Assembly (NCBI RefSeq): GCF_016863475.1
Contig: NZ_BOOY01000042.1
Span: 1-64,000, forward strand
Origin: Spirilliplanes yamanashiensis
GTDB taxonomy: Bacteria; Actinomycetota; Actinomycetes; Mycobacteriales; Micromonosporaceae
Direction of reading: 5' to 3'
Length of the DNA stretch: 64,000 nucleotides
Below are positions 1 to 64,000 of the stretch, one piece after another; the stretch's first letter is position 1, and each line of letters opens with the position of its first letter. Position numbers and translations under genes: made by a program. The notes beneath the pieces are model-generated. The model saw only the letters and a program-made list of their open reading frames with translations, searched no databases and was not told where the DNA came from.

Positions 1-554
1 GCCCCAGCGGGCCTGTTCGAGGATCTCCAGCGCCTGCGCGCAGGCGTCCGGGCTGCCCGTGGCGCCGCGCAGCACCCGGGTGGCCTCCTCGACCCGGTCG
101 GCGAGCGCCGCGAACTGCGCCTCGCGCTCTCGCACCGCCTCCGCCTGCGCCTTGAGCTGCTGCGTCTTGGTCCACAGCTCCACGAACACCGAGACCTTGG
201 CGCGCAGCACCCACGGGTCGAACGGCTTCGTCAGGTAGTCGACCGCGCCGACCGCGTACCCGCGCAGGGCGAGCTGGGCGTCGCGGTCGGCGGCCGTCAG
301 GAACAGGATCGGCACGTGCCGGGTGCGCTCGCGGCGTTTGATGTGGCTGGCCGTCTCGAAGCCGTCCATGTTGGGCATCTGCGCGTCCAGCAGGATGACC
401 GCGAAGTCGTCCACGAGCAGCTGCTTGAGGGCGGCCTCGCCGCTCTCCACGGCCACGGCGTGCACCGGCAGGCCCTGCAGGATCGCCTCCAGCGCGATCA
501 GGTTGTCCTTGCGGTCGTCGACCAGCAGTGCCTTGGCGGTGTCACCCACGCCCG

Positions 555-558
<4 letters not shown>
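1..558 (-). CDS. Response regulator with C-terminal coiled coil (C-terminus beyond window)
   Basis: Starts at GTG 558, overlapping the stop of the upstream hybrid kinase by 4 bp (GTGA), so the two are translationally coupled. Residues about 8-125 form a receiver domain: the acidic pair LLVDD near residue 14, phospho-acceptor Asp58 in ILLDAQMPNMDG, the T of LFLTAAD and the K of YLTKPF are all present. After it comes a charged helical stretch (WTKTQQLKAQAEAVREREA) that looks like a coiled coil. The reading frame is still open at base 1, so the output domain, if any, is not visible. It is probably the partner of the poly-HAMP kinase, or a second phosphorelay element for it. Domain identity is certain; the function of the truncated part is unknown. 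Confidence 0.9.
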
Positions 559-4934
<4,376 letters not shown>

Positions 4935-5059
4935 GGCGTCCTCACAAGTGATCCTGGGTCCTTCATCATGGCGCGTGCGGCGAGACCGAACCAGGCCGGA
5001 GTCACTCCGGCGTGCCCGGCAACTTGGTGACAGGCCGGTCGCCGGTGGAGGATGCAGGC

Positions 5060-7096
5060 GTGTCAGTCGAGGCCGCCACGGCGGAGTTCGTCCGGCGGGT
5101 GCGCCTGCCCAACGACCGCCGCACCCCCGCCGCCGCCCGCGCCGTCGTGCGCTCGGTGGTCGAGGAGGCGGTCCTGCACGAACTCCTCAACGAGGCGCTG
5201 CTGCTCACCACCGAGCTGTCCACCAACGCGGTCGTGCACGCCGGCACCGACCTCGACATCGAGGTCGTCGGCGACCCCGACGGCCTCACCGTCACCGTCA
5301 CCGACTTCGCCCCCGGCCCCGTCGAGCAGCTGGCCGTCGGCCCCCGCAACGACTCCGCCGACATCGGCGAGGTGTCCGAGCGCGGCCGCGGCCTGCTGCT
5401 CGTCGACCACTTCGCCAGCCGCTGGGGCACCGTGCACAGCGCCGCCGGCAAGGGCGTCTGGTTCCGCCTCGACCGCCGCGGCGCCGCCCGCACCGCCGAG
5501 CCGCCCGGCCTCGCCGAACCCACCGCCGCGGTCGCCAGCGACGCCCCCGGTGTCACCGCCCTGCAGGAACTGCTGGAGGTCGGCCCGTCCACCCCGGCGC
5601 CGTCGTCGTCCGCCGGCGACACCCTCGCCGAGTTCGCCGGCGAACTCCTCACCCGCCTGGCCCGCCTCACCGGCGCGTCCGGCGCCGTGGTCCGCCTCGA
5701 CCGCGGCGACGGCATGCGCCAGTTCGCCCGGTACGGCCGCACCCCGCGCGCCGACGCCGAGACCGTCCGCGTGCCGCTCACCGTCCGCCGCCCGTACGCG
5801 GGCGACCTGGAACTCGACGCCGCCCCCACCGGCTACACCGCCCCGCTGGCCGCCCTCGTCGCCGAACGCCTGTCGCTGCACCTCGAGAACGACCGCCTGC
5901 ACCGCACCGACCTGCGCCGCCAGACCTGGCTGACGTTCCTCGCCGAGGCCAGCGAACTGCTCGCCCAGTCCCTCGACGTCGCCCTCACCATGGCGCTCAT
6001 CCCCCAGCTGGTGGTGCCGCGCCTCGGCCAGTGGTGCGCCGTGCACACCACCGACGAGTGGGGCCGGCTGATCCTGGCGTCCGCCACCCACGCCGACGAG
6101 AGCGCCCTCGCCCAGCTGCACGCCACCCTGTCCCTCACCGGCGACGAATCCGTGCTGGCCCGCCTCCAGGAGGCCTCCCGCACCGGCACCCAGGTGCTCC
6201 TCGGCGCGCCCCTCGAAGGCTTCGCCGTCCCCCTGGTCGCCCGCGGCCAGCGCCTCGGCACCCTCGCCGTCGGCCGCCACACCGTCGGCCGCCACGACGC
6301 CGACGAGGTCAACGTCCTGGAGGACGTCGCCCGCCGCTCCGCCCTCGCCATCGACAACGCCAGAATCCACGACGAACGCCACAAGGTCGCCCGCACCCTC
6401 CAGCAGTCCCTGCTCCCCCCGAAACTGCCCACCGTCCCGGGCATCGGCTTCGCCGCCGAATACGTCCCCACCGGCTCCGAGGTCGGCGGCGACTTCTACG
6501 ACGTCGTCGCCCTGCCCGACAACCGCTGGCTCGTCGTCGTCGGCGACGTCTCCGGCAAGGGCGTCCAGGCCGCCACCGTGACCGGCCTGTGCCGCGACGT
6601 CATCCGCATCCTCGCCGGCGACGGCAGACCGCTGCCCGAGGTCCTGTGCCGCCTCAACCAGACCCTCGTCGAACGCGGCCACGGCCGCTACTGCACCCTC
6701 GCCGTCGCCGAGGTGTGCCGCACCGGCAGCGGGGCGCTGTCCGTCTCCCTGCACCTGGCCGGGCACGACCGGCCCGTGCTGGTCCGGGCCTCCGGGCGCA
6801 CCTCGTTCGTCGGCGAAGGCGGCACCGCACTCGGGCTGCTCGAGACCATCACGTCGCCCGCCACCGCGCTGACCCTGGACGCGGGCGACTCGCTGATCTT
6901 CTACACCGACGGGGTGACCGAGCGGCGGCGCGGTCGGGAGCTGTTCGGGATCGAGCGGTTGCGGCAGGCGTCCGTGCCGCTGGCCGGGTACTCGGCGGAC
7001 GTGGTGGCGGCGCGGCTGCGGGCGGCGACGATCTCGTTCTCCGTCGAGGAACCCCGCGACGACATCGCCATCCTTGTGCTACGCAACGACGCCTGA
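5060..7096 (+). CDS. HATPase-GAF-PP2C (SpoIIE/RsbU-type) regulatory phosphatase
   Basis: 678 aa from GTG 5060, chosen because GGAGG (5047-5051) lies 8 nt upstream; a GTG at 5012 is in frame but has no such site. Residues about 1-145 are an RsbW-like anti-sigma ATPase domain (TTELSTNAVVHA N box; GRGLLLVDHFA). About 190-430 contain a degenerate region and a GAF-like domain. About 445-675 form a PP2C/SpoIIE phosphatase with metal-binding signatures EVGGDFYDV and GDVSGKG, and the terminal Asp in PRDDIAIL. Such fusions combine a kinase-like anti-sigma module with a phosphatase acting on an STAS anti-anti-sigma factor. It diverges from the poly-HAMP kinase and belongs functionally with the partner-switching genes at 15-21 kb. 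Substrate is inferred, not shown. Confidence 0.92.
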   Translation: MSVEAATAEFVRRVRLPNDRRTPAAARAVVRSVVEEAVLHELLNEALLLTTELSTNAVVHAGTDLDIEVVGDPDGLTVTVTDFAPGPVEQLAVGPRNDSADIGEVSERGRGLLLVDHFASRWGTVHSAAGKGVWFRLDRRGAARTAEPPGLAEPTAAVASDAPGVTALQELLEVGPSTPAPSSSAGDTLAEFAGELLTRLARLTGASGAVVRLDRGDGMRQFARYGRTPRADAETVRVPLTVRRPYAGDLELDAAPTGYTAPLAALVAERLSLHLENDRLHRTDLRRQTWLTFLAEASELLAQSLDVALTMALIPQLVVPRLGQWCAVHTTDEWGRLILASATHADESALAQLHATLSLTGDESVLARLQEASRTGTQVLLGAPLEGFAVPLVARGQRLGTLAVGRHTVGRHDADEVNVLEDVARRSALAIDNARIHDERHKVARTLQQSLLPPKLPTVPGIGFAAEYVPTGSEVGGDFYDVVALPDNRWLVVVGDVSGKGVQAATVTGLCRDVIRILAGDGRPLPEVLCRLNQTLVERGHGRYCTLAVAEVCRTGSGALSVSLHLAGHDRPVLVRASGRTSFVGEGGTALGLLETITSPATALTLDAGDSLIFYTDGVTERRRGRELFGIERLRQASVPLAGYSADVVAARLRAATISFSVEEPRDDIAILVLRNDA

Positions 7097-7235
7097 CGGC
7101 TAAGCCTGAACTCTGCCCTCAGCGTCACAAATCGCTGCATCACCAGCATCTAACTCATCGAACGTTTGACGGCACTGACACGGCCGGCAACCCACTCCCC
7201 TCGAGTGAACTGCGCGACCTAAGCGGTCTACCACC

Positions 7236-7802
7236 TCAATGATCGATGGACTCGAGCCACCGCCGCGCAGCATGCCTCTCCTGCTGCGGCGTTCCAGGCC
7301 AGCCGGCCTTCCAATCCGCGAGTTCGCGCAGTCCAGTTAGGTCATGAAATTTGTTCACTACCACAGCGCCGATCATGTCCCCGCCGGCCGTGCCACAAAC
7401 AATGACATCTCCGGCAAGCGACAGCATGGCGAAATCCGGCACTCCGAAACCGGTGCCGAGCGCAGCCGCCGAGCCTGCGCCCATCATGTCCCAGCATTCG
7501 GCAAGCTTCACGTGCGCCCACCACCAGTCGCCCTCAGAGATTTCGACGGCGACCAAGAATTCTCGATCGTCAACGACGAGTCCCCCTCGAAGGGAAATCT
7601 CGAACCACCCGGCATTCGCAATAGCTATGAAATCCGGAACGTCGGTGCCAACGACCGCTCTTGGCCATGCACCAGATTCTGGCGGATAACCCGGAGCAAG
7701 AGCGGCGAGTGTTGGTGGGACAAGAGGGCTCTCCCGGCCCATCAGCCCGAGAAAGATCAGACCCGCGGGAGCCAATCTTTCAGAATAGTTCGCCTTATTC
7801 AT
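7236..7802 (-). CDS. Hypothetical protein, low-GC gene
   Basis: 188 aa, family not recognised. It contains several Trp-rich and Gly-rich stretches (EGDWWWAHVKLAECWDMMG; DWKAGWPGTPQQERHAARRW) and reads as a compact soluble protein; the first 20 residues are hydrophobic but do not make a clear signal peptide. Codon use is noticeably less GC3-biased than in the neighbours (for example AAT, AAA, ATT and TCT codons at the N-terminus), suggesting acquisition from outside. ATG 7802 has GAGGAA directly upstream, rather close for a ribosome site; ATG 7742 is an alternative start. It faces the phosphatase gene tail to tail across a 139-bp gap. It might be an orphan immunity-type protein, but nothing in the sequence proves this. 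Confidence 0.6.
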   Translation of the reverse strand: MNKANYSERLAPAGLIFLGLMGRESPLVPPTLAALAPGYPPESGAWPRAVVGTDVPDFIAIANAGWFEISLRGGLVVDDREFLVAVEISEGDWWWAHVKLAECWDMMGAGSAAALGTGFGVPDFAMLSLAGDVIVCGTAGGDMIGAVVVNKFHDLTGLRELADWKAGWPGTPQQERHAARRWLESIDH

Positions 7803-7885
7803 TTCCTCAGGCCCTCGGATCTGCTAGAAACGCCAGCGAAGCGGTGCTTGGCGCCATGGGCAAATGCCGTGCATCGCTCAGCTTA

Positions 7886-8128
7886 TCAATCATAGAGGGT
7901 GGTGACCCGTAGCTGTGTACACAACCCCCGCTCAAGGGAAAAGGCAACCTGACCATTGGCGAGCCTATCCAGATATTCCAGCACCGCCTAGCCGGACCAT
8001 TCAAATTTCAGCTGGAACGTGTCGACACTGCCGTTCGGGTGCAGTCGCGGCGATGCCCCAAGCCGAGGGCGGAACTTCGCCTTACCGCATGCATTAGCAG
8101 CCAGTCCGGCGAGTCGGGCAGCACCGGC
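7886..8128 (-). pseudogene. Possible gene remnant upstream of the low-GC gene
   Basis: The gap 7803-8269 has no convincing intact gene. On the minus strand, between a TAA at 8131-8129 and a TAG at 7990-7988, one frame reads like the C-terminus of a real protein (motif RLHPNGSVDTFQLKFEWSG). The same frame continues after the TAG for 33 codons (AVLEYLDRLANGQVAFSLER, then more) to a TGA at 7888-7886. There is no plausible start codon or ribosome site. This fits a decayed 3' fragment with an internal stop, or two adjacent fragments. The rest of the gap shows no signal I can name. The family is not recognised and the call is tentative. Confidence 0.3.
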
Positions 8129-8269
8129 TTACCGTCGGCCGAGCCGCACAGGCTGCCTCTTGGCGAGCCACGCCGACCAAGCGCAACTGGGCAGGCCGAC
8201 ACCGGCCTGCCGCGCGAGCCCACCCAGCCGGGGTCCGGCCGGTGGGTTGCTCGTTCGACAGCGTTCGGT

Positions 8270-8644
8270 TCACGCCCGGCAGGTGGTGACCTCGCAGACC
8301 CGCGGGCCCTGCGGCCCGAGGCGGACCGTCACCCACTGGGTCACGGAGTCGCCGCCGGCCAACGTCAGCCGCACCGGGTACGTCAGCTCCCCCGCGCCCG
8401 CCCGCGGCTCCCCCACGTCGAAGGCGGTGAACTTGGGCCACGCGGGCGCCGACCCGGACGGGCAGGTCAGGTCGGCGGGCGCGCCGCCGGTGCGCACCTC
8501 GGTCAGATAGGTCGTGAGGACGGACGTGGCCGTCGCGCGACGGTCGCGCGGTGACGGCGTCGGCGAGGCCAGCGCAGCGCCGGAAACCACCACAGTAAAA
8601 GCCGCAAAGAGGACACCACCTCGTACAGAGAGCCGATAGGTCAC
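8270..8644 (-). CDS. Small exported protein of unknown function
   Basis: 124 aa from GTG 8644, with AGGGA 7 nt upstream. The N-terminus is a typical Sec signal peptide (positive SVR, hydrophobic VLFAAFTVVVSGAA, cleavage after ALA near residue 26). The mature part is about 98 aa with two pairs of Cys-containing segments (DLTCPSG; PRVCEVTTCRA at the very C-terminus), so disulfides are likely outside the cell. The core (FDVGEPRAGAGELTYPVRLTL and VTQWVTVRLGP) looks like a beta-sandwich similar to small conjugation- or lipoprotein-associated domains, but I do not recognise a specific family. No operon partner: the next gene on this strand is more than 560 bp upstream. Confidence 0.75.
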   Translation of the reverse strand: MTYRLSVRGGVLFAAFTVVVSGAALASPTPSPRDRRATATSVLTTYLTEVRTGGAPADLTCPSGSAPAWPKFTAFDVGEPRAGAGELTYPVRLTLAGGDSVTQWVTVRLGPQGPRVCEVTTCRA

Positions 8645-8939
8645 AGGAGATCCCTACGTCGGAAGGGTCGGACGGACATGGAGCGTCATGGAGGAGGCGA
8701 CCGACCCGGCCCTCACGTCCTCAGGAGACGCCCGAGGACCTGACGGGTCGAGTTCCGTGACGCGAACCGGACATGATCGCCGCCGGGAACAGGTGCCGGT
8801 CCGACTCCGCCCCCGGCGCAGCGGCGCGGAAGCACCACCACCCGGAAGCGGACGCCGACATGGCACCGCGCGCTGCGCCACCCACGCCTGCGAGCGACGC
8901 AGACGCGCAAGGCCAAGGCCCGCAGCGGCCCAGCGCGTG

Positions 8940-9148
8940 GTGGCCCGCCACGTCGGCACCGCGCCGTGGCCCGCCACCGCCGACAACGCGCCGTGGCCCG
9001 CCACCGCCGACAACGCGCCGTGGCCCGCCACCGCCGGCACCGCGCCGCAGCCCGGCACCGCCGGCACCCACCGTGGTCCGGCATCGCACCCTGGCCCGGC
9101 ACAGCCGGCACCCACCGTGGTCCGGCACCGCACCCCGGCCCGGCACCG
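8940..9148. repeat. Two adjacent tandem-repeat blocks (27-bp and 44-bp units) in a gene-free gap
   Basis: The gap 8645-9211 contains no ORF with protein-like composition. Inside it a 27-bp unit beginning GCGCCGTGGCCCGCCACCGC is repeated at 8961, 8988 and 9015. There is a diverged fourth copy at 9042 and a partial copy just before 8961. It is followed directly by two copies of a 44-bp unit beginning CCGGCACCCACCGTGGTCCG at 9061 and 9105. The second period is not a multiple of three, which argues against a protein-coding repeat. No CRISPR-like spacers: the units are contiguous. Origin and function unknown; replication slippage is the simplest explanation. Confidence 0.7.
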
Positions 9149-9211
9149 GCAGCACCCCGCGCCCCGTCACCCGGCAGCACCGAGGCACAGCGGCCGCCGC
9201 GCCGGGAGGGG

Positions 9212-10360
9212 CTAGAACAGGTCGTCGCGGGAGGCCACGTCGACCGCGGCGCGGATCGCCGGTGGCGCCGACACCACCACGCACCGGCCGCCGCGGGCCA
9301 GTAGCACGCTGCGGGCCGCGTCGAGGATCTGTTCCACGCGCAGCGGGGACAGCCCGCGGGGCAGGACCGCGTGCACCGAGCCCACCCCGGCGCTGCCCCG
9401 GACCGGCACGGCCACCCCGGCGGCGTCGCGCAGGGCGTAGACCGCGGCGTGCAGGTCGGCGATGGGGACGGTGACGCGCAGGGCCACGTCGTCGGGGCCG
9501 AACGGGTAGCGGCCCCACCACGGCGGTGCGGTGCCGGAGACGGTGGCCGACGGGCCGAGGAGGTCGGCGATGCGGGCGGCGCGCTGGCGGGCGGAGACCG
9601 GGCCGCCCTCTACGAGGACGACGAGGGTGCCGGGCTGGTCGGCGCCGGGGGCGGGCAGGTCGACCTCGATGGCGGACGGGTCGGCGTCGGCGGCGAGGAT
9701 CTGGGCGACCAGGTCGTGGACCTGCAGCGGGGTCCACACGGGGCAGCCGGCGTAGATGCGGGTGTCGGGGATGGTCTGCACGCGGACGGTGGCGGCGAGG
9801 ATGACGCCGTCGGGCGGGCGCAGGTCGTCGGGTGGGGCGGTGACGGCGGCGCCGCCGGGCAGGACGTAGGAGACGGCGCTGACCTGGGCGCTGGGCGGGC
9901 CGTAGCGGTGGCGCAGCGGGCCGGCCTCGTTGGTGGCGAGGACGCCGCCGAGGGAGGCGTCGGCGGACGGCGGGTCGAGGGCGAGGCGCTGGCCGTGCAG
10001 GGCGAGGGCGCGCTGGACGGCGCGGACGGGGGTGCCGGCGCCGACCTGGGCGGTGCCGGCCTCGGGGCGGTGGTCCCAGATGCCGGCGAGGCGGGCGGTG
10101 TCGAGGATGAGGTCGACGCCGGGCGGGGCCCAGCCCCAGTCGATCTTCGTGCCGGAGCCGCGGGGGACGACGGCGAGGTTGCGGGCGGTGGCAAGCTGGA
10201 GGGTGTCGGCCACGGCGGCGTCGGTGCCGGGGGCGGCGACCCAGCGGGCCTGGCGGCCGGCGACGGTGTCGGCGGGCCCGCCGGGGCGGGCGAAGTGGGG
10301 GCCGCAGATCTCGACCAGTGCGCGCAGCACGGGTTCGCGGGAGGGCAGCGGCGTGGTCAT
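9212..10360 (-). CDS. FAD-binding oxidoreductase, GlcE-like
   Basis: 382 aa from ATG 10360. The N-terminal half is a PCMH-type FAD_binding_4 domain (VVPRGSGTKIDWG, GAGTPVRAVQRALA, DASLGGVLATN). The C-terminal half resembles GlcE, the FAD subunit of glycolate oxidase, or a stand-alone flavin dehydrogenase. No glcD/glcF partners are nearby, so the substrate is unknown. Start choice is uncertain: GTG 10438 is in frame and sits exactly 7 nt after a good -10 (TACGAT, 10451-10446), which would make the mRNA leaderless and the protein 408 aa; the extra 26 residues do not look domain-like. A LexA-like box overlaps that promoter. Confidence 0.85.
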   Translation of the reverse strand: MTTPLPSREPVLRALVEICGPHFARPGGPADTVAGRQARWVAAPGTDAAVADTLQLATARNLAVVPRGSGTKIDWGWAPPGVDLILDTARLAGIWDHRPEAGTAQVGAGTPVRAVQRALALHGQRLALDPPSADASLGGVLATNEAGPLRHRYGPPSAQVSAVSYVLPGGAAVTAPPDDLRPPDGVILAATVRVQTIPDTRIYAGCPVWTPLQVHDLVAQILAADADPSAIEVDLPAPGADQPGTLVVLVEGGPVSARQRAARIADLLGPSATVSGTAPPWWGRYPFGPDDVALRVTVPIADLHAAVYALRDAAGVAVPVRGSAGVGSVHAVLPRGLSPLRVEQILDAARSVLLARGGRCVVVSAPPAIRAAVDVASRDDLF

Positions 10361-10445
10361 CTCGCTGGATTCCCGGACATCACGGCCTCCCCGAGCTTCG
10401 CGGCGGATTCCTGCATCGAACAGCCGAAGATCGTTCACTCTGCCC

Positions 10446-10462
10446 ATCGTACACATGTTCGA
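10446..10462 (-). promoter_or_regulatory. LexA-like SOS box overlapping the promoter of the GlcE-like gene
   Basis: TCGTACACATGTTCGA at 10447-10462 matches the Gram-positive/actinobacterial SOS box TCGAAC-N4-GTTCGA with a single mismatch. On the minus strand the -10 hexamer TACGAT (10451-10446) lies inside the box edge and is followed by 7 nt and an in-frame GTG. A repressor bound here would block the oxidoreductase promoter. The divergent oligopeptidase promoter is about 45 bp away and less likely to be affected. Confidence 0.55.
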
Positions 10463-10506
10463 ACGCACCCGGTCGGCCAATCCGTCGATCTGTCGGAACC
10501 GGGCGG

Positions 10507-10512
10507 TAACGT
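10507..10512 (+). promoter_or_regulatory. Putative -10 element for leaderless oligopeptidase B mRNA
   Basis: TAACGT ends 8 nt before GTG 10521, and no Shine-Dalgarno sequence precedes that codon. A transcript starting at or next to the GTG would be leaderless, as appears common in this genome. Confidence 0.45.
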
Positions 10513-10520
10513 CTGGTGTC

Positions 10521-12593
10521 GTGACAGACGAAATGAGCCCGCCCGCGGCCCGCCGCGTTCCCGTCGAGCGCACGCACCACGGCGACACGGTCGTCGACGA
10601 GTACGTCTGGCTCACGCAGAAGGACGACCCGGAGGTCCGGGCGTACCTGGAGGCGGAGAACGCCTGGACGGAGCAGCGCACCGCGCACCTGGCGAAGACG
10701 CGCGAGGCCGTGTTCGAGGAGATCCGCGGCCGCACGCAGGAGACCGACCTGTCGGTGCCCACCCGCAAGGGCGGGTACTGGTACTACACCCGCACGGTCG
10801 AGGGCCGGCAGTACGGCATCCAGTGCCGCCGCCCGGCCGCGCCGGGCGAGACGGCGCCGCCGGTCACCGGTGACGGCGCCCCGCCGGCCGGCGAGGAGGT
10901 GCTGCTCGACGGCAACGAGCTGGCGGAGGGCAAGGACTTCTTCGCGCTCGGCACGTTCGACGTGAGCCCCGACGGCACCCGGCTGGCGTTCTCGACGGAC
11001 TTCGCCGGCGACGAGCGGTTCACGCTGCGGGTGAAGGACCTGACGACCGGCGAGGTGCTGGCCGACGAGATCCCCGAGGTGTTCTACGGCAGCGCGTGGT
11101 CGGCCGACGGCTCGACGCTGTTCTACGTGACGGTGGACGACGCGTGGCGCCCGCACCGGGTGTGGCGGCACACGGTCAGCGGCGGCACGAAGGACGAGCT
11201 GGTCTTCGAGGAGCCGGACGAGCGGTTCTGGGTGGGCGTCGAGCTGACCCGGTCGCAGAAGTTCCTGCTGATCGAGGCGCAGAGCAAGGTCACCACCGAG
11301 GTGCGCGCGATCCCGGCGGACGACCCCACGGCGCCCGCGACGGTGGTGGCGCCGCGCCGGCAGGGCGTGGAGTACTCGGTGGAGCACCACGGGCACCGGT
11401 TCCTGATCCTGCACAACGACGGCGCGGAGGACTTCGCGCTGGCGTACACGTCGGCGGACGCCCCGGGCGACTGGGTGCCGCTGATCCCCCACGAGCCGGG
11501 CACCCGGCTGGAGTCGGTCGACGCGTTCGCCCGGCACCTGGTGGTGTCGCAGCGGCGCGACGGGCTGACCGGGCTGCGGGTGATCACCGACGGCAGCACC
11601 GACAGCTACGAGATCGACTTCCCGGAGCCGCTGTACAGCGTCGGCCTGGACAGCAACCCGGAGTACGACACGGCCGTCATCCGGCTGCACTACACGAGCC
11701 TGGTCACGCCCGACTCGGTGTACGACTACGACCTGACCACCCGGGCGATGACGCTGCGCAAGCGCAAGCCGGTGCTGGGCGACTTCGACCCGGAGGCGTA
11801 CGAGCAGCACCGCGAGTGGGCGACCGCGCCGGACGGCACCCGGGTGCCGATCTCGCTGGTGGCGCGCCGGGGCACGCCGAAGGACGCGCCGCTGCTGCTG
11901 TACGGCTACGGCTCGTACGAGCACAGCCTCGACCCGTGGTTCTCCATCGCCCGGCTGTCGCTGCTGGACCGGGGCGTGGTGTTCGCGGTGGCGCACGTGC
12001 GCGGCGGCGGCGAGCTGGGCCGCCGCTGGTACGACCAGGGCAAGATGCTGGCGAAGCGCAACACGTTCACGGACTTCGTGGCGTGCGCCCGGCACCTGAC
12101 GGCGGCGGGCTGGACCAGCGCGGACAAGCTGGTGGCGCGGGGCGGTTCGGCGGGCGGCCTGCTGATGGGCGCGGTGGCGAACCTGGCGCCGGACGCGTTC
12201 GCGGGCATCGTGGCGGAGGTGCCGTTCGTCGACGCGCTGAACTCCATCCTGGACCCGACGCTGCCGCTGACGGTGACGGAGTGGGAGGAGTGGGGCAACC
12301 CGCTGGAGTCGCCCGAGGTGTACGCGTACATGAAGTCGTACACCCCGTACGAGAACGTGGCGCCGGTGGCGTACCCGGCGATCCTGGCGGTGACCAGCCT
12401 GAACGACACCCGCGTGCTGTACCACGAGCCGGCCCGGTGGATCGCCCGCCTGCGGGCGACCGCACCGGGCGGCGACTATCTGCTGAAGACCGAGATGGGC
12501 GCCGGCCACGGCGGCCCGAGCGGCCGGTACGACTCCTGGAAGGAGGAGGCGTTCGTGGTCGCCTGGATCCTCGACCGGGTGGGCCGGGCCTAG
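10521..12593 (+). CDS. ptrB: Oligopeptidase B / prolyl oligopeptidase family S9A peptidase
   Basis: 690 aa, the usual length of oligopeptidase B. The N-terminus (THHGDTVVDEYVWL) and a seven-bladed propeller region (about 70-420) precede an alpha/beta-hydrolase domain. The catalytic triad is visible: Ser543 in RGGSAGGLLMG, Asp629 in SLNDTRV, His663 in GAGHGGPSGR. The enzyme cleaves short peptides after basic or prolyl residues in the cytosol; no signal peptide is present. GTG 10521 is taken as the start because it is 8 nt from a -10 element; ATG 10533 is the alternative. The stop TAG shares the palindrome CTAG (12590-12593) with the stop of the convergent ABC permease gene, leaving no intergenic DNA. 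Confidence 0.92.
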   Translation: MTDEMSPPAARRVPVERTHHGDTVVDEYVWLTQKDDPEVRAYLEAENAWTEQRTAHLAKTREAVFEEIRGRTQETDLSVPTRKGGYWYYTRTVEGRQYGIQCRRPAAPGETAPPVTGDGAPPAGEEVLLDGNELAEGKDFFALGTFDVSPDGTRLAFSTDFAGDERFTLRVKDLTTGEVLADEIPEVFYGSAWSADGSTLFYVTVDDAWRPHRVWRHTVSGGTKDELVFEEPDERFWVGVELTRSQKFLLIEAQSKVTTEVRAIPADDPTAPATVVAPRRQGVEYSVEHHGHRFLILHNDGAEDFALAYTSADAPGDWVPLIPHEPGTRLESVDAFARHLVVSQRRDGLTGLRVITDGSTDSYEIDFPEPLYSVGLDSNPEYDTAVIRLHYTSLVTPDSVYDYDLTTRAMTLRKRKPVLGDFDPEAYEQHREWATAPDGTRVPISLVARRGTPKDAPLLLYGYGSYEHSLDPWFSIARLSLLDRGVVFAVAHVRGGGELGRRWYDQGKMLAKRNTFTDFVACARHLTAAGWTSADKLVARGGSAGGLLMGAVANLAPDAFAGIVAEVPFVDALNSILDPTLPLTVTEWEEWGNPLESPEVYAYMKSYTPYENVAPVAYPAILAVTSLNDTRVLYHEPARWIARLRATAPGGDYLLKTEMGAGHGGPSGRYDSWKEEAFVVAWILDRVGRA

Positions 12594-14104
12594 CCGGCGC
12601 GCAGCTCCTCGACGCTGGTGGCGGACCGCATGAGCGCCAGGCCCGCCACCAGCGCCAGCAGCATCAGGGCGAGGGTGCCGCCGCCGAGCAGGGTGAGCTC
12701 GGGCAGCGGGACGGGGATGTCCCGGACGACCTGGGGCGTCCACGTCCAGAACGGCGACGACTCGTCGGCGCACTGCGCGTCGGTGCCCGAACAGGTGCCG
12801 GCGCGGCCGGTGGTGACCTCGGTGCCGAGCACGGTGCGCGGCAGGCTGGTGCCCACGGTGAGGGCGACGAGCACGGCCGGCACGAACGGGGTGAGGGCCT
12901 GCCAGGCGAGCGCCCCGGCGATGGTGCGGCGCGGCACGCCGGCGGCGAGCAGCGCGGCCTCGGTGCGCCGCCGGGCGACGATGCCCTCGGTCATCGCGAC
13001 CAGCAGCCCGGCGGCGGCGAGGATGAGCCCGATGCCGACGGCCACGTTCACCAGGGCGAAGGCGTTGAGGTAGAAGGACGTGTCGCCACCGAGGCTGATG
13101 CCGCTGCCGTCGGTGGCGCCGGCGAGCCGGTTGGCCTCGTCCATGGCGGCGATCTCGGTGACGAAGTACTGCCGCACGCCGAGCGCGACGGCGCCGAACA
13201 CCACGGCCGCGAGCAGGGCGGCGAGGGTGCGGCTGCCGCTCCACGGGTCGGCCATGAGGCGGCGGCCGGCGAGCAGCGCGGCGGGCCGGCGGCCGTACCG
13301 GACGAGCAGGCGGCCGGCGGTCCACGCGATCCAGCCGGTACCGAAGACGATGCCCAGGGTCACGAGCAGCACGCCGAGGATGGCGAGCGTGTAGCCGGCG
13401 TTGCGGGGCACGGGGAGCGGCGGGTCGTCGCGGTAGACGGGGATCAAGGCGACGATGAGCACGCCCAGCACGATCGGGGCGCCCGTCCAGGCCCGCGGCG
13501 CGCGGTCGCGAACACGCCGCGTCACGCCGAGCGGGGTGATGATGACGCGGCGCAGCAGCAGCGCGCCGATCAGCGCGGCGGCGAGCGGGACGGCGAGCAC
13601 GACCGCGGCGACGGCGACGGGCGACGGCAGCACGTCGGTGGGCAGGTACCGCTGGCCGGAGGGGTCGCGGCGGTCGAGGGTCGCGCGCAGCACGAGGAAG
13701 GCGGCGAGCCCGGCGACCGTCCCGGCGAGCGCGGCGAGGCCGGTCTCGGCGGCGGCGATCCAGACGGCCTGGCGCGGCGTGGCGCCGGCGAGCCGGACGG
13801 CGGCGAGCCGGCGGTCCCGGGCGGGAGCGCCGAGCCGGATGCACTGCCCGGCCAGGGCCAGCACCGGCAGCCCCAGCAGGATGAGGGCGGTGATCACCCC
13901 GGGCCGCAGGCCCGCCTCGTTGAGCAGGGCGTTGGTGTACGGCTCGGGCCAGGTGCCGGGGGCGCCCGGCCGGATCGCGGCGACGGTGGCGGCGGCGAGC
14001 AGCGCCACCGCGGCGAGGGCGGCGCTCAGCGCGGTCAGCGCGGCGCGCAGCCGGTCGGTGCGGGTGCCCGCGTAGGCGAGCCGCAGCATCGTCCCCGGCT
14101 TCAC
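12590..14104 (-). CDS. FtsX-family ABC transporter permease
   Basis: 504 aa from GTG 14104, which overlaps the ATPase stop by 4 bp (GTGA). Many hydrophobic helices are visible: one near the N-terminus (LTALSAALAAVALLAAATVA), several in residues 60-270, and a final pair near 310-500, arranged as in FtsX/MacB-like permeases with a duplicated core. A large extracellular segment with Cys residues (RAGTCSGTDAQCADESS, about residue 435) lies before the last helices. With its ATPase it should form an exporter or mechanotransmission complex in the cytoplasmic membrane. The preceding PadR gene suggests induction by a small molecule, perhaps an antimicrobial; the substrate is not deducible. Confidence 0.85.
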   Translation of the reverse strand: MKPGTMLRLAYAGTRTDRLRAALTALSAALAAVALLAAATVAAIRPGAPGTWPEPYTNALLNEAGLRPGVITALILLGLPVLALAGQCIRLGAPARDRRLAAVRLAGATPRQAVWIAAAETGLAALAGTVAGLAAFLVLRATLDRRDPSGQRYLPTDVLPSPVAVAAVVLAVPLAAALIGALLLRRVIITPLGVTRRVRDRAPRAWTGAPIVLGVLIVALIPVYRDDPPLPVPRNAGYTLAILGVLLVTLGIVFGTGWIAWTAGRLLVRYGRRPAALLAGRRLMADPWSGSRTLAALLAAVVFGAVALGVRQYFVTEIAAMDEANRLAGATDGSGISLGGDTSFYLNAFALVNVAVGIGLILAAAGLLVAMTEGIVARRRTEAALLAAGVPRRTIAGALAWQALTPFVPAVLVALTVGTSLPRTVLGTEVTTGRAGTCSGTDAQCADESSPFWTWTPQVVRDIPVPLPELTLLGGGTLALMLLALVAGLALMRSATSVEELRAG

Positions 14105-14790
14105 GAGCCGATCCCGATGCCGAGGCCGCTCGGGTCGGCGGCGCCGTCGAGCAGGACGAGCTCGCGGTCGGCGTAGCCGGCGACGCGGGCGTCGTGGGTG
14201 ACGAGCAGGACGGCCATGCCGCGCTCGCGGGCGGTGCGGACGATCTCGGTGAGGACGGTCTCGCCGGTGACGGTGTCGAGGGAGCCGGTGGGCTCGTCGG
14301 CGAACAGGACCGCGGGCTCGGTGACCAGCGCCCGGGCGACCGCGCAGCGCTGCTGCTGGCCGCCGGACATGGTGCCCGGCCGCTGGTCGGCGCAGTCGGC
14401 GACGCCGAACCGGTCGAGCCAGGACGTCGCGGCCTCCCGCGCCGCTCGCCGCCCCGTGCCGGCGAGGAGCAGCGGGAGGGCGACGTTCTCCGCGGCCGTG
14501 AGTTCCGGCACGAGCTGGCCGTACTGGAACAGCACGCCGAACTCGGTGCGCCGCAGCTTCGAGCGGTCGGCCTCGGACCGCGTGGTCAGGTCGGCGTCGC
14601 GGTAGTGCACGGCGCCGGAGTCGGGGGTGAGGATGCCGGACAGGCAGTGCAGCAGGGTGGACTTGCCGCAGCCGCTGGGCCCGGTGACGGCCAGGATCTC
14701 GCCCGGGGAGAGCTCCACGTCGACGCCGCGCAGGGCGAGGGTGGGGCCGTAGCTGCGGGTGAGTGCGCTCCCGCGCAGGATCGGGGTCAT
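14101..14790 (-). CDS. ABC transporter ATP-binding protein (MacB/LolD type)
   Basis: 229 aa. Walker A GPSGCGKST, Q-loop FQYGQL, signature SGGQQQR, Walker B VLFADEP and the His switch VTHD are all present in order. The size and the SGGQQQR signature place it with the LolD/MacB/FtsE group that pairs with FtsX-type permeases, which is what the next gene encodes. ATG 14790 overlaps the PadR stop (ATGA) and its own stop overlaps the permease start, so the three genes form one tightly coupled operon read from the PadR promoter. Confidence 0.93.
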   Translation of the reverse strand: MTPILRGSALTRSYGPTLALRGVDVELSPGEILAVTGPSGCGKSTLLHCLSGILTPDSGAVHYRDADLTTRSEADRSKLRRTEFGVLFQYGQLVPELTAAENVALPLLLAGTGRRAAREAATSWLDRFGVADCADQRPGTMSGGQQQRCAVARALVTEPAVLFADEPTGSLDTVTGETVLTEIVRTARERGMAVLLVTHDARVAGYADRELVLLDGAADPSGLGIGIGS

Positions 14791-15323
14791 GCGTGTACCT
14801 CCCGGTACAGGTCGGCGACGCGCAGCAGGGTTGCCTGGAGCCAGCGCAGGTCGGCGTCGAGGTGGGCGATGGCGAAGTCGGCGGCGACGACGTCGCCCAC
14901 GCTCGCGCCGGGTGCGGTCTTGGCGGCCGTCAGCTCGCGCAGCCGGGCCATGTGGGCGGCGCGCTGGTCGGCCAGGTAACTGCGGGCGCGGTCGGCGTCG
15001 GCGGCGAGCAGCGCGACGACGACCTTGTTGAACAGGGCGCTCACCACGTACGGGGCGGGCGTCTCGACGGTGTGCAGCCACTCGTCGAGGGCGACGCGGC
15101 CGCGGGACGTGAGGGCGTACGCGACGCGTTCGGGCCCGCCGTCCTGGTCCTTCTCGGCCTGTTCGACGAGTCCGTCGCGTTCGAGCCGGCCGAGGGTGGC
15201 GTAGACCTGACCGAACGCGAGCGGCTTGGCGCGGGGCATGCGCTCGTCGTGGGCGCGTTTGAGTTCGTAGCCGTGCCTGGGGCCGCCCGCGAGCAACCCC
15301 AGCAGGACGTGCGGGGTGGACAT
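14787..15323 (-). CDS. PadR-family transcriptional regulator
   Basis: 178 aa. The N-terminal winged helix (VLLGLLAGGPRHGYELKR, then YATLGRLERDGLV and a wing near RVAYALTSRGR) is typical of PadR; the C-terminal half (about 90-178) is the helical Vir_act_alpha_C-like dimerisation region. First gene of the operon with the ABC ATPase and permease. A perfect inverted repeat lies between its -35 and -10, so it very probably represses its own operon and is released by an unknown ligand, as with LmrR-type PadR proteins. The start ATG is 7 nt from the -10, with no ribosome site, implying a leaderless mRNA. Confidence 0.92.
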   Translation of the reverse strand: MSTPHVLLGLLAGGPRHGYELKRAHDERMPRAKPLAFGQVYATLGRLERDGLVEQAEKDQDGGPERVAYALTSRGRVALDEWLHTVETPAPYVVSALFNKVVVALLAADADRARSYLADQRAAHMARLRELTAAKTAPGASVGDVVAADFAIAHLDADLRWLQATLLRVADLYREVHA

Positions 15324-15330
15324 GGCCGGT

Positions 15331-15359
15331 ACTATTCACTCAGTGAATAGCCGCGTCAA
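15331..15359 (-). promoter_or_regulatory. PadR operon promoter with perfect inverted-repeat operator
   Basis: CTATTCACTCAGTGAATAG at 15332-15350 is a perfect 8-3-8 palindrome. On the minus strand it lies between a -35 TTGACG (15359-15354) and a -10 AATAGT (15336-15331), with a 17-bp spacer; the -10 is part of the palindrome. The -10 is followed by 7 nt and the ATG. A repressor here would exclude RNA polymerase. The -35 overlaps the stop codon of the upstream phosphatase gene. Confidence 0.75.
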
Positions 15360-16921
15360 GCCCCTTCGGGGTGGCGGCGCAGGGCGACGACCGCGATGTC
15401 GTCGCCCTGGTTCTGGCTGCCCGCGAGCGACACCAGCAGGCGCTGGCAGAACGCGTCGAGGCTCGGTTCGACCTGCTCGGCGCACCGGGCCAGCGCCGCC
15501 AGCCCCACGTCGATGTCGGCGTCGCGCCGCTCGATCAGGCCGTCGGTGTAGAGCACCAGGGTGCCGCCGGGCGGCAGCTCGAACTCCGTGTCGCCCGGCC
15601 GGTCGGCCGTCAGGCCCAGCAGCGGGCCGCGCTGCTCCAGGAACGACACGCCGTCCGCCGAGTGCAGCAGCGGCGGCAGGTGCCCGGCGCTGGCCATCCG
15701 CACCCGGCCCGTCGCCGGGTCCAGCATCAGCAGGCAGATCGTCGCCGACTCGACGGGCAGCACCGTGCGCATCAGCTGGTTGACCCGCTCCAGCACCGCG
15801 CTCGGCGAGTGGCCCTCCACCGCGTACGCCCGCACCGCGTGCCGCAGCTCCGCCATCACCGTCGCCGCGTGCAGCGAGTGACCCGCCACGTCGCCGATCG
15901 CCACCAGCAGGTGGCCGTCGATCATCGTCAGCTCGTAGAAGTCGCCGCCGACCTCCGTCTGGGCGCCCGCCGGCTCGTAGCGCACCGCCAGGTCCACCCC
16001 CGGCACGTCCGGCAGGCGCGACGGCAGCAGGCTGCGCTGCAGCGTCACCGCGATGCGGTGCTCCTCGTCGAACGAGCGCTGCGCCTCGACCGCCGCCGCG
16101 ACCGCCTGGGCCAGCTGGCGCAGCACCGGGGCGCCCGGCGTGTTCGCGCTGTGCGGGACGGCCACGTAGGCCGGCGGGCGGTCAGCCCGCAGCCGCGCCG
16201 ACGCCACCGCCACCGCGTCCCCGTCCGGCCACTGCGCCAGGTCCCACGCCGACGGCTGGTCCGTGCGCAGCGACGAGCCGACCCCGGCCACGCCGTCGGG
16301 CACCGTCCAGGGGCGTACCACCGCGGCGGAGCCGGCCCGCTCGACCACCGCGGCCAGCGACTCCCCCTCGGACGTCTCGGTGACGACCGCCGCCGGGCCG
16401 CCGAAGATGCGGCTCGCGCCCACCGCGGCGGCCTGCATCAGGCCGACGAGCGTCGCCGACGAGTTCACCGCCAGCGTCGTCTCGGCCAGCTGGAGCATGC
16501 GCCCGGCCAGCAGCTCCGCGCGCTGCCGGGCCCGGTAGTACCGCAGCACCGCCTGCGCCGTGGCGATCAGCTCATCCGGCTCGATCGGCTCCACCAGATA
16601 CGCGTCCGCGCCGCGGTTGAGCCCCTGCGCCCGGTCCACCACGTCCACCGCGTGCGCCGACACGTGCACCACCGGCAGGGCGCTCAGGCGGGGGCTCTTC
16701 TTGATCCGCTCGCACACCTCGAAGCCGCTGATGTCGGGCAGCTTGACGTCGAGGACCACCAGGTCGACCTCGGTCGGGGCGCCCTCCAGCAGCTCCAGCG
16801 CCGACAGGCCGGTCTGCGCCTCCCGGACCGCGAACCCGGCCCGGGTCAGCCAGCTGACCAGCAGGTAACGCTTGGTCGCGCTGTCGTCGACCACGAGCAC
16901 GGTGCCCGGCTCGGCCACCAT
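15356..16921 (-). CDS. Receiver-PP2C phosphatase (RsbU/RsbP-like response regulator)
   Basis: 521 aa. Residues 5-125 form a receiver domain (VLVVDDS, phospho-acceptor Asp58 in LVVLDVKLPD). A GAF-like linker spans about 140-290. Residues about 300-515 form a SpoIIE/PP2C phosphatase (LQRSLLPSRLPDVPG, EVGGDFYEL, GDVAGHS, LYTDGLIERR, GDDIAVV). Phosphorylation by the kinase encoded directly upstream probably switches the phosphatase, which would dephosphorylate an STAS anti-anti-sigma protein such as the one at 21138. Last gene of the stressosome operon, 5 bp after the kinase stop. GGAGG precedes ATG 16921 by 10 nt. Confidence 0.92.
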   Translation of the reverse strand: MVAEPGTVLVVDDSATKRYLLVSWLTRAGFAVREAQTGLSALELLEGAPTEVDLVVLDVKLPDISGFEVCERIKKSPRLSALPVVHVSAHAVDVVDRAQGLNRGADAYLVEPIEPDELIATAQAVLRYYRARQRAELLAGRMLQLAETTLAVNSSATLVGLMQAAAVGASRIFGGPAAVVTETSEGESLAAVVERAGSAAVVRPWTVPDGVAGVGSSLRTDQPSAWDLAQWPDGDAVAVASARLRADRPPAYVAVPHSANTPGAPVLRQLAQAVAAAVEAQRSFDEEHRIAVTLQRSLLPSRLPDVPGVDLAVRYEPAGAQTEVGGDFYELTMIDGHLLVAIGDVAGHSLHAATVMAELRHAVRAYAVEGHSPSAVLERVNQLMRTVLPVESATICLLMLDPATGRVRMASAGHLPPLLHSADGVSFLEQRGPLLGLTADRPGDTEFELPPGGTLVLYTDGLIERRDADIDVGLAALARCAEQVEPSLDAFCQRLLVSLAGSQNQGDDIAVVALRRHPEGA

Positions 16922-16926
16922 GTCTG

Positions 16927-18261
16927 CTACGCCTCCGGAAGGGTGACGGTGAACGTGCTGCCCACGCCCGGCGTGCTCTGGAGGGTGAGGGTGCCGCCGA
17001 GGATCGTGACCAGCCGGCGCGCGTACGGCAACCCCAGGCCGGTGCCGGTGCCGCGCGCCGTCACGCCCGACGGCACCTGGTAGAACTCCTCGAAGATGCG
17101 TTCCTGCAGCTCCTCGGGGATGCCCACGCCGGTGTCGGCGACGGTGAACACCGACCCGCGGGCGGACAGCCGCACCGACCCGCGCTCGGTGAACTTCAGC
17201 GCGTTCGTCATCAGGTTGCGCAGCACCCGGGCCAGCAGCACCTCGTCGGTGCGCAGCGTCACCGGGTCCGGGTCCTCGACGATCAGCTCGACCTCGGGCC
17301 GGGTCGCCAGGGCGCGCAGCGTGCCGCGCAGCTCGCCGAAGACCACCTTCAGGTCGACGTCGGAGATCTCCGGCTCGATCCGGCCGGCCTCCGCCTTCGC
17401 CAGGTCCAGCAGGTCATTGACCAGCGTCAGCAGGTCGGTGGCGGAGCCGCGGATCAGCTCCACCTGGCGGGACTGCTCCTCGGTCAGCGGGTCCGACGCC
17501 GAGTCGGTGAGCAGCCGGCCGAGCCCGATGATCGCGGTGACCGGGGCGCGCAGCTCGTGGCTGACGTTCGCCAGGAACCGGCTCTTGGCCTCGCTGGCGG
17601 CGCGCAGCTGCACCGACTTCTCGTCCAGCTCGCCGTAGAGGGCCACCACGCCGCGGTTCGTCTCCTCCAGCTCGTCGGACAGCTGGTGGTACAGCGCCAT
17701 CACGCCGCGGTTGGTCTCCTCCAGCTCGGCGTTCAGCCGGGCCAGCTCGTCGCGCTGGGCCCGCACCTCGTCGAGCGCGGCGATGAGCTGCTCGTTCTGG
17801 TCCGCCAGCTCCTCCAGCGGCGAACCCGGCGCCAGGTGGGCCAGCTCGTCGCGGATCTCGTCCAAACGTTTGCGGGTCAAGGGCGGCGCCTGTGTCGGCA
17901 GCCGGCGAGACAACCGGACGACTGTCCCGAACCGGGCATCCGACACCTCCAGCGAATCCACGAGCCGGCGCACCGGCGCCGTACCCTGCGTCACCGCGTC
18001 CGGCGCCGCCGCCGGACTGACCATCACCACCCACAGAGTAGGTGGGTTCGCCCCGTCCGGCAGGAAGGCGATGTCGGCCGCGCCGCCCGCGGCGAGCAGC
18101 ACGCGGCCGATCTCGCTCAGCGCCGTCGCGAACCGGGTCTGGTCCTGCCGTTCGAGGCCGACCGCGCGGGCCACCTCGCGGCCGAGCTTGCGGGCGACGA
18201 AGATGTCCGGCTCGGCGCGCACCCGCACCTGCAGCAGCGGCTCGCCGCCCGACGGCGTCAC
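16927..18261 (-). CDS. Histidine kinase with N-terminal RsbT-like ATPase domain
   Basis: 444 aa from GTG 18261, overlapping the stop of the upstream gene (GTGA). The first about 130 residues resemble an RsbT/RsbW HATPase domain (ARKLGREVARAVGL, FATALSEIGRVLL). A coiled coil follows with a duplicated motif ELEETNRGV-x-ALY (about 180-225), typical of actinobacterial stressosome-linked kinases. HisKA has FLANVSHELRAPVT; HATPase_c has NLMTNALKF, DTGVGIP and GTGTGLGL. Cytosolic, without membrane helices. It likely reads stressosome state through its N-terminal or coiled-coil part and phosphorylates the receiver-PP2C protein encoded next. Confidence 0.9.
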   Translation of the reverse strand: MTPSGGEPLLQVRVRAEPDIFVARKLGREVARAVGLERQDQTRFATALSEIGRVLLAAGGAADIAFLPDGANPPTLWVVMVSPAAAPDAVTQGTAPVRRLVDSLEVSDARFGTVVRLSRRLPTQAPPLTRKRLDEIRDELAHLAPGSPLEELADQNEQLIAALDEVRAQRDELARLNAELEETNRGVMALYHQLSDELEETNRGVVALYGELDEKSVQLRAASEAKSRFLANVSHELRAPVTAIIGLGRLLTDSASDPLTEEQSRQVELIRGSATDLLTLVNDLLDLAKAEAGRIEPEISDVDLKVVFGELRGTLRALATRPEVELIVEDPDPVTLRTDEVLLARVLRNLMTNALKFTERGSVRLSARGSVFTVADTGVGIPEELQERIFEEFYQVPSGVTARGTGTGLGLPYARRLVTILGGTLTLQSTPGVGSTFTVTLPEA

Positions 18262-19280
18262 GCCAGGGTCCCGGCCCGGGCGACCAGCACGCACGCGTCG
18301 TCGCGGCGGGTGCCGGCGTCACGCAGCAGCGTCGCCGCGATCAGCTGGGGGCTGCGCGACGCCAGCCCCGGGTAGACGGCCAGGTCCCACCGGTCGACGA
18401 CGCCGTCGGAGTGCATGACCAGCACCGCGCCGGGCGCCAGCTCGTACTCGTACTCCCGGACCTGCCGGCGCTGGTGGCCCGCGATGCCCGGCAGCGACAC
18501 CAGCCCGCGGCGCTGGCCGCCGGGCGGCACGATGGTGCCGCCGATGTTGCCCAGGCCGGCGTAGCGCAGCACGCCGTCGCCCGGCTCCGCGACCGCCAGC
18601 GCGGCGCCGCGGGTGTGCCGCATGCTGCGGTGCAGGTGCTCGACCACCGCGGCCGGCGGCCCCGCCGGCGCGGTGTGGAAGGCGGCGACGGCCGCCTGGG
18701 TGGCCGCCGCGGCCAGCGGGCCGTGCCCGAGGCCGTCGCACACCAGCACCTGCCGGCGGCCGCCGGCCTCGCGCGTGGCGTAGCCGTCGCCGCTGACCGT
18801 CTCGCCGGTCAGCGGCCGGGTGAGGCCGGCCGCCCACGCCGGGGGCGGCACCTCGCCGGGCCAGACCTGCGCGGCCAGCACGGTTCCCTTCCCGGGTACG
18901 GAGTGCAGGTCGCACCAGGACGCCAGGCGCGCCACCGCACCCAGCCCGATGCCGAGCGTGCCCGAGGTGGAGTGGCCGTCGTTCAGCGACCGCTCGACGT
19001 CGGCCATGCCCGGCCCGCTGTCGGCGGCGATCAGCTCGACGCCCGCCTGCCCGGCGGTCCGCACCGGCCGCAGCACGAGCACCCCCTGGTCGGCGTGCTT
19101 GACCAGGTTGCCGGCCACCTCGGCGGCCACGATCGCCAGGTCGTTCGCGCGGGCCTCCGGCAGGCCCAGCTCGGCGGCGACGCGCTCGGCGGCGCGGCGC
19201 ACGGCCGCGGCGGTGCTGCTCGCCTCCACCCGGAACCACAGGCCGGACTCGGCGAGTCCCTCGTCCGGCGCCAGGCTCAT
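18258..19280 (-). CDS. ATPase-PP2C fusion (RsbT-like/RsbX-like) stressosome phosphatase
   Basis: 340 aa from ATG 19280, which overlaps the rsbT stop (ATGA). Residues about 15-140 form an RsbT/RsbW-type ATPase fold (DLAIVAAEVAGNLVKHA, DSGPGMAD, GLGAVARLA). Residues about 150-335 are an RsbX-like PP2C domain (VCDGLGHGPLAA, MHSDGVVDRW, RRDDACVLVAR). In Bacillus, RsbX is a separate protein that resets the stressosome by dephosphorylating RsbR and RsbS. Here the domain is fused to an ATPase, as seen in other actinobacterial and proteobacterial stressosome modules. Fourth gene of the operon. Confidence 0.9.
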   Translation of the reverse strand: MSLAPDEGLAESGLWFRVEASSTAAAVRRAAERVAAELGLPEARANDLAIVAAEVAGNLVKHADQGVLVLRPVRTAGQAGVELIAADSGPGMADVERSLNDGHSTSGTLGIGLGAVARLASWCDLHSVPGKGTVLAAQVWPGEVPPPAWAAGLTRPLTGETVSGDGYATREAGGRRQVLVCDGLGHGPLAAAATQAAVAAFHTAPAGPPAAVVEHLHRSMRHTRGAALAVAEPGDGVLRYAGLGNIGGTIVPPGGQRRGLVSLPGIAGHQRRQVREYEYELAPGAVLVMHSDGVVDRWDLAVYPGLASRSPQLIAATLLRDAGTRRDDACVLVARAGTLA

Positions 19281-19681
19281 CGACACCACTTGGTGACCGT
19301 GATGCTGGTGCCGCGCCCGGGTTCGGTGTCGATGTCGAACTCGTCGACGAGCCGGCGCGCGCCGCTCAGCCCGAGCCCGAGGCCGCCGCCGGTGGTGTAG
19401 CCGTCGGTCAGCGCGAGGTTGACGTCGGCGATGCCGGGGCCGGAGTCGACGAAGGCGATGCGGATGCCGGCCCGGCGGCCGTTGTCGACGCGGTCCACCT
19501 CGACGGTGCCGCCGCCGCCGTAGACCAGGGTGTTGCGGGCCAGCTCGCTGGCGGCGGTGACCAGCTTGGTCTGGTCGACGAGCGACAGCTTCACCGCGAC
19601 CGCGACCGTGCGGACGAGCTGCCGCACCCGGACCACGTCCTGGTCGGAGGCCACGGTGAGCCGCTGCGGCTCGGCGTTCAT
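19277..19681 (-). CDS. rsbT: RsbT-type serine/threonine switch kinase
   Basis: 134 aa, the standard RsbT length. GHKL ATPase motifs: AASELARNTLVYGGG (N box), FVDSGPGIADV (G1), GGLGLGLSGARRLVDEF (G2). In the stressosome, RsbT is held by RsbR/RsbS, phosphorylates the STAS serine and threonine on stress, and then leaves to activate a downstream partner. ATG 19681 overlaps the rsbS stop (ATGA). Confidence 0.95.
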   Translation of the reverse strand: MNAEPQRLTVASDQDVVRVRQLVRTVAVAVKLSLVDQTKLVTAASELARNTLVYGGGGTVEVDRVDNGRRAGIRIAFVDSGPGIADVNLALTDGYTTGGGLGLGLSGARRLVDEFDIDTEPGRGTSITVTKWCR

Positions 19682-20091
19682 GACGCGGCGGCCACGGTCT
19701 CGTCGTCCTCGCCGGCGTCGCCGCCGCCCTCGGCCTCGAACCGCGCCCGGGCGAGCAGCGCCATGCCGAGCTCGACGTTCAGGGCGGTGCGGATGCCCGG
19801 CAGGGACAGGCCCAGCTCGACCAGGGTGATGGCCACGGCGGGCCGCATGCCGACGACGACCGTCTCGGCGTCGAGCACCTTGGAGATGCCGGCGATGGTG
19901 GCCAGCATCCGGCCGACGAACGAGTCGACGATGTCGAGGGCGCTGATGTCGATGATGACGCCGCGGCAGCCCGTGGCGACGATCTTGTCGGCCAGGTCCT
20001 CCTGGAGGTTCAGCGCGGTCTGGTCCTCCATGTCGACCTGGATGGAGACCAGCAGCATGTCGCCGATCTTGAGAACCGGCACGCGCTCCAC
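19678..20091 (-). CDS. rsbS: RsbS stressosome scaffold (STAS domain)
   Basis: 137 aa, slightly longer than Bacillus RsbS because of an acidic tail (EAEGGGDAGEDDETVAAAS). A single STAS domain with the phospho-acceptor Ser57 in ALDIVDSFVGR, matching Ser59 of the Bacillus protein. The GTG 20091 start follows the rsbR stop by 1 bp; no strong ribosome site, so translation is probably coupled to rsbR. Builds the stressosome core with RsbR and is the RsbT target. Confidence 0.95.
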   Translation of the reverse strand: MERVPVLKIGDMLLVSIQVDMEDQTALNLQEDLADKIVATGCRGVIIDISALDIVDSFVGRMLATIAGISKVLDAETVVVGMRPAVAITLVELGLSLPGIRTALNVELGMALLARARFEAEGGGDAGEDDETVAAAS

Positions 20092-20092
20092 G

Positions 20093-20953
20093 TCAGCCGT
20101 CCTTGCGGCCGTTGCGGCGGGTGTCCACGCCCGACAGGCGCAGGACGTGCCGCAGGGCGTCGGCCAGGCTCGCCTTCGTGGCGATGTCGCCGAACTCGAT
20201 GCCGAGCGCCACGATCGTCTGGGCGATCTGCGGCCGGATGCCGGAGATGATGCAGTCGGCGCCCATCAGCCGGGCGGCCACCACCGTCTTCAGCAGGTGC
20301 TGGGCGACCTGCGTGTCGACCGCCGGCACGCCGGTGATGTCGATGATCGCGTACGGCGAGCCGGTGGTGACCAGCGCGTCGAGCAGCCGCTCCATGACGA
20401 CCTGGGCGCGGGCCGAGTCGAGCGTGCCGACCAGCGGCACGGCGACGACGCCCTCCCACAGCTTCACGACCGGGGTGGCCAGCTCGAGCAGCTCCTCCGC
20501 CTGGTCGGCGATCAGCTCCTCGCGGGCCGCCGCGTAACTCGCGAAGGTGAACAGGCCCAGCTCGTCGATGAGGGCCGAGAAGGCGATGAAGTCGCGCAGC
20601 GTGCCGGCGTCGGCCTGCCGTGCGTCCATGGCGGCGAGCAGGGCGTCCTTGAGCGCGAAGACGCTGACGGCCGTCTCGGTGGAGGTGAAGCCCTGCCGGG
20701 CCCGGCTGCGCGACAGCTCGGACAGCACGGCGCGCAGCTCCGCCGCGTTCGGGTCCTCGACCGTGCCCGCACCGCCGTCGAGCGCCTCGCTCAGCGCCCG
20801 GAACAGCTCCTCGATCTGGCGGTTCAGCTCGGTCTGGCTGAGCCGCCCGCGCAGGCCGTCGGCAACCCGGTGCGACCAGCTCTCGACGAGCGCGGCCTCG
20901 TGCTCCTTGAGGAAGCCCGCGAAGCGGCCGATCTCGTCCGTACCCAGCGCCAT
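20093..20953 (-). CDS. rsbR: RsbR-type stressosome co-antagonist (sensor + STAS)
   Basis: 286 aa. Residues 1-160 form an all-helical N-terminal sensor region of the RsbRD type (not a globin). Residues about 165-280 are a STAS domain with Thr214 in AVDTQVAQHLLKTV, at the place of a phospho-threonine of RsbR. First gene of the operon; GGAGGAGA lies 6 nt before ATG 20953, one of the strongest ribosome sites in the window. The sensor domain determines the stress input, which cannot be told from sequence. Confidence 0.93.
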   Translation of the reverse strand: MALGTDEIGRFAGFLKEHEAALVESWSHRVADGLRGRLSQTELNRQIEELFRALSEALDGGAGTVEDPNAAELRAVLSELSRSRARQGFTSTETAVSVFALKDALLAAMDARQADAGTLRDFIAFSALIDELGLFTFASYAAAREELIADQAEELLELATPVVKLWEGVVAVPLVGTLDSARAQVVMERLLDALVTTGSPYAIIDITGVPAVDTQVAQHLLKTVVAARLMGADCIISGIRPQIAQTIVALGIEFGDIATKASLADALRHVLRLSGVDTRRNGRKDG

Positions 20954-21137
20954 CGGTGTCTCCTCCGCCTTGTCACGGGCCAGGGAAAACCGTAGCCGGA
21001 CGACGCGCGGACTCTATCACCGGGCGCAATCGATCACTTGTCGTGCGGCAACTAACATCGCCGTGGCAGATGATCCTCCCCGTCCGGCGGTGGACGGCCG
21101 CCGTGGAGTACCTTTCTCGATGACAGGAGGTCGTCCG

Positions 21138-21491
21138 ATGTCTTTGACCGTGCAGACGGAGCAGCGCGCCGACGTGGTGGTGGTGTCGGTGGCGGGCGAG
21201 CTCGACATGGCCACGGCCCCGCGCCTGCAGGACCAGATCACTGACCTGCTGGAGAAGGGCCGCACCCGCCTGGTCTTCGACCTGGCCGAGGTGTCGTTCT
21301 GCGACTCCACCGGGCTCAGCGTCTTCGTCCGGGCCAAGAACAGCACCGACGAGGCCGGCGGCGTCGTCCGGCTCGCCGCCCCGCAGCGCGGCGTGCTGCG
21401 CATCCTCGAGGTCAGCGGCCTGGTCGAGGTGCTGCGCACCTACCCGACGGTCGACGAGGCCGTGACGGCACAGGAGCCCGCCCTCGACTGA
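21138..21491 (+). CDS. RsbV-type STAS anti-anti-sigma factor
   Basis: 117 aa from ATG 21138, chosen because AGGAGG (21125-21130) is 7 nt upstream; the in-frame ATG at 21120 has none. One STAS domain with conserved Ser57 in SFCDSTGLSVF, the site phosphorylated by RsbW-type kinases. Transcribed divergently from rsbR across a 184-bp gap. It is the natural substrate for the PP2C proteins in this window, closing the partner-switch loop, but the cognate anti-sigma kinase and sigma factor are not adjacent. Confidence 0.93.
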   Translation: MSLTVQTEQRADVVVVSVAGELDMATAPRLQDQITDLLEKGRTRLVFDLAEVSFCDSTGLSVFVRAKNSTDEAGGVVRLAAPQRGVLRILEVSGLVEVLRTYPTVDEAVTAQEPALD

Positions 21492-21597
21492 GGCCGGGCC
21501 CTCCCCCTGCGCGGCCCGTTCGGCATAGTTTGTCGTCGACCGGTCGAGGGAACCGCGGTGCTCGCCCTCGATCCCCACGGCTCTCGCAGGAGTGCAG

Positions 21598-22041
21598 ATG
21601 CTCAAAGGCTTCAAAGACTTCATCATGCGCGGCAACGTCGTCGACCTGGCGGTCGGTGTCGTCATCGGCGCGGCGTTCACAGCGGTCGTCACCGGCTTCA
21701 CCAACGCGTTCCTCAAGCCGCTGATCCAGCTGCTGGGCGGCGGCACGGGCGTCGGTGCGGGCTCGTGGGACGTCGACGGCGTCAAGTTCGACTACGCCAC
21801 CTTCATCAACGCCGTGATCACCTTCCTGCTCACCGCCGCGGTGATCTACTTCCTCGTCGTCTACCCGCTGAACCGGCTCGCCGAGCGCCGCAAGCGCGGC
21901 GAGGAGCCGCCGCCCTCCGCGCCCAGCGAGGAGGTCAAGCTGCTCACCGAGATCCGCGACGCGCTCGTCGGCGCCCAGCTGTCCGGCGACCGCCGGTCCG
22001 CCCTCGACGACGTGCTGAACCGGGAACGCCGCGAGCAGTAG
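21598..22041 (+). CDS. mscL: Large-conductance mechanosensitive channel MscL
   Basis: 147 aa. The N-terminal helix and first membrane segment (GFKDFIMRGNVVDLAVGVVIGAAFTAVV) are the MscL signature. The second membrane segment is FINAVITFLLTAAVIYFLVV, followed by a charged cytoplasmic helix bundle. Start ATG 21598 with AGGAG 5 nt upstream; the GTG at 21592 overlaps that site and is rejected. Releases solutes on hypo-osmotic shock. Its place beside stress-signalling genes fits an osmotic theme, but it has its own upstream region. Confidence 0.95.
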   Translation: MLKGFKDFIMRGNVVDLAVGVVIGAAFTAVVTGFTNAFLKPLIQLLGGGTGVGAGSWDVDGVKFDYATFINAVITFLLTAAVIYFLVVYPLNRLAERRKRGEEPPPSAPSEEVKLLTEIRDALVGAQLSGDRRSALDDVLNRERREQ

Positions 22042-22066
22042 AAACGTCGCCGTGCCCCGCACCCGT

Positions 22067-22089
22067 TCGAACACATGTTCGATTAGAGT
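22067..22089 (+). promoter_or_regulatory. Perfect LexA (SOS) box overlapping a leaderless promoter
   Basis: TCGAACACATGTTCGA (22067-22082) is a perfect match to the Gram-positive/actinobacterial SOS box TCGAAC-N4-GTTCGA. It is followed after 1 bp by a -10 TAGAGT (22084-22089), then exactly 7 nt and the ATG at 22097. LexA bound here would cover the -35 region and touch the -10, so DNA-damage induction of the next gene is predicted. Confidence 0.8.
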
Positions 22090-22096
22090 GCGGGGC

Positions 22097-22330
22097 ATGG
22101 AACAGCGCAAGCACTGGTGGAACGGCAAGTGGGGCCGCGCGGTCCGCAAGGACGTCTACCTGCGGACCAACGGCGATCAGTGGTACGTCGAGCAGCGCGC
22201 CGGCGGCGCGGACGGCGTCTCCCACTTCTTCGAGTACGACAGCGAGGACGCCGCCCTCGACACCGTCCGCGCGCTGCTCGTCGGCGCCGACGACTGGCGG
22301 GAGCTGAGCCCCCGCCCGCCGGGCGTCTGA
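22097..22330 (+). CDS. Small protein of unknown function under a LexA box
   Basis: 77 aa, soluble, rich in Trp and charged residues (WWNGKWGRAVRKDVYL; DQWYVEQRAGG; HFFEYDSEDAALDTVRALL). The C-terminal half resembles a small alpha/beta fold, but no family is recognised. No Shine-Dalgarno sequence; the mRNA is predicted to begin at the ATG. The perfect SOS box just upstream marks it as a DNA-damage-inducible gene, so it could act in damage signalling, repair or inhibition of division; none of these is shown. It is monocistronic, as the next gene starts 53 bp later with its own leader. Confidence 0.85.
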   Translation: MEQRKHWWNGKWGRAVRKDVYLRTNGDQWYVEQRAGGADGVSHFFEYDSEDAALDTVRALLVGADDWRELSPRPPGV

Positions 22331-22383
22331 CGCGCCCCGCCGGGACATGTGTAGCCGTCCGCCGGACGGGGAACGCCGGGATC

Positions 22384-22728
22384 ATGCATCCGCACACCTC
22401 GAACGTTCCGGGCATGCCCACCGAGCCCGACCCCCTGGCGCAGGTCAACGACGGGATGACCGTGTTCGACGTCGCCGGGGAGAAGGTCGGCACCGTCACC
22501 GCCGTCCAGACGCCGGGCACCGACGTCCGGCCCGAGCTGGTCGCCGGCCAGGCCGAGGGCTACATGGCCGACGGCTACCTGCGCGTCGACACCAGCGGCG
22601 TGCTCAGCGCCGACGCGTACGTCTCCGGCAGCGAGATCGCCGACGTCAGCGAGGTCGACGGCGGCGTCGTCACCCTGCGCGTCCCGAAGGAGCAGCTGCC
22701 CCGCGCGGGCCAGGGCGGCACGCCCTGA
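22384..22728 (+). CDS. PRC-barrel-like / DUF2171-type small protein
   Basis: 114 aa. The core VNDGMTVFDVAGEKVGTVTAV and the later YLRVDTSGVL and ADAYVSGSEIADV correspond to PRC-barrel-like beta strands found in DUF2171-type stress proteins of actinobacteria and deinococci. No signal peptide or membrane helix. ATG 22384 has GGGGA about 11 nt upstream; ATG 22414 would give 104 aa. Converges on the zf-HC2 gene with 16 bp between. Role unknown; PRC barrels often mediate protein or RNA contacts. Confidence 0.75.
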   Translation: MHPHTSNVPGMPTEPDPLAQVNDGMTVFDVAGEKVGTVTAVQTPGTDVRPELVAGQAEGYMADGYLRVDTSGVLSADAYVSGSEIADVSEVDGGVVTLRVPKEQLPRAGQGGTP

Positions 22729-22744
22729 CCTGCCCGTAGCGGCG

Positions 22745-23551
22745 TCACGCCGCCCGGCGCGGCGCGCGGGGCGACCCCGGTGCGGGGTGGCCGGCGCGGG
22801 CCGTCGCGGGCGGCGGCCCGCCGGGCAGCAGCCGCAGGCGCGGGCCGGGCTGCGGCTCCGGGGCCGCCTCGTGCTCGTCCGGGAACGTCGCGCGCCACGG
22901 CGCCGGCTCGCCGAGCCCGTCGCGCGGGTCCGCCGGGCCGGCCGGGCGCCGGTTGAGCGCCACCACCAGGGCGTAGCCCGCCAGCACGAAACCGTGGCTG
23001 ACCAGGCGCTGCACGTCCACCCGGCCGGTCGTGAGGTCGTTGAGCGACAGCAGCACCAGCATCGCCACGAACGCCGTCAGCATCGGCACCAGGCCGGTCG
23101 GGCGGCTGCGCCGCAGCGCGACGAGCAGGAAGCCCGCGCCCAGCGCCACGTTCCACGCGGCCGACTCGTGCCACAGGTGACCCGCGGTCGCCGTGAGGCC
23201 GGCGCCCGCGTGCGAGTGCGCGCCCGTCGTACCCCCGCCGACCTGGGCCAGGCCCAGGACCAGCTGGACGGCCCCGACCAGGCCGAGCGCCGCGTAGAGG
23301 GCGGTCACCAGGCGGCGCGGGCGCCGCGGCGCCGCCGCCGGCGGCAGCGCGGCCAGGATCGCCGCGCTCAGGTCCGGCGGCGTGACCGCCGGCCCGGTCC
23401 GGGTGAGCCGGTTGACGGCCGCCGCCCGGTCCAGCCACTGCCGGCAGTCCGCGCAGCCGGCCAGGTGCGCGTCGACGTCGTCCCGGCGGGCCGGGTCGTC
23501 CTCGCCGTCGAGCTGCGCCGACAGCAGATCACGCCAGTCATCACACCGCAT
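22745..23551 (-). CDS. zf-HC2 domain integral membrane protein (anti-sigma-like)
   Basis: 268 aa. Residues 1-45 form a zf-HC2 zinc finger: Cys3 and the H-x3-C-x2-C core in DAHLAGCADCRQW. Five or six hydrophobic helices follow (for example LVTALYAALGLVGAVQLVL, WNVALGAGFLLVALR, LVPMLTAFVAMLVLLSL, HGFVLAGYALVVAL), then a Pro-rich cytoplasmic tail. This architecture is common in actinobacterial anti-sigma factors that sit in the membrane, but no sigma gene is next to it, so any partner is encoded elsewhere. Transcribed divergently from the ABC exporter. Confidence 0.8.
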   Translation of the reverse strand: MRCDDWRDLLSAQLDGEDDPARRDDVDAHLAGCADCRQWLDRAAAVNRLTRTGPAVTPPDLSAAILAALPPAAAPRRPRRLVTALYAALGLVGAVQLVLGLAQVGGGTTGAHSHAGAGLTATAGHLWHESAAWNVALGAGFLLVALRRSRPTGLVPMLTAFVAMLVLLSLNDLTTGRVDVQRLVSHGFVLAGYALVVALNRRPAGPADPRDGLGEPAPWRATFPDEHEAAPEPQPGPRLRLLPGGPPPATARAGHPAPGSPRAPRRAA

Positions 23552-23664
23552 GGTCCTATGGTCGCGCGGCGGGCCCCGCTGGTTCCCGCCGGTAAACCGC
23601 TTGTCTTGTCGTACCCCGGTTGCAGAATGAGGGCGTCCTGTCGGCTACGGAAGGCGCTGTGGCG

Positions 23665-24641
<977 letters not shown>

Positions 24642-24645
<4 letters not shown>

Positions 24646-25484
24646 GCACCGTCGCGGACAACACCACCGTCACCGAGGCGCCCGTCGCCGACCTCACCAA
24701 CGTGCTGGCGCGCGGGCCCCGCCCCAAGCGCCCCAGCGCCTGGTCCGCGTCCGTCACGTTCGGCTGGCGCGCCGTGCTGAAGATCAAGCACGTCCCCGAG
24801 CAGCTGTTCGACGTGACGGCGTTCCCGATCATCATGGTGCTGCTGTTCACGTACCTGTTCGGCGGCGCGCTCGCCGGCTCGCCGCGCGAGTACATCCAGT
24901 TCCTGCTGCCCGGCATCATGGTGACCAGCGTCGTCATGATCACCATGTACACGGGCGTCGGCGTCAACACCGACATCGAGAAGGGCGTCTTCGACCGCTT
25001 CCGCACCCTGCCCGTGTGGCGCCCCGCGGCCCTGGTCGGCGCCATCTTCGGCGACATGCTGCGCTACGCCATCGCGTCGCTGGTCATCCTCGGCATCGGC
25101 CTGGCCCTCGGCTTCCGCCCCGCCGGCGGCGTCCTCGGGGTGGCGGCCGGCATCGCCCTGCTCATCCTGTTCTCGTTCGCGTTCTCGTGGATCTGGACGA
25201 TGTTCGGCCTGCTGCTGCGCTCGGAGAAGTCCGTGATGGGCGTCAGCATGCTGGTCATCTTCCCGCTGACGTTCCTCAGCAACGTGTACGTGCAGCCCAG
25301 CACCATGCCCGACGTGCTGGAGGCCTTCGTCCAGGCGAACCCCGTCACCCGGCTGGTCACCGCCGTGCGCACGCTCATGGACGGCGGCTGGAACACCGGC
25401 GAGGTGCTGTGGGTTGTGGTGGCCAGCGCTGTTCTCGTGGCCGTCTTCGGCACGCTGACCATGCGCCTGTACAACCGCCGCTGA
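24642..25484 (+). CDS. DrrB-type ABC-2 transporter permease
   Basis: 280 aa from GTG 24642, overlapping the ATPase stop by 4 bp. An N-terminal cytosolic segment of about 55 residues is followed by six membrane helices in the ABC-2 pattern ([105 protein letters not shown]). The YLFGGAL and the [13 protein letters not shown] loop are DrrB hallmarks. Substrate unknown; no biosynthetic genes are adjacent, so a general drug or lipid efflux role is likely. Confidence 0.93.
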
Positions 25485-25662
25485 TCATGTGAGGTGCGTA
25501 GCCACCCGTGATCGCGGTAGTGTAGGGCGGTGCGGGCTGGAGGTTCCGGTCCCTGACGGTCCGGTCTCGGCCCCGCCCGCCCTCGTCTGACGTCGCCGTC
25601 ACGTGCCGCGACCCAACGGTCAGCGCCGTCCGGCTGACTCACCTCTACGTTCGGAGAACCGC

Positions 25663-27492
25663 ATGGCGGCCCGCCGCCCTCGAAACAACACGCTGTCGCC
25701 CGCCGCTTCCCCGGAAGCCCGCTCGGACGACCACCGCACCCTCTCCTTCACCGCGCCCGCCGTGACTCGCACTTCGGGCGCCGATGCCGGCCGCGCTGCC
25801 GGCTCTGGCCGCTCCGCCGGCCGCGACTCGGGTCGCGTCGCCGGCCGCGACGCCGATCGTGTCGCGGGCCGTGATTCGGGCCGTGACGCCGGCCGGGCTT
25901 CCCTTTCTGCCCCTGTCTCCGCTTCTGCCCCGGCCTCCGGGGCGAGTGCCGAGGCCGCTGGGTCTGCGCCTTCCCGGTCGTCGCGGTCGCGCGGTCGCCG
26001 TGGCGGCGCCGCTGCCGTCTCGTCCGCCGCCTCCGCGCCGTCGGCGGCCTCCGCGCCGTCCGCCGCTCCCGTGGTCGACGCCGCTCCCGTCGCCGACGCT
26101 CCGGCCGCCGCCGAGGGCTCGTCGTTCGGTGACCTCGGGGTGCCCGCCGCCCTGGTCCAGGCCCTCGCGGCGCAGGGCGTGCACGCCCCGTTCCCGATCC
26201 AGACCGCCACGCTGCCCGACGCCCTGCGCGGCCGCGACGTCCTCGGCCGCGGCCGCACCGGCTCCGGCAAGACGTACGCGTTCGCCATCCCGGTGCTCGC
26301 CCGCCTCGCCGCGTCCGGCGCCCCGCGCCGCCCCGGCCGCCCGCGCGCGTTGATCCTGGCGCCCACCCGCGAGCTGGCCTCCCAGATCGACGCCAGCATC
26401 GCCCCGCTGGCCGCCGCCCTGAACCTGCGCACCCTCACCGTCTTCGGCGGCGTCGGCCCGCGCCCGCAGATCAACGCGCTCCGCGCCGGCGTCGACATCC
26501 TCATCGCCTGCCCGGGCCGCCTCGCCGACCACATGTCGAGCGGCGACGCCGCCCTCGACGCGGTCGAGATCACCGTGCTCGACGAGGCCGACCACATGGC
26601 CGACCTGGGCTTCCTGCCCGTGGTGAAGCGCCTGCTCGACGCCACCCCGGCCGGCACCCAGCGGCTGCTGTTCTCCGCCACCCTGGACGCCGGCATCGAC
26701 GTCCTCGTCAAGCGGTACCTGTCGCGCCCGGTCACCCACAGCATCGACTCGCCGAAGAGCCCGGTCGCCACCATGACCCACCACGTGCTGCGCGTCCGCC
26801 GCGACGACCGCCTGCCCGTGCTGGTCGACCTGGCCGCCGCGCCCGGCCGCACCCTCGTGTTCACCCGCACCAAGTCCGGCGCCCGGCGCCTGACCAAGCA
26901 GCTGGTGGCCTCGGGCGTGCCGGCGGTCGAGCTGCACGGCAACCTCGCCCAGAACGCCCGCACCCGCAACCTCGCCGCGTTCTCCACCGGCGACGCGCAC
27001 ACGCTGGTCGCCACCGACATCGCCGCCCGCGGCATCCACGTCGACGACGTCAGCCTCGTCATCCACGCCGACCCGCCGGCTGAGCACAAGGCGTACCTGC
27101 ACCGCTCGGGCCGCACCGCCCGCGCGGGCGCCGCCGGCACGGTCGTCACCCTGATGACCGAGGACCAGGCCGCGGACGTCCGCGCCCTGACCCGCCAGGC
27201 CGGCATCAACCCGACGGTCACCCCGCTGGGCCCGGGCGACGCCCTGCTCGCCCAGCTGGCCCCGGGCGAGCGCGTCTTCGTCACCCCGCCGCCCGCGGCC
27301 GCCCCGCAGCCGCAGGGCCGCCCGTCGTCGTCCACCGGCGGAGGCGGCGGTGGCCGCCGCCGCTCCGGCACGACCCGCTCCGCGTCCTCCCAGGGCAGCG
27401 GCTCCGGCCGCGGCGCCGCCCCGTCGGCCGCCCCGCGCAGCGCGGCGGCCTTCTCGGCCGGCACGCGCGTCGGCGGTCGCCGAGGGCGCTGA
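25663..27492 (+). CDS. DEAD-box RNA helicase with low-complexity tails
   Basis: 609 aa from ATG 25663 (GGAGA 6 nt upstream). Helicase motifs are in order: Q motif with FPIQTATLP, motif I GRTGSGKT, Ia PTRELA, Ib/GG with PGRLADH, II DEAD, III SAT, IV VFTRTKSG, V ATDIAARGIH, VI HRSGRTARAG. Residues 1-150 are disordered and contain degenerate (S)GR-(V/D)AGRD repeats, then Ala/Ser/Pro-rich sequence. The last about 60 residues are Gly/Arg/Ser-rich (GGGGGGRRRSG), a likely RNA-binding tail. The 178-nt leader upstream holds no ORF and could carry cold-shock-type control. RNA remodelling in ribosome assembly or mRNA decay is the expected role. Confidence 0.93.
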   Translation: MAARRPRNNTLSPAASPEARSDDHRTLSFTAPAVTRTSGADAGRAAGSGRSAGRDSGRVAGRDADRVAGRDSGRDAGRASLSAPVSASAPASGASAEAAGSAPSRSSRSRGRRGGAAAVSSAASAPSAASAPSAAPVVDAAPVADAPAAAEGSSFGDLGVPAALVQALAAQGVHAPFPIQTATLPDALRGRDVLGRGRTGSGKTYAFAIPVLARLAASGAPRRPGRPRALILAPTRELASQIDASIAPLAAALNLRTLTVFGGVGPRPQINALRAGVDILIACPGRLADHMSSGDAALDAVEITVLDEADHMADLGFLPVVKRLLDATPAGTQRLLFSATLDAGIDVLVKRYLSRPVTHSIDSPKSPVATMTHHVLRVRRDDRLPVLVDLAAAPGRTLVFTRTKSGARRLTKQLVASGVPAVELHGNLAQNARTRNLAAFSTGDAHTLVATDIAARGIHVDDVSLVIHADPPAEHKAYLHRSGRTARAGAAGTVVTLMTEDQAADVRALTRQAGINPTVTPLGPGDALLAQLAPGERVFVTPPPAAAPQPQGRPSSSTGGGGGGRRRSGTTRSASSQGSGSGRGAAPSAAPRSAAAFSAGTRVGGRRGR

Positions 27493-27511
27493 CCCCGACC
27501 TCTCCACCAGT

Positions 27512-27545
27512 ACGGCCGCGGCAGGCACACTACCGCGGCCGTTTC
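27512..27545 (+). terminator. Rho-independent terminator after the helicase gene
   Basis: ACGGCCGCGG (27512-27521) pairs perfectly with CCGCGGCCGT (27533-27542) around an 11-nt loop, followed by TTTCTGT. A 10-bp GC-rich stem with a short T run, 20 bp after the stop codon. Confidence 0.75.
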
Positions 27546-27557
27546 TGTCGGCGCATC

Positions 27558-27583
27558 TTGACAGTGTCACGGTGACAGTGTCA
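27558..27583 (+). promoter_or_regulatory. Tandem palindromic operator at the MerR promoter
   Basis: The 11-bp palindrome TGACAGTGTCA occurs twice, at 27559-27569 and 27573-27583 (14 bp centre to centre). The first copy overlaps a consensus -35 TTGACA (27558-27563). The ATG of the MerR-like gene follows 5 bp after the second copy, so the transcript must be leaderless or nearly so. Autoregulation by the encoded MerR protein is the likeliest explanation. Confidence 0.6.
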
Positions 27584-27588
27584 ACGTT

Positions 27589-28437
27589 ATGGGCGTGTGG
27601 ACGATCGACGAACTGGTGGAGCGTGTCCGGGCGGCCCTGGAGGCCGAGTACCCGGGCGCGCCGAACGGCCGCGTCCGCGACGTGCCCGACCGCCGCGCCA
27701 TCCGGTGGTACGCGACCACCGGCCTCATCGACCGGCCGACGATGCAGGGGCGCACCGCCCAGTACGGCATGCGGCACCTGCTGCAGCTCGTGGCCCTCAA
27801 GCGGCGGCAGGCGGCGGGGCTGACCCTCGCCGAGATCCAGGCGGAGCTGACCGGCGCCCCGAACCGCGCCCTCATCGACATCGCCCGCATCCCGCCGGGT
27901 CAGGTCCGGATCGCCGACGACTTCGGGGAGCCGGCGGCGGAGCCCGACCGGCCCCGGTTCTGGGCCGACGACGCCCCCGCGACCGTCGTTTCCTCCACCT
28001 CCCCGGCTGCGGCCGGGCCTGGCGGCACGGCGGGTGGGCGACCGCCGCGGAGAGGCTTCAGGGCCTCCGGGTCAGCGGCCGCGGCCGACACCGCGCCTGC
28101 CTCGGTCGCCGCCGGCGACTCCCCCGCCTCGGCCGCCGGCGGCGGCGCATGGCCCACCTCCGTCCATGTCGGAACCGACTCACCCGCCTCGACCGGGCCG
28201 TCGACCTCCACACCGCCCCCCTGGTCCCAGCACCCCACCGGGGCGGCGGCCGTCCCGCTCGGGGCCGTCGCTCTCGGCGGCGGGGCCGTGCTGCTCCTGC
28301 CCGGCCAGGCCGGCGAGGCCGACTGCGCCGCCATCGCCGAAGCCGCCCGCCCCCTCATGACCGAGCTACTGCACCGCGGCCTGCTCGCCCATCCGCCCGG
28401 AACGGAGCCGGACGGACGGGAACATCCCGCCGGCTGA
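27589..28437 (+). CDS. MerR-family transcriptional regulator with long disordered linker
   Basis: 282 aa. Residues 1-95 form a MerR-type winged helix, although the usual start is replaced by a longer lead-in (WTIDELVERVRAALEAEYPG). The recognition segment RAIRWYATTGLIDRP and the wing/helix region YGMRHLLQLVALKRRQAAGLTLAEIQ are clear. Residues about 110-210 are low complexity (Ala/Pro/Ser/Thr). The final 70 residues (AVLLLPGQAGEADCAAIAEAARPLMTELL) may bind a ligand. It is 75 bp upstream of the VIT/VWA gene on the same strand. Such MerR-VIT pairs recur in actinobacteria, so regulation of that gene is inferred. Confidence 0.85.
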   Translation: MGVWTIDELVERVRAALEAEYPGAPNGRVRDVPDRRAIRWYATTGLIDRPTMQGRTAQYGMRHLLQLVALKRRQAAGLTLAEIQAELTGAPNRALIDIARIPPGQVRIADDFGEPAAEPDRPRFWADDAPATVVSSTSPAAAGPGGTAGGRPPRRGFRASGSAAAADTAPASVAAGDSPASAAGGGAWPTSVHVGTDSPASTGPSTSTPPPWSQHPTGAAAVPLGAVALGGGAVLLLPGQAGEADCAAIAEAARPLMTELLHRGLLAHPPGTEPDGREHPAG

Positions 28438-28512
28438 CGCGATCCAACAGACCACACCACGCAGGAACGACCACCCCGCACCGCACCGCGAACCGCCCGA
28501 CAGGAGCTCGTC

Positions 28513-30930
28513 ATGACCTTCTCCATCAGCCCGATGAGCCCGGCCGAACTCGACCGGGTGGGGCGCGCCGCGCCGGACTCCGGGCTCGGTGCGCTGCGGA
28601 CCGAGCGCGGCAACCTGCCGCTCGACCGCCTCGACGTGCAGGCCGACATCACCGGCCTGGTCGGGCGGGTGCGGCTGACGACCGAGTTCGTCAACGTGTT
28701 CGACACGGCACTCGAGGCCACGTACGTCTTCCCGCTGCCGGACCGGGCGGCCGTGACCGGCATGACGATGACGGCGGACGGGCGCACCGTCGAGGCGGAG
28801 CTGCAGGAGCGGGGCGCCGCGCGGGAGGCGTACGCGGAGGCGGTGGCGAGCGGGCGGCGCGCGTCGATCGCCGAGGAGGAGCGGCCCGACGTGTTCACCA
28901 TGCGGGTCGGCAACATCCTGCCCGGCGAGCGGGTGACCGTGGAGCTGCGCCTCGTCGGGCCGCTGGCGTGGGAGGACGGGGCGGCGACGTTCCGGTTCCC
29001 GCTGGTGGTGGCGCCGCGGTACGTGCCGGGCGTGCCGCTCGACGGGCCGTCCGTGGGCGACGGGTTCGTGCCGGACACGGACGCGGTGCCGGACGCGTCG
29101 CGGATCTCGCCGCCGGTGCTGCTGCCCGGCTTCCCGAACCCGCTGCGCCTGACGATCGGCGTGGGCATCGACGCGGGCGGGCTCGACCTGGGCGAAGTCC
29201 GGTCCAGCCTGCACACGGTCACCGCCGAGGGCGACCGGCTGACGATCACGCCGGGCGCACGGGCGGACCGCGACTTCGTGCTGCGGCTGCCGTACGCCGG
29301 TGACGGTTCGGCGGCGGTGTGCGCGCCCGACTCCGCCGGGGACGCCGAGGAGGGCACGTACCGGCTGACGGTGTTGCCGCCCGCGGACGCGGCGCCGGCC
29401 CGGCCGCGGGACGTGGTGCTGCTGCTCGACCGGTCGGGCAGCATGGGCGGCTGGTCGATGGTGGCGGCGCGGCGTGCGGCGGCCCGGATCGTCGACTCGC
29501 TGACGGCGGACGACCGCTTCTCGGTGGTGACGTTCGACGACCGGATCGACCACCCCGCCGATCTGGGCGCCGGGCTGGTGGCGGCGTCGGACCGGCACCG
29601 GTACCGCGCGGTCGAGCATCTGGCCCGGGTGGAGGCGCGCGGCGGCACCGTGCTGCTGGAACCGCTGCGCGCGGGCCTGCAGCTGCTCGGCGGCGGCGAC
29701 GAGGCCGGCGGTGCGCGCGACCGGGTGCTGGTGCTGGTCACCGACGGGCAGGTCGGCAACGAGGACCAGATCCTGCGCGAGATCGCGCCGCTGGTGGGGC
29801 GCACGCGCGTGCACACGGTCGGCATCGACATGGCGGTCAACGCGGGCTTCCTGGCGCGGCTCGCGGCCGTCGGCGGCGGCCGGTGCGAGCTGGTCGAGAG
29901 CGAGGACCGGCTGGACGAGGCGATGGAGCACATCCAGCGGCGCATCGGCGCACCCCTGGTCACCGACCTGTCGCTGACGGCCGACGGGCTGTCCCTCGTG
30001 GACGACACGCGGACGCCGTCGAAGGCGGCCGCCATCTACCCGGGTGTGCCGCTGGTCGTCACGGGCCGCTACCGCGGCGCGGCCGCCGGGTCGCTGACGC
30101 TGCGCGGCCGCACCGCGGACGACCGGGACTGGTCGGCGACCGTCCCGGTGCAGCGCCGCGACGAGCCGGCGATCGCGCACCAGTGGGCCCGCGCGCACCT
30201 GCGCGACCTGGAGGACCGGTACGTGACGGGCAGCCGCGACCTGGCCGACCGCATCGTCGCGACGTCGCTGAAGCACGGCGTGCTGTGCCGCTTCACCGCG
30301 TTCGTCGCGGTCGACACGGAGGTCGTCGCCGACGGCACCCCGCACCGGGTGGTGCAGCCGGTGGAGATGCCGGCGGGCTGGGACATGCAGGCGCCGGCCG
30401 CGCCGTCGTTCGCCCCGATGGCGTACGCGGCCGCGCCGCCCGGCACGGCCCAGTTCACCACGAGCCTCGCGCCGATGGCCGCCCCGATGCCGATGGCGGC
30501 GGGCGGGCCGGTCGGCAGGCTCTGGGCCGCGGCGGCCCGCGCCGGCGCGCCCAAGCGCGGGGGCGCACCGACCCCGCCGCCCGGCGCGCGGCCGCACGCC
30601 GCCGCCCCGGACGACTCGCTGCGCCAGATCGTCGCGCTGGAGGCCGACCGCCTGCGCGCGGCGGCGGGCCAGGGCGTCGCCGAGAAGCGCCGCCTGGTCG
30701 CCGACCTGCTCAGCCGCCTGACCGTCCTGCTCGGCACCCCGGGCCAGGGCGCCGACGACAGTCCGGTCGTCAGGGCGCTCGAGCTGATGCGGCGGTCCGG
30801 CGAGATCGAGGCGAACTGGCCGGAGATCATCCGGCTGCTCGACGAGTACGCCGGCACGGGGCAGTCGCCCGCCACTCCCGCGCAGCCCCCGGCGGGCGAG
30901 GGGAAGCGGCGCGGGGCGTTCTGGCGCTGA
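28513..30930 (+). CDS. VIT and von Willebrand factor A domain protein
   Basis: 805 aa. Residues about 20-160 form a VIT (inter-alpha-trypsin) domain (RLTTEFVNVF, YVFPLPDRAAVTGM, ERPDVFTMRVGNILPGE). Residues about 295-470 form a VWA domain with an intact MIDAS (LLLDRSGSMGG, Asp about residue 305; VTDGQVGNE). A beta-rich region and an Ala/Pro/Met-rich linker (about 620-710) precede a helical C-terminus. No signal peptide is seen, so it may act in the cytosol as an adhesion or chaperone-like scaffold. AGGAG lies 6 nt before ATG 28513. Biological role unknown in bacteria. Confidence 0.9.
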   Translation: MTFSISPMSPAELDRVGRAAPDSGLGALRTERGNLPLDRLDVQADITGLVGRVRLTTEFVNVFDTALEATYVFPLPDRAAVTGMTMTADGRTVEAELQERGAAREAYAEAVASGRRASIAEEERPDVFTMRVGNILPGERVTVELRLVGPLAWEDGAATFRFPLVVAPRYVPGVPLDGPSVGDGFVPDTDAVPDASRISPPVLLPGFPNPLRLTIGVGIDAGGLDLGEVRSSLHTVTAEGDRLTITPGARADRDFVLRLPYAGDGSAAVCAPDSAGDAEEGTYRLTVLPPADAAPARPRDVVLLLDRSGSMGGWSMVAARRAAARIVDSLTADDRFSVVTFDDRIDHPADLGAGLVAASDRHRYRAVEHLARVEARGGTVLLEPLRAGLQLLGGGDEAGGARDRVLVLVTDGQVGNEDQILREIAPLVGRTRVHTVGIDMAVNAGFLARLAAVGGGRCELVESEDRLDEAMEHIQRRIGAPLVTDLSLTADGLSLVDDTRTPSKAAAIYPGVPLVVTGRYRGAAAGSLTLRGRTADDRDWSATVPVQRRDEPAIAHQWARAHLRDLEDRYVTGSRDLADRIVATSLKHGVLCRFTAFVAVDTEVVADGTPHRVVQPVEMPAGWDMQAPAAPSFAPMAYAAAPPGTAQFTTSLAPMAAPMPMAAGGPVGRLWAAAARAGAPKRGGAPTPPPGARPHAAAPDDSLRQIVALEADRLRAAAGQGVAEKRRLVADLLSRLTVLLGTPGQGADDSPVVRALELMRRSGEIEANWPEIIRLLDEYAGTGQSPATPAQPPAGEGKRRGAFWR

Positions 30931-30947
30931 TCCCGCCGCCCACCGTG

Positions 30948-30976
30948 ACCGGCCCGGGAGCCGCACCCGGGCCGGT
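30948..30976 (+). terminator. GC-rich hairpin after the VIT/VWA gene
   Basis: ACCGGCCCGGG (30948-30958) pairs perfectly with CCCGGGCCGGT (30966-30976) around a 7-nt loop, 17 bp after the stop. There is no T tract, as is common for actinobacterial terminators. Confidence 0.6.
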
Positions 30977-31004
30977 GGTGGCGGGCTGCGGGGACACTGG
31001 CGGG

Positions 31005-31310
31005 ATGAGACGGAACGGGTGGGCCGGGACGGCGCTGCGCTGGGCCGCCGCGGCCGCGGTCGTGACGGCCGCGACGGGCGCCGTCGCCGGATGCTTGGGG
31101 CCGGATGCGATCTGCCGGTCGGGCGAGTACCCGGTCAAGGCGGTGGGGAACACGACCGGCGCCGCGTGCGTGCCGGACGGGGAGGAGCCGCCCGCCGGGT
31201 ACGTGCGGTATCCGGCCGGGAAGGAACCGCGGCACGTCGACGACAAGTGGGACCGCTACTGGCGGACGGTCGTCGTCGACGGCAACGGCGCCGTGGTGAG
31301 CGAGGGCTGA
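31005..31310 (+). CDS. Small lipoprotein
   Basis: 101 aa. Lipobox GAVAGC (Cys near residue 30) after a typical hydrophobic signal (ALRWAAAAAVVTAATG) indicates membrane anchoring outside the cell. The mature part is short and conserved-looking (AICRSGEYPVKAVGNTTGAACV; YVRYPAGKEPRHVDDKWDRY), with two further Cys that may form a disulfide. It resembles small Streptomyces lipoproteins of unknown function. No clear ribosome site precedes ATG 31005; monocistronic between a hairpin and the convergent EamA gene. Confidence 0.8.
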   Translation: MRRNGWAGTALRWAAAAAVVTAATGAVAGCLGPDAICRSGEYPVKAVGNTTGAACVPDGEEPPAGYVRYPAGKEPRHVDDKWDRYWRTVVVDGNGAVVSEG

Positions 31311-31457
31311 CCCGCCGCGCGCCGCGGGTCACACATTCGGAGCCGGCAGCAGGCCGCCGGCGGTGGCGGGAGCCACGGCAGCTGCCGCCAGCACGCCGCC
31401 GGCAGTGAGAGCCACGGCAGACGCCGGCAGATCCGGCGTCCGCGCCGTGCCGGCGGA

Positions 31458-32531
31458 CTACACCACCGTGCCGCCGGTCACGGACGCCAACCGGTCGGGC
31501 CGCGCCGCCGGCTCACCGCCCACGAACACCGCCTTCGGCCCCGGAGCACAGGCAGCCGGAGGCCTCTGCCCCAGCGCCGCGCCAGACGACGGCACGACCG
31601 CCACACCAGACGACGGCATGGCCGCCGCCGCACTCCCGCCCGGCGAAACCGCCGCACCGCCGGACACACCGTCCACAGTGCCCCGCCTGCGGACCGACAC
31701 GTTCTGGCCCAGGATCAGCCCACCCAGCGCCACAACCATCCCCACCACCTGCACCACCGTCAGACTCTGACCCAGCACGACCCACCCGATCACCGTCGCG
31801 ACCAGCGGTGACAGCAACCCGAGCAGGGACACCGACGCCGCCGGCAGGCGTTCCAGCCCGCGGAACCACAGCGTGTAGGCCAGCGCGGTGCCGACGAGGG
31901 ACAGGTACGCGTACCCGGTGAGGTTGGTGGGGGTGAGCATGCGGGGCAGGCCTTCCGCGACCAGGGTCAGCGGCAGCAGCACCAGCCCGCCCGCGGTGAG
32001 CTGCCAGCCGGTGACGGTGAGCAGTGGGGCGGGCCGGCCCCAGCGCTTGGTGAGGACGAGGCCGAACGCCATGGACGCGGTGCCGAGGGTGCCGGCGGCG
32101 ATGCCGATGGGGTCGAGGGTGGCCTGGGCGGTGAGGACGGTGAGGGCGACGCCGGCCGCGCCGGTGAGGCCGGCGAGGACGGTGCGCAGGGCGACGCGTT
32201 CGGTGAGGAGCAGGACGGTCAGGGCGGCGACGACCAGGGGCTGGGCGGCGCCGAGGACGGCGGCGACGCCGCCGGGGAGGCGGTACGCGGCGACGAACAG
32301 CAGGGCGAAGAAGGCGCCGATGTTGAGGGTGCCGAGGACGGCGGCGCGCCACCACCAGTCGCCCGTCGGGAGGCGGCGGGTGATGGCGAGGAGGAGCAGG
32401 CCGGCGGGGAGGGCGCGCAGGGTGCCGGCGAGGAGGGGGCGGTCGGGCGGGAGGAGTTCGGTGGTGACCGCGTACGTGCTGCCCCAGACGGCGGGGGTGA
32501 CGGCGGTGACCAGCAGGACCGTGGACCGCAT
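31458..32531 (-). CDS. EamA-family (DMT) transporter
   Basis: 357 aa from ATG 32531 with GGAG 6 nt upstream. Ten hydrophobic helices form two EamA repeats (first from TAVTPAVWGSTYAVTTELL, second from GIAAGTLGTASMAFGLVLTKRWG), as in YdcZ/RhaT-like drug/metabolite exporters. The last about 75 residues form an unusual Ala/Gly/Pro/Ser-rich cytoplasmic tail beyond the normal family length of about 290-300. Divergent from a MarR gene with shared operators, so it is probably derepressed by that regulator's ligand. Substrate unknown. Confidence 0.9.
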   Translation of the reverse strand: MRSTVLLVTAVTPAVWGSTYAVTTELLPPDRPLLAGTLRALPAGLLLLAITRRLPTGDWWWRAAVLGTLNIGAFFALLFVAAYRLPGGVAAVLGAAQPLVVAALTVLLLTERVALRTVLAGLTGAAGVALTVLTAQATLDPIGIAAGTLGTASMAFGLVLTKRWGRPAPLLTVTGWQLTAGGLVLLPLTLVAEGLPRMLTPTNLTGYAYLSLVGTALAYTLWFRGLERLPAASVSLLGLLSPLVATVIGWVVLGQSLTVVQVVGMVVALGGLILGQNVSVRRRGTVDGVSGGAAVSPGGSAAAAMPSSGVAVVPSSGAALGQRPPAACAPGPKAVFVGGEPAARPDRLASVTGGTVV

Positions 32532-32553
32532 GAGAAACTCCTTCGACGGAAAG

Positions 32554-32617
32554 TATCTCGACGTAAAGAGAGTCTCTCCGCGATGCCTCCTTGTCAAGAA
32601 GCTTGATGTCGAGAGAA
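32554..32617. promoter_or_regulatory. MarR-type operators between divergent EamA and MarR genes
   Basis: Two copies of one motif face each other: TATCTCGACGTAAAG (32554-32568, plus) and TTCTCTCGACATCAAG (32617-32602, read on minus). Each is an imperfect palindrome around CTCGA/TTGA arms. Between them a separate perfect palindrome TCAAG-AAG-CTTGA lies at 32594-32606. The arrangement fits a MarR dimer binding twice to repress both genes. Confidence 0.6.
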
Positions 32618-32624
32618 TGGGCGC

Positions 32625-33116
32625 ATGGCACACGACGGCGTCGACCTGATCGTCGAGCAGTGGAGGCGCGAGCGGCCCGACCTGGACACCACCGCGATGG
32701 CCGTCTTCGGCCGGATCTACCGGCTGGCGAAGCTCGCCGGGGACGTGGTCGAGCGGGCCTACGCCGAGTTCGGCATCGGGCGGCCCGAGTTCGACGTGCT
32801 GGCCACGCTGCGGCGGTCCGGGGCGCCGTTCCAGCTGTCGCCCGGGGCCCTCGCCGCCTCCATGATGCTCAGCTCCGGCGGCACCACCGCGCGGCTCGAC
32901 CGGCTGGAGAAGGCCGGGCTGGTGCGGCGCTCGCCCGACCCGCAGGACCGGCGCGGGGTGCTCGTCAGCCTCACCGACGCGGGGCGGCAGCTGATCGACC
33001 AGGCGGTCGGCGCGGGGCTCGGGCGGCAGCAGGAGCTGCTCGCCCACCTGCCGAAGGACCGGCAACGGCAGCTCGGCGACCTGCTCCGCGAGGTCCTCAC
33101 CCAGCTGGAGGGGTAG
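32625..33116 (+). CDS. MarR-family transcriptional regulator
   Basis: 163 aa. Winged-helix core from about residue 40: EFDVLATLRRSGAPFQLSPGALAASMMLSSGGTTARLDRLEKAGLV (helices 2-4), wing RSPDPQDRRGVLVSLTDAGR, and flanking dimerisation helices. Standard family length. Divergent from the EamA exporter, which it most likely controls along with itself. Stop codon lies 5 bp from the stop of the convergent pseudopilin gene. No strong ribosome site before ATG 32625. Confidence 0.93.
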   Translation: MAHDGVDLIVEQWRRERPDLDTTAMAVFGRIYRLAKLAGDVVERAYAEFGIGRPEFDVLATLRRSGAPFQLSPGALAASMMLSSGGTTARLDRLEKAGLVRRSPDPQDRRGVLVSLTDAGRQLIDQAVGAGLGRQQELLAHLPKDRQRQLGDLLREVLTQLEG

Positions 33117-33121
33117 CCGGC

Positions 33122-33730
33122 TCAGAGGCCGAAGGTGGGGTCCGCCGAGCCGGGGGCGCGCAGCATCGCCGTCACCTGCGCGCACGTGCCGCCCGGGCAG
33201 TCCCGCGACGGCCAGGTCACCGCCACCACCACCCGGTACAGGTGGACGCGGCCGGCCCGCTGGTCCGCCGGCACGACCACGCAGTCGCCGCCGGACGCCG
33301 GTCGCCAGCACTCGCCGACGTACCAGGACTGCCGGAACTTCGTCGGGGCGCCGCCCACCAGCACCGGCTGCGGGCTCGTGGGCAGGGACAGCGCCGCCGC
33401 CGGGCCGCCGGTCGCCGCCGGGTCCTGCCAGACCAGGGCCGTCTTCGCCGGGTCCAGGTACGCGTCCACGCCGGGCGCCCGCACCTGCTGGCGGACGGCC
33501 TGCTCGGTGCGGCCCGCCAGCAGCGCCGCGCCGGTCAGCAGGCTCACCCGCTCCATGCCGCTCACCGCCAGCTGCGTGGCCGCCTGCGCGTCGGCCTGCC
33601 GCCGGGTGGCGGCCGTGGAGGCCAGGTAGAACAGGGTCAGCGCGGCCAGCACGGTGGCCAGGATGCCCAGCGAAACCAGGGTCTCCAGCAGGGTGTGGCC
33701 GTCGTCGTCGCGGCCCGGCCGGGCCCTCAC
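33122..33730 (-). CDS. Pseudopilin-like protein, cassette A gene 3
   Basis: 202 aa from GTG 33730, overlapping the previous stop by 4 bp. N-terminus has a prepilin peptidase motif: short charged leader ending DDDG, then HTLLETLVSLGILATVLAAL with Glu at +5. The remainder is an exported domain with four conserved Cys (GECWRPASGGDCVVVP; RDCPGGTC). It is about half identical by eye to cassette B gene 3 (55146), including GGAPTKF, WYVG-x-CW and GGDCVVVPA-x-QR. Likely a minor pilin or pseudopilin displayed on the cell surface. Assembly machinery is not in the window. Confidence 0.8.
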   Translation of the reverse strand: MRARPGRDDDGHTLLETLVSLGILATVLAALTLFYLASTAATRRQADAQAATQLAVSGMERVSLLTGAALLAGRTEQAVRQQVRAPGVDAYLDPAKTALVWQDPAATGGPAAALSLPTSPQPVLVGGAPTKFRQSWYVGECWRPASGGDCVVVPADQRAGRVHLYRVVVAVTWPSRDCPGGTCAQVTAMLRAPGSADPTFGL

Positions 33731-35220
33731 CGCTCGCCGATCCCGGCGAACCGGGGCGCGGACGACTCCGGCTCGGCGTTCCACTTCTGCCGGTGGTCGC
33801 CGCCGCACGGGGCGATGCCGGCCTTGTCGGCCGTGCCGTCCCAGATCGGCTCGACCGGCGTCAGGCACCAGCCCGCCCACGGGCCGGTCCCCTCGATCCG
33901 GTACGCCTCGTCGTACGTCGAGGTGTCCGCCCCGCGCACCAGCCACGTCATGTCGGCGCCCGGGAACGCCGGCGTGCACGGCCGCGCGTCCGCCGCGAGC
34001 ACGCCGCCCTGCAGCGGCGGCAGGGTCAGGCAGTACGGGCCCTTCGGGGTGTCCGACCACAGCGGCCCGGTGCCGTCGGCCGGCAGCTGCCACTGCTGGT
34101 TCCAGTCCCGCACCGTCGGGTCCGGCGTCTGCTTGCACGGGAACAGCACCTCGAACGGCAGGTCCGGGTCCTCCAGCTGCACGTCCAGGCAGCGCCCGTA
34201 CTTGCCGAAGTTGACCAGCTGCCTCGTGACCGGCAGCACCGCCGCGGCCGCGCCCACCTCCGGCGCCGGGTCCCACGTGTGGTGCGGGCCCTTGAGGCGC
34301 TCGTTGCACCGGTACGTGCCGAGGCCCAGGCTGTCGGCCATGTCGTTCAGCACCAGCCGGGTGCCCGCGGCGTTGCCCTGCTCCCGGGCGAAGCACTTGT
34401 CGTTGGTGGTGACGCCGTCGTCGGTGCCCACGTACGAGGCCGCGAAGTTGAAGCTCCACTGCTGCCGGGGCAGCGTCGTCGCGCCGCACGCCTGGAGCGT
34501 CACGACGTTGCCCACCGCCTGCGGCCAGCCCGCGTCCAGGCACAGGTCCGCGCCGACCAGCGACAGCGTCACGTTCGGCTGGTAGGCGAACGTCTGCCGG
34601 GCCACGGGCCCGCCGTCCGGGTCCGTCGCGCACGGCTGCATCCGGACCACCGTGCCCGCCATCGGCGCCGGGCCCGCGTCGAGGCACAGGCCGACCCCGG
34701 CGAGGCCGCGGATGTCGCCGCCGCTGACGTTGCCGCTCATCGCCGTCTTGAACCGGTACGTGCCGTACAGCCGCCGCCGGTGCGTGCCGCCGGGAGCGAT
34801 GCCGGTGGCCTCCACGTACGCGAACCGCGGCACCGCACCCAGCAGCGCCGCGCACGGCCGCCCGGCCGCGCGCGCCCACGCCGCGTCGTGGCCCGTCGGG
34901 TCCTGCGTCAGGTACGTGATCGTCGCCTCGTACCGCACGTCGCCGCCCACCACCGACCCGGTGAGCTGCGGCACCCCGGCCGGGCCGCACGGCAGGCCGT
35001 CGACCAGCCCGACGCCGTCGGCGTCCTGCGCGGCGCGGATCCCGGCCAGCGCGTCGTCCAGCCCGCTGCGGGCGGCGAGCAGCGCCGCCGCCCGGCCGCG
35101 CTCCGTGCGGGTCGTCGAGATCGACTGCAGCACGGTCGTGGACAGCAGCAGGCTGATGCCCACCCCGACGACGGTCAGCAGCATCGCCAGGGGCATCGAG
35201 CCGCGGTCCGTGGCCCTCAC
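33727..35220 (-). CDS. Membrane-anchored ricin-trefoil protein (PilX-like N-terminus), cassette A gene 2
   Basis: 497 aa from GTG 35220, overlapping the previous stop (GTGA). Residues 8-40 form one membrane helix preceded by the conserved motif RGSMPLAML; the helix and following AAALLAARSGLDDAL resemble PilX-type minor pilins. The exported part has repeated ricin-type beta-trefoil signatures: LCLDAG, QxW motifs (PRQQWSF, NQQWQLP, RQKWNAE) and paired Cys. The C-terminal DEAYRIEGTGPWAGWCL is shared with the cassette B counterpart. Probable surface lectin carried by a pilus-like structure. Ligand unknown. Confidence 0.8.
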   Translation of the reverse strand: MRATDRGSMPLAMLLTVVGVGISLLLSTTVLQSISTTRTERGRAAALLAARSGLDDALAGIRAAQDADGVGLVDGLPCGPAGVPQLTGSVVGGDVRYEATITYLTQDPTGHDAAWARAAGRPCAALLGAVPRFAYVEATGIAPGGTHRRRLYGTYRFKTAMSGNVSGGDIRGLAGVGLCLDAGPAPMAGTVVRMQPCATDPDGGPVARQTFAYQPNVTLSLVGADLCLDAGWPQAVGNVVTLQACGATTLPRQQWSFNFAASYVGTDDGVTTNDKCFAREQGNAAGTRLVLNDMADSLGLGTYRCNERLKGPHHTWDPAPEVGAAAAVLPVTRQLVNFGKYGRCLDVQLEDPDLPFEVLFPCKQTPDPTVRDWNQQWQLPADGTGPLWSDTPKGPYCLTLPPLQGGVLAADARPCTPAFPGADMTWLVRGADTSTYDEAYRIEGTGPWAGWCLTPVEPIWDGTADKAGIAPCGGDHRQKWNAEPESSAPRFAGIGER

Positions 35221-35867
35221 GAGCGCACCAGGTCGCCGCACACGTCGTCGCCGGTGCCGGCGGACGTGTTCAGCGCCGTGAACGTGAACGCGGCCGGCCG
35301 GCTCGCCGGGGCCCCGCGGGATCCGGCGGCCAGGGTGAGCGTCACGGTGAGCTGCTGGTGCCGGGCCCCGCCGGCCGTCGCCGGGGTGCGCGCGAAGTCC
35401 CGCGGCCCGGACAGGAACGACGCCAGCGTGCGCCACGACCCGACCGGCCCGCCGCCGCGCCGGCCGCGGCTCTCCAGCCGGCCCGTGGCGTCCGCCATCC
35501 GCAGCTGGGTGCACGACGGCACGCCGGCCGTGGTGGCCGAGTACTCCACGTACCAGGCGCCGGCGGCCCGGCCGGGAGGGCTGATGCCGTCCGCGTACCG
35601 GATCTCGCGGTCGAGGCGCTGGAACGCGGCGTGCAGCTGCGCTTGCGCGACCGCCAGCCGCTCGTTGCTGTCGGCGCTCGCCCGCATCTGCAGCATCCCA
35701 CCGGTGAACAGGGCCCCCACCAGGCTCACCACCACCAGCACGACGACGAGCTCGACGAGGGCCGCACCCTCGTCGTCGCGCGGCGGGCGCGACGGGGCGG
35801 GCGCCGCCGGAACCCGCTGAGCCCGTCGCCTCACGTCCGGTACTTCGGCCGTGGTGGCCCCGGCCAT
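35217..35867 (-). CDS. Pseudopilin-like protein, cassette A gene 1
   Basis: About 216 aa from ATG 35867 (a TTG at 35873 and a GTG at 35834 are also in frame; no strong ribosome site decides). A charged leader ends RDDEG, followed by AALVELVVVLVVVSLVGALF with Glu at the +5 region, a prepilin-type N-terminus. The exported domain shares FQRLDREIRYA-x-GI, WRTLAS, HQQLTV and FTALNT with cassette B gene 1. Ten bp after the GAF histidine kinase stop, so the two may be co-transcribed. Confidence 0.78.
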   Translation of the reverse strand: MAGATTAEVPDVRRRAQRVPAAPAPSRPPRDDEGAALVELVVVLVVVSLVGALFTGGMLQMRASADSNERLAVAQAQLHAAFQRLDREIRYADGISPPGRAAGAWYVEYSATTAGVPSCTQLRMADATGRLESRGRRGGGPVGSWRTLASFLSGPRDFARTPATAGGARHQQLTVTLTLAAGSRGAPASRPAAFTFTALNTSAGTGDDVCGDLVRS

Positions 35868-35877
35868 GAGCAATCGG

Positions 35878-37095
35878 TCAGGGGTGGCGCGGCAGGCACA
35901 TCCGGACGGTGGTGCCGACGCCCGGGGCGCTGTCGACGTCGATGGTGCCGCCGTGGGCGTCGACGATGCCCCGGACCGTGGTCAGGCCGAGCCCCAGGCC
36001 CTGCGCGACCAGGTCGTACGCGGCGGGCGCGCGCTGGAACGGCTCGAACAGCCGGGGCAGCAGCGGGGGCGGGATGCCGATGCCCTGGTCGGCGACGCGG
36101 ATCCGGGCGACCGTCCCGTCGCTGCCGTCGACGGTGACCACCACCTCGCCGCCGCCGACGGTGAACGTGATCGCGTTCACCACGAGGTGCCGCAAGGCCT
36201 GGAGCAGCCGGTTCTCGTCGGCGGTCAGCGGCACCGGGGCGGCGCCGGTCACGGCGTGCACCGGGACGCCGCGGCGGGCTGCGAGCGGCTCGCAGGCGGC
36301 GACGGCCCGCCGGACTACGGCGGCGAGGTCGGTCGGGGCCGGCGTGAGGCGCACGCCGCCCTGGTCGAGCTGCGCCACCAGCGACACGTCGTCGGTGAGG
36401 TGGCGCAGCCGGTCGGCGTTGCGGCGCATCACGCCGAGGTGCTTGGCGACCACCTCGGGGGTCAGGTCGTCGAGCGAGTCGAGGAGGACCTCCAGGCGCC
36501 CGGACAGCGACGACAGCGGGGTGCGCAGCTCGTGGTCGACGGTGGCCAGGAACGTGGCCTTCAGCCGTTCCAGCTCGTGCAGGCGCTCCTCGGCGGCGCG
36601 GGCGCGGCCCTCCTGCCGGCGCCGGTCGAGCAGGCTGCCGGCGTGGTCGGCCAGCAGCCGCAGGGTGCGGCGCTCGCGGGGGCCCAGCGTGCGCGGTTCC
36701 TCGCCGACGACGCACACGCTGCCCACGGCGTGGCCGTCCTGGAGGACGACCGGCGCGCCCGCGTAGTGGCGGATGCCGCTCGCGGTCAGCAGCGGGTTGC
36801 CGGCGGACCGCGGGTCGGCGGCGGTGTCGGGCACCTCCAGCAGCCCCGGGACGGTGATCGTGTGGGCGCACATGGCCAGGTCGCGCGGGGTCTCGCTGAC
36901 CCGGGTGCCGATCCGCGCCTTGAACCACTGCCGGTGTGCGTCGATGAGGGTGACGAGCGAGACGGGCGCCGCACAGGTCTCGGCGGCCACCCCGGCGATC
37001 TCGTCGAACGCCGGTTCGGCCGGGGTGTCGAGCACGGCGGCCTCCGCGAGCGCGGCGAGCCGGCCGGGCTCGTCGTGGGGCAGGGGCGCCTTCAT
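35878..37095 (-). CDS. GAF-domain histidine kinase
   Basis: 405 aa, cytosolic. Residues about 20-165 form a GAF domain (VSLVTLIDAHRQWFKARIG, ICH-type segment AMCAHTI, GSVCVVGEEPRTLG). HisKA has FLATVDHELRTPLSSL; HATPase_c follows (NRLLQALRHLVVNAI, DQGIGIPPPLL, GLGLGLTTVRGIV, GVGTTVRM). This GAF type is seen in actinobacterial redox, light or small-molecule kinases. No response regulator is adjacent. GGAGGGAGG lies about 12 nt before ATG 37095. Position just before pseudopilin cassette A suggests it might control or sense through it, which is only inference. Confidence 0.9.
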   Translation of the reverse strand: MKAPLPHDEPGRLAALAEAAVLDTPAEPAFDEIAGVAAETCAAPVSLVTLIDAHRQWFKARIGTRVSETPRDLAMCAHTITVPGLLEVPDTAADPRSAGNPLLTASGIRHYAGAPVVLQDGHAVGSVCVVGEEPRTLGPRERRTLRLLADHAGSLLDRRRQEGRARAAEERLHELERLKATFLATVDHELRTPLSSLSGRLEVLLDSLDDLTPEVVAKHLGVMRRNADRLRHLTDDVSLVAQLDQGGVRLTPAPTDLAAVVRRAVAACEPLAARRGVPVHAVTGAAPVPLTADENRLLQALRHLVVNAITFTVGGGEVVVTVDGSDGTVARIRVADQGIGIPPPLLPRLFEPFQRAPAAYDLVAQGLGLGLTTVRGIVDAHGGTIDVDSAPGVGTTVRMCLPRHP

Positions 37096-37194
37096 CGTGC
37101 CCGGGCCTCCCTCCGCCGGCACCCGGCGACGTCGGTCAGACTTTACTGCTTTTGCGCTGCTAGAAGGTGGTTTAGGCGGACTGCGCCGGCCGAC

Positions 37195-37207
37195 TACCCT
37201 GACCCGC
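37195..37207 (+). promoter_or_regulatory. Putative leaderless promoter (-10 plus 7 nt) of the MDMPI-like gene
   Basis: TACCCT (37195-37200) is followed by 7 nt and ATG 37208, with no ribosome site. Same geometry as at 22084 and 37868. Confidence 0.5.
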
Positions 37208-37816
37208 ATGACGTTCTCCTGGGACGACTCCCGCCGGGCGTTCGCCGCCGCCGCCGTCGCCTTCGTCGGCGTGACCTCCCGGGCCGCCGGCCGGTGGGAC
37301 GAGCCGGGCCTGGGCGAGTGGGACGTCCGCGCCCTCGTGGGCCACACCAGCCGGTCGCTGCTGACCGTCGAGGAGTACCTCGGCCGGCCGGCCGCGTCGG
37401 CGGAGCTGGCCTCGGCGGCCGACTACGTGCGCGCCACCCGGGCGATCGCCGCCGGTCCGGACGTCGCGCCGCGCGGCGTCGCCGCCGGCAAGGCGCTGGG
37501 CGACGACCCGGCGGCCGCGGTGGCGGAGATCGCCGGCCGGGTCCTGCCCCTGGTCGACGCCTGCGACGGCACGGAGCTGCTGACCACGATCGCGGGCGGC
37601 ATGCGGCTCGTCGACTACCTGCCGACCCGCGTCTTCGAGCTGGCCGTGCACACCGCCGACCTGGCGGCTGCGCTCGGCACACCGGCGGAACTGCCGCCGG
37701 ACGCGGCGACGCAGGCGCTGCACCTGGTCACGGAACTGGCGGTCGCCGACGGGCGGGCGGCCCCGCTGCTGCTGGCGGCCACCGGACGCCCCGCGGGCCG
37801 GTTCACGGTGCTCTGA
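37208..37816 (+). CDS. Mycothiol-dependent maleylpyruvate isomerase-like (DinB/MDMPI) protein
   Basis: 202 aa. The N-terminal helical bundle (WDDSRRAFAAAAVAFVGV; GLGEWDVRALVGHTSRSLLTVEEYL) contains the His of the MDMPI_N metal site in LVGHTSRS. VFELAVHTADLAAALG carries a further conserved His. Typical of actinobacterial DinB-superfamily enzymes that use mycothiol, here of unknown substrate. Divergent from the GAF kinase with a 112-bp gap. Leaderless start predicted. Confidence 0.85.
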   Translation: MTFSWDDSRRAFAAAAVAFVGVTSRAAGRWDEPGLGEWDVRALVGHTSRSLLTVEEYLGRPAASAELASAADYVRATRAIAAGPDVAPRGVAAGKALGDDPAAAVAEIAGRVLPLVDACDGTELLTTIAGGMRLVDYLPTRVFELAVHTADLAAALGTPAELPPDAATQALHLVTELAVADGRAAPLLLAATGRPAGRFTVL

Positions 37817-37867
37817 GCCGGCGCGACCCGCCCGGCGCAGCACCACAAAACGGGCCCCGCATCGACG

Positions 37868-37880
37868 TAGGGTGTCCGCC
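37868..37880 (+). promoter_or_regulatory. Putative leaderless promoter of the FMN reductase gene
   Basis: TAGGGT (37868-37873), then 7 nt, then ATG 37881. No Shine-Dalgarno sequence is present. Confidence 0.5.
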
Positions 37881-38501
37881 ATGACGCGCATCGTGCTGAT
37901 TTCGGGCAGCACCCGCGACGGCTCACTGCACACCGCCGCCCTGCGCACCGCCGCCCGCCACGCGCCGCCGGACGTCGCCACGATCCTGTACGACGGGCTG
38001 CGCACCCTGCCCGCGTACGTGCCCGGCGCGACCAGCCCGTCCGCCGCCGTGATGCTGCTGAAGCACTGCGTCGAGACGTCCCACGCCCTGCTGTTCGCCA
38101 CCCCCGAGTACGCCGGTTCGCTGCCCGGCTCGCTGAAGAACCTGCTCGACTGGCTCGTCGACGCCCGCGCGCTGGACGGCAAGCCGGCGGCGTGGCTGTC
38201 GGTGTCCCCGCCCGGCCGCGACGACGGCGCCCGCGCCACCCTGGAGACCGCCCTCGACCACGGCAACGCCCAGCTCCTGCGGTCCGCCTGCATCCGGGTG
38301 CCGCTCGGGCCGGGCGCCGTCGACGGGCAGGGCCTGATCGGCGACCCGCAGCTGCACCGGGCGCTGCAGGACATGCTGCCCGCGCTGGCCCGCTCGGCCG
38401 CTCCCCCGCACCAGCGGCAGGAACCGTCCTGGCAGGCGTACTCCAGCGTCTACCCGATGGTGATGCGCCGGCCGCCGGAGGGCCGGCACCACCGCCGCTG
38501 A
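37881..38501 (+). CDS. NADPH-dependent FMN reductase family protein
   Basis: 206 aa. Flavodoxin-like fold: LISGSTRDGSLHTAALRTA (phosphate-binding loop with SGSTR), FATPEYAGSLPGSLKNLLDWL (the PEY-x-GS-x-PG-x-LKN motif of this family). Reduces FMN, quinones or azo compounds with NAD(P)H in the cytosol. Follows the MDMPI-like gene after 64 bp but has its own predicted promoter. The C-terminal 30 residues (SYWQAYSS-like Trp/Tyr then basic tail) are family-atypical. Confidence 0.9.
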   Translation: MTRIVLISGSTRDGSLHTAALRTAARHAPPDVATILYDGLRTLPAYVPGATSPSAAVMLLKHCVETSHALLFATPEYAGSLPGSLKNLLDWLVDARALDGKPAAWLSVSPPGRDDGARATLETALDHGNAQLLRSACIRVPLGPGAVDGQGLIGDPQLHRALQDMLPALARSAAPPHQRQEPSWQAYSSVYPMVMRRPPEGRHHRR

Positions 38502-38628
38502 CGCCGCGCCGGACCCAGCCGCCGTCCGATGTGCTCCGAATCATCGGTGTCGTTCGTTGAACGGGCCGCCGGCGGGGCACACCACCGGGGGTACGCGCGA
38601 CGATCCCGAGCACAGGTGGGTGGTGACC

Positions 38629-38934
38629 ATGCCGAAACGCCCCGACGAGTGGCCCCCCGGACGTCCCGATCACGGGTCCGCCGCGGCGCCGCTGAGCGAC
38701 CGGGGCGTGCAGCGCCTGGTCGTCGGCCGGCTCACGGAGCACGCCCATACCGCGCTGGCGGACATCCGCGTCGAGGTGCAGAACCGGGTCGTCATCCTCG
38801 AGGGGACGGTGCGGTCGGCGCCGGTGCGGCTGCTCGCCCACCAGCTGGCCTGGAACACCACCGGCGTCTTCGACGTGAGCAACCGCCTGGCCGTCGCCGG
38901 CGAGGAGACCCCCCGCAACGACCTCGCGCCCTGA
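38629..38934 (+). CDS. BON-domain protein
   Basis: 101 aa from ATG 38629 (GTG 38620 or 38623 also possible; AGGTGG precedes them). Residues about 25-90 form a BON domain: LTEHAHTALADIRVEVQNRVVILEGTVRSAPVRLLAHQLAWNT with the conserved Gly and the beta hairpin. No signal peptide, so cytosolic; BON domains bind phospholipids or oligomerise and are often stress-linked. Stand-alone gene. Confidence 0.8.
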   Translation: MPKRPDEWPPGRPDHGSAAAPLSDRGVQRLVVGRLTEHAHTALADIRVEVQNRVVILEGTVRSAPVRLLAHQLAWNTTGVFDVSNRLAVAGEETPRNDLAP

Positions 38935-39017
38935 GCCCCCGCCCCGCCCCGTTCCCCGGTTGACGCCCGCCCGGCGCCGCCCCGGGTGAGGATCGGCGTG
39001 GGAAGAAATTCCCGGCC

Positions 39018-39030
39018 GATGTGTCACATC
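39018..39030 (+). promoter_or_regulatory. Perfect palindrome upstream of the ECF sigma gene
   Basis: GATGTGTCACATC is a perfect 6-1-6 inverted repeat about 130 bp before GTG 39162. It recalls half-sites of CRP/FNR-type boxes but with a much shorter centre. A regulator is likely, its identity open. A nearby GGAAGAAATTCC (39001-39012) is also palindromic. Confidence 0.4.
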
Positions 39031-39161
39031 CGCGGCGCCGGTGGTGCTTACCGGGTGTGGAGCATGACGTGGAACTTGTGCGGGGCCGGGCCGCCTGGTC
39101 GGTCCTGTCCCCCGGCGGCCGCGGGCTGCCCTCCGGGCGGGCCGGGCGGAAGGGCGAGGCC

Positions 39162-39680
39162 GTGGCGACTGTTCCGGGGCGCGAGGCCGTCCGGGCCGAC
39201 CTCGAACAGGTGTTCCGGGCCGCCTACCCGCGGGTCGTGGCGGTCGCCGCCCGGGTCCTCGGGTCGCGCGACGAGGCCGAGGACGTGGCCCAGGAGGTCT
39301 TCCTCACGTTCGGGCGCTCGTCCGTGCCCGCCGGTGAGGCGCTGGGCTGGCTGTCCGTGGCCGCCGCGCACACCGCGCTGAACCACCTGCGCTCCGGTCG
39401 CCGCCGCGCCCACCGCGAGGTGGCCGCCGGCGACGGCGCCACCGTGACGCCGGACGTCGCCGACGCCGTCGTCACCCTCGACGAGCGGCGCCGGGTGCGC
39501 GCGGCGCTCGCCCGGCTCCCCCGCAAGCAGGCCGTCGCCCTCGTCCTGCGGCACAGCGGCGTCAGCTACGCCGACGTCGCCGCCGCCCTCGACCTCTCCC
39601 CCGGCAGCGTGGGCACCACTGTGCGACGCGCCGAATCCGCCCTACGCAAGGAGTTGAACCGTCATGCGTCATCCGACTGA
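39162..39680 (+). CDS. ECF RNA polymerase sigma factor
   Basis: 172 aa from GTG 39162, chosen because AGGG (39151-39154) is 7 nt upstream and the family's region 2 starts soon after; longer frames upstream lack homology. Region 2: LEQVFRAAYPRVVAVAARVLG and EAEDVAQEVFL. Region 4: ARLPRKQAVALVLRHSGVSYADVAAAL with the helix-turn-helix DLSPGSVGTTVRRAE. First gene of an operon with its anti-sigma factor (17-bp overlap) and an ABC transporter. Confidence 0.92.
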   Translation: MATVPGREAVRADLEQVFRAAYPRVVAVAARVLGSRDEAEDVAQEVFLTFGRSSVPAGEALGWLSVAAAHTALNHLRSGRRRAHREVAAGDGATVTPDVADAVVTLDERRRVRAALARLPRKQAVALVLRHSGVSYADVAAALDLSPGSVGTTVRRAESALRKELNRHASSD

Positions 39681-40755
39681 CGGCACGCTGCGCCGCCTCC
39701 TCGACGAGCCGGCGGGCGTCGCCGACGCCGACCGTGAGCACGTCGCCGGCTGCGCGGTGTGCCGGGCCGGGCTCGCCGCCGCCCAGCGGGACGCGGCGCT
39801 CACCGGCGCGGCCCTGGACATGGACGCCGACGTCGACGTCGACCGCGCCTGGTCGCGCCTGTCCGCCGCGACCGCCGCGACCGCCGCGGACGGCCGCCGG
39901 CCGCAGACCGCCGCCGCCGGTTCCCGCTGGCGGACCGCCCTGCGCAGCCCGGTCATCGCCGGCGTCGCCGTGGTGACGCTGCTCGCCGGGGCCGGCGCCG
40001 CGGCCGCCGCCGACTGGCTGCCGATCTTCCGGACCGAGCGCATCGCCCCCATCTCGATCTCCCAGGCCGACCTGCTCAAGCTGCCCGACCTCTCCGGGTA
40101 CGGCGACCTGGAGGTCACCGAGGAGGTGCAGCTGCGCGGCGTCGCCGACGCGGCCGCCGCCCGGCAGGCCACCGGCCTCGACGTCCCCCGCGTCGACGAC
40201 CTGCCGCGCGGCGTGACCGGCGAACCCTCGTTCCAGGTGGGCGACCGGGCCAGCGCCGTCTTCACGTTCTCCGAGGCCAAGGCCCGGCAGGCGGCCGCCG
40301 CGGCCGGGCACACCCTGCCGCCCGCGCCCGCCGGCCTGGACGGCAGCAGCTTCCGGCTGACCGTCGGGCCCGGCGTCGCCGCCGTCTGGCAGGAGGCCCG
40401 CGGCCTGCCCGCCATGCTCGTGGCCCGCGTGGTCGCGCCCAAGGGCTACTCGACGGGCGTCCCGTTCGAGACCGCCCGCGACTACCTGCTGTCGCTGTCC
40501 GGCCTGCCCGAGCACGTCAAGTCGCAGCTGCGCACCTTCTCCGCCGACGGCCGGACCCTGCCGGTGCACGTGCTGGCCGAGGAGCTGACCAGCGCCTCCG
40601 CCGACGTCGACGGCGTGCCCGCCACCGTGTTCAGCTCCCGCGACGGCGCCCTGACGGCCGTCGTCTGGGTGCAGGACGGCGTCGTCACCGCCGTCGCCGG
40701 CTCGCTGAGCACCGAGGAGGTCCTGTCGGTGGCCCGCGACCTGGAGGACCGGTGA
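39664..40755 (+). CDS. Transmembrane anti-sigma factor
   Basis: 363 aa. N-terminal anti-sigma domain with a zinc-binding H-x3-C-x2-C (REHVAGCAVCRAG, residues about 26-36). One membrane helix near residue 100-118 (VIAGVAVVTLLAGAGAAAAA). An extracytoplasmic domain of about 240 residues (SFQVGDRASAVFTFSE, FRLTVGPGVAAVWQE) may sense envelope state. The 17-bp overlap with the sigma gene ensures balanced synthesis. Release of the sigma factor probably needs proteolysis or zinc-site oxidation. Confidence 0.9.
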   Translation: MRHPTDGTLRRLLDEPAGVADADREHVAGCAVCRAGLAAAQRDAALTGAALDMDADVDVDRAWSRLSAATAATAADGRRPQTAAAGSRWRTALRSPVIAGVAVVTLLAGAGAAAAADWLPIFRTERIAPISISQADLLKLPDLSGYGDLEVTEEVQLRGVADAAAARQATGLDVPRVDDLPRGVTGEPSFQVGDRASAVFTFSEAKARQAAAAAGHTLPPAPAGLDGSSFRLTVGPGVAAVWQEARGLPAMLVARVVAPKGYSTGVPFETARDYLLSLSGLPEHVKSQLRTFSADGRTLPVHVLAEELTSASADVDGVPATVFSSRDGALTAVVWVQDGVVTAVAGSLSTEEVLSVARDLEDR

Positions 40756-41723
40756 CCGGCCCCGCCCTGGACGCCGTCGACCGGGTGCTCGCCGAGCTGC
40801 CCGAGACACCGGCGGTGTGGTGCTCCGGCCTGCGCAAGCGGTACCGGCGGCAGACCGCGGTCGACGGGGTGTCGTTCACCGTCGGCCGCGGGGAGGTCCT
40901 CGGCCTGCTCGGGCCCAACGGCGCCGGCAAGACCAGCGTCATCAAGATCCTGCTCGGGCTGGTCCGGCCCGACGCCGGCGAGGTGCTGCTGCTCGGGCGG
41001 CCGGCCCGGGACCCGCGGTCCCGCGCCCGGGTCGGCTACCTGCCCGAGCTGTTCCGCTACCAGCCGTGGCTGACCGCCACCGAGGTGCTCGACCTGCACG
41101 TCCGGCTGTCCGGGGCGGCGGTGCCGGCCGCCGAGCGGCGCGAGTGCCTGGCCCTCGTCGGCCTGGCCGACCGCGCCCGCGACCGGGTCGGCGGCTTCTC
41201 CAAGGGCATGCAGCAGCGCCTCGGCCTGGCCGTCGCGCTGGTCGCCCGCCCGGAGTTCGTCGTCCTCGACGAGCCGACCAGCGCCCTCGACCCGCTCGGC
41301 CGGGCCGACGTGCGCGACCTGCTGCTGTCGCTGAAGGACCGCAACGTCGCCGTCCTGCTGAACTCGCACCTCATCGGCGAGGTCGAGCGGGTCTGCGACC
41401 GGGTCGTCATCCTCGACAAGGGCCGCGTCGCCGCGTCCGGCACGCTGCCCGAACTGCTCGGCCGGCGGGAGCTGCGGCTGCGCCTCGACGGGGTCGGCCC
41501 CGACGCGGAGGCCCGGCTGGCCGCCGCCGGCGCCCTCACCCGCAGCGGGGACGCGTTCACGGTCACGCTGCCCGCCGAGGACGACGCCGCGATCGTGCCC
41601 GCCCTGGTCGCGGACCTGGTGCGCCTCGGGGTGCGCGTGCACGCCGTCGAACCCGGCCGGATCAGCCTGGAGGAGCGCCTGCTCGACATCCTGCGCGCCG
41701 GTGACACGGAGGAACACCCATGA
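40752..41723 (+). CDS. ABC-2 type transporter ATP-binding protein
   Basis: 323 aa from GTG 40752, overlapping the anti-sigma stop (GTGA). Walker [10 protein letters not shown], signature FSKGMQQR, Walker B FVVLDEPTSALDPLGR, H-loop LNSHLIGE. The C-terminal extension of about 90 residues is usual for CcmA/DrrA-like ABC-2 ATPases. Works with the next gene's permease. The gene order implies that the sigma/anti-sigma pair and the transporter are expressed together and may sense the same envelope stress. Confidence 0.92.
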   Translation: MTGPALDAVDRVLAELPETPAVWCSGLRKRYRRQTAVDGVSFTVGRGEVLGLLGPNGAGKTSVIKILLGLVRPDAGEVLLLGRPARDPRSRARVGYLPELFRYQPWLTATEVLDLHVRLSGAAVPAAERRECLALVGLADRARDRVGGFSKGMQQRLGLAVALVARPEFVVLDEPTSALDPLGRADVRDLLLSLKDRNVAVLLNSHLIGEVERVCDRVVILDKGRVAASGTLPELLGRRELRLRLDGVGPDAEARLAAAGALTRSGDAFTVTLPAEDDAAIVPALVADLVRLGVRVHAVEPGRISLEERLLDILRAGDTEEHP

Positions 41724-42568
41724 CCGCCCGCATCGTCCTCACCGTCGCCGCCCTCACCCTGCACGAGGCGGGCCGCCGCCGGGTGGTGCGCTCGCTCGCC
41801 GTGCTCATGGTGGCGCTGCTCGCCCTCAGCGCGTGGGGGTTCTCGCTGCTCGACGCCGAGTTCGGCACGTTCACCAGCGGCGAGTCCAAGATGGCCGCGT
41901 CCACCGTGCTCAACCTGGTGATGTTCGGCCTGAGCCTGATCGCCGCCCTCGGCACCGCCTTCCTCGCCGGCCCCACCCTGGCCGGCGAGACCGAGTCCGG
42001 CATCGCCCTCGCCGTGCTCGCCCGGCCGGTCCGCCGCTCCGCGGTGCTCGTCGGCAAGTGGCTGGGCCTGGTCACCTTCGGCAGCGCGTTCGTCATCCTG
42101 GCCGGGGCCGCCGAGTTCGTCGTCGTCCGCAGCACGGTCGGCTACTGGCCGCCCGACCCCGTCGCCGGCCTGGCCCTGCTCGCCGCCCAGACGACCGCGC
42201 TGCTCACCCTCGGCCTGCTGCTGTCCACCGTCATCTCCCCGATGGCGTCGGGCATCGTGTCGGTCGGCCTGTTCTGCGCCACCTGGATCGCGGGCGTCGT
42301 CGGCGGCGTCGGCGCCATCTTCGACAACGAGTCCCTGGCCCGCGTCGGCACCGTCTCCCAGGTCATGCTGCCCACCGACGGGCTGTGGCGGGGCGCCATG
42401 TACGCCTTCCAGGACCCGTCCCTGCTGGCCCTGGCCGGCTCCCCCGCCGAGGGTCACCCGTTCCTCAGCCAGGCGCCGCTCACCGGCGCGTACCTGGCGT
42501 GGGCGGGGTTCTGGGTCGTCGGGGTGCTCACCCTGGCGGCACTGTCGTTCCAGCGCCGCGACCTCTGA
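41720..42568 (+). CDS. ABC-2 type transporter permease
   Basis: 282 aa, ATG 41720 overlapping the previous stop (ATGA). Six hydrophobic helices (LAVLMVALLALSAWGFSLL; LNLVMFGLSLIAALGTAFLA; LGLVTFGSAFVILAGAAEF; LALLAAQTTALLTLGLLL; SGIVSVGLFCATWIAGVVGG; WAGFWVVGVLTLAALSF). Resembles NosY/CcmB-like ABC-2 permeases with the GETESGIA loop after helix 2. Last gene of the sigma operon. Substrate unknown. Confidence 0.9.
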   Translation: MTARIVLTVAALTLHEAGRRRVVRSLAVLMVALLALSAWGFSLLDAEFGTFTSGESKMAASTVLNLVMFGLSLIAALGTAFLAGPTLAGETESGIALAVLARPVRRSAVLVGKWLGLVTFGSAFVILAGAAEFVVVRSTVGYWPPDPVAGLALLAAQTTALLTLGLLLSTVISPMASGIVSVGLFCATWIAGVVGGVGAIFDNESLARVGTVSQVMLPTDGLWRGAMYAFQDPSLLALAGSPAEGHPFLSQAPLTGAYLAWAGFWVVGVLTLAALSFQRRDL

Positions 42569-42572
42569 CCGC

Positions 42573-42600
42573 GCGGGTGGCCCCGGCCGGGGCCACCCGC
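42573..42600. terminator. Perfect 28-bp palindrome, bidirectional terminator
   Basis: GCGGGTGGCCCC (42573-42584) pairs with GGGGCCACCCGC (42589-42600) around GGCC, making a 12-bp stem between two convergent genes, 4 bp after one stop and 7 bp before the other. It can serve both strands. Confidence 0.75.
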
Positions 42601-42607
42601 GGACCGG

Positions 42608-45319
42608 TCAGCGGGCGGTGCCGCTGGCCCACAGCGGGCTGCGGGCGTGGTGGTAGATGACCAGGTTGCCGTCGTCCTGCATGGACAGGTACGGGGCGAT
42701 CCGGTTCGCGCCCCAGCTGCCCGACGCCCACACCGGCTGGCCCGCGTCGGTGTAGAGGACGAGGTTGCCGTCGGGCTGCAGGTCGGCGCGGGTCGGGCGG
42801 CGGTCGGCCGGCAGGTTCCAGGTGCCGGTGGCCCAGATCGGGTTCTGCTGCGGCGGGCCGTCGTACAGGACCAGGTTGCCGTCGGGCTGCATGAGCAGCG
42901 TGTAGCGGCCGTTCGGCGAGACCAGGCGCTGGTTGGCGGTCAGCCGCTGGCCGGCCTGGAGCTGGTTCGCCGCCCCGCCGGACGGGGGCTGGGCGTCGGC
43001 GGCGGTGCCCCACGCCGACGGGCTGCCGCCCAGCGTGTGGGCGAGGGTGCCGCCGCGGGCGAGCGCGTCCCAGCCGAGCCAGGACCGGGTCACCGGGGCG
43101 CCGCCCAGCGTCACCGACTGGATGTAGCGGACGGTGTCGGTGGCGCCGGGGGCGTTGATCGTCAGCGTGCCGCCCTGGCCGTTGGTGTGGCCGCCGATGC
43201 GCACCTGCGCCGAGGGGAACTGCGGGCTGGACAGGGCGAAGAAGTTGCCGCCGGCGGTGGTCGGGTAGAGGCCGAGCGAGGAGAAGACGTACCAGGCGGA
43301 CATGGTGCCGAGGTCGTCGTTGCCGGTCATGCCGTCCGGGCCGGTGGTGAACAGGGTCATCGCGGCGCGTACGACCGTGGCGGTCTTCGCGGGGGCGCCG
43401 GCCCAGTGGTACATGTACGGCGCGAGCAGGTCGGGCTCGTTGTTGGGGTTGTAGGTGGGCTTGCCGTAGTAGTCGTACGGCTGGGTGATCCACGCGGACC
43501 GGGCGGTGCCCGCCGGGTCGGTGAGCAGCCGGTCGTAGGCGAAGAACGCGTCCAGCCGCTGCTGGGTGGCGGCCCGCCCGCCCATGAGGGCGACCAGCCC
43601 GGCCGGGTCCTGCGGCACCAGCCACTGGTACTGGTAGGCGCCGCCCTCGTGGAACTGCCGGTCGGCGGCCACCGGGTCGTACGGGGTGAGCCAGCCGCCG
43701 TCGGTGGTGCGGGGCCGGAAGTGCCTGGTGCCGGTGTCCCACAGGGTGCGGTACCACTGGCCGCGCGCGGCGAACAGCTGCGCGTCGGCGGTGCGGCCGA
43801 GGGCGCCCGCCATCACGGCCAGGGCGGCGTCGGCGAGCGCGTACTCCATCGTCGCCGAGGCCGGGTGGGCGCAGTCGTTGTCGCCGCCCTTGTGCGCGCA
43901 GTCGGTGCCGACCCGCAGCCCGGACGGGATGTAGCCGCGGCTGAGGTAGTGGGCGACGCCGCTGCGGCCGTTGAACGGCGAGGACGCGGGCGGGGTGCTG
44001 GTGGCGTTGCGGCGCATCAGCTCGTACGCCTCGGTCTCGTACCCGGCGAGCAGGCCCTTCGACCAGGCCTCGACGAGGAACGGGGTGACCGGGTCGCCGG
44101 TCATGATGTTGGTCTCGCTGTTGACGAGCGCCCACCGGGGCAGCCAGCCGCCGTCGCGGCCGATCGCCACGACGGACAGTGCCACGTCCCGGGCGACCTG
44201 CGGGTACAGCACCTGGAGCAGCTGCTGGTGCGGGCGGTACGTGTCCCAGAGGGAGAAGTTCTGGTACGGGGTGTAGCCGTTCGCGGTGTGCACCTGCCGG
44301 TCGAAGCCGATGTACCGGCCGTCGACGTCGCCGGCCAGGTTGGGGTGCAGCAGCGAGTGGTAGAGGGCGGTGTAGAACGCGGTCTGCCGCTGCTCGGAGC
44401 CGCCGGTGACCCGCACCGCGTCGAGGTGCTGCCGCCAGGTCTCGCGCAGCCGGTCGCGGGTGGCGCCGAAGTCGTAGGAGCTGCCGGTCTCGGCCGCCAG
44501 GTTGCGCCGGGCGCCGTCGACACCGGTGTACGACAGGCCGACCTTGACGACGACGTCCCGGTCGCCGGTGGCGTCGAACGTGACCCAGGCGCCGTTGCCG
44601 CCGGCGCCGGCGGCGTCGCGGCCGCCGGGCGTCAGGGTGGTGTCGCGCCAGGTGCCGTGGGCCCGGAACGGCCGGTCGAACGTGGCGCTGAAGTACACGG
44701 TGTGCCGGTCCTGCCCGGCGCAGAAGTTGCCGGCCTCGACCCGCCCCTCGACGGTGCGGTCGCCGACGACGTGCACCTCCGAGCTGAACACCCGCTGGTT
44801 GGCCTTGCCGGTGTTGAACAGCACGTTGGCGGCGTTCGTCGCCGGGAACGTGTACCGCTGCCAGCCGGTGCGGGCGGTGGCGGTCAGCTCGGCGTTCACC
44901 CCGTAGCGGGACAGCCCGACGCGGTAGTAGCCGGGCTCGGCGTCCTCGTCGTCGTGCGAGAACGCCGACCGGTAGGCGGTGTGGTCGCCGCTGGTGACGG
45001 CGCCGGTGGTGGGCATGATCGGCAACTCACCGGCGACCTCGCAGCCGACCCCGGACAGGTGGGTCTGGCTGAAGCCGTGGATGGCGTTCTGCTGGTAGTC
45101 GTAGCCGCCCTGGCCGCCGGTGTCGGGGCTGACCTGGACCATGCCGAACGGGGCGGTGGCGCCGGGGAACGTGTTGCCGAAGTTCTGCGTGCCGACGAAC
45201 GGGTTGACCAGGGCCGACGGTTCGGCGGCGGCGGCCGGGGCGGCGGGGGTCACCACCAGCGACCCGGCGATCAGCAGCGCGGCGGTGGCCGCGCGCCTGC
45301 AGAAACGAGCACCGAGCAT
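42608..45319 (-). CDS. Secreted GH92 alpha-mannosidase with bulb-type lectin domain
   Basis: 903 aa. Sec signal peptide with cleavage after AAA near residue 32. Residues about 35-770 are a GH92 exo-alpha-mannosidase (VNPFVGTQNFGNTFPGA, SLWDTYRPHQQL, GNDDLGTMSAWYVFSSLG), a calcium-dependent inverting enzyme. After a GWDALARGGTL-type linker, residues about 790-903 form a bulb-lectin (B_lectin) domain with three mannose-binding Q-x-D-x-N-x-V-x-Y motifs: QPDGNLVLY twice and QDDGNLVIY. The lectin probably holds the enzyme on mannans. AGGAG 6 nt before ATG 45319. A GTGCA-N6-TGCAC palindrome upstream suggests sugar-responsive control. Confidence 0.95.
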   Translation of the reverse strand: MLGARFCRRAATAALLIAGSLVVTPAAPAAAAEPSALVNPFVGTQNFGNTFPGATAPFGMVQVSPDTGGQGGYDYQQNAIHGFSQTHLSGVGCEVAGELPIMPTTGAVTSGDHTAYRSAFSHDDEDAEPGYYRVGLSRYGVNAELTATARTGWQRYTFPATNAANVLFNTGKANQRVFSSEVHVVGDRTVEGRVEAGNFCAGQDRHTVYFSATFDRPFRAHGTWRDTTLTPGGRDAAGAGGNGAWVTFDATGDRDVVVKVGLSYTGVDGARRNLAAETGSSYDFGATRDRLRETWRQHLDAVRVTGGSEQRQTAFYTALYHSLLHPNLAGDVDGRYIGFDRQVHTANGYTPYQNFSLWDTYRPHQQLLQVLYPQVARDVALSVVAIGRDGGWLPRWALVNSETNIMTGDPVTPFLVEAWSKGLLAGYETEAYELMRRNATSTPPASSPFNGRSGVAHYLSRGYIPSGLRVGTDCAHKGGDNDCAHPASATMEYALADAALAVMAGALGRTADAQLFAARGQWYRTLWDTGTRHFRPRTTDGGWLTPYDPVAADRQFHEGGAYQYQWLVPQDPAGLVALMGGRAATQQRLDAFFAYDRLLTDPAGTARSAWITQPYDYYGKPTYNPNNEPDLLAPYMYHWAGAPAKTATVVRAAMTLFTTGPDGMTGNDDLGTMSAWYVFSSLGLYPTTAGGNFFALSSPQFPSAQVRIGGHTNGQGGTLTINAPGATDTVRYIQSVTLGGAPVTRSWLGWDALARGGTLAHTLGGSPSAWGTAADAQPPSGGAANQLQAGQRLTANQRLVSPNGRYTLLMQPDGNLVLYDGPPQQNPIWATGTWNLPADRRPTRADLQPDGNLVLYTDAGQPVWASGSWGANRIAPYLSMQDDGNLVIYHHARSPLWASGTAR

Positions 45320-45351
45320 GGCAGTCTCCTCGCGCGGCCGGCGTCACCGGT

Positions 45352-45367
45352 GTGCAATGAACTGCAC
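45352..45367 (-). promoter_or_regulatory. Inverted-repeat operator candidate upstream of the GH92 gene
   Basis: GTGCA-ATGAAC-TGCAC, a perfect 5-6-5 inverted repeat about 33 bp upstream of the mannosidase ATG, in the leader or promoter. A TTGACT (45393-45388 on minus) lies further upstream as a -35 candidate. The regulator is not in the window. Confidence 0.4.
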
Positions 45368-45442
45368 GCTGACACGTAACATTTAAGCGAGTCAATAGTC
45401 GACGGTCCTGAGTGGCCGGTCGGGCAGCCAACGGGGGTTTGG

Positions 45443-46039
45443 ATGCCGGGGACGGTCCTGCTCGACCGCGCCGTCTTCGTGTCGTACGCGACGGCCCGGG
45501 CCAACCCGGGCGACGACGCCGGCCACGAGCCGGACCGGTACTGGCGCGGCCAGGCCAACGGGCTGTGCGGCGCCGCCGTCCGCGGCCACCTCGTGCTGGT
45601 GACCGGCCTGCACACCGGGTACGTGCGGATGACGGTCGAGCTGCACCCGGCGGAGCCGCCGCTCGGCGACGAGTGGGAGGACGCCGTCGAGGCCCCGTTC
45701 CGGCAGCGCGCCAAGAAGCTGTGGGTCGGCGGCCTGATGGACCGGACGTACCCGGCGAGGCTGCCGCCCGGCGACTACCGGGTGCGCTACTGCGCCCGCG
45801 GCATGGAGCAGGGCCGGCGCCAGGACACCGCGGGCAGGGACGAGATCGTCGACGCGTACCTGCTGCAGTTCTGGCCGGCGGACCCGGCGCCGGACCGGGT
45901 CGTCCGGCAGACCACCGACATCGCCGCCCGCTACCACGCCAAACCCCGGAAACCCGCACCCACCGCGGCGGAGCGGGCGGAACGCAAGCTGCGCAAGGCG
46001 GAGCGCCGCCGCCGCAAGGCCGCGGCACGGCCGCGATGA
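45443..46039 (+). CDS. Hypothetical protein
   Basis: 198 aa, no recognised family. No signal peptide or membrane helix. The core (VFVSYATARANPGDDAG, ANGLCGAAVRGHLVLVTGLHTGYVRMTVELH, RLPPGDYRVRYCARGMEQGRR, YLLQFWPADPAPDRVVRQTT) reads as an all-beta domain. The last 35 residues are strongly basic and helical (AERAERKLRKAERRRRKAAARPR), suggesting nucleic-acid or membrane contact. Divergent from the GH92 gene and translationally coupled to a 32-codon ORF by an ATGA overlap. Confidence 0.7.
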   Translation: MPGTVLLDRAVFVSYATARANPGDDAGHEPDRYWRGQANGLCGAAVRGHLVLVTGLHTGYVRMTVELHPAEPPLGDEWEDAVEAPFRQRAKKLWVGGLMDRTYPARLPPGDYRVRYCARGMEQGRRQDTAGRDEIVDAYLLQFWPADPAPDRVVRQTTDIAARYHAKPRKPAPTAAERAERKLRKAERRRRKAAARPR

Positions 46040-46134
46040 ACGCCCTGTGGGCGGCGGCCGGCGCCCACGGCGAGGACGGGTACCGGCAGTTCTTCGCCGA
46101 CCTGCGCGCGGCGTTCCCACGGCTGGGGCGCTGA
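46036..46134 (+). CDS. Small ORF (32 aa) coupled to the preceding gene
   Basis: ATG 46036 overlaps the stop of the previous gene (ATGA) and the frame ends at TGA 46132-46134. Product begins MNALWAAAGAHGEDGYRQFF, continues ADLRAAFPRLGR and is an amphipathic-helix-like peptide. The tight coupling and protein-like composition favour translation. Alternatively it is the tail of a larger domain split by a frameshift in the preceding gene. No family recognised. Confidence 0.4.
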   Translation: MNALWAAAGAHGEDGYRQFFADLRAAFPRLGR

Positions 46135-46219
46135 CGGCCCTGCCGCCGTGCCCTTTCGGGCGGGCGTGGCGATGGCACGATGCGGGCCGACCGCCCGGGC
46201 AGCGCGGGCCGCCGAAGGG

Positions 46220-46819
46220 ATGCCGGAGTTGTACGAGGAGCGGGTTCGGTTCACGCCAACGGTCGTCCTGGCGATCGGGTTCTTCCTGGTCGTCGCCGTG
46301 GTCTGGGCGGCGCTGTTCGGCACCGACCCGGCCATGCGCGGCGACGCCGAGGGCTGGGCCGTCATCCTCGTGCCGGTCGCCGTGTTCGGCGGGGTGGGCG
46401 TCGCGATCCTCGCCGACGTCCTGCGCCACCCGCTCGCCCTGCGGGTCGACGGTCACGGCGTGACCCTGGGCCGCTCGGCCGGGCTCGTCTCCCACCACGG
46501 GTGGGCGTGGCGCACCCCGCAGGTCACCGTGCCGTGGGAGGACACCGACGCCGTGGTGCTCTACCGGGTCGGGACCTCGAACGGGTCGTCGATGGCGTAC
46601 GTCGGGCTGCGCTTGCGGGCCGGGGCGGCGCTCCCGTCCGGGGAGCCGTCGGAGCGGGGGTTCTGGCCCCGGCTGGGCCGGCTGCTCGGCTCCGACGAGG
46701 CGCCCTGCGGCGTGGCGGTGTACCGGCAGGTGTTCGGCTGGCGCATCGACGAGAAGCGCCTGAAGCGGCACGTCCGGCAGCGCACCCGCGGGCGGGTCGA
46801 GGTTCTCGGGGGGTTGTGA
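46220..46819 (+). CDS. Two-helix membrane protein of unknown function
   Basis: 199 aa from ATG 46220 (TTG 46229 with AAGGGA 9 nt upstream is equally possible; frames extending to 46148 look non-coding). Two membrane helices, TPTVVLAIGFFLVVAVVWAALFG and WAVILVPVAVFGGVGVAILADVL, are followed by a cytoplasmic beta-rich domain (LALRVDGHGVTLGRS, VTVPWEDTDAVVLY, SMAYVGLRLRAG) reminiscent of bacterial PH/YcxB-like domains, and a basic end. Function unknown. Lone gene. Confidence 0.7.
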   Translation: MPELYEERVRFTPTVVLAIGFFLVVAVVWAALFGTDPAMRGDAEGWAVILVPVAVFGGVGVAILADVLRHPLALRVDGHGVTLGRSAGLVSHHGWAWRTPQVTVPWEDTDAVVLYRVGTSNGSSMAYVGLRLRAGAALPSGEPSERGFWPRLGRLLGSDEAPCGVAVYRQVFGWRIDEKRLKRHVRQRTRGRVEVLGGL

Positions 46820-46889
46820 CGGTCACGTCCGCGCCGGGGGTCCGGGCGGGGGCAGTCGTCTCAGGTTGCCCCCGCGGATGCCGACAGCA

Positions 46890-46908
46890 CGTCGAGCACA
46901 ACTCGACG
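46890..46908 (+). promoter_or_regulatory. Inverted repeat before the glycosyltransferase pair
   Basis: CGTCGAG-CACAA-CTCGACG, a perfect 7-5-7 repeat ending 13 bp before ATG 46922 and touching the GAGAGG ribosome site. It could be an operator or an mRNA hairpin that controls translation. Confidence 0.4.
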
Positions 46909-46921
46909 AGAGGCCCCCGCG

Positions 46922-47911
46922 ATGATGGACGACCGCACGACGCCGCCCGACGCGGCCCGCCCCGAGCGCCGCAAGGCCCCGCAGACGGCGGGTCCCCGCG
47001 ACCGCCGCAGCACGCCCCGGGGTGCCCCCCGGCGGGCGCCGCGGGTCAGCGTGGTCATCCCGACCCTCAACGAGGCCCGGAACCTGCCGCACGTGTTCGG
47101 CGCGCTGCCGGACGGGCTGCACGAGGTCGTCCTGGTCGACGGCGGCTCGACCGACGACACCGTCGAGGTCGCCCGCCGGCTGCGGCCCGACGTGGTGGTC
47201 GTGCGCCAGACGCGTACGGGCAAGGGCAACGCCCTGGCCAGCGGGTTCGACGCCTGCACCGGCGACGCCATCGTGATGATCGACGCGGACGGCTCGACCG
47301 ACCCGGCCGAGATCACGAAGTTCGTGGAGACCCTGGTCGCCGGCGCCGAGTTCGCCAAGGGCTCGCGCTTCGGCGAGGGCGGCCACAGCAAGGACATCAC
47401 CCCGTTGCGCCGGGTCGGCAACGAAGGGCTGAACCTGATCGTCAACAAGCTCTTCACGACCAAGTTCACCGACCTCTGCTACGGCTACAACGCCTTCTGG
47501 CGTCGCGTCGTGCCCGTGATGGACCTGCCCTCCACCGACCTGGCGCCCGGGCCCGACGGCAAGAAGCTGTGGGGCGACGGCTTCGAGATCGAGACCCTGA
47601 TCAACATCCGGGTGGCGAGCAGCGGGATGCGGGTGAAGGAGGTCTCCAGCATCGAGCACCTGCGCATCCACGGCACCAGCAACCTGAACACCTTCCGCGA
47701 CGGCACGCGGGTGCTGCGCACCATCCTGAGCGAGTTCCACCGCCGCGCCGTGCGGCGCCGGGCCGCCGCCAAGGCCGCCGCGCCGTCGAAGCGGCGGACG
47801 GTCAGCAAGACCGTGCCGGTGCTCGCCGTTCCGGGCGGCAAGTGGTTCGGCCGGGTGGACGCCCTGCTCACCGCCGAGAAGAAGGCCACGGAGAAGGCGG
47901 AGGCGGCCTGA
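46922..47911 (+). CDS. GT2-family glycosyltransferase (polyprenyl-phosphate sugar transferase type)
   Basis: 329 aa. A basic, disordered N-terminus of about 40 residues precedes a GT-A domain: VSVVIPTLNEARNLPHVF, VLVDGGSTDDTVEVAR, TGKGNALASGF, VMIDADGSTDP (DxD-type metal site), KGSRFGEGG. Resembles dolichol-phosphate mannosyltransferase-like enzymes without membrane helices. The C-terminus is basic (RRAVRRRAAAKAAAP). GAGAGG 8 nt before ATG 46922. Overlaps the next glycosyltransferase by 1 bp, so the two probably build one glycan. Confidence 0.9.
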   Translation: MMDDRTTPPDAARPERRKAPQTAGPRDRRSTPRGAPRRAPRVSVVIPTLNEARNLPHVFGALPDGLHEVVLVDGGSTDDTVEVARRLRPDVVVVRQTRTGKGNALASGFDACTGDAIVMIDADGSTDPAEITKFVETLVAGAEFAKGSRFGEGGHSKDITPLRRVGNEGLNLIVNKLFTTKFTDLCYGYNAFWRRVVPVMDLPSTDLAPGPDGKKLWGDGFEIETLINIRVASSGMRVKEVSSIEHLRIHGTSNLNTFRDGTRVLRTILSEFHRRAVRRRAAAKAAAPSKRRTVSKTVPVLAVPGGKWFGRVDALLTAEKKATEKAEAA

Positions 47912-48888
47912 TGGGCGGCGCCGCCGAGGTCAGCATCGTCATCCCGTGCCACACCGAACGCAACTGGGACACCCTGGTCGGCGCCGTCGCGGCGGCGCTG
48001 GGCCAGCACCCGGTCGCGCCGGTGGAGGTCGTCGTGGTGGTGGACCACAACCCGGCCCTGTTCGAGCGCGCCCGCCGCGAGCTGACCTCCGTCACCGTGC
48101 TGGAGAACCGCTTCGAGCAGGGCGCCTCGGGCAACCGCAACACCGGCGCCCAGCACACCACCACCCCGCTGATCGCGTTCCTGGACTGCGACATCGCGGC
48201 GGGCCCGGACTGGCTCGCCCAGCTCACCGAGCCGTTCGCCGACCCGGACGTGGTCGGCACCGGCGGCGCCATCGCGGCCGGCTGGAGCCGCTCGCGCCCG
48301 AGCTGGCTGCCCGACGAGCTGCTGTGGGCGGTCGGCGCCTCGTACACCGGCATGCCCACGACGACCGCGCCGGTGCGCAACGTCTGGTCGGCCAGCATGG
48401 CCGTCCGGCGCGACGCGTTCACCGCGGTCGGCGGCTTCCGCGACGGCTTCGGCAAGATCGGCAAGCGCAACCGGCCGGAGGACACCGACCTGTGCCTGCG
48501 GATGAGCGCCGGCGGCGGCCACTGGATGTACGTGCCCGGCGCCGTCGTCGAGCACGACGTGCCGCGGGAGCGGTCCACGTTCCGCTTCCTGATGCAGCGC
48601 TGCTACGCCGAGGGCCGCGGCAAGGTGCAGATGGCCCGGCTGCTGCGCGGGTCGCGTTCCCTCGGCGCCGAGCGCTCGTACGTCAGCCGCACCCTGCCGC
48701 GCGCGGTGCTGCGGGAGGCGTCGGGCGTGGTGCGCCCCACCGGCCGCGGACGGGCCGGCCACGCCGCCCGCGCCGGGACGGTGCTGGCCGCGGTGACGGC
48801 GGCGGCGGTCGGCGGCGCGGTGGAGGCCCTCGGCGGCGTCCGGCGGGAGCCCCACCCGGCGACCGAGCCGTCCCTGGTCACGACCTGA
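47911..48888 (+). CDS. GT2-family glycosyltransferase
   Basis: 325 aa, ATG 47911 overlapping the previous stop (TGATG). GT-A fold: VSIVIPCHTERNWDTLVGAV, VVVVVDHNP, QGASGNRNTGAQHT, AFLDCDIAAGPDWL (DxD site), then the acceptor part RNVWSASMAVRRDAFTAVGGF and RPEDTDLCLRM (ED catalytic pair). Similar to rhamnosyl- or glucosyl-transferases used in cell-surface polysaccharide assembly. No membrane helix is certain; the Ala-rich segment about residue 288-305 might associate with the membrane. Confidence 0.9.
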   Translation: MGGAAEVSIVIPCHTERNWDTLVGAVAAALGQHPVAPVEVVVVVDHNPALFERARRELTSVTVLENRFEQGASGNRNTGAQHTTTPLIAFLDCDIAAGPDWLAQLTEPFADPDVVGTGGAIAAGWSRSRPSWLPDELLWAVGASYTGMPTTTAPVRNVWSASMAVRRDAFTAVGGFRDGFGKIGKRNRPEDTDLCLRMSAGGGHWMYVPGAVVEHDVPRERSTFRFLMQRCYAEGRGKVQMARLLRGSRSLGAERSYVSRTLPRAVLREASGVVRPTGRGRAGHAARAGTVLAAVTAAAVGGAVEALGGVRREPHPATEPSLVTT

Positions 48889-48895
48889 CGGGACG

Positions 48896-48912
48896 GCCGG
48901 CCGCCGGCCGGC
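48896..48912. terminator. Hairpin between convergent genes
   Basis: GCCGGCC-GCC-GGCCGGC, a perfect 7-3-7 stem-loop filling the 24-bp gap between two convergent stop codons. No T tract. Confidence 0.6.
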
Positions 48913-49434
48913 TCAGGAGAAGCCGATCCAGTTGACGTTCACGAAGTCCGCGCGGGACTCACCGGCGAAGGTCACGTACACGTCGTAGACCCCGCCGACC
49001 GACCGGGTCATGGCGACCGTGTCGGTGCGCCAGCTCTGCCAGCCGCCGGTGTTGCCGACGGCGATCTCGCCGATCACCGGCCCGGTGATGCTGTCGAGGC
49101 GCACCTGCACGGTGCCGGTGACGTGCGGGCGCGCGCCCGAGGCGACGCGGGCCTTGAAGAAGTTGAACGGGAACTCGCGCGGGAAGGCGACGTCGTCGAA
49201 CCGCAGCCAGTCACCGGCGGCGATGTAGGCGGCGTTCTGGCCGCCGTCGACGTCGGTGGTGGGCTCGTTGACGACGCCGTGCTGCGCGTTGGGCAGCTCG
49301 GCCTGCACCCGCGCCGCGAACCGGGTGGCCGGCGGGGTGTCGGCGGCGGCAGCGGGGTGCTGGGCGGCGAGCAGCCCGCCGCCCAGGGCCGCGGCGGCGC
49401 CGACGGAGGCGATGGTGCGGATCAGACGGCTCAT
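48913..49434 (-). CDS. Secreted CBM6-like carbohydrate-binding protein
   Basis: 173 aa. Sec signal peptide (VGAAAALGGGLLAAQHPAAAA, cleavage near residue 31). The mature protein is a single carbohydrate-binding module of the CBM6 type: RVQAELPNAQHGV (calcium-site Glu), AGDWLRFDDVAFP, KARVASGA, GTVQVRLDSITGPVIGEI, GGVYDVYVTFAG and the ending VNVNWIGFS. No catalytic domain, so it acts as a free lectin-like protein. GGAAGGA 8 nt before ATG 49434. A decayed exported hydrolase lies directly upstream. Confidence 0.88.
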   Translation of the reverse strand: MSRLIRTIASVGAAAALGGGLLAAQHPAAAADTPPATRFAARVQAELPNAQHGVVNEPTTDVDGGQNAAYIAAGDWLRFDDVAFPREFPFNFFKARVASGARPHVTGTVQVRLDSITGPVIGEIAVGNTGGWQSWRTDTVAMTRSVGGVYDVYVTFAGESRADFVNVNWIGFS

Positions 49435-49534
49435 GGGGGTGGGTCCTTCCGGCCGGCGGTGGCGGGGCGGGTACCCCCGTGGCGGCAGCCCGCCGGAAAG
49501 AATTTCACTTCATGAGCCGTTACGGCGTCAAGAA

Positions 49535-50129
49535 TTACGACGAAGTCCTGCCCTGACGCACCTGGAACGTGGTCAGCACGGCGGCGTGGTCGGACGTCCA
49601 GGCGTTGGCGCCGTGGTTCGGGATGGCCTGCGGGGCGCCGACGACGAGCGCCTATGAGCCGAGGACCGGCCAGCCGCACTTGGCGTAGACGCCCGGGTCA
49701 CTGTGGACCTGCCGGACGTGTCGACCCGCGCGTTGAAGTTGCCGGTCAACAGCACCGGCGTGGTGGCGGACCGGTCGAGCTGAGGATGCCCACGTCGGCG
49801 CCGTCGTCGTGGTGGCACCAGCCCAGCGCCGCACCCAGAGCGGCCGCGGCGCGGTCGTTCTCCTGGAATCCGACCACGTCGACGGCGCGCTCGACCAGGA
49901 ACCGCAGTTGCTTGGCCCGCACGTACTGCCACCGGTGCGGCTCGCCCACGAACGTCTGGTCGACGGGGCCGTTGCCGGGGTCGGTGCAGACGCCCACCCA
50001 GTTGGTGGGGTCCGCCGCGCCGACCCGGAAGTCCGCCTGGACGCTCTCGCCCTGCCGGACGGACGACGTCCGGACGCTCAGGCTGCCGCCGTCCGGGCCG
50101 CCGCCGCAGGCGCCGTCGTCCTGCCACAC
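49535..50129 (-). pseudogene. Frameshifted endonuclease/exonuclease/phosphatase family protein
   Basis: Pieces of one protein are spread over three frames of the minus strand. Frame 1 from about 50129 to 49780 encodes a calcium-binding-like N-terminal part (DPTNWVGVCTDPGNGPVDQTF) joined to RAVDVVGFQENDRAAAALGAALG and DDGADVGILSS, the start of an EEP domain. Frame 2 continues with PVLLTGNFNARVD (family motif GDFN, here GNFN). Frame 3 gives ALVVGAPQAIPNHG and SDHAAVLTTFQV, the usual C-terminal SDH motif, ending at TAA 49537-49535. At least two frameshifts, internal deletions and no signal peptide or start show that the gene is dead. Confidence 0.75.
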
Positions 50130-50316
50130 ACCGGAGCCGCCGGCCCGCGGTCAACGGTTGTCAGAGGTCTTTGAAGATTGATTGCTCCGCAGTTTTCGAT
50201 TTCGTGGAAATGGCCCCGGAACACGGCGGCGCAGCTAATAATATTGGTTTCCGGAATTGACGATTCTTTGGCGCTGATCGCGCAGGTCCGCATGGGTGAC
50301 GCCGAACAGTGATGAC

Positions 50317-52971
50317 ATGGGAACCAGCAGGCGACAGCTCGCGTCGCGCGCCCTTCTGGCGTCCCTGCCTGCCCTCGCACTGGTGGGTACGGCGTTGACA
50401 CTGGACGATACGTGGAGTGCCTTCTCCGGGACGACGAGCAACCCCGGCAACGTGTGGCGGGCGAACGTCCCGGCGATCACGCTGTCGCACACGGCGGTCA
50501 GGGGACCGTTCCCCCGGGCGCTCACCGGCTCGCTGACCGGTTTTCTGCCGAACGAGACCGTCACCTACCGGCTGGACGCGGCGACCGCGCTGACCGGCTC
50601 CCCCGCGGCCGTCGACGGCGCTGGGGCGGCGGGCATCACGTCGCTGTCGATCCCGGCGGCGGCCGAGGGCGCCCACGTCGTCCACGCGATCGGTGGGCAG
50701 GGGTCGCAGGCGTCCGTCCCGATCGTCGTCGACACCGTCGCGCCGGTCGTGTCCTCGTCGGCGAGCCCGGCCGCCAACGGCAACGGCTGGCACAGCTCGG
50801 TCCCCGTGCAGGTCACTCTCGCCGGCACCGACGGGTCCGGCAGCGGAGTCGCGCAGATCCGGTACACGACCGACGGCTCCGACCCGGTGTCGTCGGGCAC
50901 CGCCCAGACCTACGCGGCCCCGTTCGCGGTGACGTCCAGCACGACCGTGCGGTTCGTCGCGACGGACGTCGCCGGCAACTCGTCCGCCACCGGCACCCGC
51001 GCCGTCACCATCGACACCACCGCCCCGGGCACGCCGGTGCTGTCGTTCTCGGCACTGTCCAACGCGTACTGGAACGGCGGCGGCTCCACCGTCTGGTACC
51101 GGGGCGGCCAGTCCGGCGGCTCGTTCACGGTGACGGCGAGCTCGTCCGACGCGCAGTCCGGGATCGGCTCGTGGGCGATGCCGAACCTCGGCACCGGCTG
51201 GACGGCGCCCGGCACGACCAGCCCGCAGACCTACGCGTGGTCGTCGGCCCATCCCGCCGTCCCCGGCACCGTCACCGTCACCGCGCACAACGCCGCCGGG
51301 CTGTCCGCGTCGGCCCCGTTCTCGGCGACCCCGGACAACACCGGGCCCGCGGGCGGCTCGGTCGACTTCGTGAACGGCGCCGCACCCGCCTCGATCACGG
51401 TCACCTTCAGCGCGGGGACCGACGCGGGCGTCGGCGTGCTCGGCGCCGCACCGCTGCTGCAGCGCGCCCAGGCCACGCTGACCGGCAACACCTGCGGGTC
51501 GTTCGGGGCGTTCGCGACCGTCACCGGCGGGACGAACCCGTCCTCGCCGTTCACCGACGCCACCCCGGCGATCGGCCGCTGCTACCGCTACCAGTACGTC
51601 GTGGCCGACGTCCTCGGCAACACGACCACCTACGGCAGCGCGAACGTCGCCAAGCGGTACAGCACGTACGCCGCGGCGGTCGGCGGCGCCCCGTCGCTGG
51701 GCCGCTGGTACCGGCTCGGCGAGGCGACGATCTCGGCCGACAACATGACCGGCGCGACCGGCGCGACCCTGCAGAGCCGGGCCGGCGAGACCGCCGCCAC
51801 CTGGACGAAGCTGCTCGGCAGCGCGGACGGCATCATCACCGACCTCGGCCGGCTGCGCAAGGGCGGCAACAGCACGTACGGCAACGTGTACTACACGAAC
51901 GCGATCCCGCCGAGCGCCGACTACAAGGTGGAGGCGTACTCCTCGCAGAAGGCCGACAACGACATCCGGCTCACCGAGGACGCCGGCGGGCTCGTCGGCC
52001 GGGTCAACACCGGCACGAACTCCTACTACATGGCCCGGCGGGAGCACTACGCGAGCACCGGCTACCTGCGGCTCTACCGCGTCGTCAACGGCACCCCCAC
52101 CAAGATCGGCGAGTACGCCGGCATCGGCATGAACCCGATCGGCGACTGGTTCAACCTGAGCCTGGACATGAACGGCACCACGATCCGCGTGCTGGAGGAC
52201 GGCCTGGAGCGGATCAGCTACGTCGACACCACCGCCAACCGCATCACCGCCGCGGGCCGGGCCGGCATCACCCTCGGCGACGCCCTGGGCGCCATCGCCA
52301 ACACCCACACCAACAGCCACGGCCTGCACTTCGACAACTTCCGGGTCACCCCGCCCATGGCCGACGAGACCGGCGCGGCGGACGGGCTGTACTACGTCAC
52401 GACGACCCTCGGCGGCTCGGGGGCGCTCACCGGCGACAGCAACACCGCGGCCGCCTACAACGGCGGCCAGGACTCCAGCCGTGCCGCGCGGCCGGTCCTC
52501 GACACCTTCACCGCCGAGTACTGGTTCAAGTCCACCCAGGGCCTCTACCTCAACCCCGGCTTCGCCGGCGGCGCCGCCCTCGTCGACGCCGACGCCACGG
52601 GCGCGGCCGACGACTGGGGCAGCAGCCTGCGGTCGGACGGCCGGGTGGTGGCGGGTGTCGGCGACGCGGGCGGCTCCGACGTCGCCATCCAGTCGGCCAC
52701 CGGCTTCAACGACGGCGCCTGGCACCACGTCGCCTTCACCCGCAACGGCGTCACGGGCGCGCTGGCCCTGTACGTCGACGGCGTCCTGCAGGCCACCGGC
52801 ACCGGCCCGGCCACCACCCGCGACGCCGGCACCCTCATCCGGTTCGGCCGACGGGCCAGCGACGGCGCCAACGCCTACCTGGGGTCCCTCGACGAGGTGG
52901 CCGTCTACCACGGCGAGCTGTCCGCCCAGGAGATCCTCGCCCACCACAACCTCGGCCGCGGACAGGGCTGA
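50317..52971 (+). CDS. Large exoprotein with SipW-type N-terminus, CHB_HEX_C-like and LamG domains
   Basis: 884 aa from ATG 50317 (GTG 50296 in frame). Signal region RALLASLPALALVGTALTL is followed by DDTWSAFSGTTSNPGN, a pattern of TasA/SipW-class exported proteins. Residues about 165-225 resemble a CHB_HEX_C domain (IRYTTDGSDPVSSGTAQTYA). Residues about 465-680 form a jelly-roll-like domain (NAIPPSADYKVEAYSS, GLHFDNFRVTPP). Residues about 730-875 form a LamG/concanavalin-like domain (WHHVAFTRNGVTGALALYVDG, LGSLDEVAVYHGELSAQEI). Nineteen bp upstream of pseudopilin cassette B, so it is probably the main cargo or tip of that system. No strong ribosome site. Confidence 0.82.
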   Translation: MGTSRRQLASRALLASLPALALVGTALTLDDTWSAFSGTTSNPGNVWRANVPAITLSHTAVRGPFPRALTGSLTGFLPNETVTYRLDAATALTGSPAAVDGAGAAGITSLSIPAAAEGAHVVHAIGGQGSQASVPIVVDTVAPVVSSSASPAANGNGWHSSVPVQVTLAGTDGSGSGVAQIRYTTDGSDPVSSGTAQTYAAPFAVTSSTTVRFVATDVAGNSSATGTRAVTIDTTAPGTPVLSFSALSNAYWNGGGSTVWYRGGQSGGSFTVTASSSDAQSGIGSWAMPNLGTGWTAPGTTSPQTYAWSSAHPAVPGTVTVTAHNAAGLSASAPFSATPDNTGPAGGSVDFVNGAAPASITVTFSAGTDAGVGVLGAAPLLQRAQATLTGNTCGSFGAFATVTGGTNPSSPFTDATPAIGRCYRYQYVVADVLGNTTTYGSANVAKRYSTYAAAVGGAPSLGRWYRLGEATISADNMTGATGATLQSRAGETAATWTKLLGSADGIITDLGRLRKGGNSTYGNVYYTNAIPPSADYKVEAYSSQKADNDIRLTEDAGGLVGRVNTGTNSYYMARREHYASTGYLRLYRVVNGTPTKIGEYAGIGMNPIGDWFNLSLDMNGTTIRVLEDGLERISYVDTTANRITAAGRAGITLGDALGAIANTHTNSHGLHFDNFRVTPPMADETGAADGLYYVTTTLGGSGALTGDSNTAAAYNGGQDSSRAARPVLDTFTAEYWFKSTQGLYLNPGFAGGAALVDADATGAADDWGSSLRSDGRVVAGVGDAGGSDVAIQSATGFNDGAWHHVAFTRNGVTGALALYVDGVLQATGTGPATTRDAGTLIRFGRRASDGANAYLGSLDEVAVYHGELSAQEILAHHNLGRGQG

Positions 52972-52990
52972 GCAGAAGGGAACCTGGTCG

Positions 52991-53593
52991 ATGAACGAGC
53001 CGCGCGCGCCCCGCCTGCGCCTCGCCGGTGACGGCGGCATGACCCTGATCGAGACCCTGGTCGCGATGACGGTCATGACGCTCGTCGGCGCGCTGGCGCT
53101 CGCGGGGATCGTGCAGCTGCGCCGCACGACGGCCTCCGTCGGCGACCTGTCGGCCGTGTCGTCGGGCCTGCACGTGACGTTCCAGCGGCTGGACCGCGAG
53201 ATCCGGTACGCGTACGGCATCACCGAGCCGGCCACGGGCCTGTCGCCGGCCGGCTACCGCTACGTCGAGTACGAGCTGCACGCCGACGGGGTGCGGCGGT
53301 GCACCCAGCTGCGCGTCGGCGGCTCGCCGGGCACCTTCCAGGCCCGGTCGAGGGACGGCGCGGCCGCGGCCGGGGGGTGGCGGACCCTCGCGTCCGGCGT
53401 CGGCGCCGGCGCCCGGTTCACCCGCCGGGACGCCACCACGAGCGGGTCCCCGCACCAGCAGCTCACCGTCAACCTGGCCGTCGCGGCGGGTGGCGCCGCC
53501 GCCCGCTCCGGCGAGTACACCTTCACCGCGCTGAACACCCACACCGGCACAGCGACCGAGCAGCCGGTGTGCGCCGGCCTGGGCCGGCCGTGA
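52991..53593 (+). CDS. Pseudopilin-like protein, cassette B gene 1
   Basis: 200 aa. The clearest prepilin motif in the window: leader ending RLAGDGG, then MTLIETLVAMTVMTLVGAL with Glu at +5 and a hydrophobic helix. The exported domain is homologous to cassette A gene 1 (FQRLDREIRYAYGI, CTQLRV, WRTLAS, HQQLTV, FTALNT), with two Cys. GAAGGGA precedes ATG 52991 by about 11 nt. The next gene overlaps by 4 bp. Confidence 0.82.
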   Translation: MNEPRAPRLRLAGDGGMTLIETLVAMTVMTLVGALALAGIVQLRRTTASVGDLSAVSSGLHVTFQRLDREIRYAYGITEPATGLSPAGYRYVEYELHADGVRRCTQLRVGGSPGTFQARSRDGAAAAGGWRTLASGVGAGARFTRRDATTSGSPHQQLTVNLAVAAGGAAARSGEYTFTALNTHTGTATEQPVCAGLGRP

Positions 53594-55149
53594 CCGGGCG
53601 CCGCGCCGGCGACGAGGGGTCGATGCCGCTGGCGATGCTGATCGTCATCGTCGGCGCCGGGCTCGGCCTGCTCATGTCGAACGCGCTGCTGGTCAACATC
53701 ACGGAGACCCGGACGAGCAGCGGGCGCGCGGCGTCCCTGCTCGCGGCGCGCAGCGGGCTCAGCAGCGCGCTGGGCACCCTGCGGGCCGCCCGGCTGTCCG
53801 GCGGCGGCGGCGACACCGGCGAGCTGCCGTGCCTCCCGGCGGGCGGCCCCGCGGTGACCGGCACCGCCGGTTCCGGGTCGTCGGCGTACGCGGTGACGAT
53901 CCGGTACCTCCTGCTCGACCCCGAGGGGCGCAGCCTGGCCTGGGTGCAGGCGAACAGCCGGCCGTGCGCCGACCAGCTCGCCGCCACGCCCAACTTCGCG
54001 CACCTGACGGCGGTCGGCACCACGGCCGGCGGCAACCGGCGGACGCTGAGCGCCACCTACGTGTTCAAGACGGAGGGCCGGACGAACACCGCCGGCGGCC
54101 GCATCAAGGTCCTCGACGTGGGCGGCACCAACCGGCTGTGCCTCGACGCCGGCAACCTGGCGACCGTCTACTCCGGCATCCCGCTGCGGATGCGGCTGTG
54201 CAACCCGGCGGACTTCGCCCAGCCCGCCGTCCCGCAGCAGCGGTTCGGCTACCAGCCGAACGCCACCATCAACCTGGTCGGCGCGGACCCGGCCCGGTTC
54301 CCGACCGGCCTGTGCGTCGACACGTCCGGCGTAGGCGCGCAGGCGCTCAACCAGAAGCTGGTCCTCAAGCACTGCGCAAGCGGCAGCGGCCTGGCCCGCC
54401 AGCAGTGGTACATCAACACCGCCAGCGGCTTCTTCGGCCCCAACGCCGACCGCACCGGGTTCAACAGCTTCTGCTGGAGCGTCCAGCAGCGCGACACCGA
54501 CGGCAGCGAGATCCTGCTCAACAGCACCAGCGGCGGCGTCACCGGCGGCAACTCCGCCTGCAACACGTCGTTCCCGAACAACTACCAGTCCTGGCACCTC
54601 GACGGCCCGACCGGCTCGGGCCCGGCCGGTCCCGCGACGCGGCAGCTGGTCAACTACGAGACGTTCAGCCGGTGCTTCGACTACGACTCGATCAGCAACA
54701 TCGTCAAGACGTTCCCGTGCAAGGGCCACCCCGACCCCGCCTCGACGAGCTACTGGAACCAGATCTGGTACCTGCCGGAGCCGGGCCAGGCGGCGGGCCC
54801 GGTGTACTACCTGACGACCGGCGGCACCAAGCGGTGCATCGTGGCGCCGCCGAACCCCCACGCCACCGACTCGGAGGACCTGAAGGCCGGCATCGTGGAC
54901 TGCCCGGCCGTGCTCCCCCGCAACATGCTGTTCGTGAACCGGGGCGCGGACACCCCCACGTTCGACGAGGCGTACCGCATCGAGGGCACGGGCACCTGGG
55001 CCGGCACGTGTATGGGCACCCTGGGCAGGCAGGCCGGCGAACAGGGCGTCGTCGTGGGCTTCGAGCCGTGCACCGGCCACGCGGCCCAGAAGTGGAACGC
55101 CGACGCGCGCACGGCCGCCGGCGGCCTGACGGGCGTCGTGGAGCGATGA
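53590..55149 (+). CDS. Membrane-anchored ricin-trefoil protein (PilX-like N-terminus), cassette B gene 2
   Basis: 519 aa from GTG 53590 (GTGA overlap). The N-terminal EGSMPLAML and one membrane helix, then AASLLAARSGLSSALGTL, match cassette A gene 2. The exported portion has ricin-type trefoil signatures: LCLDAGN, ARQQWYIN, NQIWYLP, AQKWNAD, and many Cys. FDEAYRIEGTGTWAGTCM is shared with the paralogue. Probable surface lectin associated with a pilus or pseudopilus; the sugar bound is unknown. Confidence 0.82.
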   Translation: MTGRRAGDEGSMPLAMLIVIVGAGLGLLMSNALLVNITETRTSSGRAASLLAARSGLSSALGTLRAARLSGGGGDTGELPCLPAGGPAVTGTAGSGSSAYAVTIRYLLLDPEGRSLAWVQANSRPCADQLAATPNFAHLTAVGTTAGGNRRTLSATYVFKTEGRTNTAGGRIKVLDVGGTNRLCLDAGNLATVYSGIPLRMRLCNPADFAQPAVPQQRFGYQPNATINLVGADPARFPTGLCVDTSGVGAQALNQKLVLKHCASGSGLARQQWYINTASGFFGPNADRTGFNSFCWSVQQRDTDGSEILLNSTSGGVTGGNSACNTSFPNNYQSWHLDGPTGSGPAGPATRQLVNYETFSRCFDYDSISNIVKTFPCKGHPDPASTSYWNQIWYLPEPGQAAGPVYYLTTGGTKRCIVAPPNPHATDSEDLKAGIVDCPAVLPRNMLFVNRGADTPTFDEAYRIEGTGTWAGTCMGTLGRQAGEQGVVVGFEPCTGHAAQKWNADARTAAGGLTGVVER

Positions 55150-55754
55150 CCCGCCGGCTCGCCCCCGAGCGGGACGGCGACGCGGGCGTCACGCTGCTCG
55201 AAGTCGTCGTCGCCCTCGCCGTCATCGCCGCCGCCCTGGCGTCCCTGCTCGCCTTCTTCGTCCGGGCGGTGGAGACGACCCGCGTGCACACCGACCGGCA
55301 GGCCGCCACCCGCTACGCCGTCGTGGCGATGGAGCGGGTGAGCCTGCTGCCCGGCACCGCCGTGCTCGTCAACCGCCCGCACGCGGCGGTCCAGGCCCAG
55401 TGGAGCCGGTCGCGCCCGCCGCAGGTCGACGCCCTGCTCGCCGCGACCCGCACCGAGATGGCCTGGTCGGCGCAGACGGCCGCCGTCGAGGGACTGCCCA
55501 CCGCGCCGGAGCGGGTCACCGACGGCGGCGCGCCGACGAAGTTCACCCGGCACTGGTACGTCGGCCGGTGCTGGCAGCAGCCCACGGGCGGTGACTGCGT
55601 CGTGGTGCCGGCCGCGCAACGGCCCGCCCGGGTGGCGATGTTCCGCGTGGTCGTCGCGGTGCAGTGGGCGTCGGCCGACTGCGACGGCGGCCAGTGCTTC
55701 CACGTCGAGTCGATGCTCGCCAACGTCGACCGCACCGACCCCGCCTTCGAGTGA
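55146..55754 (+). CDS. Pseudopilin-like protein, cassette B gene 3
   Basis: 202 aa, ATG 55146 overlapping the previous stop (ATGA). Leader ends RDGDAG, then VTLLEVVVALAVIAAALASLLAF, a prepilin-type N-terminus with Glu at +5. The rest parallels cassette A gene 3 in length and motifs (GGAPTKFTRHWYVGRCW, GGDCVVVPAAQRPARV, FRVVVAVQW, GGQC). Last gene of the LamG-pseudopilin operon; the convergent gene ends 12 bp further on. Confidence 0.82.
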   Translation: MTRRLAPERDGDAGVTLLEVVVALAVIAAALASLLAFFVRAVETTRVHTDRQAATRYAVVAMERVSLLPGTAVLVNRPHAAVQAQWSRSRPPQVDALLAATRTEMAWSAQTAAVEGLPTAPERVTDGGAPTKFTRHWYVGRCWQQPTGGDCVVVPAAQRPARVAMFRVVVAVQWASADCDGGQCFHVESMLANVDRTDPAFE

Positions 55755-55766
55755 GCGCTCCGGCCG

Positions 55767-58700
55767 TCAGCGCACCGCCAGCTCGACGAGTTCCGGGCCG
55801 CCGGCCCGCCAGCCGGGCACGGCCACCGCGACGTAGCGGGCGCTCGCCGGCCCGGCGAAGGGCGTGTAGGTCGCCCCGTCCGTGGAGGTCGTGACGACGG
55901 CCGCCGGGCGGGCGCCCCCGGTCCAGGTGAGCGCGACCGTGGTCACGGTGCGCGCCGTGCCGAGGTCGACGACCATCCGCCCGTCCGGGCCGGGGCGCCA
56001 GGCGGTGCCCGGGTCGCCGTCGACGGCGCGGGCCGGTTCGCCCATGCCGGCGGGCAGCGGCGAGGTGGGGAACGTGATCCGCCCGCGCGCCAGGTCGGTG
56101 CTCGGCGTGACGGGGCCGGCGACCGGCCTGGCGAAGCTGCGCGTGGCGCCGGCGGGCACCTGCGCCGGCGCCGACCAGCCGCCCGCCGTCAGGGTGACGT
56201 CGACGGCCGCCCCGGCCGGGGCGGTGACGGTGACGTGGTGCGAGTCGGCGACGGAGAACCTGGTTCCGGCGGGGGCGCGGCCGGTCACGGTGAACCGGGT
56301 GGGCCGGACCGCGCCGGTGCCCGCGGGCACCGAGGCGGTCAGGTCGAGGCCGCCGTCCGCGCGGACGACCGACACCCCCCGGTACAGGCGGTCGCCGCGC
56401 GGCAGGGTGAGCAGAACGCCGGTGACGGCGGCCGCGGACAGGTTGAGCAGGGTCAGGTAGCCGTCGGCGTCGCTGAGCCGCAGGGCGGCCGGGCCGCCGG
56501 TGGGCAGACGCCGGGCCGCCGCCGCGGCGAGGTCGGTGCCGCTGCCGACGTACCCCTCGACGAGGGTGGCGGCCGGGATCGTGACCCGGGCCGCGGAGGC
56601 CGTGATCGGGCTCGTGGCCCCGTGCGCGACGACGCCCGCGCGGCCGTCGATGCCGGCCCACGCGCCGAGCGCGGAGGAGGCCGGGGCGGTCACCGCCGTG
56701 GTCCAGGTGGCGCCGTCGGTGGAGGTCTGCACCAGGTACGCGGTGGCGTACGCGGACTCCCACTGCAGCCGCACCCGGCTGAGCTGGACGACGGCGCCGA
56801 GGTCGACGGCGAGCCAGCTGTCGGCGCGGCCGCGCTCCTCGCGGGCGACGGCCCACCGGGTGCCGCCGTTGCCGTCGACGGCGTTGGCGGCGGGGTAGCC
56901 CGGGTCGGCGGACGAGGCGGTGACGGTGCGGCCGCGGGCCCGGTCGGTGCCGCCGGTGTCGTACGCCTCCAGGGCGTACAGCGAGTAGCCGTACTGGTCG
57001 GCGGCGGCGCGGCCGAGGAACCGGACGTGGCGCGCGGCGCGGGCGGGGAAGGTGACGTCGTCGGTGCCGCCGTCGCCGAGCCCGGCCGCGGGCGTGACGG
57101 TGCCGGCCGGGCCCGTGAAGGTGCGGCTGCCGTCGAGCCCCGGCACGCCGGGCATGGTCAGGTTGAACAGGGTCAGCGCGGACGGCCCGGGTCCGGCGTA
57201 CACGACGGTGCCGGTGGGCAGGGTGGCGTAGCCGGCCCAGCCGGCGGCGGTCTGCAGCACCGTGGCGGTGGCGTCGACGCCGTCGCGGGCCGCGGTGTAC
57301 GCGGCCGTCCAGGTCCGGGTCGGCGGCGTCGCCTGCGCGGGCAGGAACGCGGACGCCCGGGTGTCGATCAGCCAGTTGTCGTGGCCGGGCTGCCACAGGA
57401 ACCGCACCTGGCCGGGCTTCGTGACGGCCGCGGCGAACCCGGCGGTGCTCTGGTGCGCGGTCAGCCCGACGGCGCCGCCGAAGTGGCGGACGCCCGCGGC
57501 CGCGGCGAAGAACTCCGCGCCGGTCACCGGCTGCACGGGCGTCGCGCGCCAGCGGTGGAACAGGTACGCGATGGCCAGCTCGGCGCGCGCCTCCGGCTCG
57601 TACTTCTCCTCGCCGCTGAACTTCGTCAGCCGGTACTCGGGGGCGTAGCGCAGGTACGGCATCAGGCGCGCGGCCAGGTCGGCCTCGGCGCGGGCGGCGT
57701 GCCGGTCGCCCTGCACCTGCGCCAGGAACGCCAGCGGCAGCACGTCGCGGCCGTACAGGTGGTAGCGGTCGGCGACCATCGGCATCACCGGCTCGCCCGC
57801 GTCGCTGGCCAGCAGCCGCAGCGTCGCCCACAGCTCGCGGCCGTTCGGCTGGCGGGTCAGCACCTGCGGCAGCGGCTTGCCGGCGGCGAGGAAGTGCGCG
57901 GCGGCGCGGCCGGCGGTGCGCCACAGTTCCGCCTGGTAGTGCGGGTTGACCGAGTTGTGGTTCTCGACCACGAACGTGTCGTGCAGGTTGTGCGCGGTCA
58001 TCAGCTGGTCGATGCGCCGGCCGTCGACGACCGCCGGGTTGGCCCGGTCGGCGGCGGGCAGGCCGCTGGAGTTGGCGGCCCAGAACACGAACCGGTCCCG
58101 CCAGCGCGCCGCCTCCGCGTCGCCCGCCGGGGCCCAGGCCAGGCCGGGCGCGATGGCCTGCGCGTAGACGCCCATCTCCTCCAGCTTGGTGTCGCCGCGG
58201 TGGCCGCCCGTGCCGCCGTTCGGCGTCCACGCGCCGCTGAGCGGGTCGTCGCCGGTGCCCAGCGCGTACGCGTACGCCGCCTGCCCGCGGGCGATCGCGT
58301 CGACGTGCCCCCGGGTGGTGGCGCTCAGCTCGGCCCAGAGCAGCCGTGCGGCGAGCACGAAGTACAGCTCGAACGTGGAGTCCCAGAACAGCCGCCGCCC
58401 CCACTCGCTGCCGCCGGCGAGCCGGTTGGTGGCCGCGAACCGGGTGATCGTGGCGAGCGTGCGCTGCCGCAGGGTGGCCGCGTCGACGCCGGCCAGCCCG
58501 GCGTCGTAGCCGTCGGTGGTGAGCAGCACGGCGTTGCCGAGCACGGCGGCGAACCGGAAGTCGGCCAGGCGGTAGGCGCCGATCGCCGGGTCCCACTGCT
58601 GCTGCACCCAGCGGGTGTGCGCCAGCAGCAGCCGGTGGTACTCGTCGGCCACCGGGCCCGCGGCGCGGGCGCCGGCCGGGGCGGCAGCGGCGGTGGCCGG

Positions 58701-58802
58701 CAGGGCGAGGGCACCGCCGGCCGCCCCGGCCAGGGCGAGCAGGGCCCGCCGGGAGATCGCCACCGAACCGTCGGCACGGCGCGGGTCGTCAGAGGGGTGC
58801 AT
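55767..58802 (-). CDS. Tat-exported enzyme of unknown class with two F5/8C (discoidin) domains
   Basis: 1011 aa from ATG 58802, with GGAG 8 nt upstream (an earlier in-frame start lacks one). Twin-arginine signal: ISRRALLALAGAAGGALALP. Residues about 50-450 are helical and resemble an (alpha/alpha) toroid (GGSEWGRRLFWDSTFELYF, TAHNLHDTFVVENHNSVNPHYQAELW), then beta domains. Two F5/8 type C modules are visible, at about 600-720 (YPAANAVDGNGGTRWAV, WLAVDLGAVVQLSRVRLQWE) and at the C-terminus (PARAVDGDPGTAWRPG, MVVDLGTARTVTTVALTW). Last gene of a glycan-degrading operon, so a polysaccharide lyase or hydrolase is likely; the family is not recognised. Confidence 0.8.
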   Translation of the reverse strand: MHPSDDPRRADGSVAISRRALLALAGAAGGALALPATAAAAPAGARAAGPVADEYHRLLLAHTRWVQQQWDPAIGAYRLADFRFAAVLGNAVLLTTDGYDAGLAGVDAATLRQRTLATITRFAATNRLAGGSEWGRRLFWDSTFELYFVLAARLLWAELSATTRGHVDAIARGQAAYAYALGTGDDPLSGAWTPNGGTGGHRGDTKLEEMGVYAQAIAPGLAWAPAGDAEAARWRDRFVFWAANSSGLPAADRANPAVVDGRRIDQLMTAHNLHDTFVVENHNSVNPHYQAELWRTAGRAAAHFLAAGKPLPQVLTRQPNGRELWATLRLLASDAGEPVMPMVADRYHLYGRDVLPLAFLAQVQGDRHAARAEADLAARLMPYLRYAPEYRLTKFSGEEKYEPEARAELAIAYLFHRWRATPVQPVTGAEFFAAAAGVRHFGGAVGLTAHQSTAGFAAAVTKPGQVRFLWQPGHDNWLIDTRASAFLPAQATPPTRTWTAAYTAARDGVDATATVLQTAAGWAGYATLPTGTVVYAGPGPSALTLFNLTMPGVPGLDGSRTFTGPAGTVTPAAGLGDGGTDDVTFPARAARHVRFLGRAAADQYGYSLYALEAYDTGGTDRARGRTVTASSADPGYPAANAVDGNGGTRWAVAREERGRADSWLAVDLGAVVQLSRVRLQWESAYATAYLVQTSTDGATWTTAVTAPASSALGAWAGIDGRAGVVAHGATSPITASAARVTIPAATLVEGYVGSGTDLAAAAARRLPTGGPAALRLSDADGYLTLLNLSAAAVTGVLLTLPRGDRLYRGVSVVRADGGLDLTASVPAGTGAVRPTRFTVTGRAPAGTRFSVADSHHVTVTAPAGAAVDVTLTAGGWSAPAQVPAGATRSFARPVAGPVTPSTDLARGRITFPTSPLPAGMGEPARAVDGDPGTAWRPGPDGRMVVDLGTARTVTTVALTWTGGARPAAVVTTSTDGATYTPFAGPASARYVAVAVPGWRAGGPELVELAVR

Positions 58803-58830
58803 CAGAAGGGCTCCAACCGTCTCGTTGCCG

Positions 58831-59991
58831 TCACTGCCCGCGAAGCTGCTCATTCATGATGAGGAATGCGCCGATGCCGTGGGTGTCGTTCACCCGCCGC
58901 AGCCGGCCGAAGTAGTAGTCCTCGTCGCCGATGTTGGTGCCCTCGCAGATGTCGGCGATCCGGGTCAGTCCGTCGGCTCCCACGGACAGCTGCTTCAGCA
59001 CACCGTTGTATCCCTTCGTGGCGACCGCCCGGTACTCCTCGCCGAGCCAGCCGCGCTGCACGCCGCGCGACAGCATGAACGTGAACATCGCCGAGCAGGA
59101 GGTCTCCCGCCAGTTTCGGGCGTCGGTGCTCCTGTTCACGACCTGGTACCACATGCCGGTGTGGGCGCCCTGGTACCGGCGGTACCCGGCGGCCAGGTGC
59201 CGGACGATCTCGATCAGCCCGGCCCTGCGGGGGTGACCGGCGGGCAGGATGTCGAGCAGGTCGACGGCGGTCATGCCGAACCAGCCGATCGCGCGCCCCC
59301 AGTGCACCGTGGAGCGCCCGCCGTTGCCCTTCGCCCACGGCGCCGAGCCGTCCTGGTCGTAGGCGTGGAACATCAGCCCGTTGGCCGACTTCAGGTGCTG
59401 GAAGTAGACGGCCATGTTCTTGCCGGCCTGGTCGTAGCAGTACTCGGCGTCGCCGAAGGTGCGGCCGTACGCGGCGAGGAACGGCAGCGCCATGTACACC
59501 CCGTCGCACCACAGCTCGCCCCGCATGTTGACGTTGTGGATGAGGGCGCCGTCGGTCGTGCGCGGGTACGTGCCGATGCGCCGCCGGACCTGCTCGGCGG
59601 CCGTCCGGTACTTCCACAGGCCGGTCTCGGCGTACAGCAGCGGCAGCAGCTGCGCGGGCCGCATCGCATCGAGGCTGTTGAAGGAGTTGGCGATGCCGGC
59701 GTCGGTGACGAAGCGGTCGACCCACGCCCTGATGAAGTCGAGGTAGCGGCGTTCGCCGGTGCGCTTGTAGACCAGGTACTGGCCGTACAGGTAGAGGGCC
59801 TTGTGGTAGCTCCAGCCGCCGAACGTCGCCGGCGTGAAGCGGGTCATCGTCGAGTCCACGATCGCCCGCGACACGTCGGCCGGCAGTTCCGCCGCCCCGG
59901 CCGTACGGGGCAGGGCGACGGCGCCGCCCAGCCCGAGCGCGCCCACGGCGGCGGCTGATCCGGTCAGTACGGATCGGCGGGACATCTGCAT
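58831..59991 (-). CDS. GH105 unsaturated rhamnogalacturonyl hydrolase-like enzyme
   Basis: 386 aa from ATG 59991 (GGAG 7 nt upstream). Tat signal MSRRSVLTGSAAAVGALGLGG with cleavage near residue 34. The rest is an (alpha/alpha)6-barrel of the GH88/GH105 clan: FGGWSYHKALYLYGQYL, LDAMRPAQLLPLLYAETG, GALIHNVNMRGELWCDGVYMALPF, MFHAYDQDGSAPWAKG (catalytic-Asp region), HWGRAIGWFGMTAVDLLDILP. Such enzymes remove unsaturated uronic acids from pectin fragments made by lyases. Twenty-eight bp before the F5/8C enzyme gene and 32 bp after the GH16 gene. Confidence 0.9.
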   Translation of the reverse strand: MQMSRRSVLTGSAAAVGALGLGGAVALPRTAGAAELPADVSRAIVDSTMTRFTPATFGGWSYHKALYLYGQYLVYKRTGERRYLDFIRAWVDRFVTDAGIANSFNSLDAMRPAQLLPLLYAETGLWKYRTAAEQVRRRIGTYPRTTDGALIHNVNMRGELWCDGVYMALPFLAAYGRTFGDAEYCYDQAGKNMAVYFQHLKSANGLMFHAYDQDGSAPWAKGNGGRSTVHWGRAIGWFGMTAVDLLDILPAGHPRRAGLIEIVRHLAAGYRRYQGAHTGMWYQVVNRSTDARNWRETSCSAMFTFMLSRGVQRGWLGEEYRAVATKGYNGVLKQLSVGADGLTRIADICEGTNIGDEDYYFGRLRRVNDTHGIGAFLIMNEQLRGQ

Positions 59992-60023
59992 GTCGAAACT
60001 CCGGTTTCTCGGGGTGTCCCGGG

Positions 60024-61277
60024 TCAGTAGCGGGACCATTTCTGGCTGGAGCCGCCGTGGCAGGTCCACAGGTGCAGCTTGCCGCCGTTGCTGGTCTGCC
60101 TGTTGCGCACGTCGACGCACTTGTCGGCGCTGATGTTCACCAGGTCGCCCGCGCCGCTGAGCGTGAACCGCTGGGCCGGGTTGCCGTTGCAGGTGACCAG
60201 GTTGACCTCGGTGCCGTCGGCGGTGCCGGCCCAGGCCGGGTCCATGCACTTGCCCATGGCCCGGACGGTGCCGTCGCCGTGGAAGGTCCACCGCTGCGCG
60301 GCGGTGGTGTTGCAGTTCCAGATCTGCAGCTTCGCGCCGTCGGCCGCGTTCGATCCGGGGATGTCGATGCAGCGGCCGCTGTGCGCCTGCCGCAGCCGGT
60401 CGCCGGCCGGCGGCGGGGTGCCGCCCGTCGTCCACGAGCGCACCCGCACCCAGTCGATCAGCATCTGCTGCGGGAACTGGGTGGAGCCGTCGGGGAAGCC
60501 GGGCCAGTCGCCGCCGACGGCCACGTTGAGCAGCAGGAAGAACGGCTTGTTGAACACCCACTGCCGCCCGCCGAGGCTGGCCGGGGTGACCCGGTGGTAC
60601 TCGGAGCCGTCGATCATCCAGCGGATCAGGTCCGGGGACCACTCGACGGCGTAGGTGTGGAACGCGTCGGCCAGCGGCCGGCTGACGGTGCGGCTGCCCA
60701 GCAGCCCGGCGCCGCCGGAGTAGCCGGGGCCGTGGATCGTGCCGTGCACGGTGTTCGGCTCGCGCCCGATGTTCTCCATGATGTCGATCTCGCCCGAGTT
60801 GGGCCAGCCGACGCTGCCGATGTCGTGGCCGAGCATCCAGAACGCCGGCCAGATGCCCTGCCCGCGCGGCACCTTGATGCGCGCCTCGAACCTGCCGTAC
60901 CGCTGGGTGAACTTGCCGGACGTGATGAGCCGCGCGGACGTGTACTCGCACCGCCCGTAGTGGCACTGGTAGTTGTTCGGGTTCTCCCGGCGCGCGGTGA
61001 TGACCATGTTGCCGTTGCCGTCGTGGGCGGCGTTGCGCGTCGAGTTCGTGTAGTACTGCCGCTCGTTGTTCCCGAAGCCGTGCCCGGCGACCTCCATCGT
61101 CCATTTGCCCGCGTCGACGGGCGTGCCGGCCGCGCCGTTGAACTCGTCGGACCAGGTCTGCGCCCCGACGGCCGCCTCGGCGTCGTCGGCCCGGCCGGGC
61201 AGGTAGAGGGCCGCGGTGAGGCCGAGGACCGCGACCGCGGCCAGGACGAGGGTGCGTGGTCTTGCCTTGCTGGGCAC
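60024..61277 (-). CDS. Secreted GH16 endo-beta-glucanase/galactanase with ricin module
   Basis: 417 aa from GTG 61277 (AGGAG 6 nt upstream). Sec signal VLAAVAVLGLTAALYLPG. Residues about 40-285 form a GH16 domain with the catalytic motif EIDIMEN (Glu163 nucleophile, Asp165, Glu168 acid/base) and WPAFWMLG. Residues about 290-417 form a ricin-type trefoil (CBM13) with three repeats (SGRCIDIPG, KCMDPAWAG, DKCVDVRN) and QxW motifs (AAQRWTF, SQKWSRY). The motif lacking an extra Met suggests laminarinase-like activity on beta-1,3-glucan; the exact substrate is open. Confidence 0.93.
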   Translation of the reverse strand: MPSKARPRTLVLAAVAVLGLTAALYLPGRADDAEAAVGAQTWSDEFNGAAGTPVDAGKWTMEVAGHGFGNNERQYYTNSTRNAAHDGNGNMVITARRENPNNYQCHYGRCEYTSARLITSGKFTQRYGRFEARIKVPRGQGIWPAFWMLGHDIGSVGWPNSGEIDIMENIGREPNTVHGTIHGPGYSGGAGLLGSRTVSRPLADAFHTYAVEWSPDLIRWMIDGSEYHRVTPASLGGRQWVFNKPFFLLLNVAVGGDWPGFPDGSTQFPQQMLIDWVRVRSWTTGGTPPPAGDRLRQAHSGRCIDIPGSNAADGAKLQIWNCNTTAAQRWTFHGDGTVRAMGKCMDPAWAGTADGTEVNLVTCNGNPAQRFTLSGAGDLVNISADKCVDVRNRQTSNGGKLHLWTCHGGSSQKWSRY

Positions 61278-61319
61278 AGTGGACTCCTGCGTGTCGCCGC
61301 GGACGGTGCTGGGGGCTGC

Positions 61320-62429
61320 CTACTCGAAGAACTTGAGGCTGTAACCGGTGTCGGTGGTGGCGCCGGGGACGTTGGCGCGGCGGTAGGTGGTCTTGCCCCA
61401 CCAGACGGCGGTGCCGGTGTACCAGTAGCGGGCCGACCACGAGTACGGCGTGCCCTTGGCGACCCCGTGGTACATGATCGGGAACCGGTTGCCGGACGGC
61501 GGGCTCGCGGTGACGTCGCCGTGGTCGAGTACGAACGTGTTCTGGCCGGGCCCGTCGACCTGCGTGGTGGGGTGCCAGCCGGTCCGCATGTTCGGGGCGT
61601 GCGAGCCGAACAGGCAGCCGTTGCTCTTGTACCAGTCCCACACGTTGGTGGGGTTGCCGCCGGCGCGCAGCCGCAGGTCCGCGAGGCAGTACCTGCTGCT
61701 CCAGCTGCCGTTGGCGGAGTACACGACGTGCAGCTGGCCGTTCGGGTCGACGATGGGCTGCGGCGCCTCGTTGATGAACGGGTTGCCGACGGTGCGCTCC
61801 CACGACTCGCGCGGCTGGGAGATGACGAACCGGCCGCCCGTGGTCGTCGTGGGGCTGGTCATGCGGGCGATGTAGAGGTTCTGCTCGTTGGCGCCGGCGG
61901 CACCGGACCACCCCGACCAGACGAACCAGCGCTGCCCCTGGAAGGTGAACGGCGCGCCGTCGATGGCCCACTGGTCGCCGGGCAGCTGCACCTTGGTGTG
62001 GGCGCTGTAACCGGTGTCGGGCTGCGTGGAGCTGATGTGGTACATCCGGTGCGCGGAGCTGCGCCCGGCCGTGAAGTAGATGCGGTACCGGCCCTCGTGG
62101 TGCACGATCTCGGGCGCCCAGACGTCGCCGAGCTTGCCGGTGTCGGACCACACCTTCTTCCGGGGGGCGGTGGCGATGCCCTCGAGGGTGGTGGCGCTGC
62201 GCACGACGATGCCGCCGTCGGCCGTCTTCGCGGAGACGTAGCGGTCGCCGACCTTGATGACGCTGGGATCGGCGCCGCCGAGGGTGGTGCGGCCGAAGGT
62301 CTGGACCGGCGGCGCGGCGGCCCTGGTCTCGGCCCCGGCGGAACCGGCGACGGTCAGCCCGTACCCGGCGGCGACGGCGGACGCGAGGGCGAGGGCGGCG
62401 AGGCCGGCGAACCGGCTGCGGTGCGGCAT
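61320..62429 (-). CDS. Secreted GH43-type arabinanase/beta-xylosidase-like enzyme
   Basis: 369 aa from ATG 62429 (AGGAG 5 nt upstream). Sec signal FAGLAALALASAVAAGYGLTV. A five-bladed propeller of the GH43/GH62/GH117 type: candidate catalytic base Asp54 in GGADPSVI, pKa modulator Asp157 in WAIDGAPF and acid Glu221 in INEAPQPI. WAPEIVHHEGRYRIYFTAG is characteristic. First gene of the four-gene operon running to 55767. Acts outside the cell on arabinose- or galactose-containing side chains; the precise substrate is not certain. Confidence 0.85.
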   Translation of the reverse strand: MPHRSRFAGLAALALASAVAAGYGLTVAGSAGAETRAAAPPVQTFGRTTLGGADPSVIKVGDRYVSAKTADGGIVVRSATTLEGIATAPRKKVWSDTGKLGDVWAPEIVHHEGRYRIYFTAGRSSAHRMYHISSTQPDTGYSAHTKVQLPGDQWAIDGAPFTFQGQRWFVWSGWSGAAGANEQNLYIARMTSPTTTTGGRFVISQPRESWERTVGNPFINEAPQPIVDPNGQLHVVYSANGSWSSRYCLADLRLRAGGNPTNVWDWYKSNGCLFGSHAPNMRTGWHPTTQVDGPGQNTFVLDHGDVTASPPSGNRFPIMYHGVAKGTPYSWSARYWYTGTAVWWGKTTYRRANVPGATTDTGYSLKFFE

Positions 62430-62537
62430 GGGTTCTCCTGATCGTGCCGGTGGGGAAACGGCAACGCACGGTGGGCCGGGGCGGCCCCGAAAAGCGTCCT
62501 CAGAGGAGACAACGAATATGCATGTATGTCAATGATG

Positions 62538-62580
62538 GCAATTAATAATCTGCCGGATCATGGGCGGGCATAATTATTGC
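62538..62580. promoter_or_regulatory. AT-rich intergenic control region with long inverted repeat
   Basis: The 297-bp gap 62430-62726 separates divergent genes and holds the only strongly AT-rich island in the window. GCAATTAATAAT (62538-62549) and GCATAATTATTGC (62568-62580) form an imperfect inverted repeat with an 18-bp spacer; the second arm is itself nearly palindromic. Further on, GTTATATGACTGCAG (62583-62597) could hold a -10. A likely binding region for a sugar-responsive regulator of the glycan operon. Confidence 0.45.
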
Positions 62581-62693
62581 TCCGTTATATGACTGCAGTG
62601 TTTTTATTAGCGTCCGGTCCCTACCCCCGGCCGCCCTCGCCCCCTGGGACGATTGCCGCCACCACCCGGCGAAACCGTGCCGGACGGCGCGTC

Positions 62694-62719
62694 AACCTTT
62701 CGAGCCCCGACTCCGTCTA
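62694..62719 (+). promoter_or_regulatory. ECF-type promoter of the second sigma gene
   Basis: AACC (62694-62697) and CGTC (62714-62717) with a 16-bp spacer form the bipartite pattern used by many ECF sigma factors. The predicted start site is only a few nt before ATG 62727. This implies that the encoded sigma factor reads its own promoter. Confidence 0.6.
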
Positions 62720-62726
62720 GGTGACC

Positions 62727-63239
62727 ATGAGGATCAGATCGCCCCGGCACCACGACGACACGTTCTCCGCATTCGTGGCGAACCGCTCCGGACGTCTGAT
62801 CGCCTACGCCGAGCTGCTCTGCGGCGACCGCGACCAGGCCCGCGACATCGTGCAGACCGCCCTGGTCCGGGCCTACACGCGCTGGCGGCACATCGAGCAC
62901 GACGACCCGTACGGCTACGTGCACCGCTCGGTGACCAACGCGGTCACCGACCACTGGCGCAAGGCCCACCGCCGCTACGAACAACCCGTCGACGAGATAC
63001 CCGACGTGCCGACGCCGGACGACACCACGATCGAGGACCGCCGCACCCTGCTGGCCGCCCTCGCCCGGCTCACCCCCCGCGAACGCGCCGTCGTCGTGCT
63101 CCGGCACCTCGACGACCACCCCGAACGCGACGTCGCGGACATGCTCAACGTCAGCGTCGGCACCGTCAAGGCGACCTGTTTCCGGGCGCTGCGCAAGCTC
63201 CGCGTGATCATCTCCGCCGAACCCACTTTCCAGGAGTAA
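62727..63239 (+). CDS. ECF sigma factor (actinobacterial SigE-family, ECF41/50-like short type)
   Basis: 170 aa. Region 2: FSAFVANRSGRLIAYAELLCGDRDQARDIVQTALVRAY with the -10 recognition part YTRWRHIE. Region 4: LLAALARLTPRERAVVVLRHLDDHPERDVADMLNVSVGTVKATCFRALRKL. The sequence is of the SigE70-like group abundant in Micromonosporaceae and Streptomyces. ATG 62727 is preferred over GTG 62721, which lies inside the promoter's -10 vicinity. The downstream membrane protein gene starts 4 bp after the stop. Confidence 0.93.
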   Translation: MRIRSPRHHDDTFSAFVANRSGRLIAYAELLCGDRDQARDIVQTALVRAYTRWRHIEHDDPYGYVHRSVTNAVTDHWRKAHRRYEQPVDEIPDVPTPDDTTIEDRRTLLAALARLTPRERAVVVLRHLDDHPERDVADMLNVSVGTVKATCFRALRKLRVIISAEPTFQE

Positions 63240-63243
63240 CTTC

Positions 63244-64000
63244 ATGCCGACCCAGGATGAGTTGAGAAACGTGATGAACGACGTCGCCGCCACGACCGAA
63301 CCCCTGTCCGCCGCGACCGTCCTGCACGCCGGCAAGCGGTACCGCAACCGCCGCCGCCTGCTCGCCGCCGGCGGCGCCGCCGCGGCCGTCCTCGGCGTGG
63401 TCGCCGGCATCGCCGTCCTGTCACCCGGATCGCCCGACGGCACCACCGGCGCGGGCGACGCCACTGCCCAGCTGCGCCAGTCCGTCGTGGCGCTGCAGGA
63501 CGGCAACTACACCTTCACCCGCACCGGCGCCTACTTCCGCCAGGACGTCGCCCGCGGCACGATCGCCCTGCCCGACGGCTACCTGCTGGACCACGCGCAG
63601 GGCTCCACGGTGATGCGCGCCGGGGACAACGTCTTCCTCAAGTACGTCGGCGGCGGCAAGGAACAACTGGAGCAGATCAAGGCGGTCGCGCTGCCGCAGG
63701 TCCCCGCCAAGGACCGCCCCAAGTTCGCGGAGGCGTTCACCGCTCTGCTCGGCCCCGAGTGGATCCGCACCGACGAGAAACGCCTCACCGACACCGCCGC
63801 CGTGACGGAGCAGAGCAGCCTCGACTACATCACCCAGTTCCCGTCGGCCGCCCAGCCCGACGTCACCGGCGCGGACGTCCTCATCAAGGCGGTCACCACC
63901 GCCGAACGCGACGGCAACACCATCACCGGAACCCTGAACGGCACCGAGGTCGACGAGAACCTCGGCCTGCTCGGCCCGGTCGACGGCCCCGACGGCAAGA
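63244..64000 (+). CDS. Membrane-anchored protein, probable anti-sigma factor (3' end beyond window)
   Basis: At least 252 aa, frame open at the window edge. ATG 63244 has AGGAG (63232-63236) 7 nt upstream. A cytoplasmic N-terminus of about 35 residues (MPTQDELRNVMNDVAATTEP) with basic stop (RYRNRRRLL) is followed by one helix (AAGGAAAAVLGVVAGIAVL) and a large extracytoplasmic domain (LQDGNYTFTRTGAYFRQDVA; IALPDGYLLDHAQGSTVMRAG). No zinc-finger motif is present in the short N-terminus. Position right after a sigma gene argues for a regulator of that sigma factor. Confidence 0.85.
   Translation, partial: MPTQDELRNVMNDVAATTEPLSAATVLHAGKRYRNRRRLLAAGGAAAAVLGVVAGIAVLSPGSPDGTTGAGDATAQLRQSVVALQDGNYTFTRTGAYFRQDVARGTIALPDGYLLDHAQGSTVMRAGDNVFLKYVGGGKEQLEQIKAVALPQVPAKDRPKFAEAFTALLGPEWIRTDEKRLTDTAAVTEQSSLDYITQFPSAAQPDVTGADVLIKAVTTAERDGNTITGTLNGTEVDENLGLLGPVDGPDGK

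Follow-up and report, generated by a model that had tools for sequence, protein, structure and literature searches.

The window (64,000 nucleotides of Spirilliplanes yamanashiensis DNA, i.e., the whole stretch analyzed here) contains a gene for a 77-amino-acid (77-aa) protein, P0001, whose expression is, judging from the DNA sequence, very likely to be controlled by LexA, because an SOS box is kept upstream of all 80 orthologues compared and of 139 of the 140 members of its branch, and upstream of none of the 18 members of a sister branch. The gene had been put forward in a preliminary description as a new candidate member of the SOS response, and this proposal is supported by the branch-wide conservation of the box and by the occurrence of the same motif at the genome's own lexA and recA genes; the further suggestion of a small damage-response effector is tentative. 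The family, which is without a curated name in the libraries searched (Pfam, NCBIfam, and PADLOC), very probably represents a real and unstudied part of the SOS response. The function that we tentatively favor for its product, binding of DNA or other nucleic acid by a WGR-like domain, is weighed below against three alternatives.

Promoter architecture

The features of the locus are as follows (window coordinates):
22067..22082, no strand assigned: LexA (SOS) box TCGAACACATGTTCGA, a perfect palindromic match, conserved in orthologues
22084..22089, + strand: -10 hexamer TAGAGT, directly after the box, with TANNNT at the same place in 80/80 orthologues
22096..22097, + strand: predicted transcription start, at or adjoining the A of the ATG (leaderless), from spacing
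22097..22330, + strand: 77-aa gene (product P0001), ATG at 22097, stop included
22112..22138, + strand: signature HWWNGKWGR (residues 6 to 14), the most conserved stretch of the family
21598..22041, + strand: mscL (Pfam MscL), conserved neighbor 5' of the 77-aa gene, a synteny marker outside the SOS unit

One base separates TCGAACACATGTTCGA from TAGAGT and 7 nt (22090 to 22096) separate TAGAGT from the ATG, and the box fills the spacer 5' of the -10 hexamer, which is a promoter-blocking position. The exact match to the SOS box, the adjoining hexamer, its distance from the ATG, and the extent of the gene, all of which had been read from the sequence earlier, were borne out at these coordinates. 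The box is the only perfect match to TCGAACANNTGTTCGA in the window, where 10 occurrences with up to three mismatches compare with 1.02 expected, and perfect TCGAAC-N4-GTTCGA sites number only three in the 6.5-Mb genome. The genome's own lexA gene has boxes scoring 11, 11, and 10 of 12 letters, and its recA gene has two boxes of 10 letters each; since both genes carry the motif, it can be assigned to the host's own LexA, and the 77-aa gene has a better box than either of them. As in the part of the Streptomyces venezuelae LexA regulon covered by the available text of PMC9380542, the site fits the consensus (tCGAAC-N4-GNNCGa), overlaps the promoter, and recurs at the genome's own lexA and recA; unlike the targets in Table 1 of that paper, the 77-aa gene is absent from the table. 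The same text describes most S. venezuelae LexA targets as being without a known function.

The mRNA of the 77-aa gene is probably leaderless, as had been proposed, and this reading of the promoter spacing is well supported by the position of the TANNNT hexamer, which ends 6 nt before the start codon in 74 of the 80 orthologues and 7 nt before it in the other 6. An alternative GTG start at 22052, upstream of the ATG, was judged unlikely because the conserved protein starts with MEQRK and the distance from the ATG to the -10 hexamer is fixed. A dyad reaches past the LexA box (arms 22050-22062 and 22088-22100, 92% complementary, within 22050 to 22100 of the window), and in the window 11 of the 12 pairs formed between the two flanks of the box are complementary. 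Over 92 promoters, flank pairing averaged 8.16 of 12, compared with 6.95 when partners were swapped (largest, 7.30), an excess driven by part of the lineages.

Conservation of the box in orthologues

The nearest named relatives of the window genome are members of Paractinoplanes and Actinoplanes. Among the best 80 of 117 orthologues found in named genomes, each of the 80 has, upstream of the start, a box matching in 11 or 12 of the 12 letters, which begins 28 nt before the start in 74 and 29 nt before it in 6. Elsewhere in these 80 loci, 777,605 positions were scored, of which none reaches 11 letters and only 36 reach 10. The preliminary description had named a lack of box conservation before orthologues as a finding that would speak against its proposal; the box proved to be kept in all 80 and in 139 of 140 members branch-wide. 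A chance origin of the box was ruled out by the window counts, the orthologue-locus background, and the branch-wide conservation. An mscL gene precedes the orthologue by no more than 1 kb in 76 of the 80 loci, the four exceptions all belonging to Salinispora. Synonymous divergence exceeds nonsynonymous divergence in these orthologues (median pS, 0.40; median pN, 0.099), a pattern of purifying selection that identifies the 77-aa open reading frame (ORF) as a real gene.

Two branches of the family and viral copies

A search of 61 genomes yielded 54 family matches, all of which were inspected upstream and which fall into two branches, assigned by protein pattern rather than by a tree, with either the HWWNGxWG signature or a Cys-Pro stretch (CPx). 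Boxes scoring 10 or more of 12 letters lie within 100 nt upstream of 36 of the 37 HWWNGxWG-branch members, the lone exception being a truncated copy (L172; 8 of 12), and of none of the 17 CPx-branch members. Twenty more regions, drawn from weaker and middling matches of the family survey, gave 19/19 for the HWWNGxWG branch and 0/1 for the CPx branch, and a second bacterial family of the order contributed two more members with boxes (2/2), one further member being already among the 54. Taking all sets together, boxes of at least 10 letters precede 139/140 HWWNGxWG-branch members and 0/18 members of the CPx branch, the figures being counts of loci, some of them present in two sets (e.g., L005/L054 and L008/L079), and not of independent species. 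The box is kept down to approximately 30% protein identity, including in the second bacterial family and two phage contigs. The predicted damage control would be almost invariant in Actinoplanes, Micromonospora, Salinispora, their relatives, and two viral contigs; sister-branch genes without a box, found in those genomes too, serve as a natural control. In many of the CPx copies (L114, L115, L121, L122, L127, L164, L166 to L171, and others), a TATACSGT-like element lies just 5' of the start, which suggests another promoter for this branch, either constitutive or differently controlled.

Within the bacterial family of the window, one or the other branch is represented in 142 of 200 genomes and in 31 of 44 genera, and as many as six diverged copies occur in one genome (G024). 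A class-wide search, in which 15 first-look candidates were scored per genome, gave at least 3 positives among 394 genomes, all from the same bacterial family, and across the searches, relatives were found nowhere but in Micromonosporaceae-type genomes, one further family of the order, and viral contigs. The earlier statement that the product belongs to no recognized family stands as far as curated models are concerned, P0001 having no match in Pfam or NCBIfam at an E value of ≤1 and the family no curated PADLOC model, but fails in that relatives are numerous. The open papers listed on WGR domains and bacterial SOS, on LexA in actinobacteria, and on Micromonospora and Actinoplanes do not describe the family, which is a clear target in the search for a new SOS step in antibiotic-producing bacteria.

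Two IMG/VR contigs (L135 and L136) carry an HWWNGxWG-branch gene, both with a box (of 10 letters in one and 11 in the other). Each viral copy is a lone gene whose orientation is the reverse of its neighbors' (approximately 4956 to 5222 in L135 and 4974 to 5267 in L136). Nearby ORFs, read from their translations, include a 453-residue integrase-like and a 496-residue terminase-like protein in L136 and lysozyme-like and tail-like proteins in L135. A third viral match (L150) proved spurious, lying within a long protein unrelated to the family, and is outside the counts. The annotated phages and plasmids searched contained no family match, and a scan of 10 members with PHROGs profiles gave a best E value of 0.026.

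Properties and predicted fold of the 77-aa protein

P0001 is hydrophilic (GRAVY, -0.89; pI, 5.6) and split in charge, with 8 Lys/Arg and 4 Asp/Glu in residues 1 to 35 and 3 and 9, respectively, in the remainder; its first half is basic and tryptophan rich (HWWNGxWGRxxRRD). SulA, YneA, SosA, and DinI are known small SOS effectors. The 77-aa gene resembles theirs in being a small single gene behind a LexA box; unlike the membrane-bound SOS division inhibitors, P0001 is very hydrophilic, contains no hydrophobic stretch that could form a transmembrane segment of their type, and it has no sequence match to the small effectors. An AlphaFold2 model built from 52 sequences (pLDDT, 82.5; pTM, 0.68) predicts a fold of four strands (residues 2-8, 18-25, 28-35, and 42-47) and one helix (50-61). 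Alignment to solved structures placed WGR domains of PARP1 to PARP3 in all of the first eight rows (Z, 6.9 to 6.3; 68 to 74 of 77 residues covered; rmsd, 2.4 to 3.2), nearly level with AP2 (Z, 6.1) and SAGA (Z, 6.0) chains, and all fold matches lie below the Z score of 8 under which, as the alignment tool warns, a match may reflect a common arrangement. Foldseek found no PDB match at an E value of ≤0.001, and the best match among viral models was a "WGR domain-containing protein" (probability, 1.00; TMq, 0.66; E, 0.019). In the model of the phage member L135 (pLDDT, 76.3), the PARP2 WGR domain ranked third (Z, 6.4), below SAGA chains (Z, 6.8 and 6.7).

P0001 may resemble the WGR domain (PF05406; PARP1 to PARP3 and MolR-type proteins), to judge from its predicted strand-strand-strand-helix order and the top or near-top structural matches, but differs from it at the sequence level. 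None of 28 members reached the Pfam gathering cutoff for WGR, P0001 itself having no match, and profile comparison with actinobacterial WGR domains was not significant (1% probability). The one match among the 28 (L026 residues 34 to 60; E, 0.052; 14.1 bits versus a cutoff of 22) is of a strength that 28 trials would produce by chance, although its register agrees with the one predicted by the fold. In that register, itself not significant, the position of the WGR motif reads Q-R-A, and the N-terminal KWGR lies elsewhere, so the motif seems to be absent from its expected place. The available text of PMC8190142 describes binding of the PARP2 WGR domain to 5'-phosphorylated DNA ends through Trp151, Lys130, Lys183, Tyr201, Arg153, and Asn127; P0001, aligned in the weak register noted above, would lack counterparts of the PARP2 motif's Trp and Arg. 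A further difference from PARP and MolR-type proteins is that P0001 stands alone, with no catalytic domain. E. coli MolR, a WGR protein, is described in the available text of PMC8533742 as a member of the LexA regulon, which may be taken as a precedent for WGR proteins in damage regulons but not as proof.

Other candidate relationships were rejected. DUF6504 (PF20114), a domain that lies near ImuB polymerases, matched only L135, which has a longer N terminus (E, 0.039; 14.7 bits versus a cutoff of 24.2); profile comparison gave 1%, and the domain is absent from the genome. A PADLOC match of 1 of the 28 members (E, 0.041) and the best PDB matches by sequence (BRE2; E, 0.23 and 0.39) were taken as chance.

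Proposed function and alternative explanations

Under LexA control, the repressor, bound to its box downstream of the -35 region and upstream of the -10 hexamer, would block RNA polymerase; on DNA damage, activated RecA would promote LexA self-cleavage, and lifting of repression would yield a leaderless mRNA for the 77-aa protein. The palindrome might instead be the operator of another repressor or be conserved for a reason unrelated to LexA. This is very improbable: the dyad of some lineages does extend 12 nt to both sides, which is more than LexA needs, but the core exactly matches the motif before the genome's own lexA and recA, and the box-less sister branch indicates that the protein family does not need the palindrome.

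As for the product, we envisage a soluble, stand-alone WGR-like domain (a three-stranded sheet, a helix, and an extra edge strand) whose HWWNGxWGRxxRRD half would bind DNA or other nucleic acid at sites of damage or recombination, the protein acting as an accessory or protecting factor. Nucleic acid binding is favored because the first half is basic and tryptophan rich and the arrangement is WGR-like. The box, the promoter spacing, the conservation, the box-less sister branch, and the phage copies are observations, and LexA binding, induction, the fold relationship, and DNA binding are inferred; the statement as a whole, DNA binding included, is held with somewhat less than even confidence. 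Nearly as likely, if a little less so, is a LexA-controlled product that binds and modulates another protein, be it RecA, LexA, a polymerase, or part of the machinery for division or replication, in the manner of the E. coli SOS proteins DinI and SulA. The small soluble size, the conserved aromatic and charged surface, and the phage copies with their own SOS promoter, as expected of a tuner of damage signaling, would all suit such a modulator; the searches run, however, gave no sequence or fold match to one, and no partner gene is co-conserved, mscL (76/80 loci) having no evident link to repair. It is quite improbable that the gene originated in phages as a growth inhibitor or toxin-like gene (a moron), moved into chromosomes, and stayed there under SOS regulation. 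Such an origin would agree with the lone opposite-strand genes in the two IMG/VR contigs and with the several diverged copies per genome (up to six in G024), but the main copy, syntenic behind mscL (76/80) and under purifying selection, looks like a core gene, and it has no antitoxin neighbor; PADLOC matched only 1 of 28 members (E, 0.041). Returning to the nucleic acid-binding domain, its most far-reaching form, which we regard as rather unlikely, would be a degenerate stand-alone WGR-type module that reads broken DNA and serves these actinobacteria and their phages as a dedicated SOS effector: a bacterial counterpart of the break-reading part of PARP whose synthesis follows only upon damage, LexA control having been lost, or never acquired, in the sister branch.

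Other LexA-like boxes in the genome

The two other perfect boxes of the genome lie outside the window. One, on contig C1 near 102883, is 9 nt before an ORF (L001, 1-1491, - strand) that had no Pfam match at 0.001 but reads as a radical-SAM protein, which we take to be of the Rv2578c type, with a putative intein interrupting the GCSHACSYC motif at its final cysteine. The other (L002, 1501 to 1516) precedes a 167-aa protein with a weak match, below the cutoff, to a model of F420-dependent PPOX-class oxidoreductases (TIGR03618; E, 3e-8). Within the window, a second box, TCGTACACATGTTCGA (11 of 12 letters; 10447 to 10462), lies upstream of a gene for an FAD-binding oxidase (9212 to 10360, - strand; Pfam FAD_binding_4). 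Boxes of at least 10 of 12 letters occur within 260 nt upstream in 8 of 12 loci of relatives, its own included, and the gene is a candidate for a further SOS gene.

What the first reader, a model, noticed from the sequence alone, without database searches (positions are those of the whole stretch)
33122..35867. Paralogous three-gene pseudopilin / ricin-trefoil / pseudopilin cassettes (copy A)
Seen: three overlapping genes encode a prepilin-like protein, a single-helix protein with GSMPLAML motif and trefoil (QxW) exodomain, and a second prepilin-like protein. The same order, overlaps and motifs recur at 52991-55754, on the other strand. Family knowledge: type IV pilin N-termini (G-x4-E) and PilX/TadE-type minor pilins are assembled by PilB/PilC/PilD-like machines. 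Inference: a Gram-positive minor-pilin complex that carries a lectin, perhaps for attachment to polysaccharide substrates next to the secreted hydrolases. I know of no described system with this composition.
Basis: partly seen in the sequence, partly recalled or inferred. Interest (0 to 1): 0.78.

Follow-up and report, generated by a model that had tools for sequence, protein, structure and literature searches.

The report
Multiplied lectin tips for zoospore pili
This soil actinomycete has one machine for building type IV pili but at least seven differently diverged copies of a sugar-binding-type tip subunit, most in three-gene sets that seem to switch on with the swimming-spore genes, so its spores could carry a choice of "hands" for gripping different surfaces.

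Summary
Two paralogous gene triples (copy A 33122-35867, minus strand; copy B 52991-55754, plus strand) encode two prepilins that keep Glu5 (called W and V here) and a middle protein (X). X has a pilin module without Glu5 plus two ricin-type beta-trefoils. They belong to a larger set. The genome has one complete type IVa pilus operon (pilB-T-C-A-A2-D-M-N-O-V-W) with no X gene, and seven dispersed X genes, five in V/W/X triples. Among 61 genomes of the family sample, X occurs in exactly the 13 that have both PilT and the flagellar protein FlhA. In most relatives the triple sits at the end of the pil operon. Upstream of five of the seven X loci lies a flagellar-sigma (WhiG/FliA) type promoter sequence, present only 99 times in the 6.5-Mb genome and also found at the flagellar genes. 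Best reading: interchangeable, lectin-bearing priming/tip complexes of zoospore type IVa pili. Swappable tips (Myxococcus), lectin minor pilins (Streptococcus sanguinis) and zoospore pili (Actinoplanes) are each known. The trefoil-fused cap subunit, its detachment and multiplication, and its zoospore-type promoters appear new. Sugar binding, tip location and promoter use are inferred, not shown.

The parts
35217..35834 (-). Copy A, W-like (GspJ/PilW-like) prepilin, G|AALVE with Glu5; likely GTG start at 35834 (ATG at 35867 possible)
   Evidence: start choice inferred from the promoter-like element at 35870-35844
33727..35220 (-). Copy A, X (K/PilX-like tip pilin): pilin module 35220-34741, G|SMPLA without Glu5, then two beta-trefoils about 34719-33727
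   Evidence: (Ricin_B_lectin 1.4e-14)
33122..33730 (-). Copy A, V-like (GspI/PilV-like) prepilin, G|HTLLE
35844..35870 (-). WhiG/FliA-type promoter-like element CTCA-N17-GCCGAA just upstream of copy A
   Evidence: consensus match only, activity not shown
52991..53593 (+). Copy B, W-like prepilin, G|MTLIE
53590..55149 (+). Copy B, X (K/PilX-like tip pilin): pilin module 53590-54084, two beta-trefoils about 54085-55149
55146..55754 (+). Copy B, V-like prepilin, G|VTLLE
   Evidence: (PilV and GspI models, E about 1e-4)

Best explanation
Each triple encodes the priming/tip complex of a type IVa pilus: V (I-like) and W (J-like), which keep Glu5, and X (K-like), which lacks Glu5 and so would cap the filament. 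X carries two beta-trefoils of ricin type that would sit at the extreme tip and bind a glycan or another surface ligand. PilD would cleave all three after the conserved Gly. The single PilB/PilC/PilM/N/O machine would then extend a PilA pilus under whichever V-W-X set primed it, and PilT would retract it. The genome has seven diverged X genes (five in complete triples, two alone) and no X in the core operon, so pili from one machine could bear different tips. A flagellar-type sigma factor probably switches most sets on together with the flagella, so the tips would serve zoospore attachment. Shown by computation: the genes, the paralogy, the absence of Glu5, the trefoil homology, co-occurrence with PilT and FlhA, and the promoter-element enrichment; a pilin-like fold of the X module is supported by a medium-confidence model. 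Inferred: processing by PilD, tip position, sugar binding, sigma-factor use, interchangeability and the zoospore role.
For: Full T4aP machine in the same genome: PilB-like ATPase, PilT above its cut-off, PilC, two PilA-like pilins, PilD with both A24 domains, PilM, PilN, PilO, plus V and W but no X (X searches find none on contig C36). Seven X loci. In most X-positive relatives V-W-X follows pilO inside the pil operon. X is present in exactly the 13 of 61 genomes that have both PilT and FlhA. All 23 aligned X proteins have Gly at the cleavage site and Ala at mature position 5; lack of Glu5 marks M. xanthus PilX (PMC7541494) and K subunits (PMC9934059). The pilin module models as one long helix plus a four-stranded sheet (pLDDT 75); its top VIA-align matches include the modular pilin ComZ (Z 8.2), competence pilin TT_C0855 (7.7), S. 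sanguinis minor pilin PilA (6.7) and the XcpGHIJK pseudopilus (6.0). An X profile finds ricin-type lectins in PDB over both trefoils, with twelve conserved Cys and the usual Asp in repeats 1, 2 and 4 of most members. The promoter element occurs within 250 bp upstream of 5 of 7 X loci against 99 places genome-wide; 5 of the 6 genes carrying it among 230 called genes are cassette first genes, and it recurs at five places in the flagellar cluster and before pilB of several relatives. W, X and V distances correlate (Mantel r 0.65-0.68, p 2e-4), so triples evolve as units.
Against: Pfam finds no pilin signature in X, and the AlphaFold model of full-length X was poor (pLDDT 40, trefoils unfolded). 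Foldseek alone gave no match below E 0.001 for the pilin module, and Z near 8 is borderline. Copy B has no clear promoter element; C38 and core pilB have it with one mismatch; a looser weight-matrix score separates cassettes from other genes only weakly. No H/FimU-like fourth minor pilin was identified. Aromatic sugar-stacking residues of the trefoils were not verified. The co-occurrence sample is phylogenetically clustered (X in 9 of 44 genera).
Confidence: 0.72

Rival explanations
1. The triples build a short pseudopilus for protein secretion (T2SS-like), the trefoils helping to hold or deliver secreted hydrolases such as those encoded near copy B.
For: V and W score against GspI/PilV-type models and PilO also matches a GspM model; secreted GH92, GH88, GH16 and GH43 genes lie near copy B.
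Against: The machine has a retraction ATPase PilT, PilM and canonical PilA genes; X tracks PilT and FlhA; the other loci have no such hydrolase neighbours.
Confidence: 0.07
2. The sets decorate a DNA-uptake (competence) pilus and the trefoil domains bind DNA or the cell wall rather than environmental glycans.
For: The best structural matches of the X pilin module are Thermus competence pilins ComZ and TT_C0855.
Against: The matched part is only the common pilin fold; the exodomains match ricin-type lectins; distribution follows flagella. DNA-uptake genes were not examined.
Confidence: 0.08
3. The genome's second secretion-ATPase system (Tad/Flp-like, contig C23) assembles the cassettes.
For: A second T2SSE ATPase followed by genes that look Tad/Flp-like is present on C23; a Tad pilus with interchangeable tips is known in Myxococcus (PMC12075869).
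Against: W and V have T4aP-type N-methyl signals, and relatives carry V-W-X inside the pilB-T-C-A-D-M-N-O operon.
Confidence: 0.03
4. The sets are pilus tip complexes, but most are redundant or decaying duplicates; one or two are used and the multiplicity has no function.
For: Two X genes lack V and W partners (C39, C9); C39 and C18 X are 88% (pilin module) and 78% (trefoils) identical, a recent duplication.
Against: All seven X frames are open with no internal stop; apart from C39/C18 the copies share at most about 53% and do not form one recent clade, yet keep the cleavage site and twelve Cys; 5 of 7 loci have the promoter element.
Confidence: 0.2

Closest known systems
Myxococcus xanthus T4aP minor pilin/PilY1 clusters 1-3 (PMC7541494)
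   Same: Several FimU-PilV-PilW-PilX sets served by one major pilin and one machine; PilX lacks Glu5; the authors speculate that the clusters give pili tips with different properties
   Different: The adhesin there is the separate protein PilY1; here no PilY1 match was found (control uninformative) and the binding domains are fused to the X subunit; the organism here is an actinomycete (taken to be monoderm); seven X genes
Myxococcus Kil Tad pilus with interchangeable Tips 1-4 (PMC12075869)
   Same: Paralogous three-gene minor pilin sets with variable exodomains serving one pilus
   Different: Tad pilus used in predation; different pilin family and exodomains
Streptococcus sanguinis PilABC tip complex (PMC9934059, PMC8179133)
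   Same: Monoderm T4aP with a lectin-bearing modular minor pilin proposed at the tip
   Different: The lectin module there is concanavalin A-like and there is one set; here ricin-type beta-trefoils sit on a K-like subunit without Glu5, in many copies
Actinoplanes missouriensis zoospore type IV pili (Kimura 2019, as summarised in PMC8325347)
   Same: Flagellated actinomycete; pil and flagellar genes transcribed by WhiG-like sigma factors; pili needed for adhesion to hydrophobic surfaces
   Different: The original paper was not available here, so its treatment of minor pilins is unknown to me; in the present genome X genes are detached from the pil operon and multiplied
Modular pilins, including Actinoplanes examples (survey in PMC8179133)
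   Same: V of relatives carries three to four He_PIG Ig repeats, one of the architectures listed there
   Different: V of this genome lacks them, and X would escape such a survey because it lacks the pilin signature motif

Membership tests
T4aP HIJK / FimU-PilV-PilW-PilX minor pilin tip complex | Class III prepilin signal with Glu5 in V/I and W/J | tested here: met
   N_methyl/TIGR02532/PilV/GspI models; Glu5 seen in W and V of the window, the other own sets and nearly all relatives examined
T4aP HIJK / FimU-PilV-PilW-PilX minor pilin tip complex | K/X subunit lacks Glu5 | tested here: met
   Ala at mature position 5 in 23 of 23 X proteins
Pfam PilX / GspK sequence families | X matches a PilX N-terminal or GspK sequence model | tested here: not met
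   No such match at E 0.1 for either window X; so X is called 'K/PilX-like' and not filed in these families
T4aP HIJK / FimU-PilV-PilW-PilX minor pilin tip complex | Fourth minor pilin H/FimU | tested here: inconclusive
   Not in the triples; a second PilA-like gene in the core operon could play the part
T4aP HIJK / FimU-PilV-PilW-PilX minor pilin tip complex | Location at the pilus tip and need for assembly | not testable with these tools
   Needs mutants, pilus proteomics or cryo-electron tomography
Type IV pilin fold (X N-terminal module) | Long N-terminal helix packed on an antiparallel sheet | tested here: met
   Model H12-71 plus four strands, pLDDT 75; VIA-align pilin matches Z 8.2 to 5.3, borderline strength
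Type IVa pilus machine | PilB, PilT, PilC, PilD, PilM, PilN, PilO, PilA in one genome | tested here: met
Ricin-type beta-trefoil (CBM13) domain | Repeats with QxW/Cys pattern and profile match | tested here: met
   PF00652 1.4e-14 for copy A X and for five other own X; PDB profile hits over both trefoils; 12 conserved Cys. Copy B X alone is below the Pfam cut-offs
Ricin-type beta-trefoil (CBM13) domain | Sugar-binding residues and sugar binding | tested here: inconclusive
   Asp at the usual place in repeats 1, 2, 4 of most members; aromatic residues not checked; no binding data
PilY1 tip adhesin system | PilY1 beta-propeller protein | tested here: inconclusive
   No PF05567 match in the own genome, but no control genome rang either
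WhiG/FliA (flagellar sigma) regulon | Flagellar-type promoter sequence upstream | tested here: met
   5 of 7 X loci by strict pattern; not at copy B; the CTCA form of the -35 box is from memory of Actinoplanes work, the GCCGATAA -10 from PMC8325347; activity not shown

The most novel reading that the evidence does not exclude
A combinatorial adhesion repertoire for dispersing cells: one pilus machine whose core operon has no cap subunit, and seven interchangeable trefoil-lectin caps under zoospore promoters, so that individual zoospores or individual pili of a clone test different glycans before settling.
Probability: 0.3. Interest if true: 0.8.

Novelty: new variant of a known kind. Interest (0 to 1): 0.62.

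Why it matters
How type IV pili choose what to stick to is still poorly understood, above all in Gram-positive bacteria. Here an actinomycete seems to have taken the tip subunit out of its pilus operon and multiplied it into several three-gene sets that differ in their binding domains. If true, it gives a directly testable case of tip swapping in a monoderm T4aP, independent of the Myxococcus cases and without a recognised PilY1 adhesin, and it links tip choice to the swimming spore, the stage at which these filamentous bacteria decide where to settle. It also shows that cap subunits without Glu5 escape surveys that rely on the pilin signature motif.

Tried and rejected
Foldseek with that module gave no significant match; VIA-align gave pilins at Z 5-8. 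The first genome-contig search failed because the seven-row alignment was too diverse; the three-row one found only two named loci. The phylum-wide search (396 genomes) found only the own genome and one weak N-terminal match, but it scored only three candidates per genome, so it does not show true absence outside the family; Planobispora (L065) proves that X occurs elsewhere. A weight matrix for the promoter separated cassettes from other genes less well than the strict pattern: 5% of background genes score at least 14 (copy A 14.0; copy B W 8.7). I considered that the 891-aa LamG protein upstream of copy B belongs to the cassette and rejected it: no homolog lies near any other cassette. The PilY1 search is uninformative because its controls were empty. 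Kimura 2019 and its protocol paper are not in the library, so what I say of them comes from PMC8325347 or is marked as memory. Literature searches for ricin or beta-trefoil together with type IV pilus terms returned no paper.

Full report
OBSERVATION. Translation confirms two triples of overlapping genes: copy A on the minus strand (35867-35217, 35220-33727, 33730-33122) and copy B on the plus strand (52991-53593, 53590-55149, 55146-55754), each with 4-base GTGA/ATGA overlaps. The copies are paralogous gene by gene: 45%, 40% and 49% identity. I call the genes W (first), X (middle) and V (third), by resemblance to PilW/GspJ, PilX/GspK and PilV/GspI.

PROTEINS. W and V are prepilins with Gly, then Glu at mature position 5. 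X begins G|SMPLAM: a cleavage Gly, a hydrophobic helix and no Glu5. In an alignment of 23 X proteins Gly10 is invariant and mature residue 5 is always Ala. No Pfam or NCBIfam pilin model matches X, so its pilin nature needed other evidence. A model of its first 166 residues has one 60-residue helix and a four-stranded sheet (pLDDT 75, pTM 0.64). VIA-align's best matches are the modular competence pilin ComZ (Z 8.2), TT_C0855 (7.7) and S. sanguinis minor pilin PilA (6.7), with the XcpGHIJK pseudopilus at 6.0 and XcpV/W at 5.3. The values are borderline, and trimeric autotransporter fragments also score near 6, but five of the first nine rows are type IV pilins or pseudopilins. Downstream lie six Cys/QxW repeats, that is two beta-trefoils. 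Copy A matches Ricin_B_lectin at 1.4e-14, and the X profile hits ricin-type lectins and a xylan-binding CBM13 over the first trefoil and agglutinin over the second. Twelve Cys are conserved in all or nearly all members with both trefoils, and the Asp next to the first Cys, usual in sugar-binding repeats, is kept in repeats 1, 2 and 4 of most. Two relatives have a single trefoil.

THE WHOLE SET. The genome (6.5 Mb, 59 contigs) has seven X genes: two in the window and one each on C30, C18, C38, C39 and C9. C30 has the same W-X-V order as copies A and B; C18 and C38 have V-W-X; C39 and C9 have X alone. One operon on C36 encodes PilB, PilT, PilC, two PilA-like pilins, PilD, PilM, PilN, PilO, V and W, but no X. 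X from C39 and C18 are recent duplicates; the others are old. X of Mangrovihabitans endophyticus (Micromonosporaceae) falls among the W-X-V group, and its cassette has the same order and overlaps. W, X and V distances across 19 sets correlate at 0.65-0.68, as expected if each set evolves as a unit, although shared species history contributes.

CO-OCCURRENCE. In 61 genomes of the same family, PilT occurs in 18, FlhA in 14 and X in 13; the X-positive genomes are exactly those with both PilT and FlhA. Five genomes with PilT but no FlhA lack X, and one with FlhA but no PilT lacks X. Flagellin gives the same picture. If genomes were independent the chance would be about 1.5e-13, but they are related: X-positive genomes fall in 9 of 44 genera. 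In most of them V-W-X follows pilO inside the pil operon. Two others resemble the present genome: in G028 the core operon ends at pilO and two V-W-X sets lie elsewhere, and in G029 about four sets are scattered. In several relatives V carries three or four He_PIG Ig repeats, perhaps a stalk; the own V proteins are short.

REGULATION. WhiG/FliA-type promoters have a -10 box GCCGATAA (PMC8325347); from memory, the Actinoplanes form is CTCA-N15..17-GCCGAA/T. The strict pattern CTCA-N15..17-GCCGAW occurs 99 times in the genome, against 39 for the reversed control. It lies within 250 bp upstream of, or just over, the first gene at 5 of 7 X loci: copy A, C30, C39, C18 and C9. The expectation is 0.013 (P about 3.5e-12; 7e-10 without copy A, which prompted the test). 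Among 230 genes called in held stretches of the genome six carry it, five of them cassette first genes. As positive controls it appears at five places in the own flagellar cluster, including just before flhA, and before pilB in four relatives and before V in one of these. C38, core pilB and the flgN-flgK operon have near matches; copy B has none. A looser matrix score was less discriminating, so I hold the promoter claim as likely, not proven. PMC8325347 reports that type IV pilus and flagellar genes of A. missouriensis zoospores are transcribed by WhiG-like sigma factors and that the pili serve adhesion to hydrophobic surfaces.

MECHANISM. In T4aP and T2SS, minor pilins H-I-J-K prime assembly and sit at the tip, capped by K, which lacks Glu5 (PMC9934059). 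In M. xanthus three such clusters serve one machine (PMC7541494), and four interchangeable tips serve its Kil Tad pilus (PMC12075869). The simplest reading is the same here: V and W assemble with X as the cap, X presents two trefoils at the tip, PilD processes them, PilB extends and PilT retracts. With no X in the core operon, a complete tip needs an X from elsewhere; the two lone X genes could pair with the core V and W. What each trefoil binds is unknown. The hydrolase genes near copy B may share a substrate, but other loci lack such neighbours, so that link is not supported.

NOVELTY. Known separately: swappable tips, lectin minor pilins, zoospore pili. Not found in the library searched: a trefoil-lectin cap subunit, or a T4aP core operon lacking its cap subunit with seven caps elsewhere. 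I rate it a new variant of a known kind.

Noticed in passing
window 50296-52971: An 891-aa secreted LamG/chitobiase-C/OmpL47-type protein ends 19 bp before copy B on the same strand and may be co-transcribed; its N-terminus looks like a SipW-type export signal (from memory). No homolog lies near any other cassette.
   Followed up: partly
L067 (G000:C1) 280-3063; L094 (G000:C8) 8720-25317: Flagellar genes are split over two contigs. Only one Flagellin_N match, of FlgL type next to FlgK, was found in the own genome, unlike most X-positive relatives, which also have a strong FliC-type match; FliC may lie beyond the edge of contig C1.
   Followed up: partly
L006 (G000:C23) 9678-13155: A second secretion-ATPase gene followed by small genes that look like a Tad/Flp pilus cluster.
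   Followed up: partly
window 42608-62429: A group of secreted glycoside hydrolases, GH92, GH88, GH16 with its own ricin-type lectin domain, and GH43, plus a discoidin-domain protein, surrounds copy B.
   Followed up: partly
L069 12654-14075, L071 6107-7801, L072, L065, L079 6466-8196: The V-like minor pilin of relatives carries three to four He_PIG Ig-like repeats, absent from the V proteins of this genome.
   Followed up: partly
L082 and L083 (G022, G052): In these relatives the pil operon lies within a few kilobases of the flgK/flgL flagellar genes, and X has only one trefoil.
   Followed up: no
G000:C7:77721, C28:34703, C36:92495: Nearly identical copies of one promoter-like element (CTCAGCGACGA-TAGCCGGTGCCGAA type, similar also in L069) suggest it lies inside a repeated coding motif rather than in promoters.
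   Followed up: no
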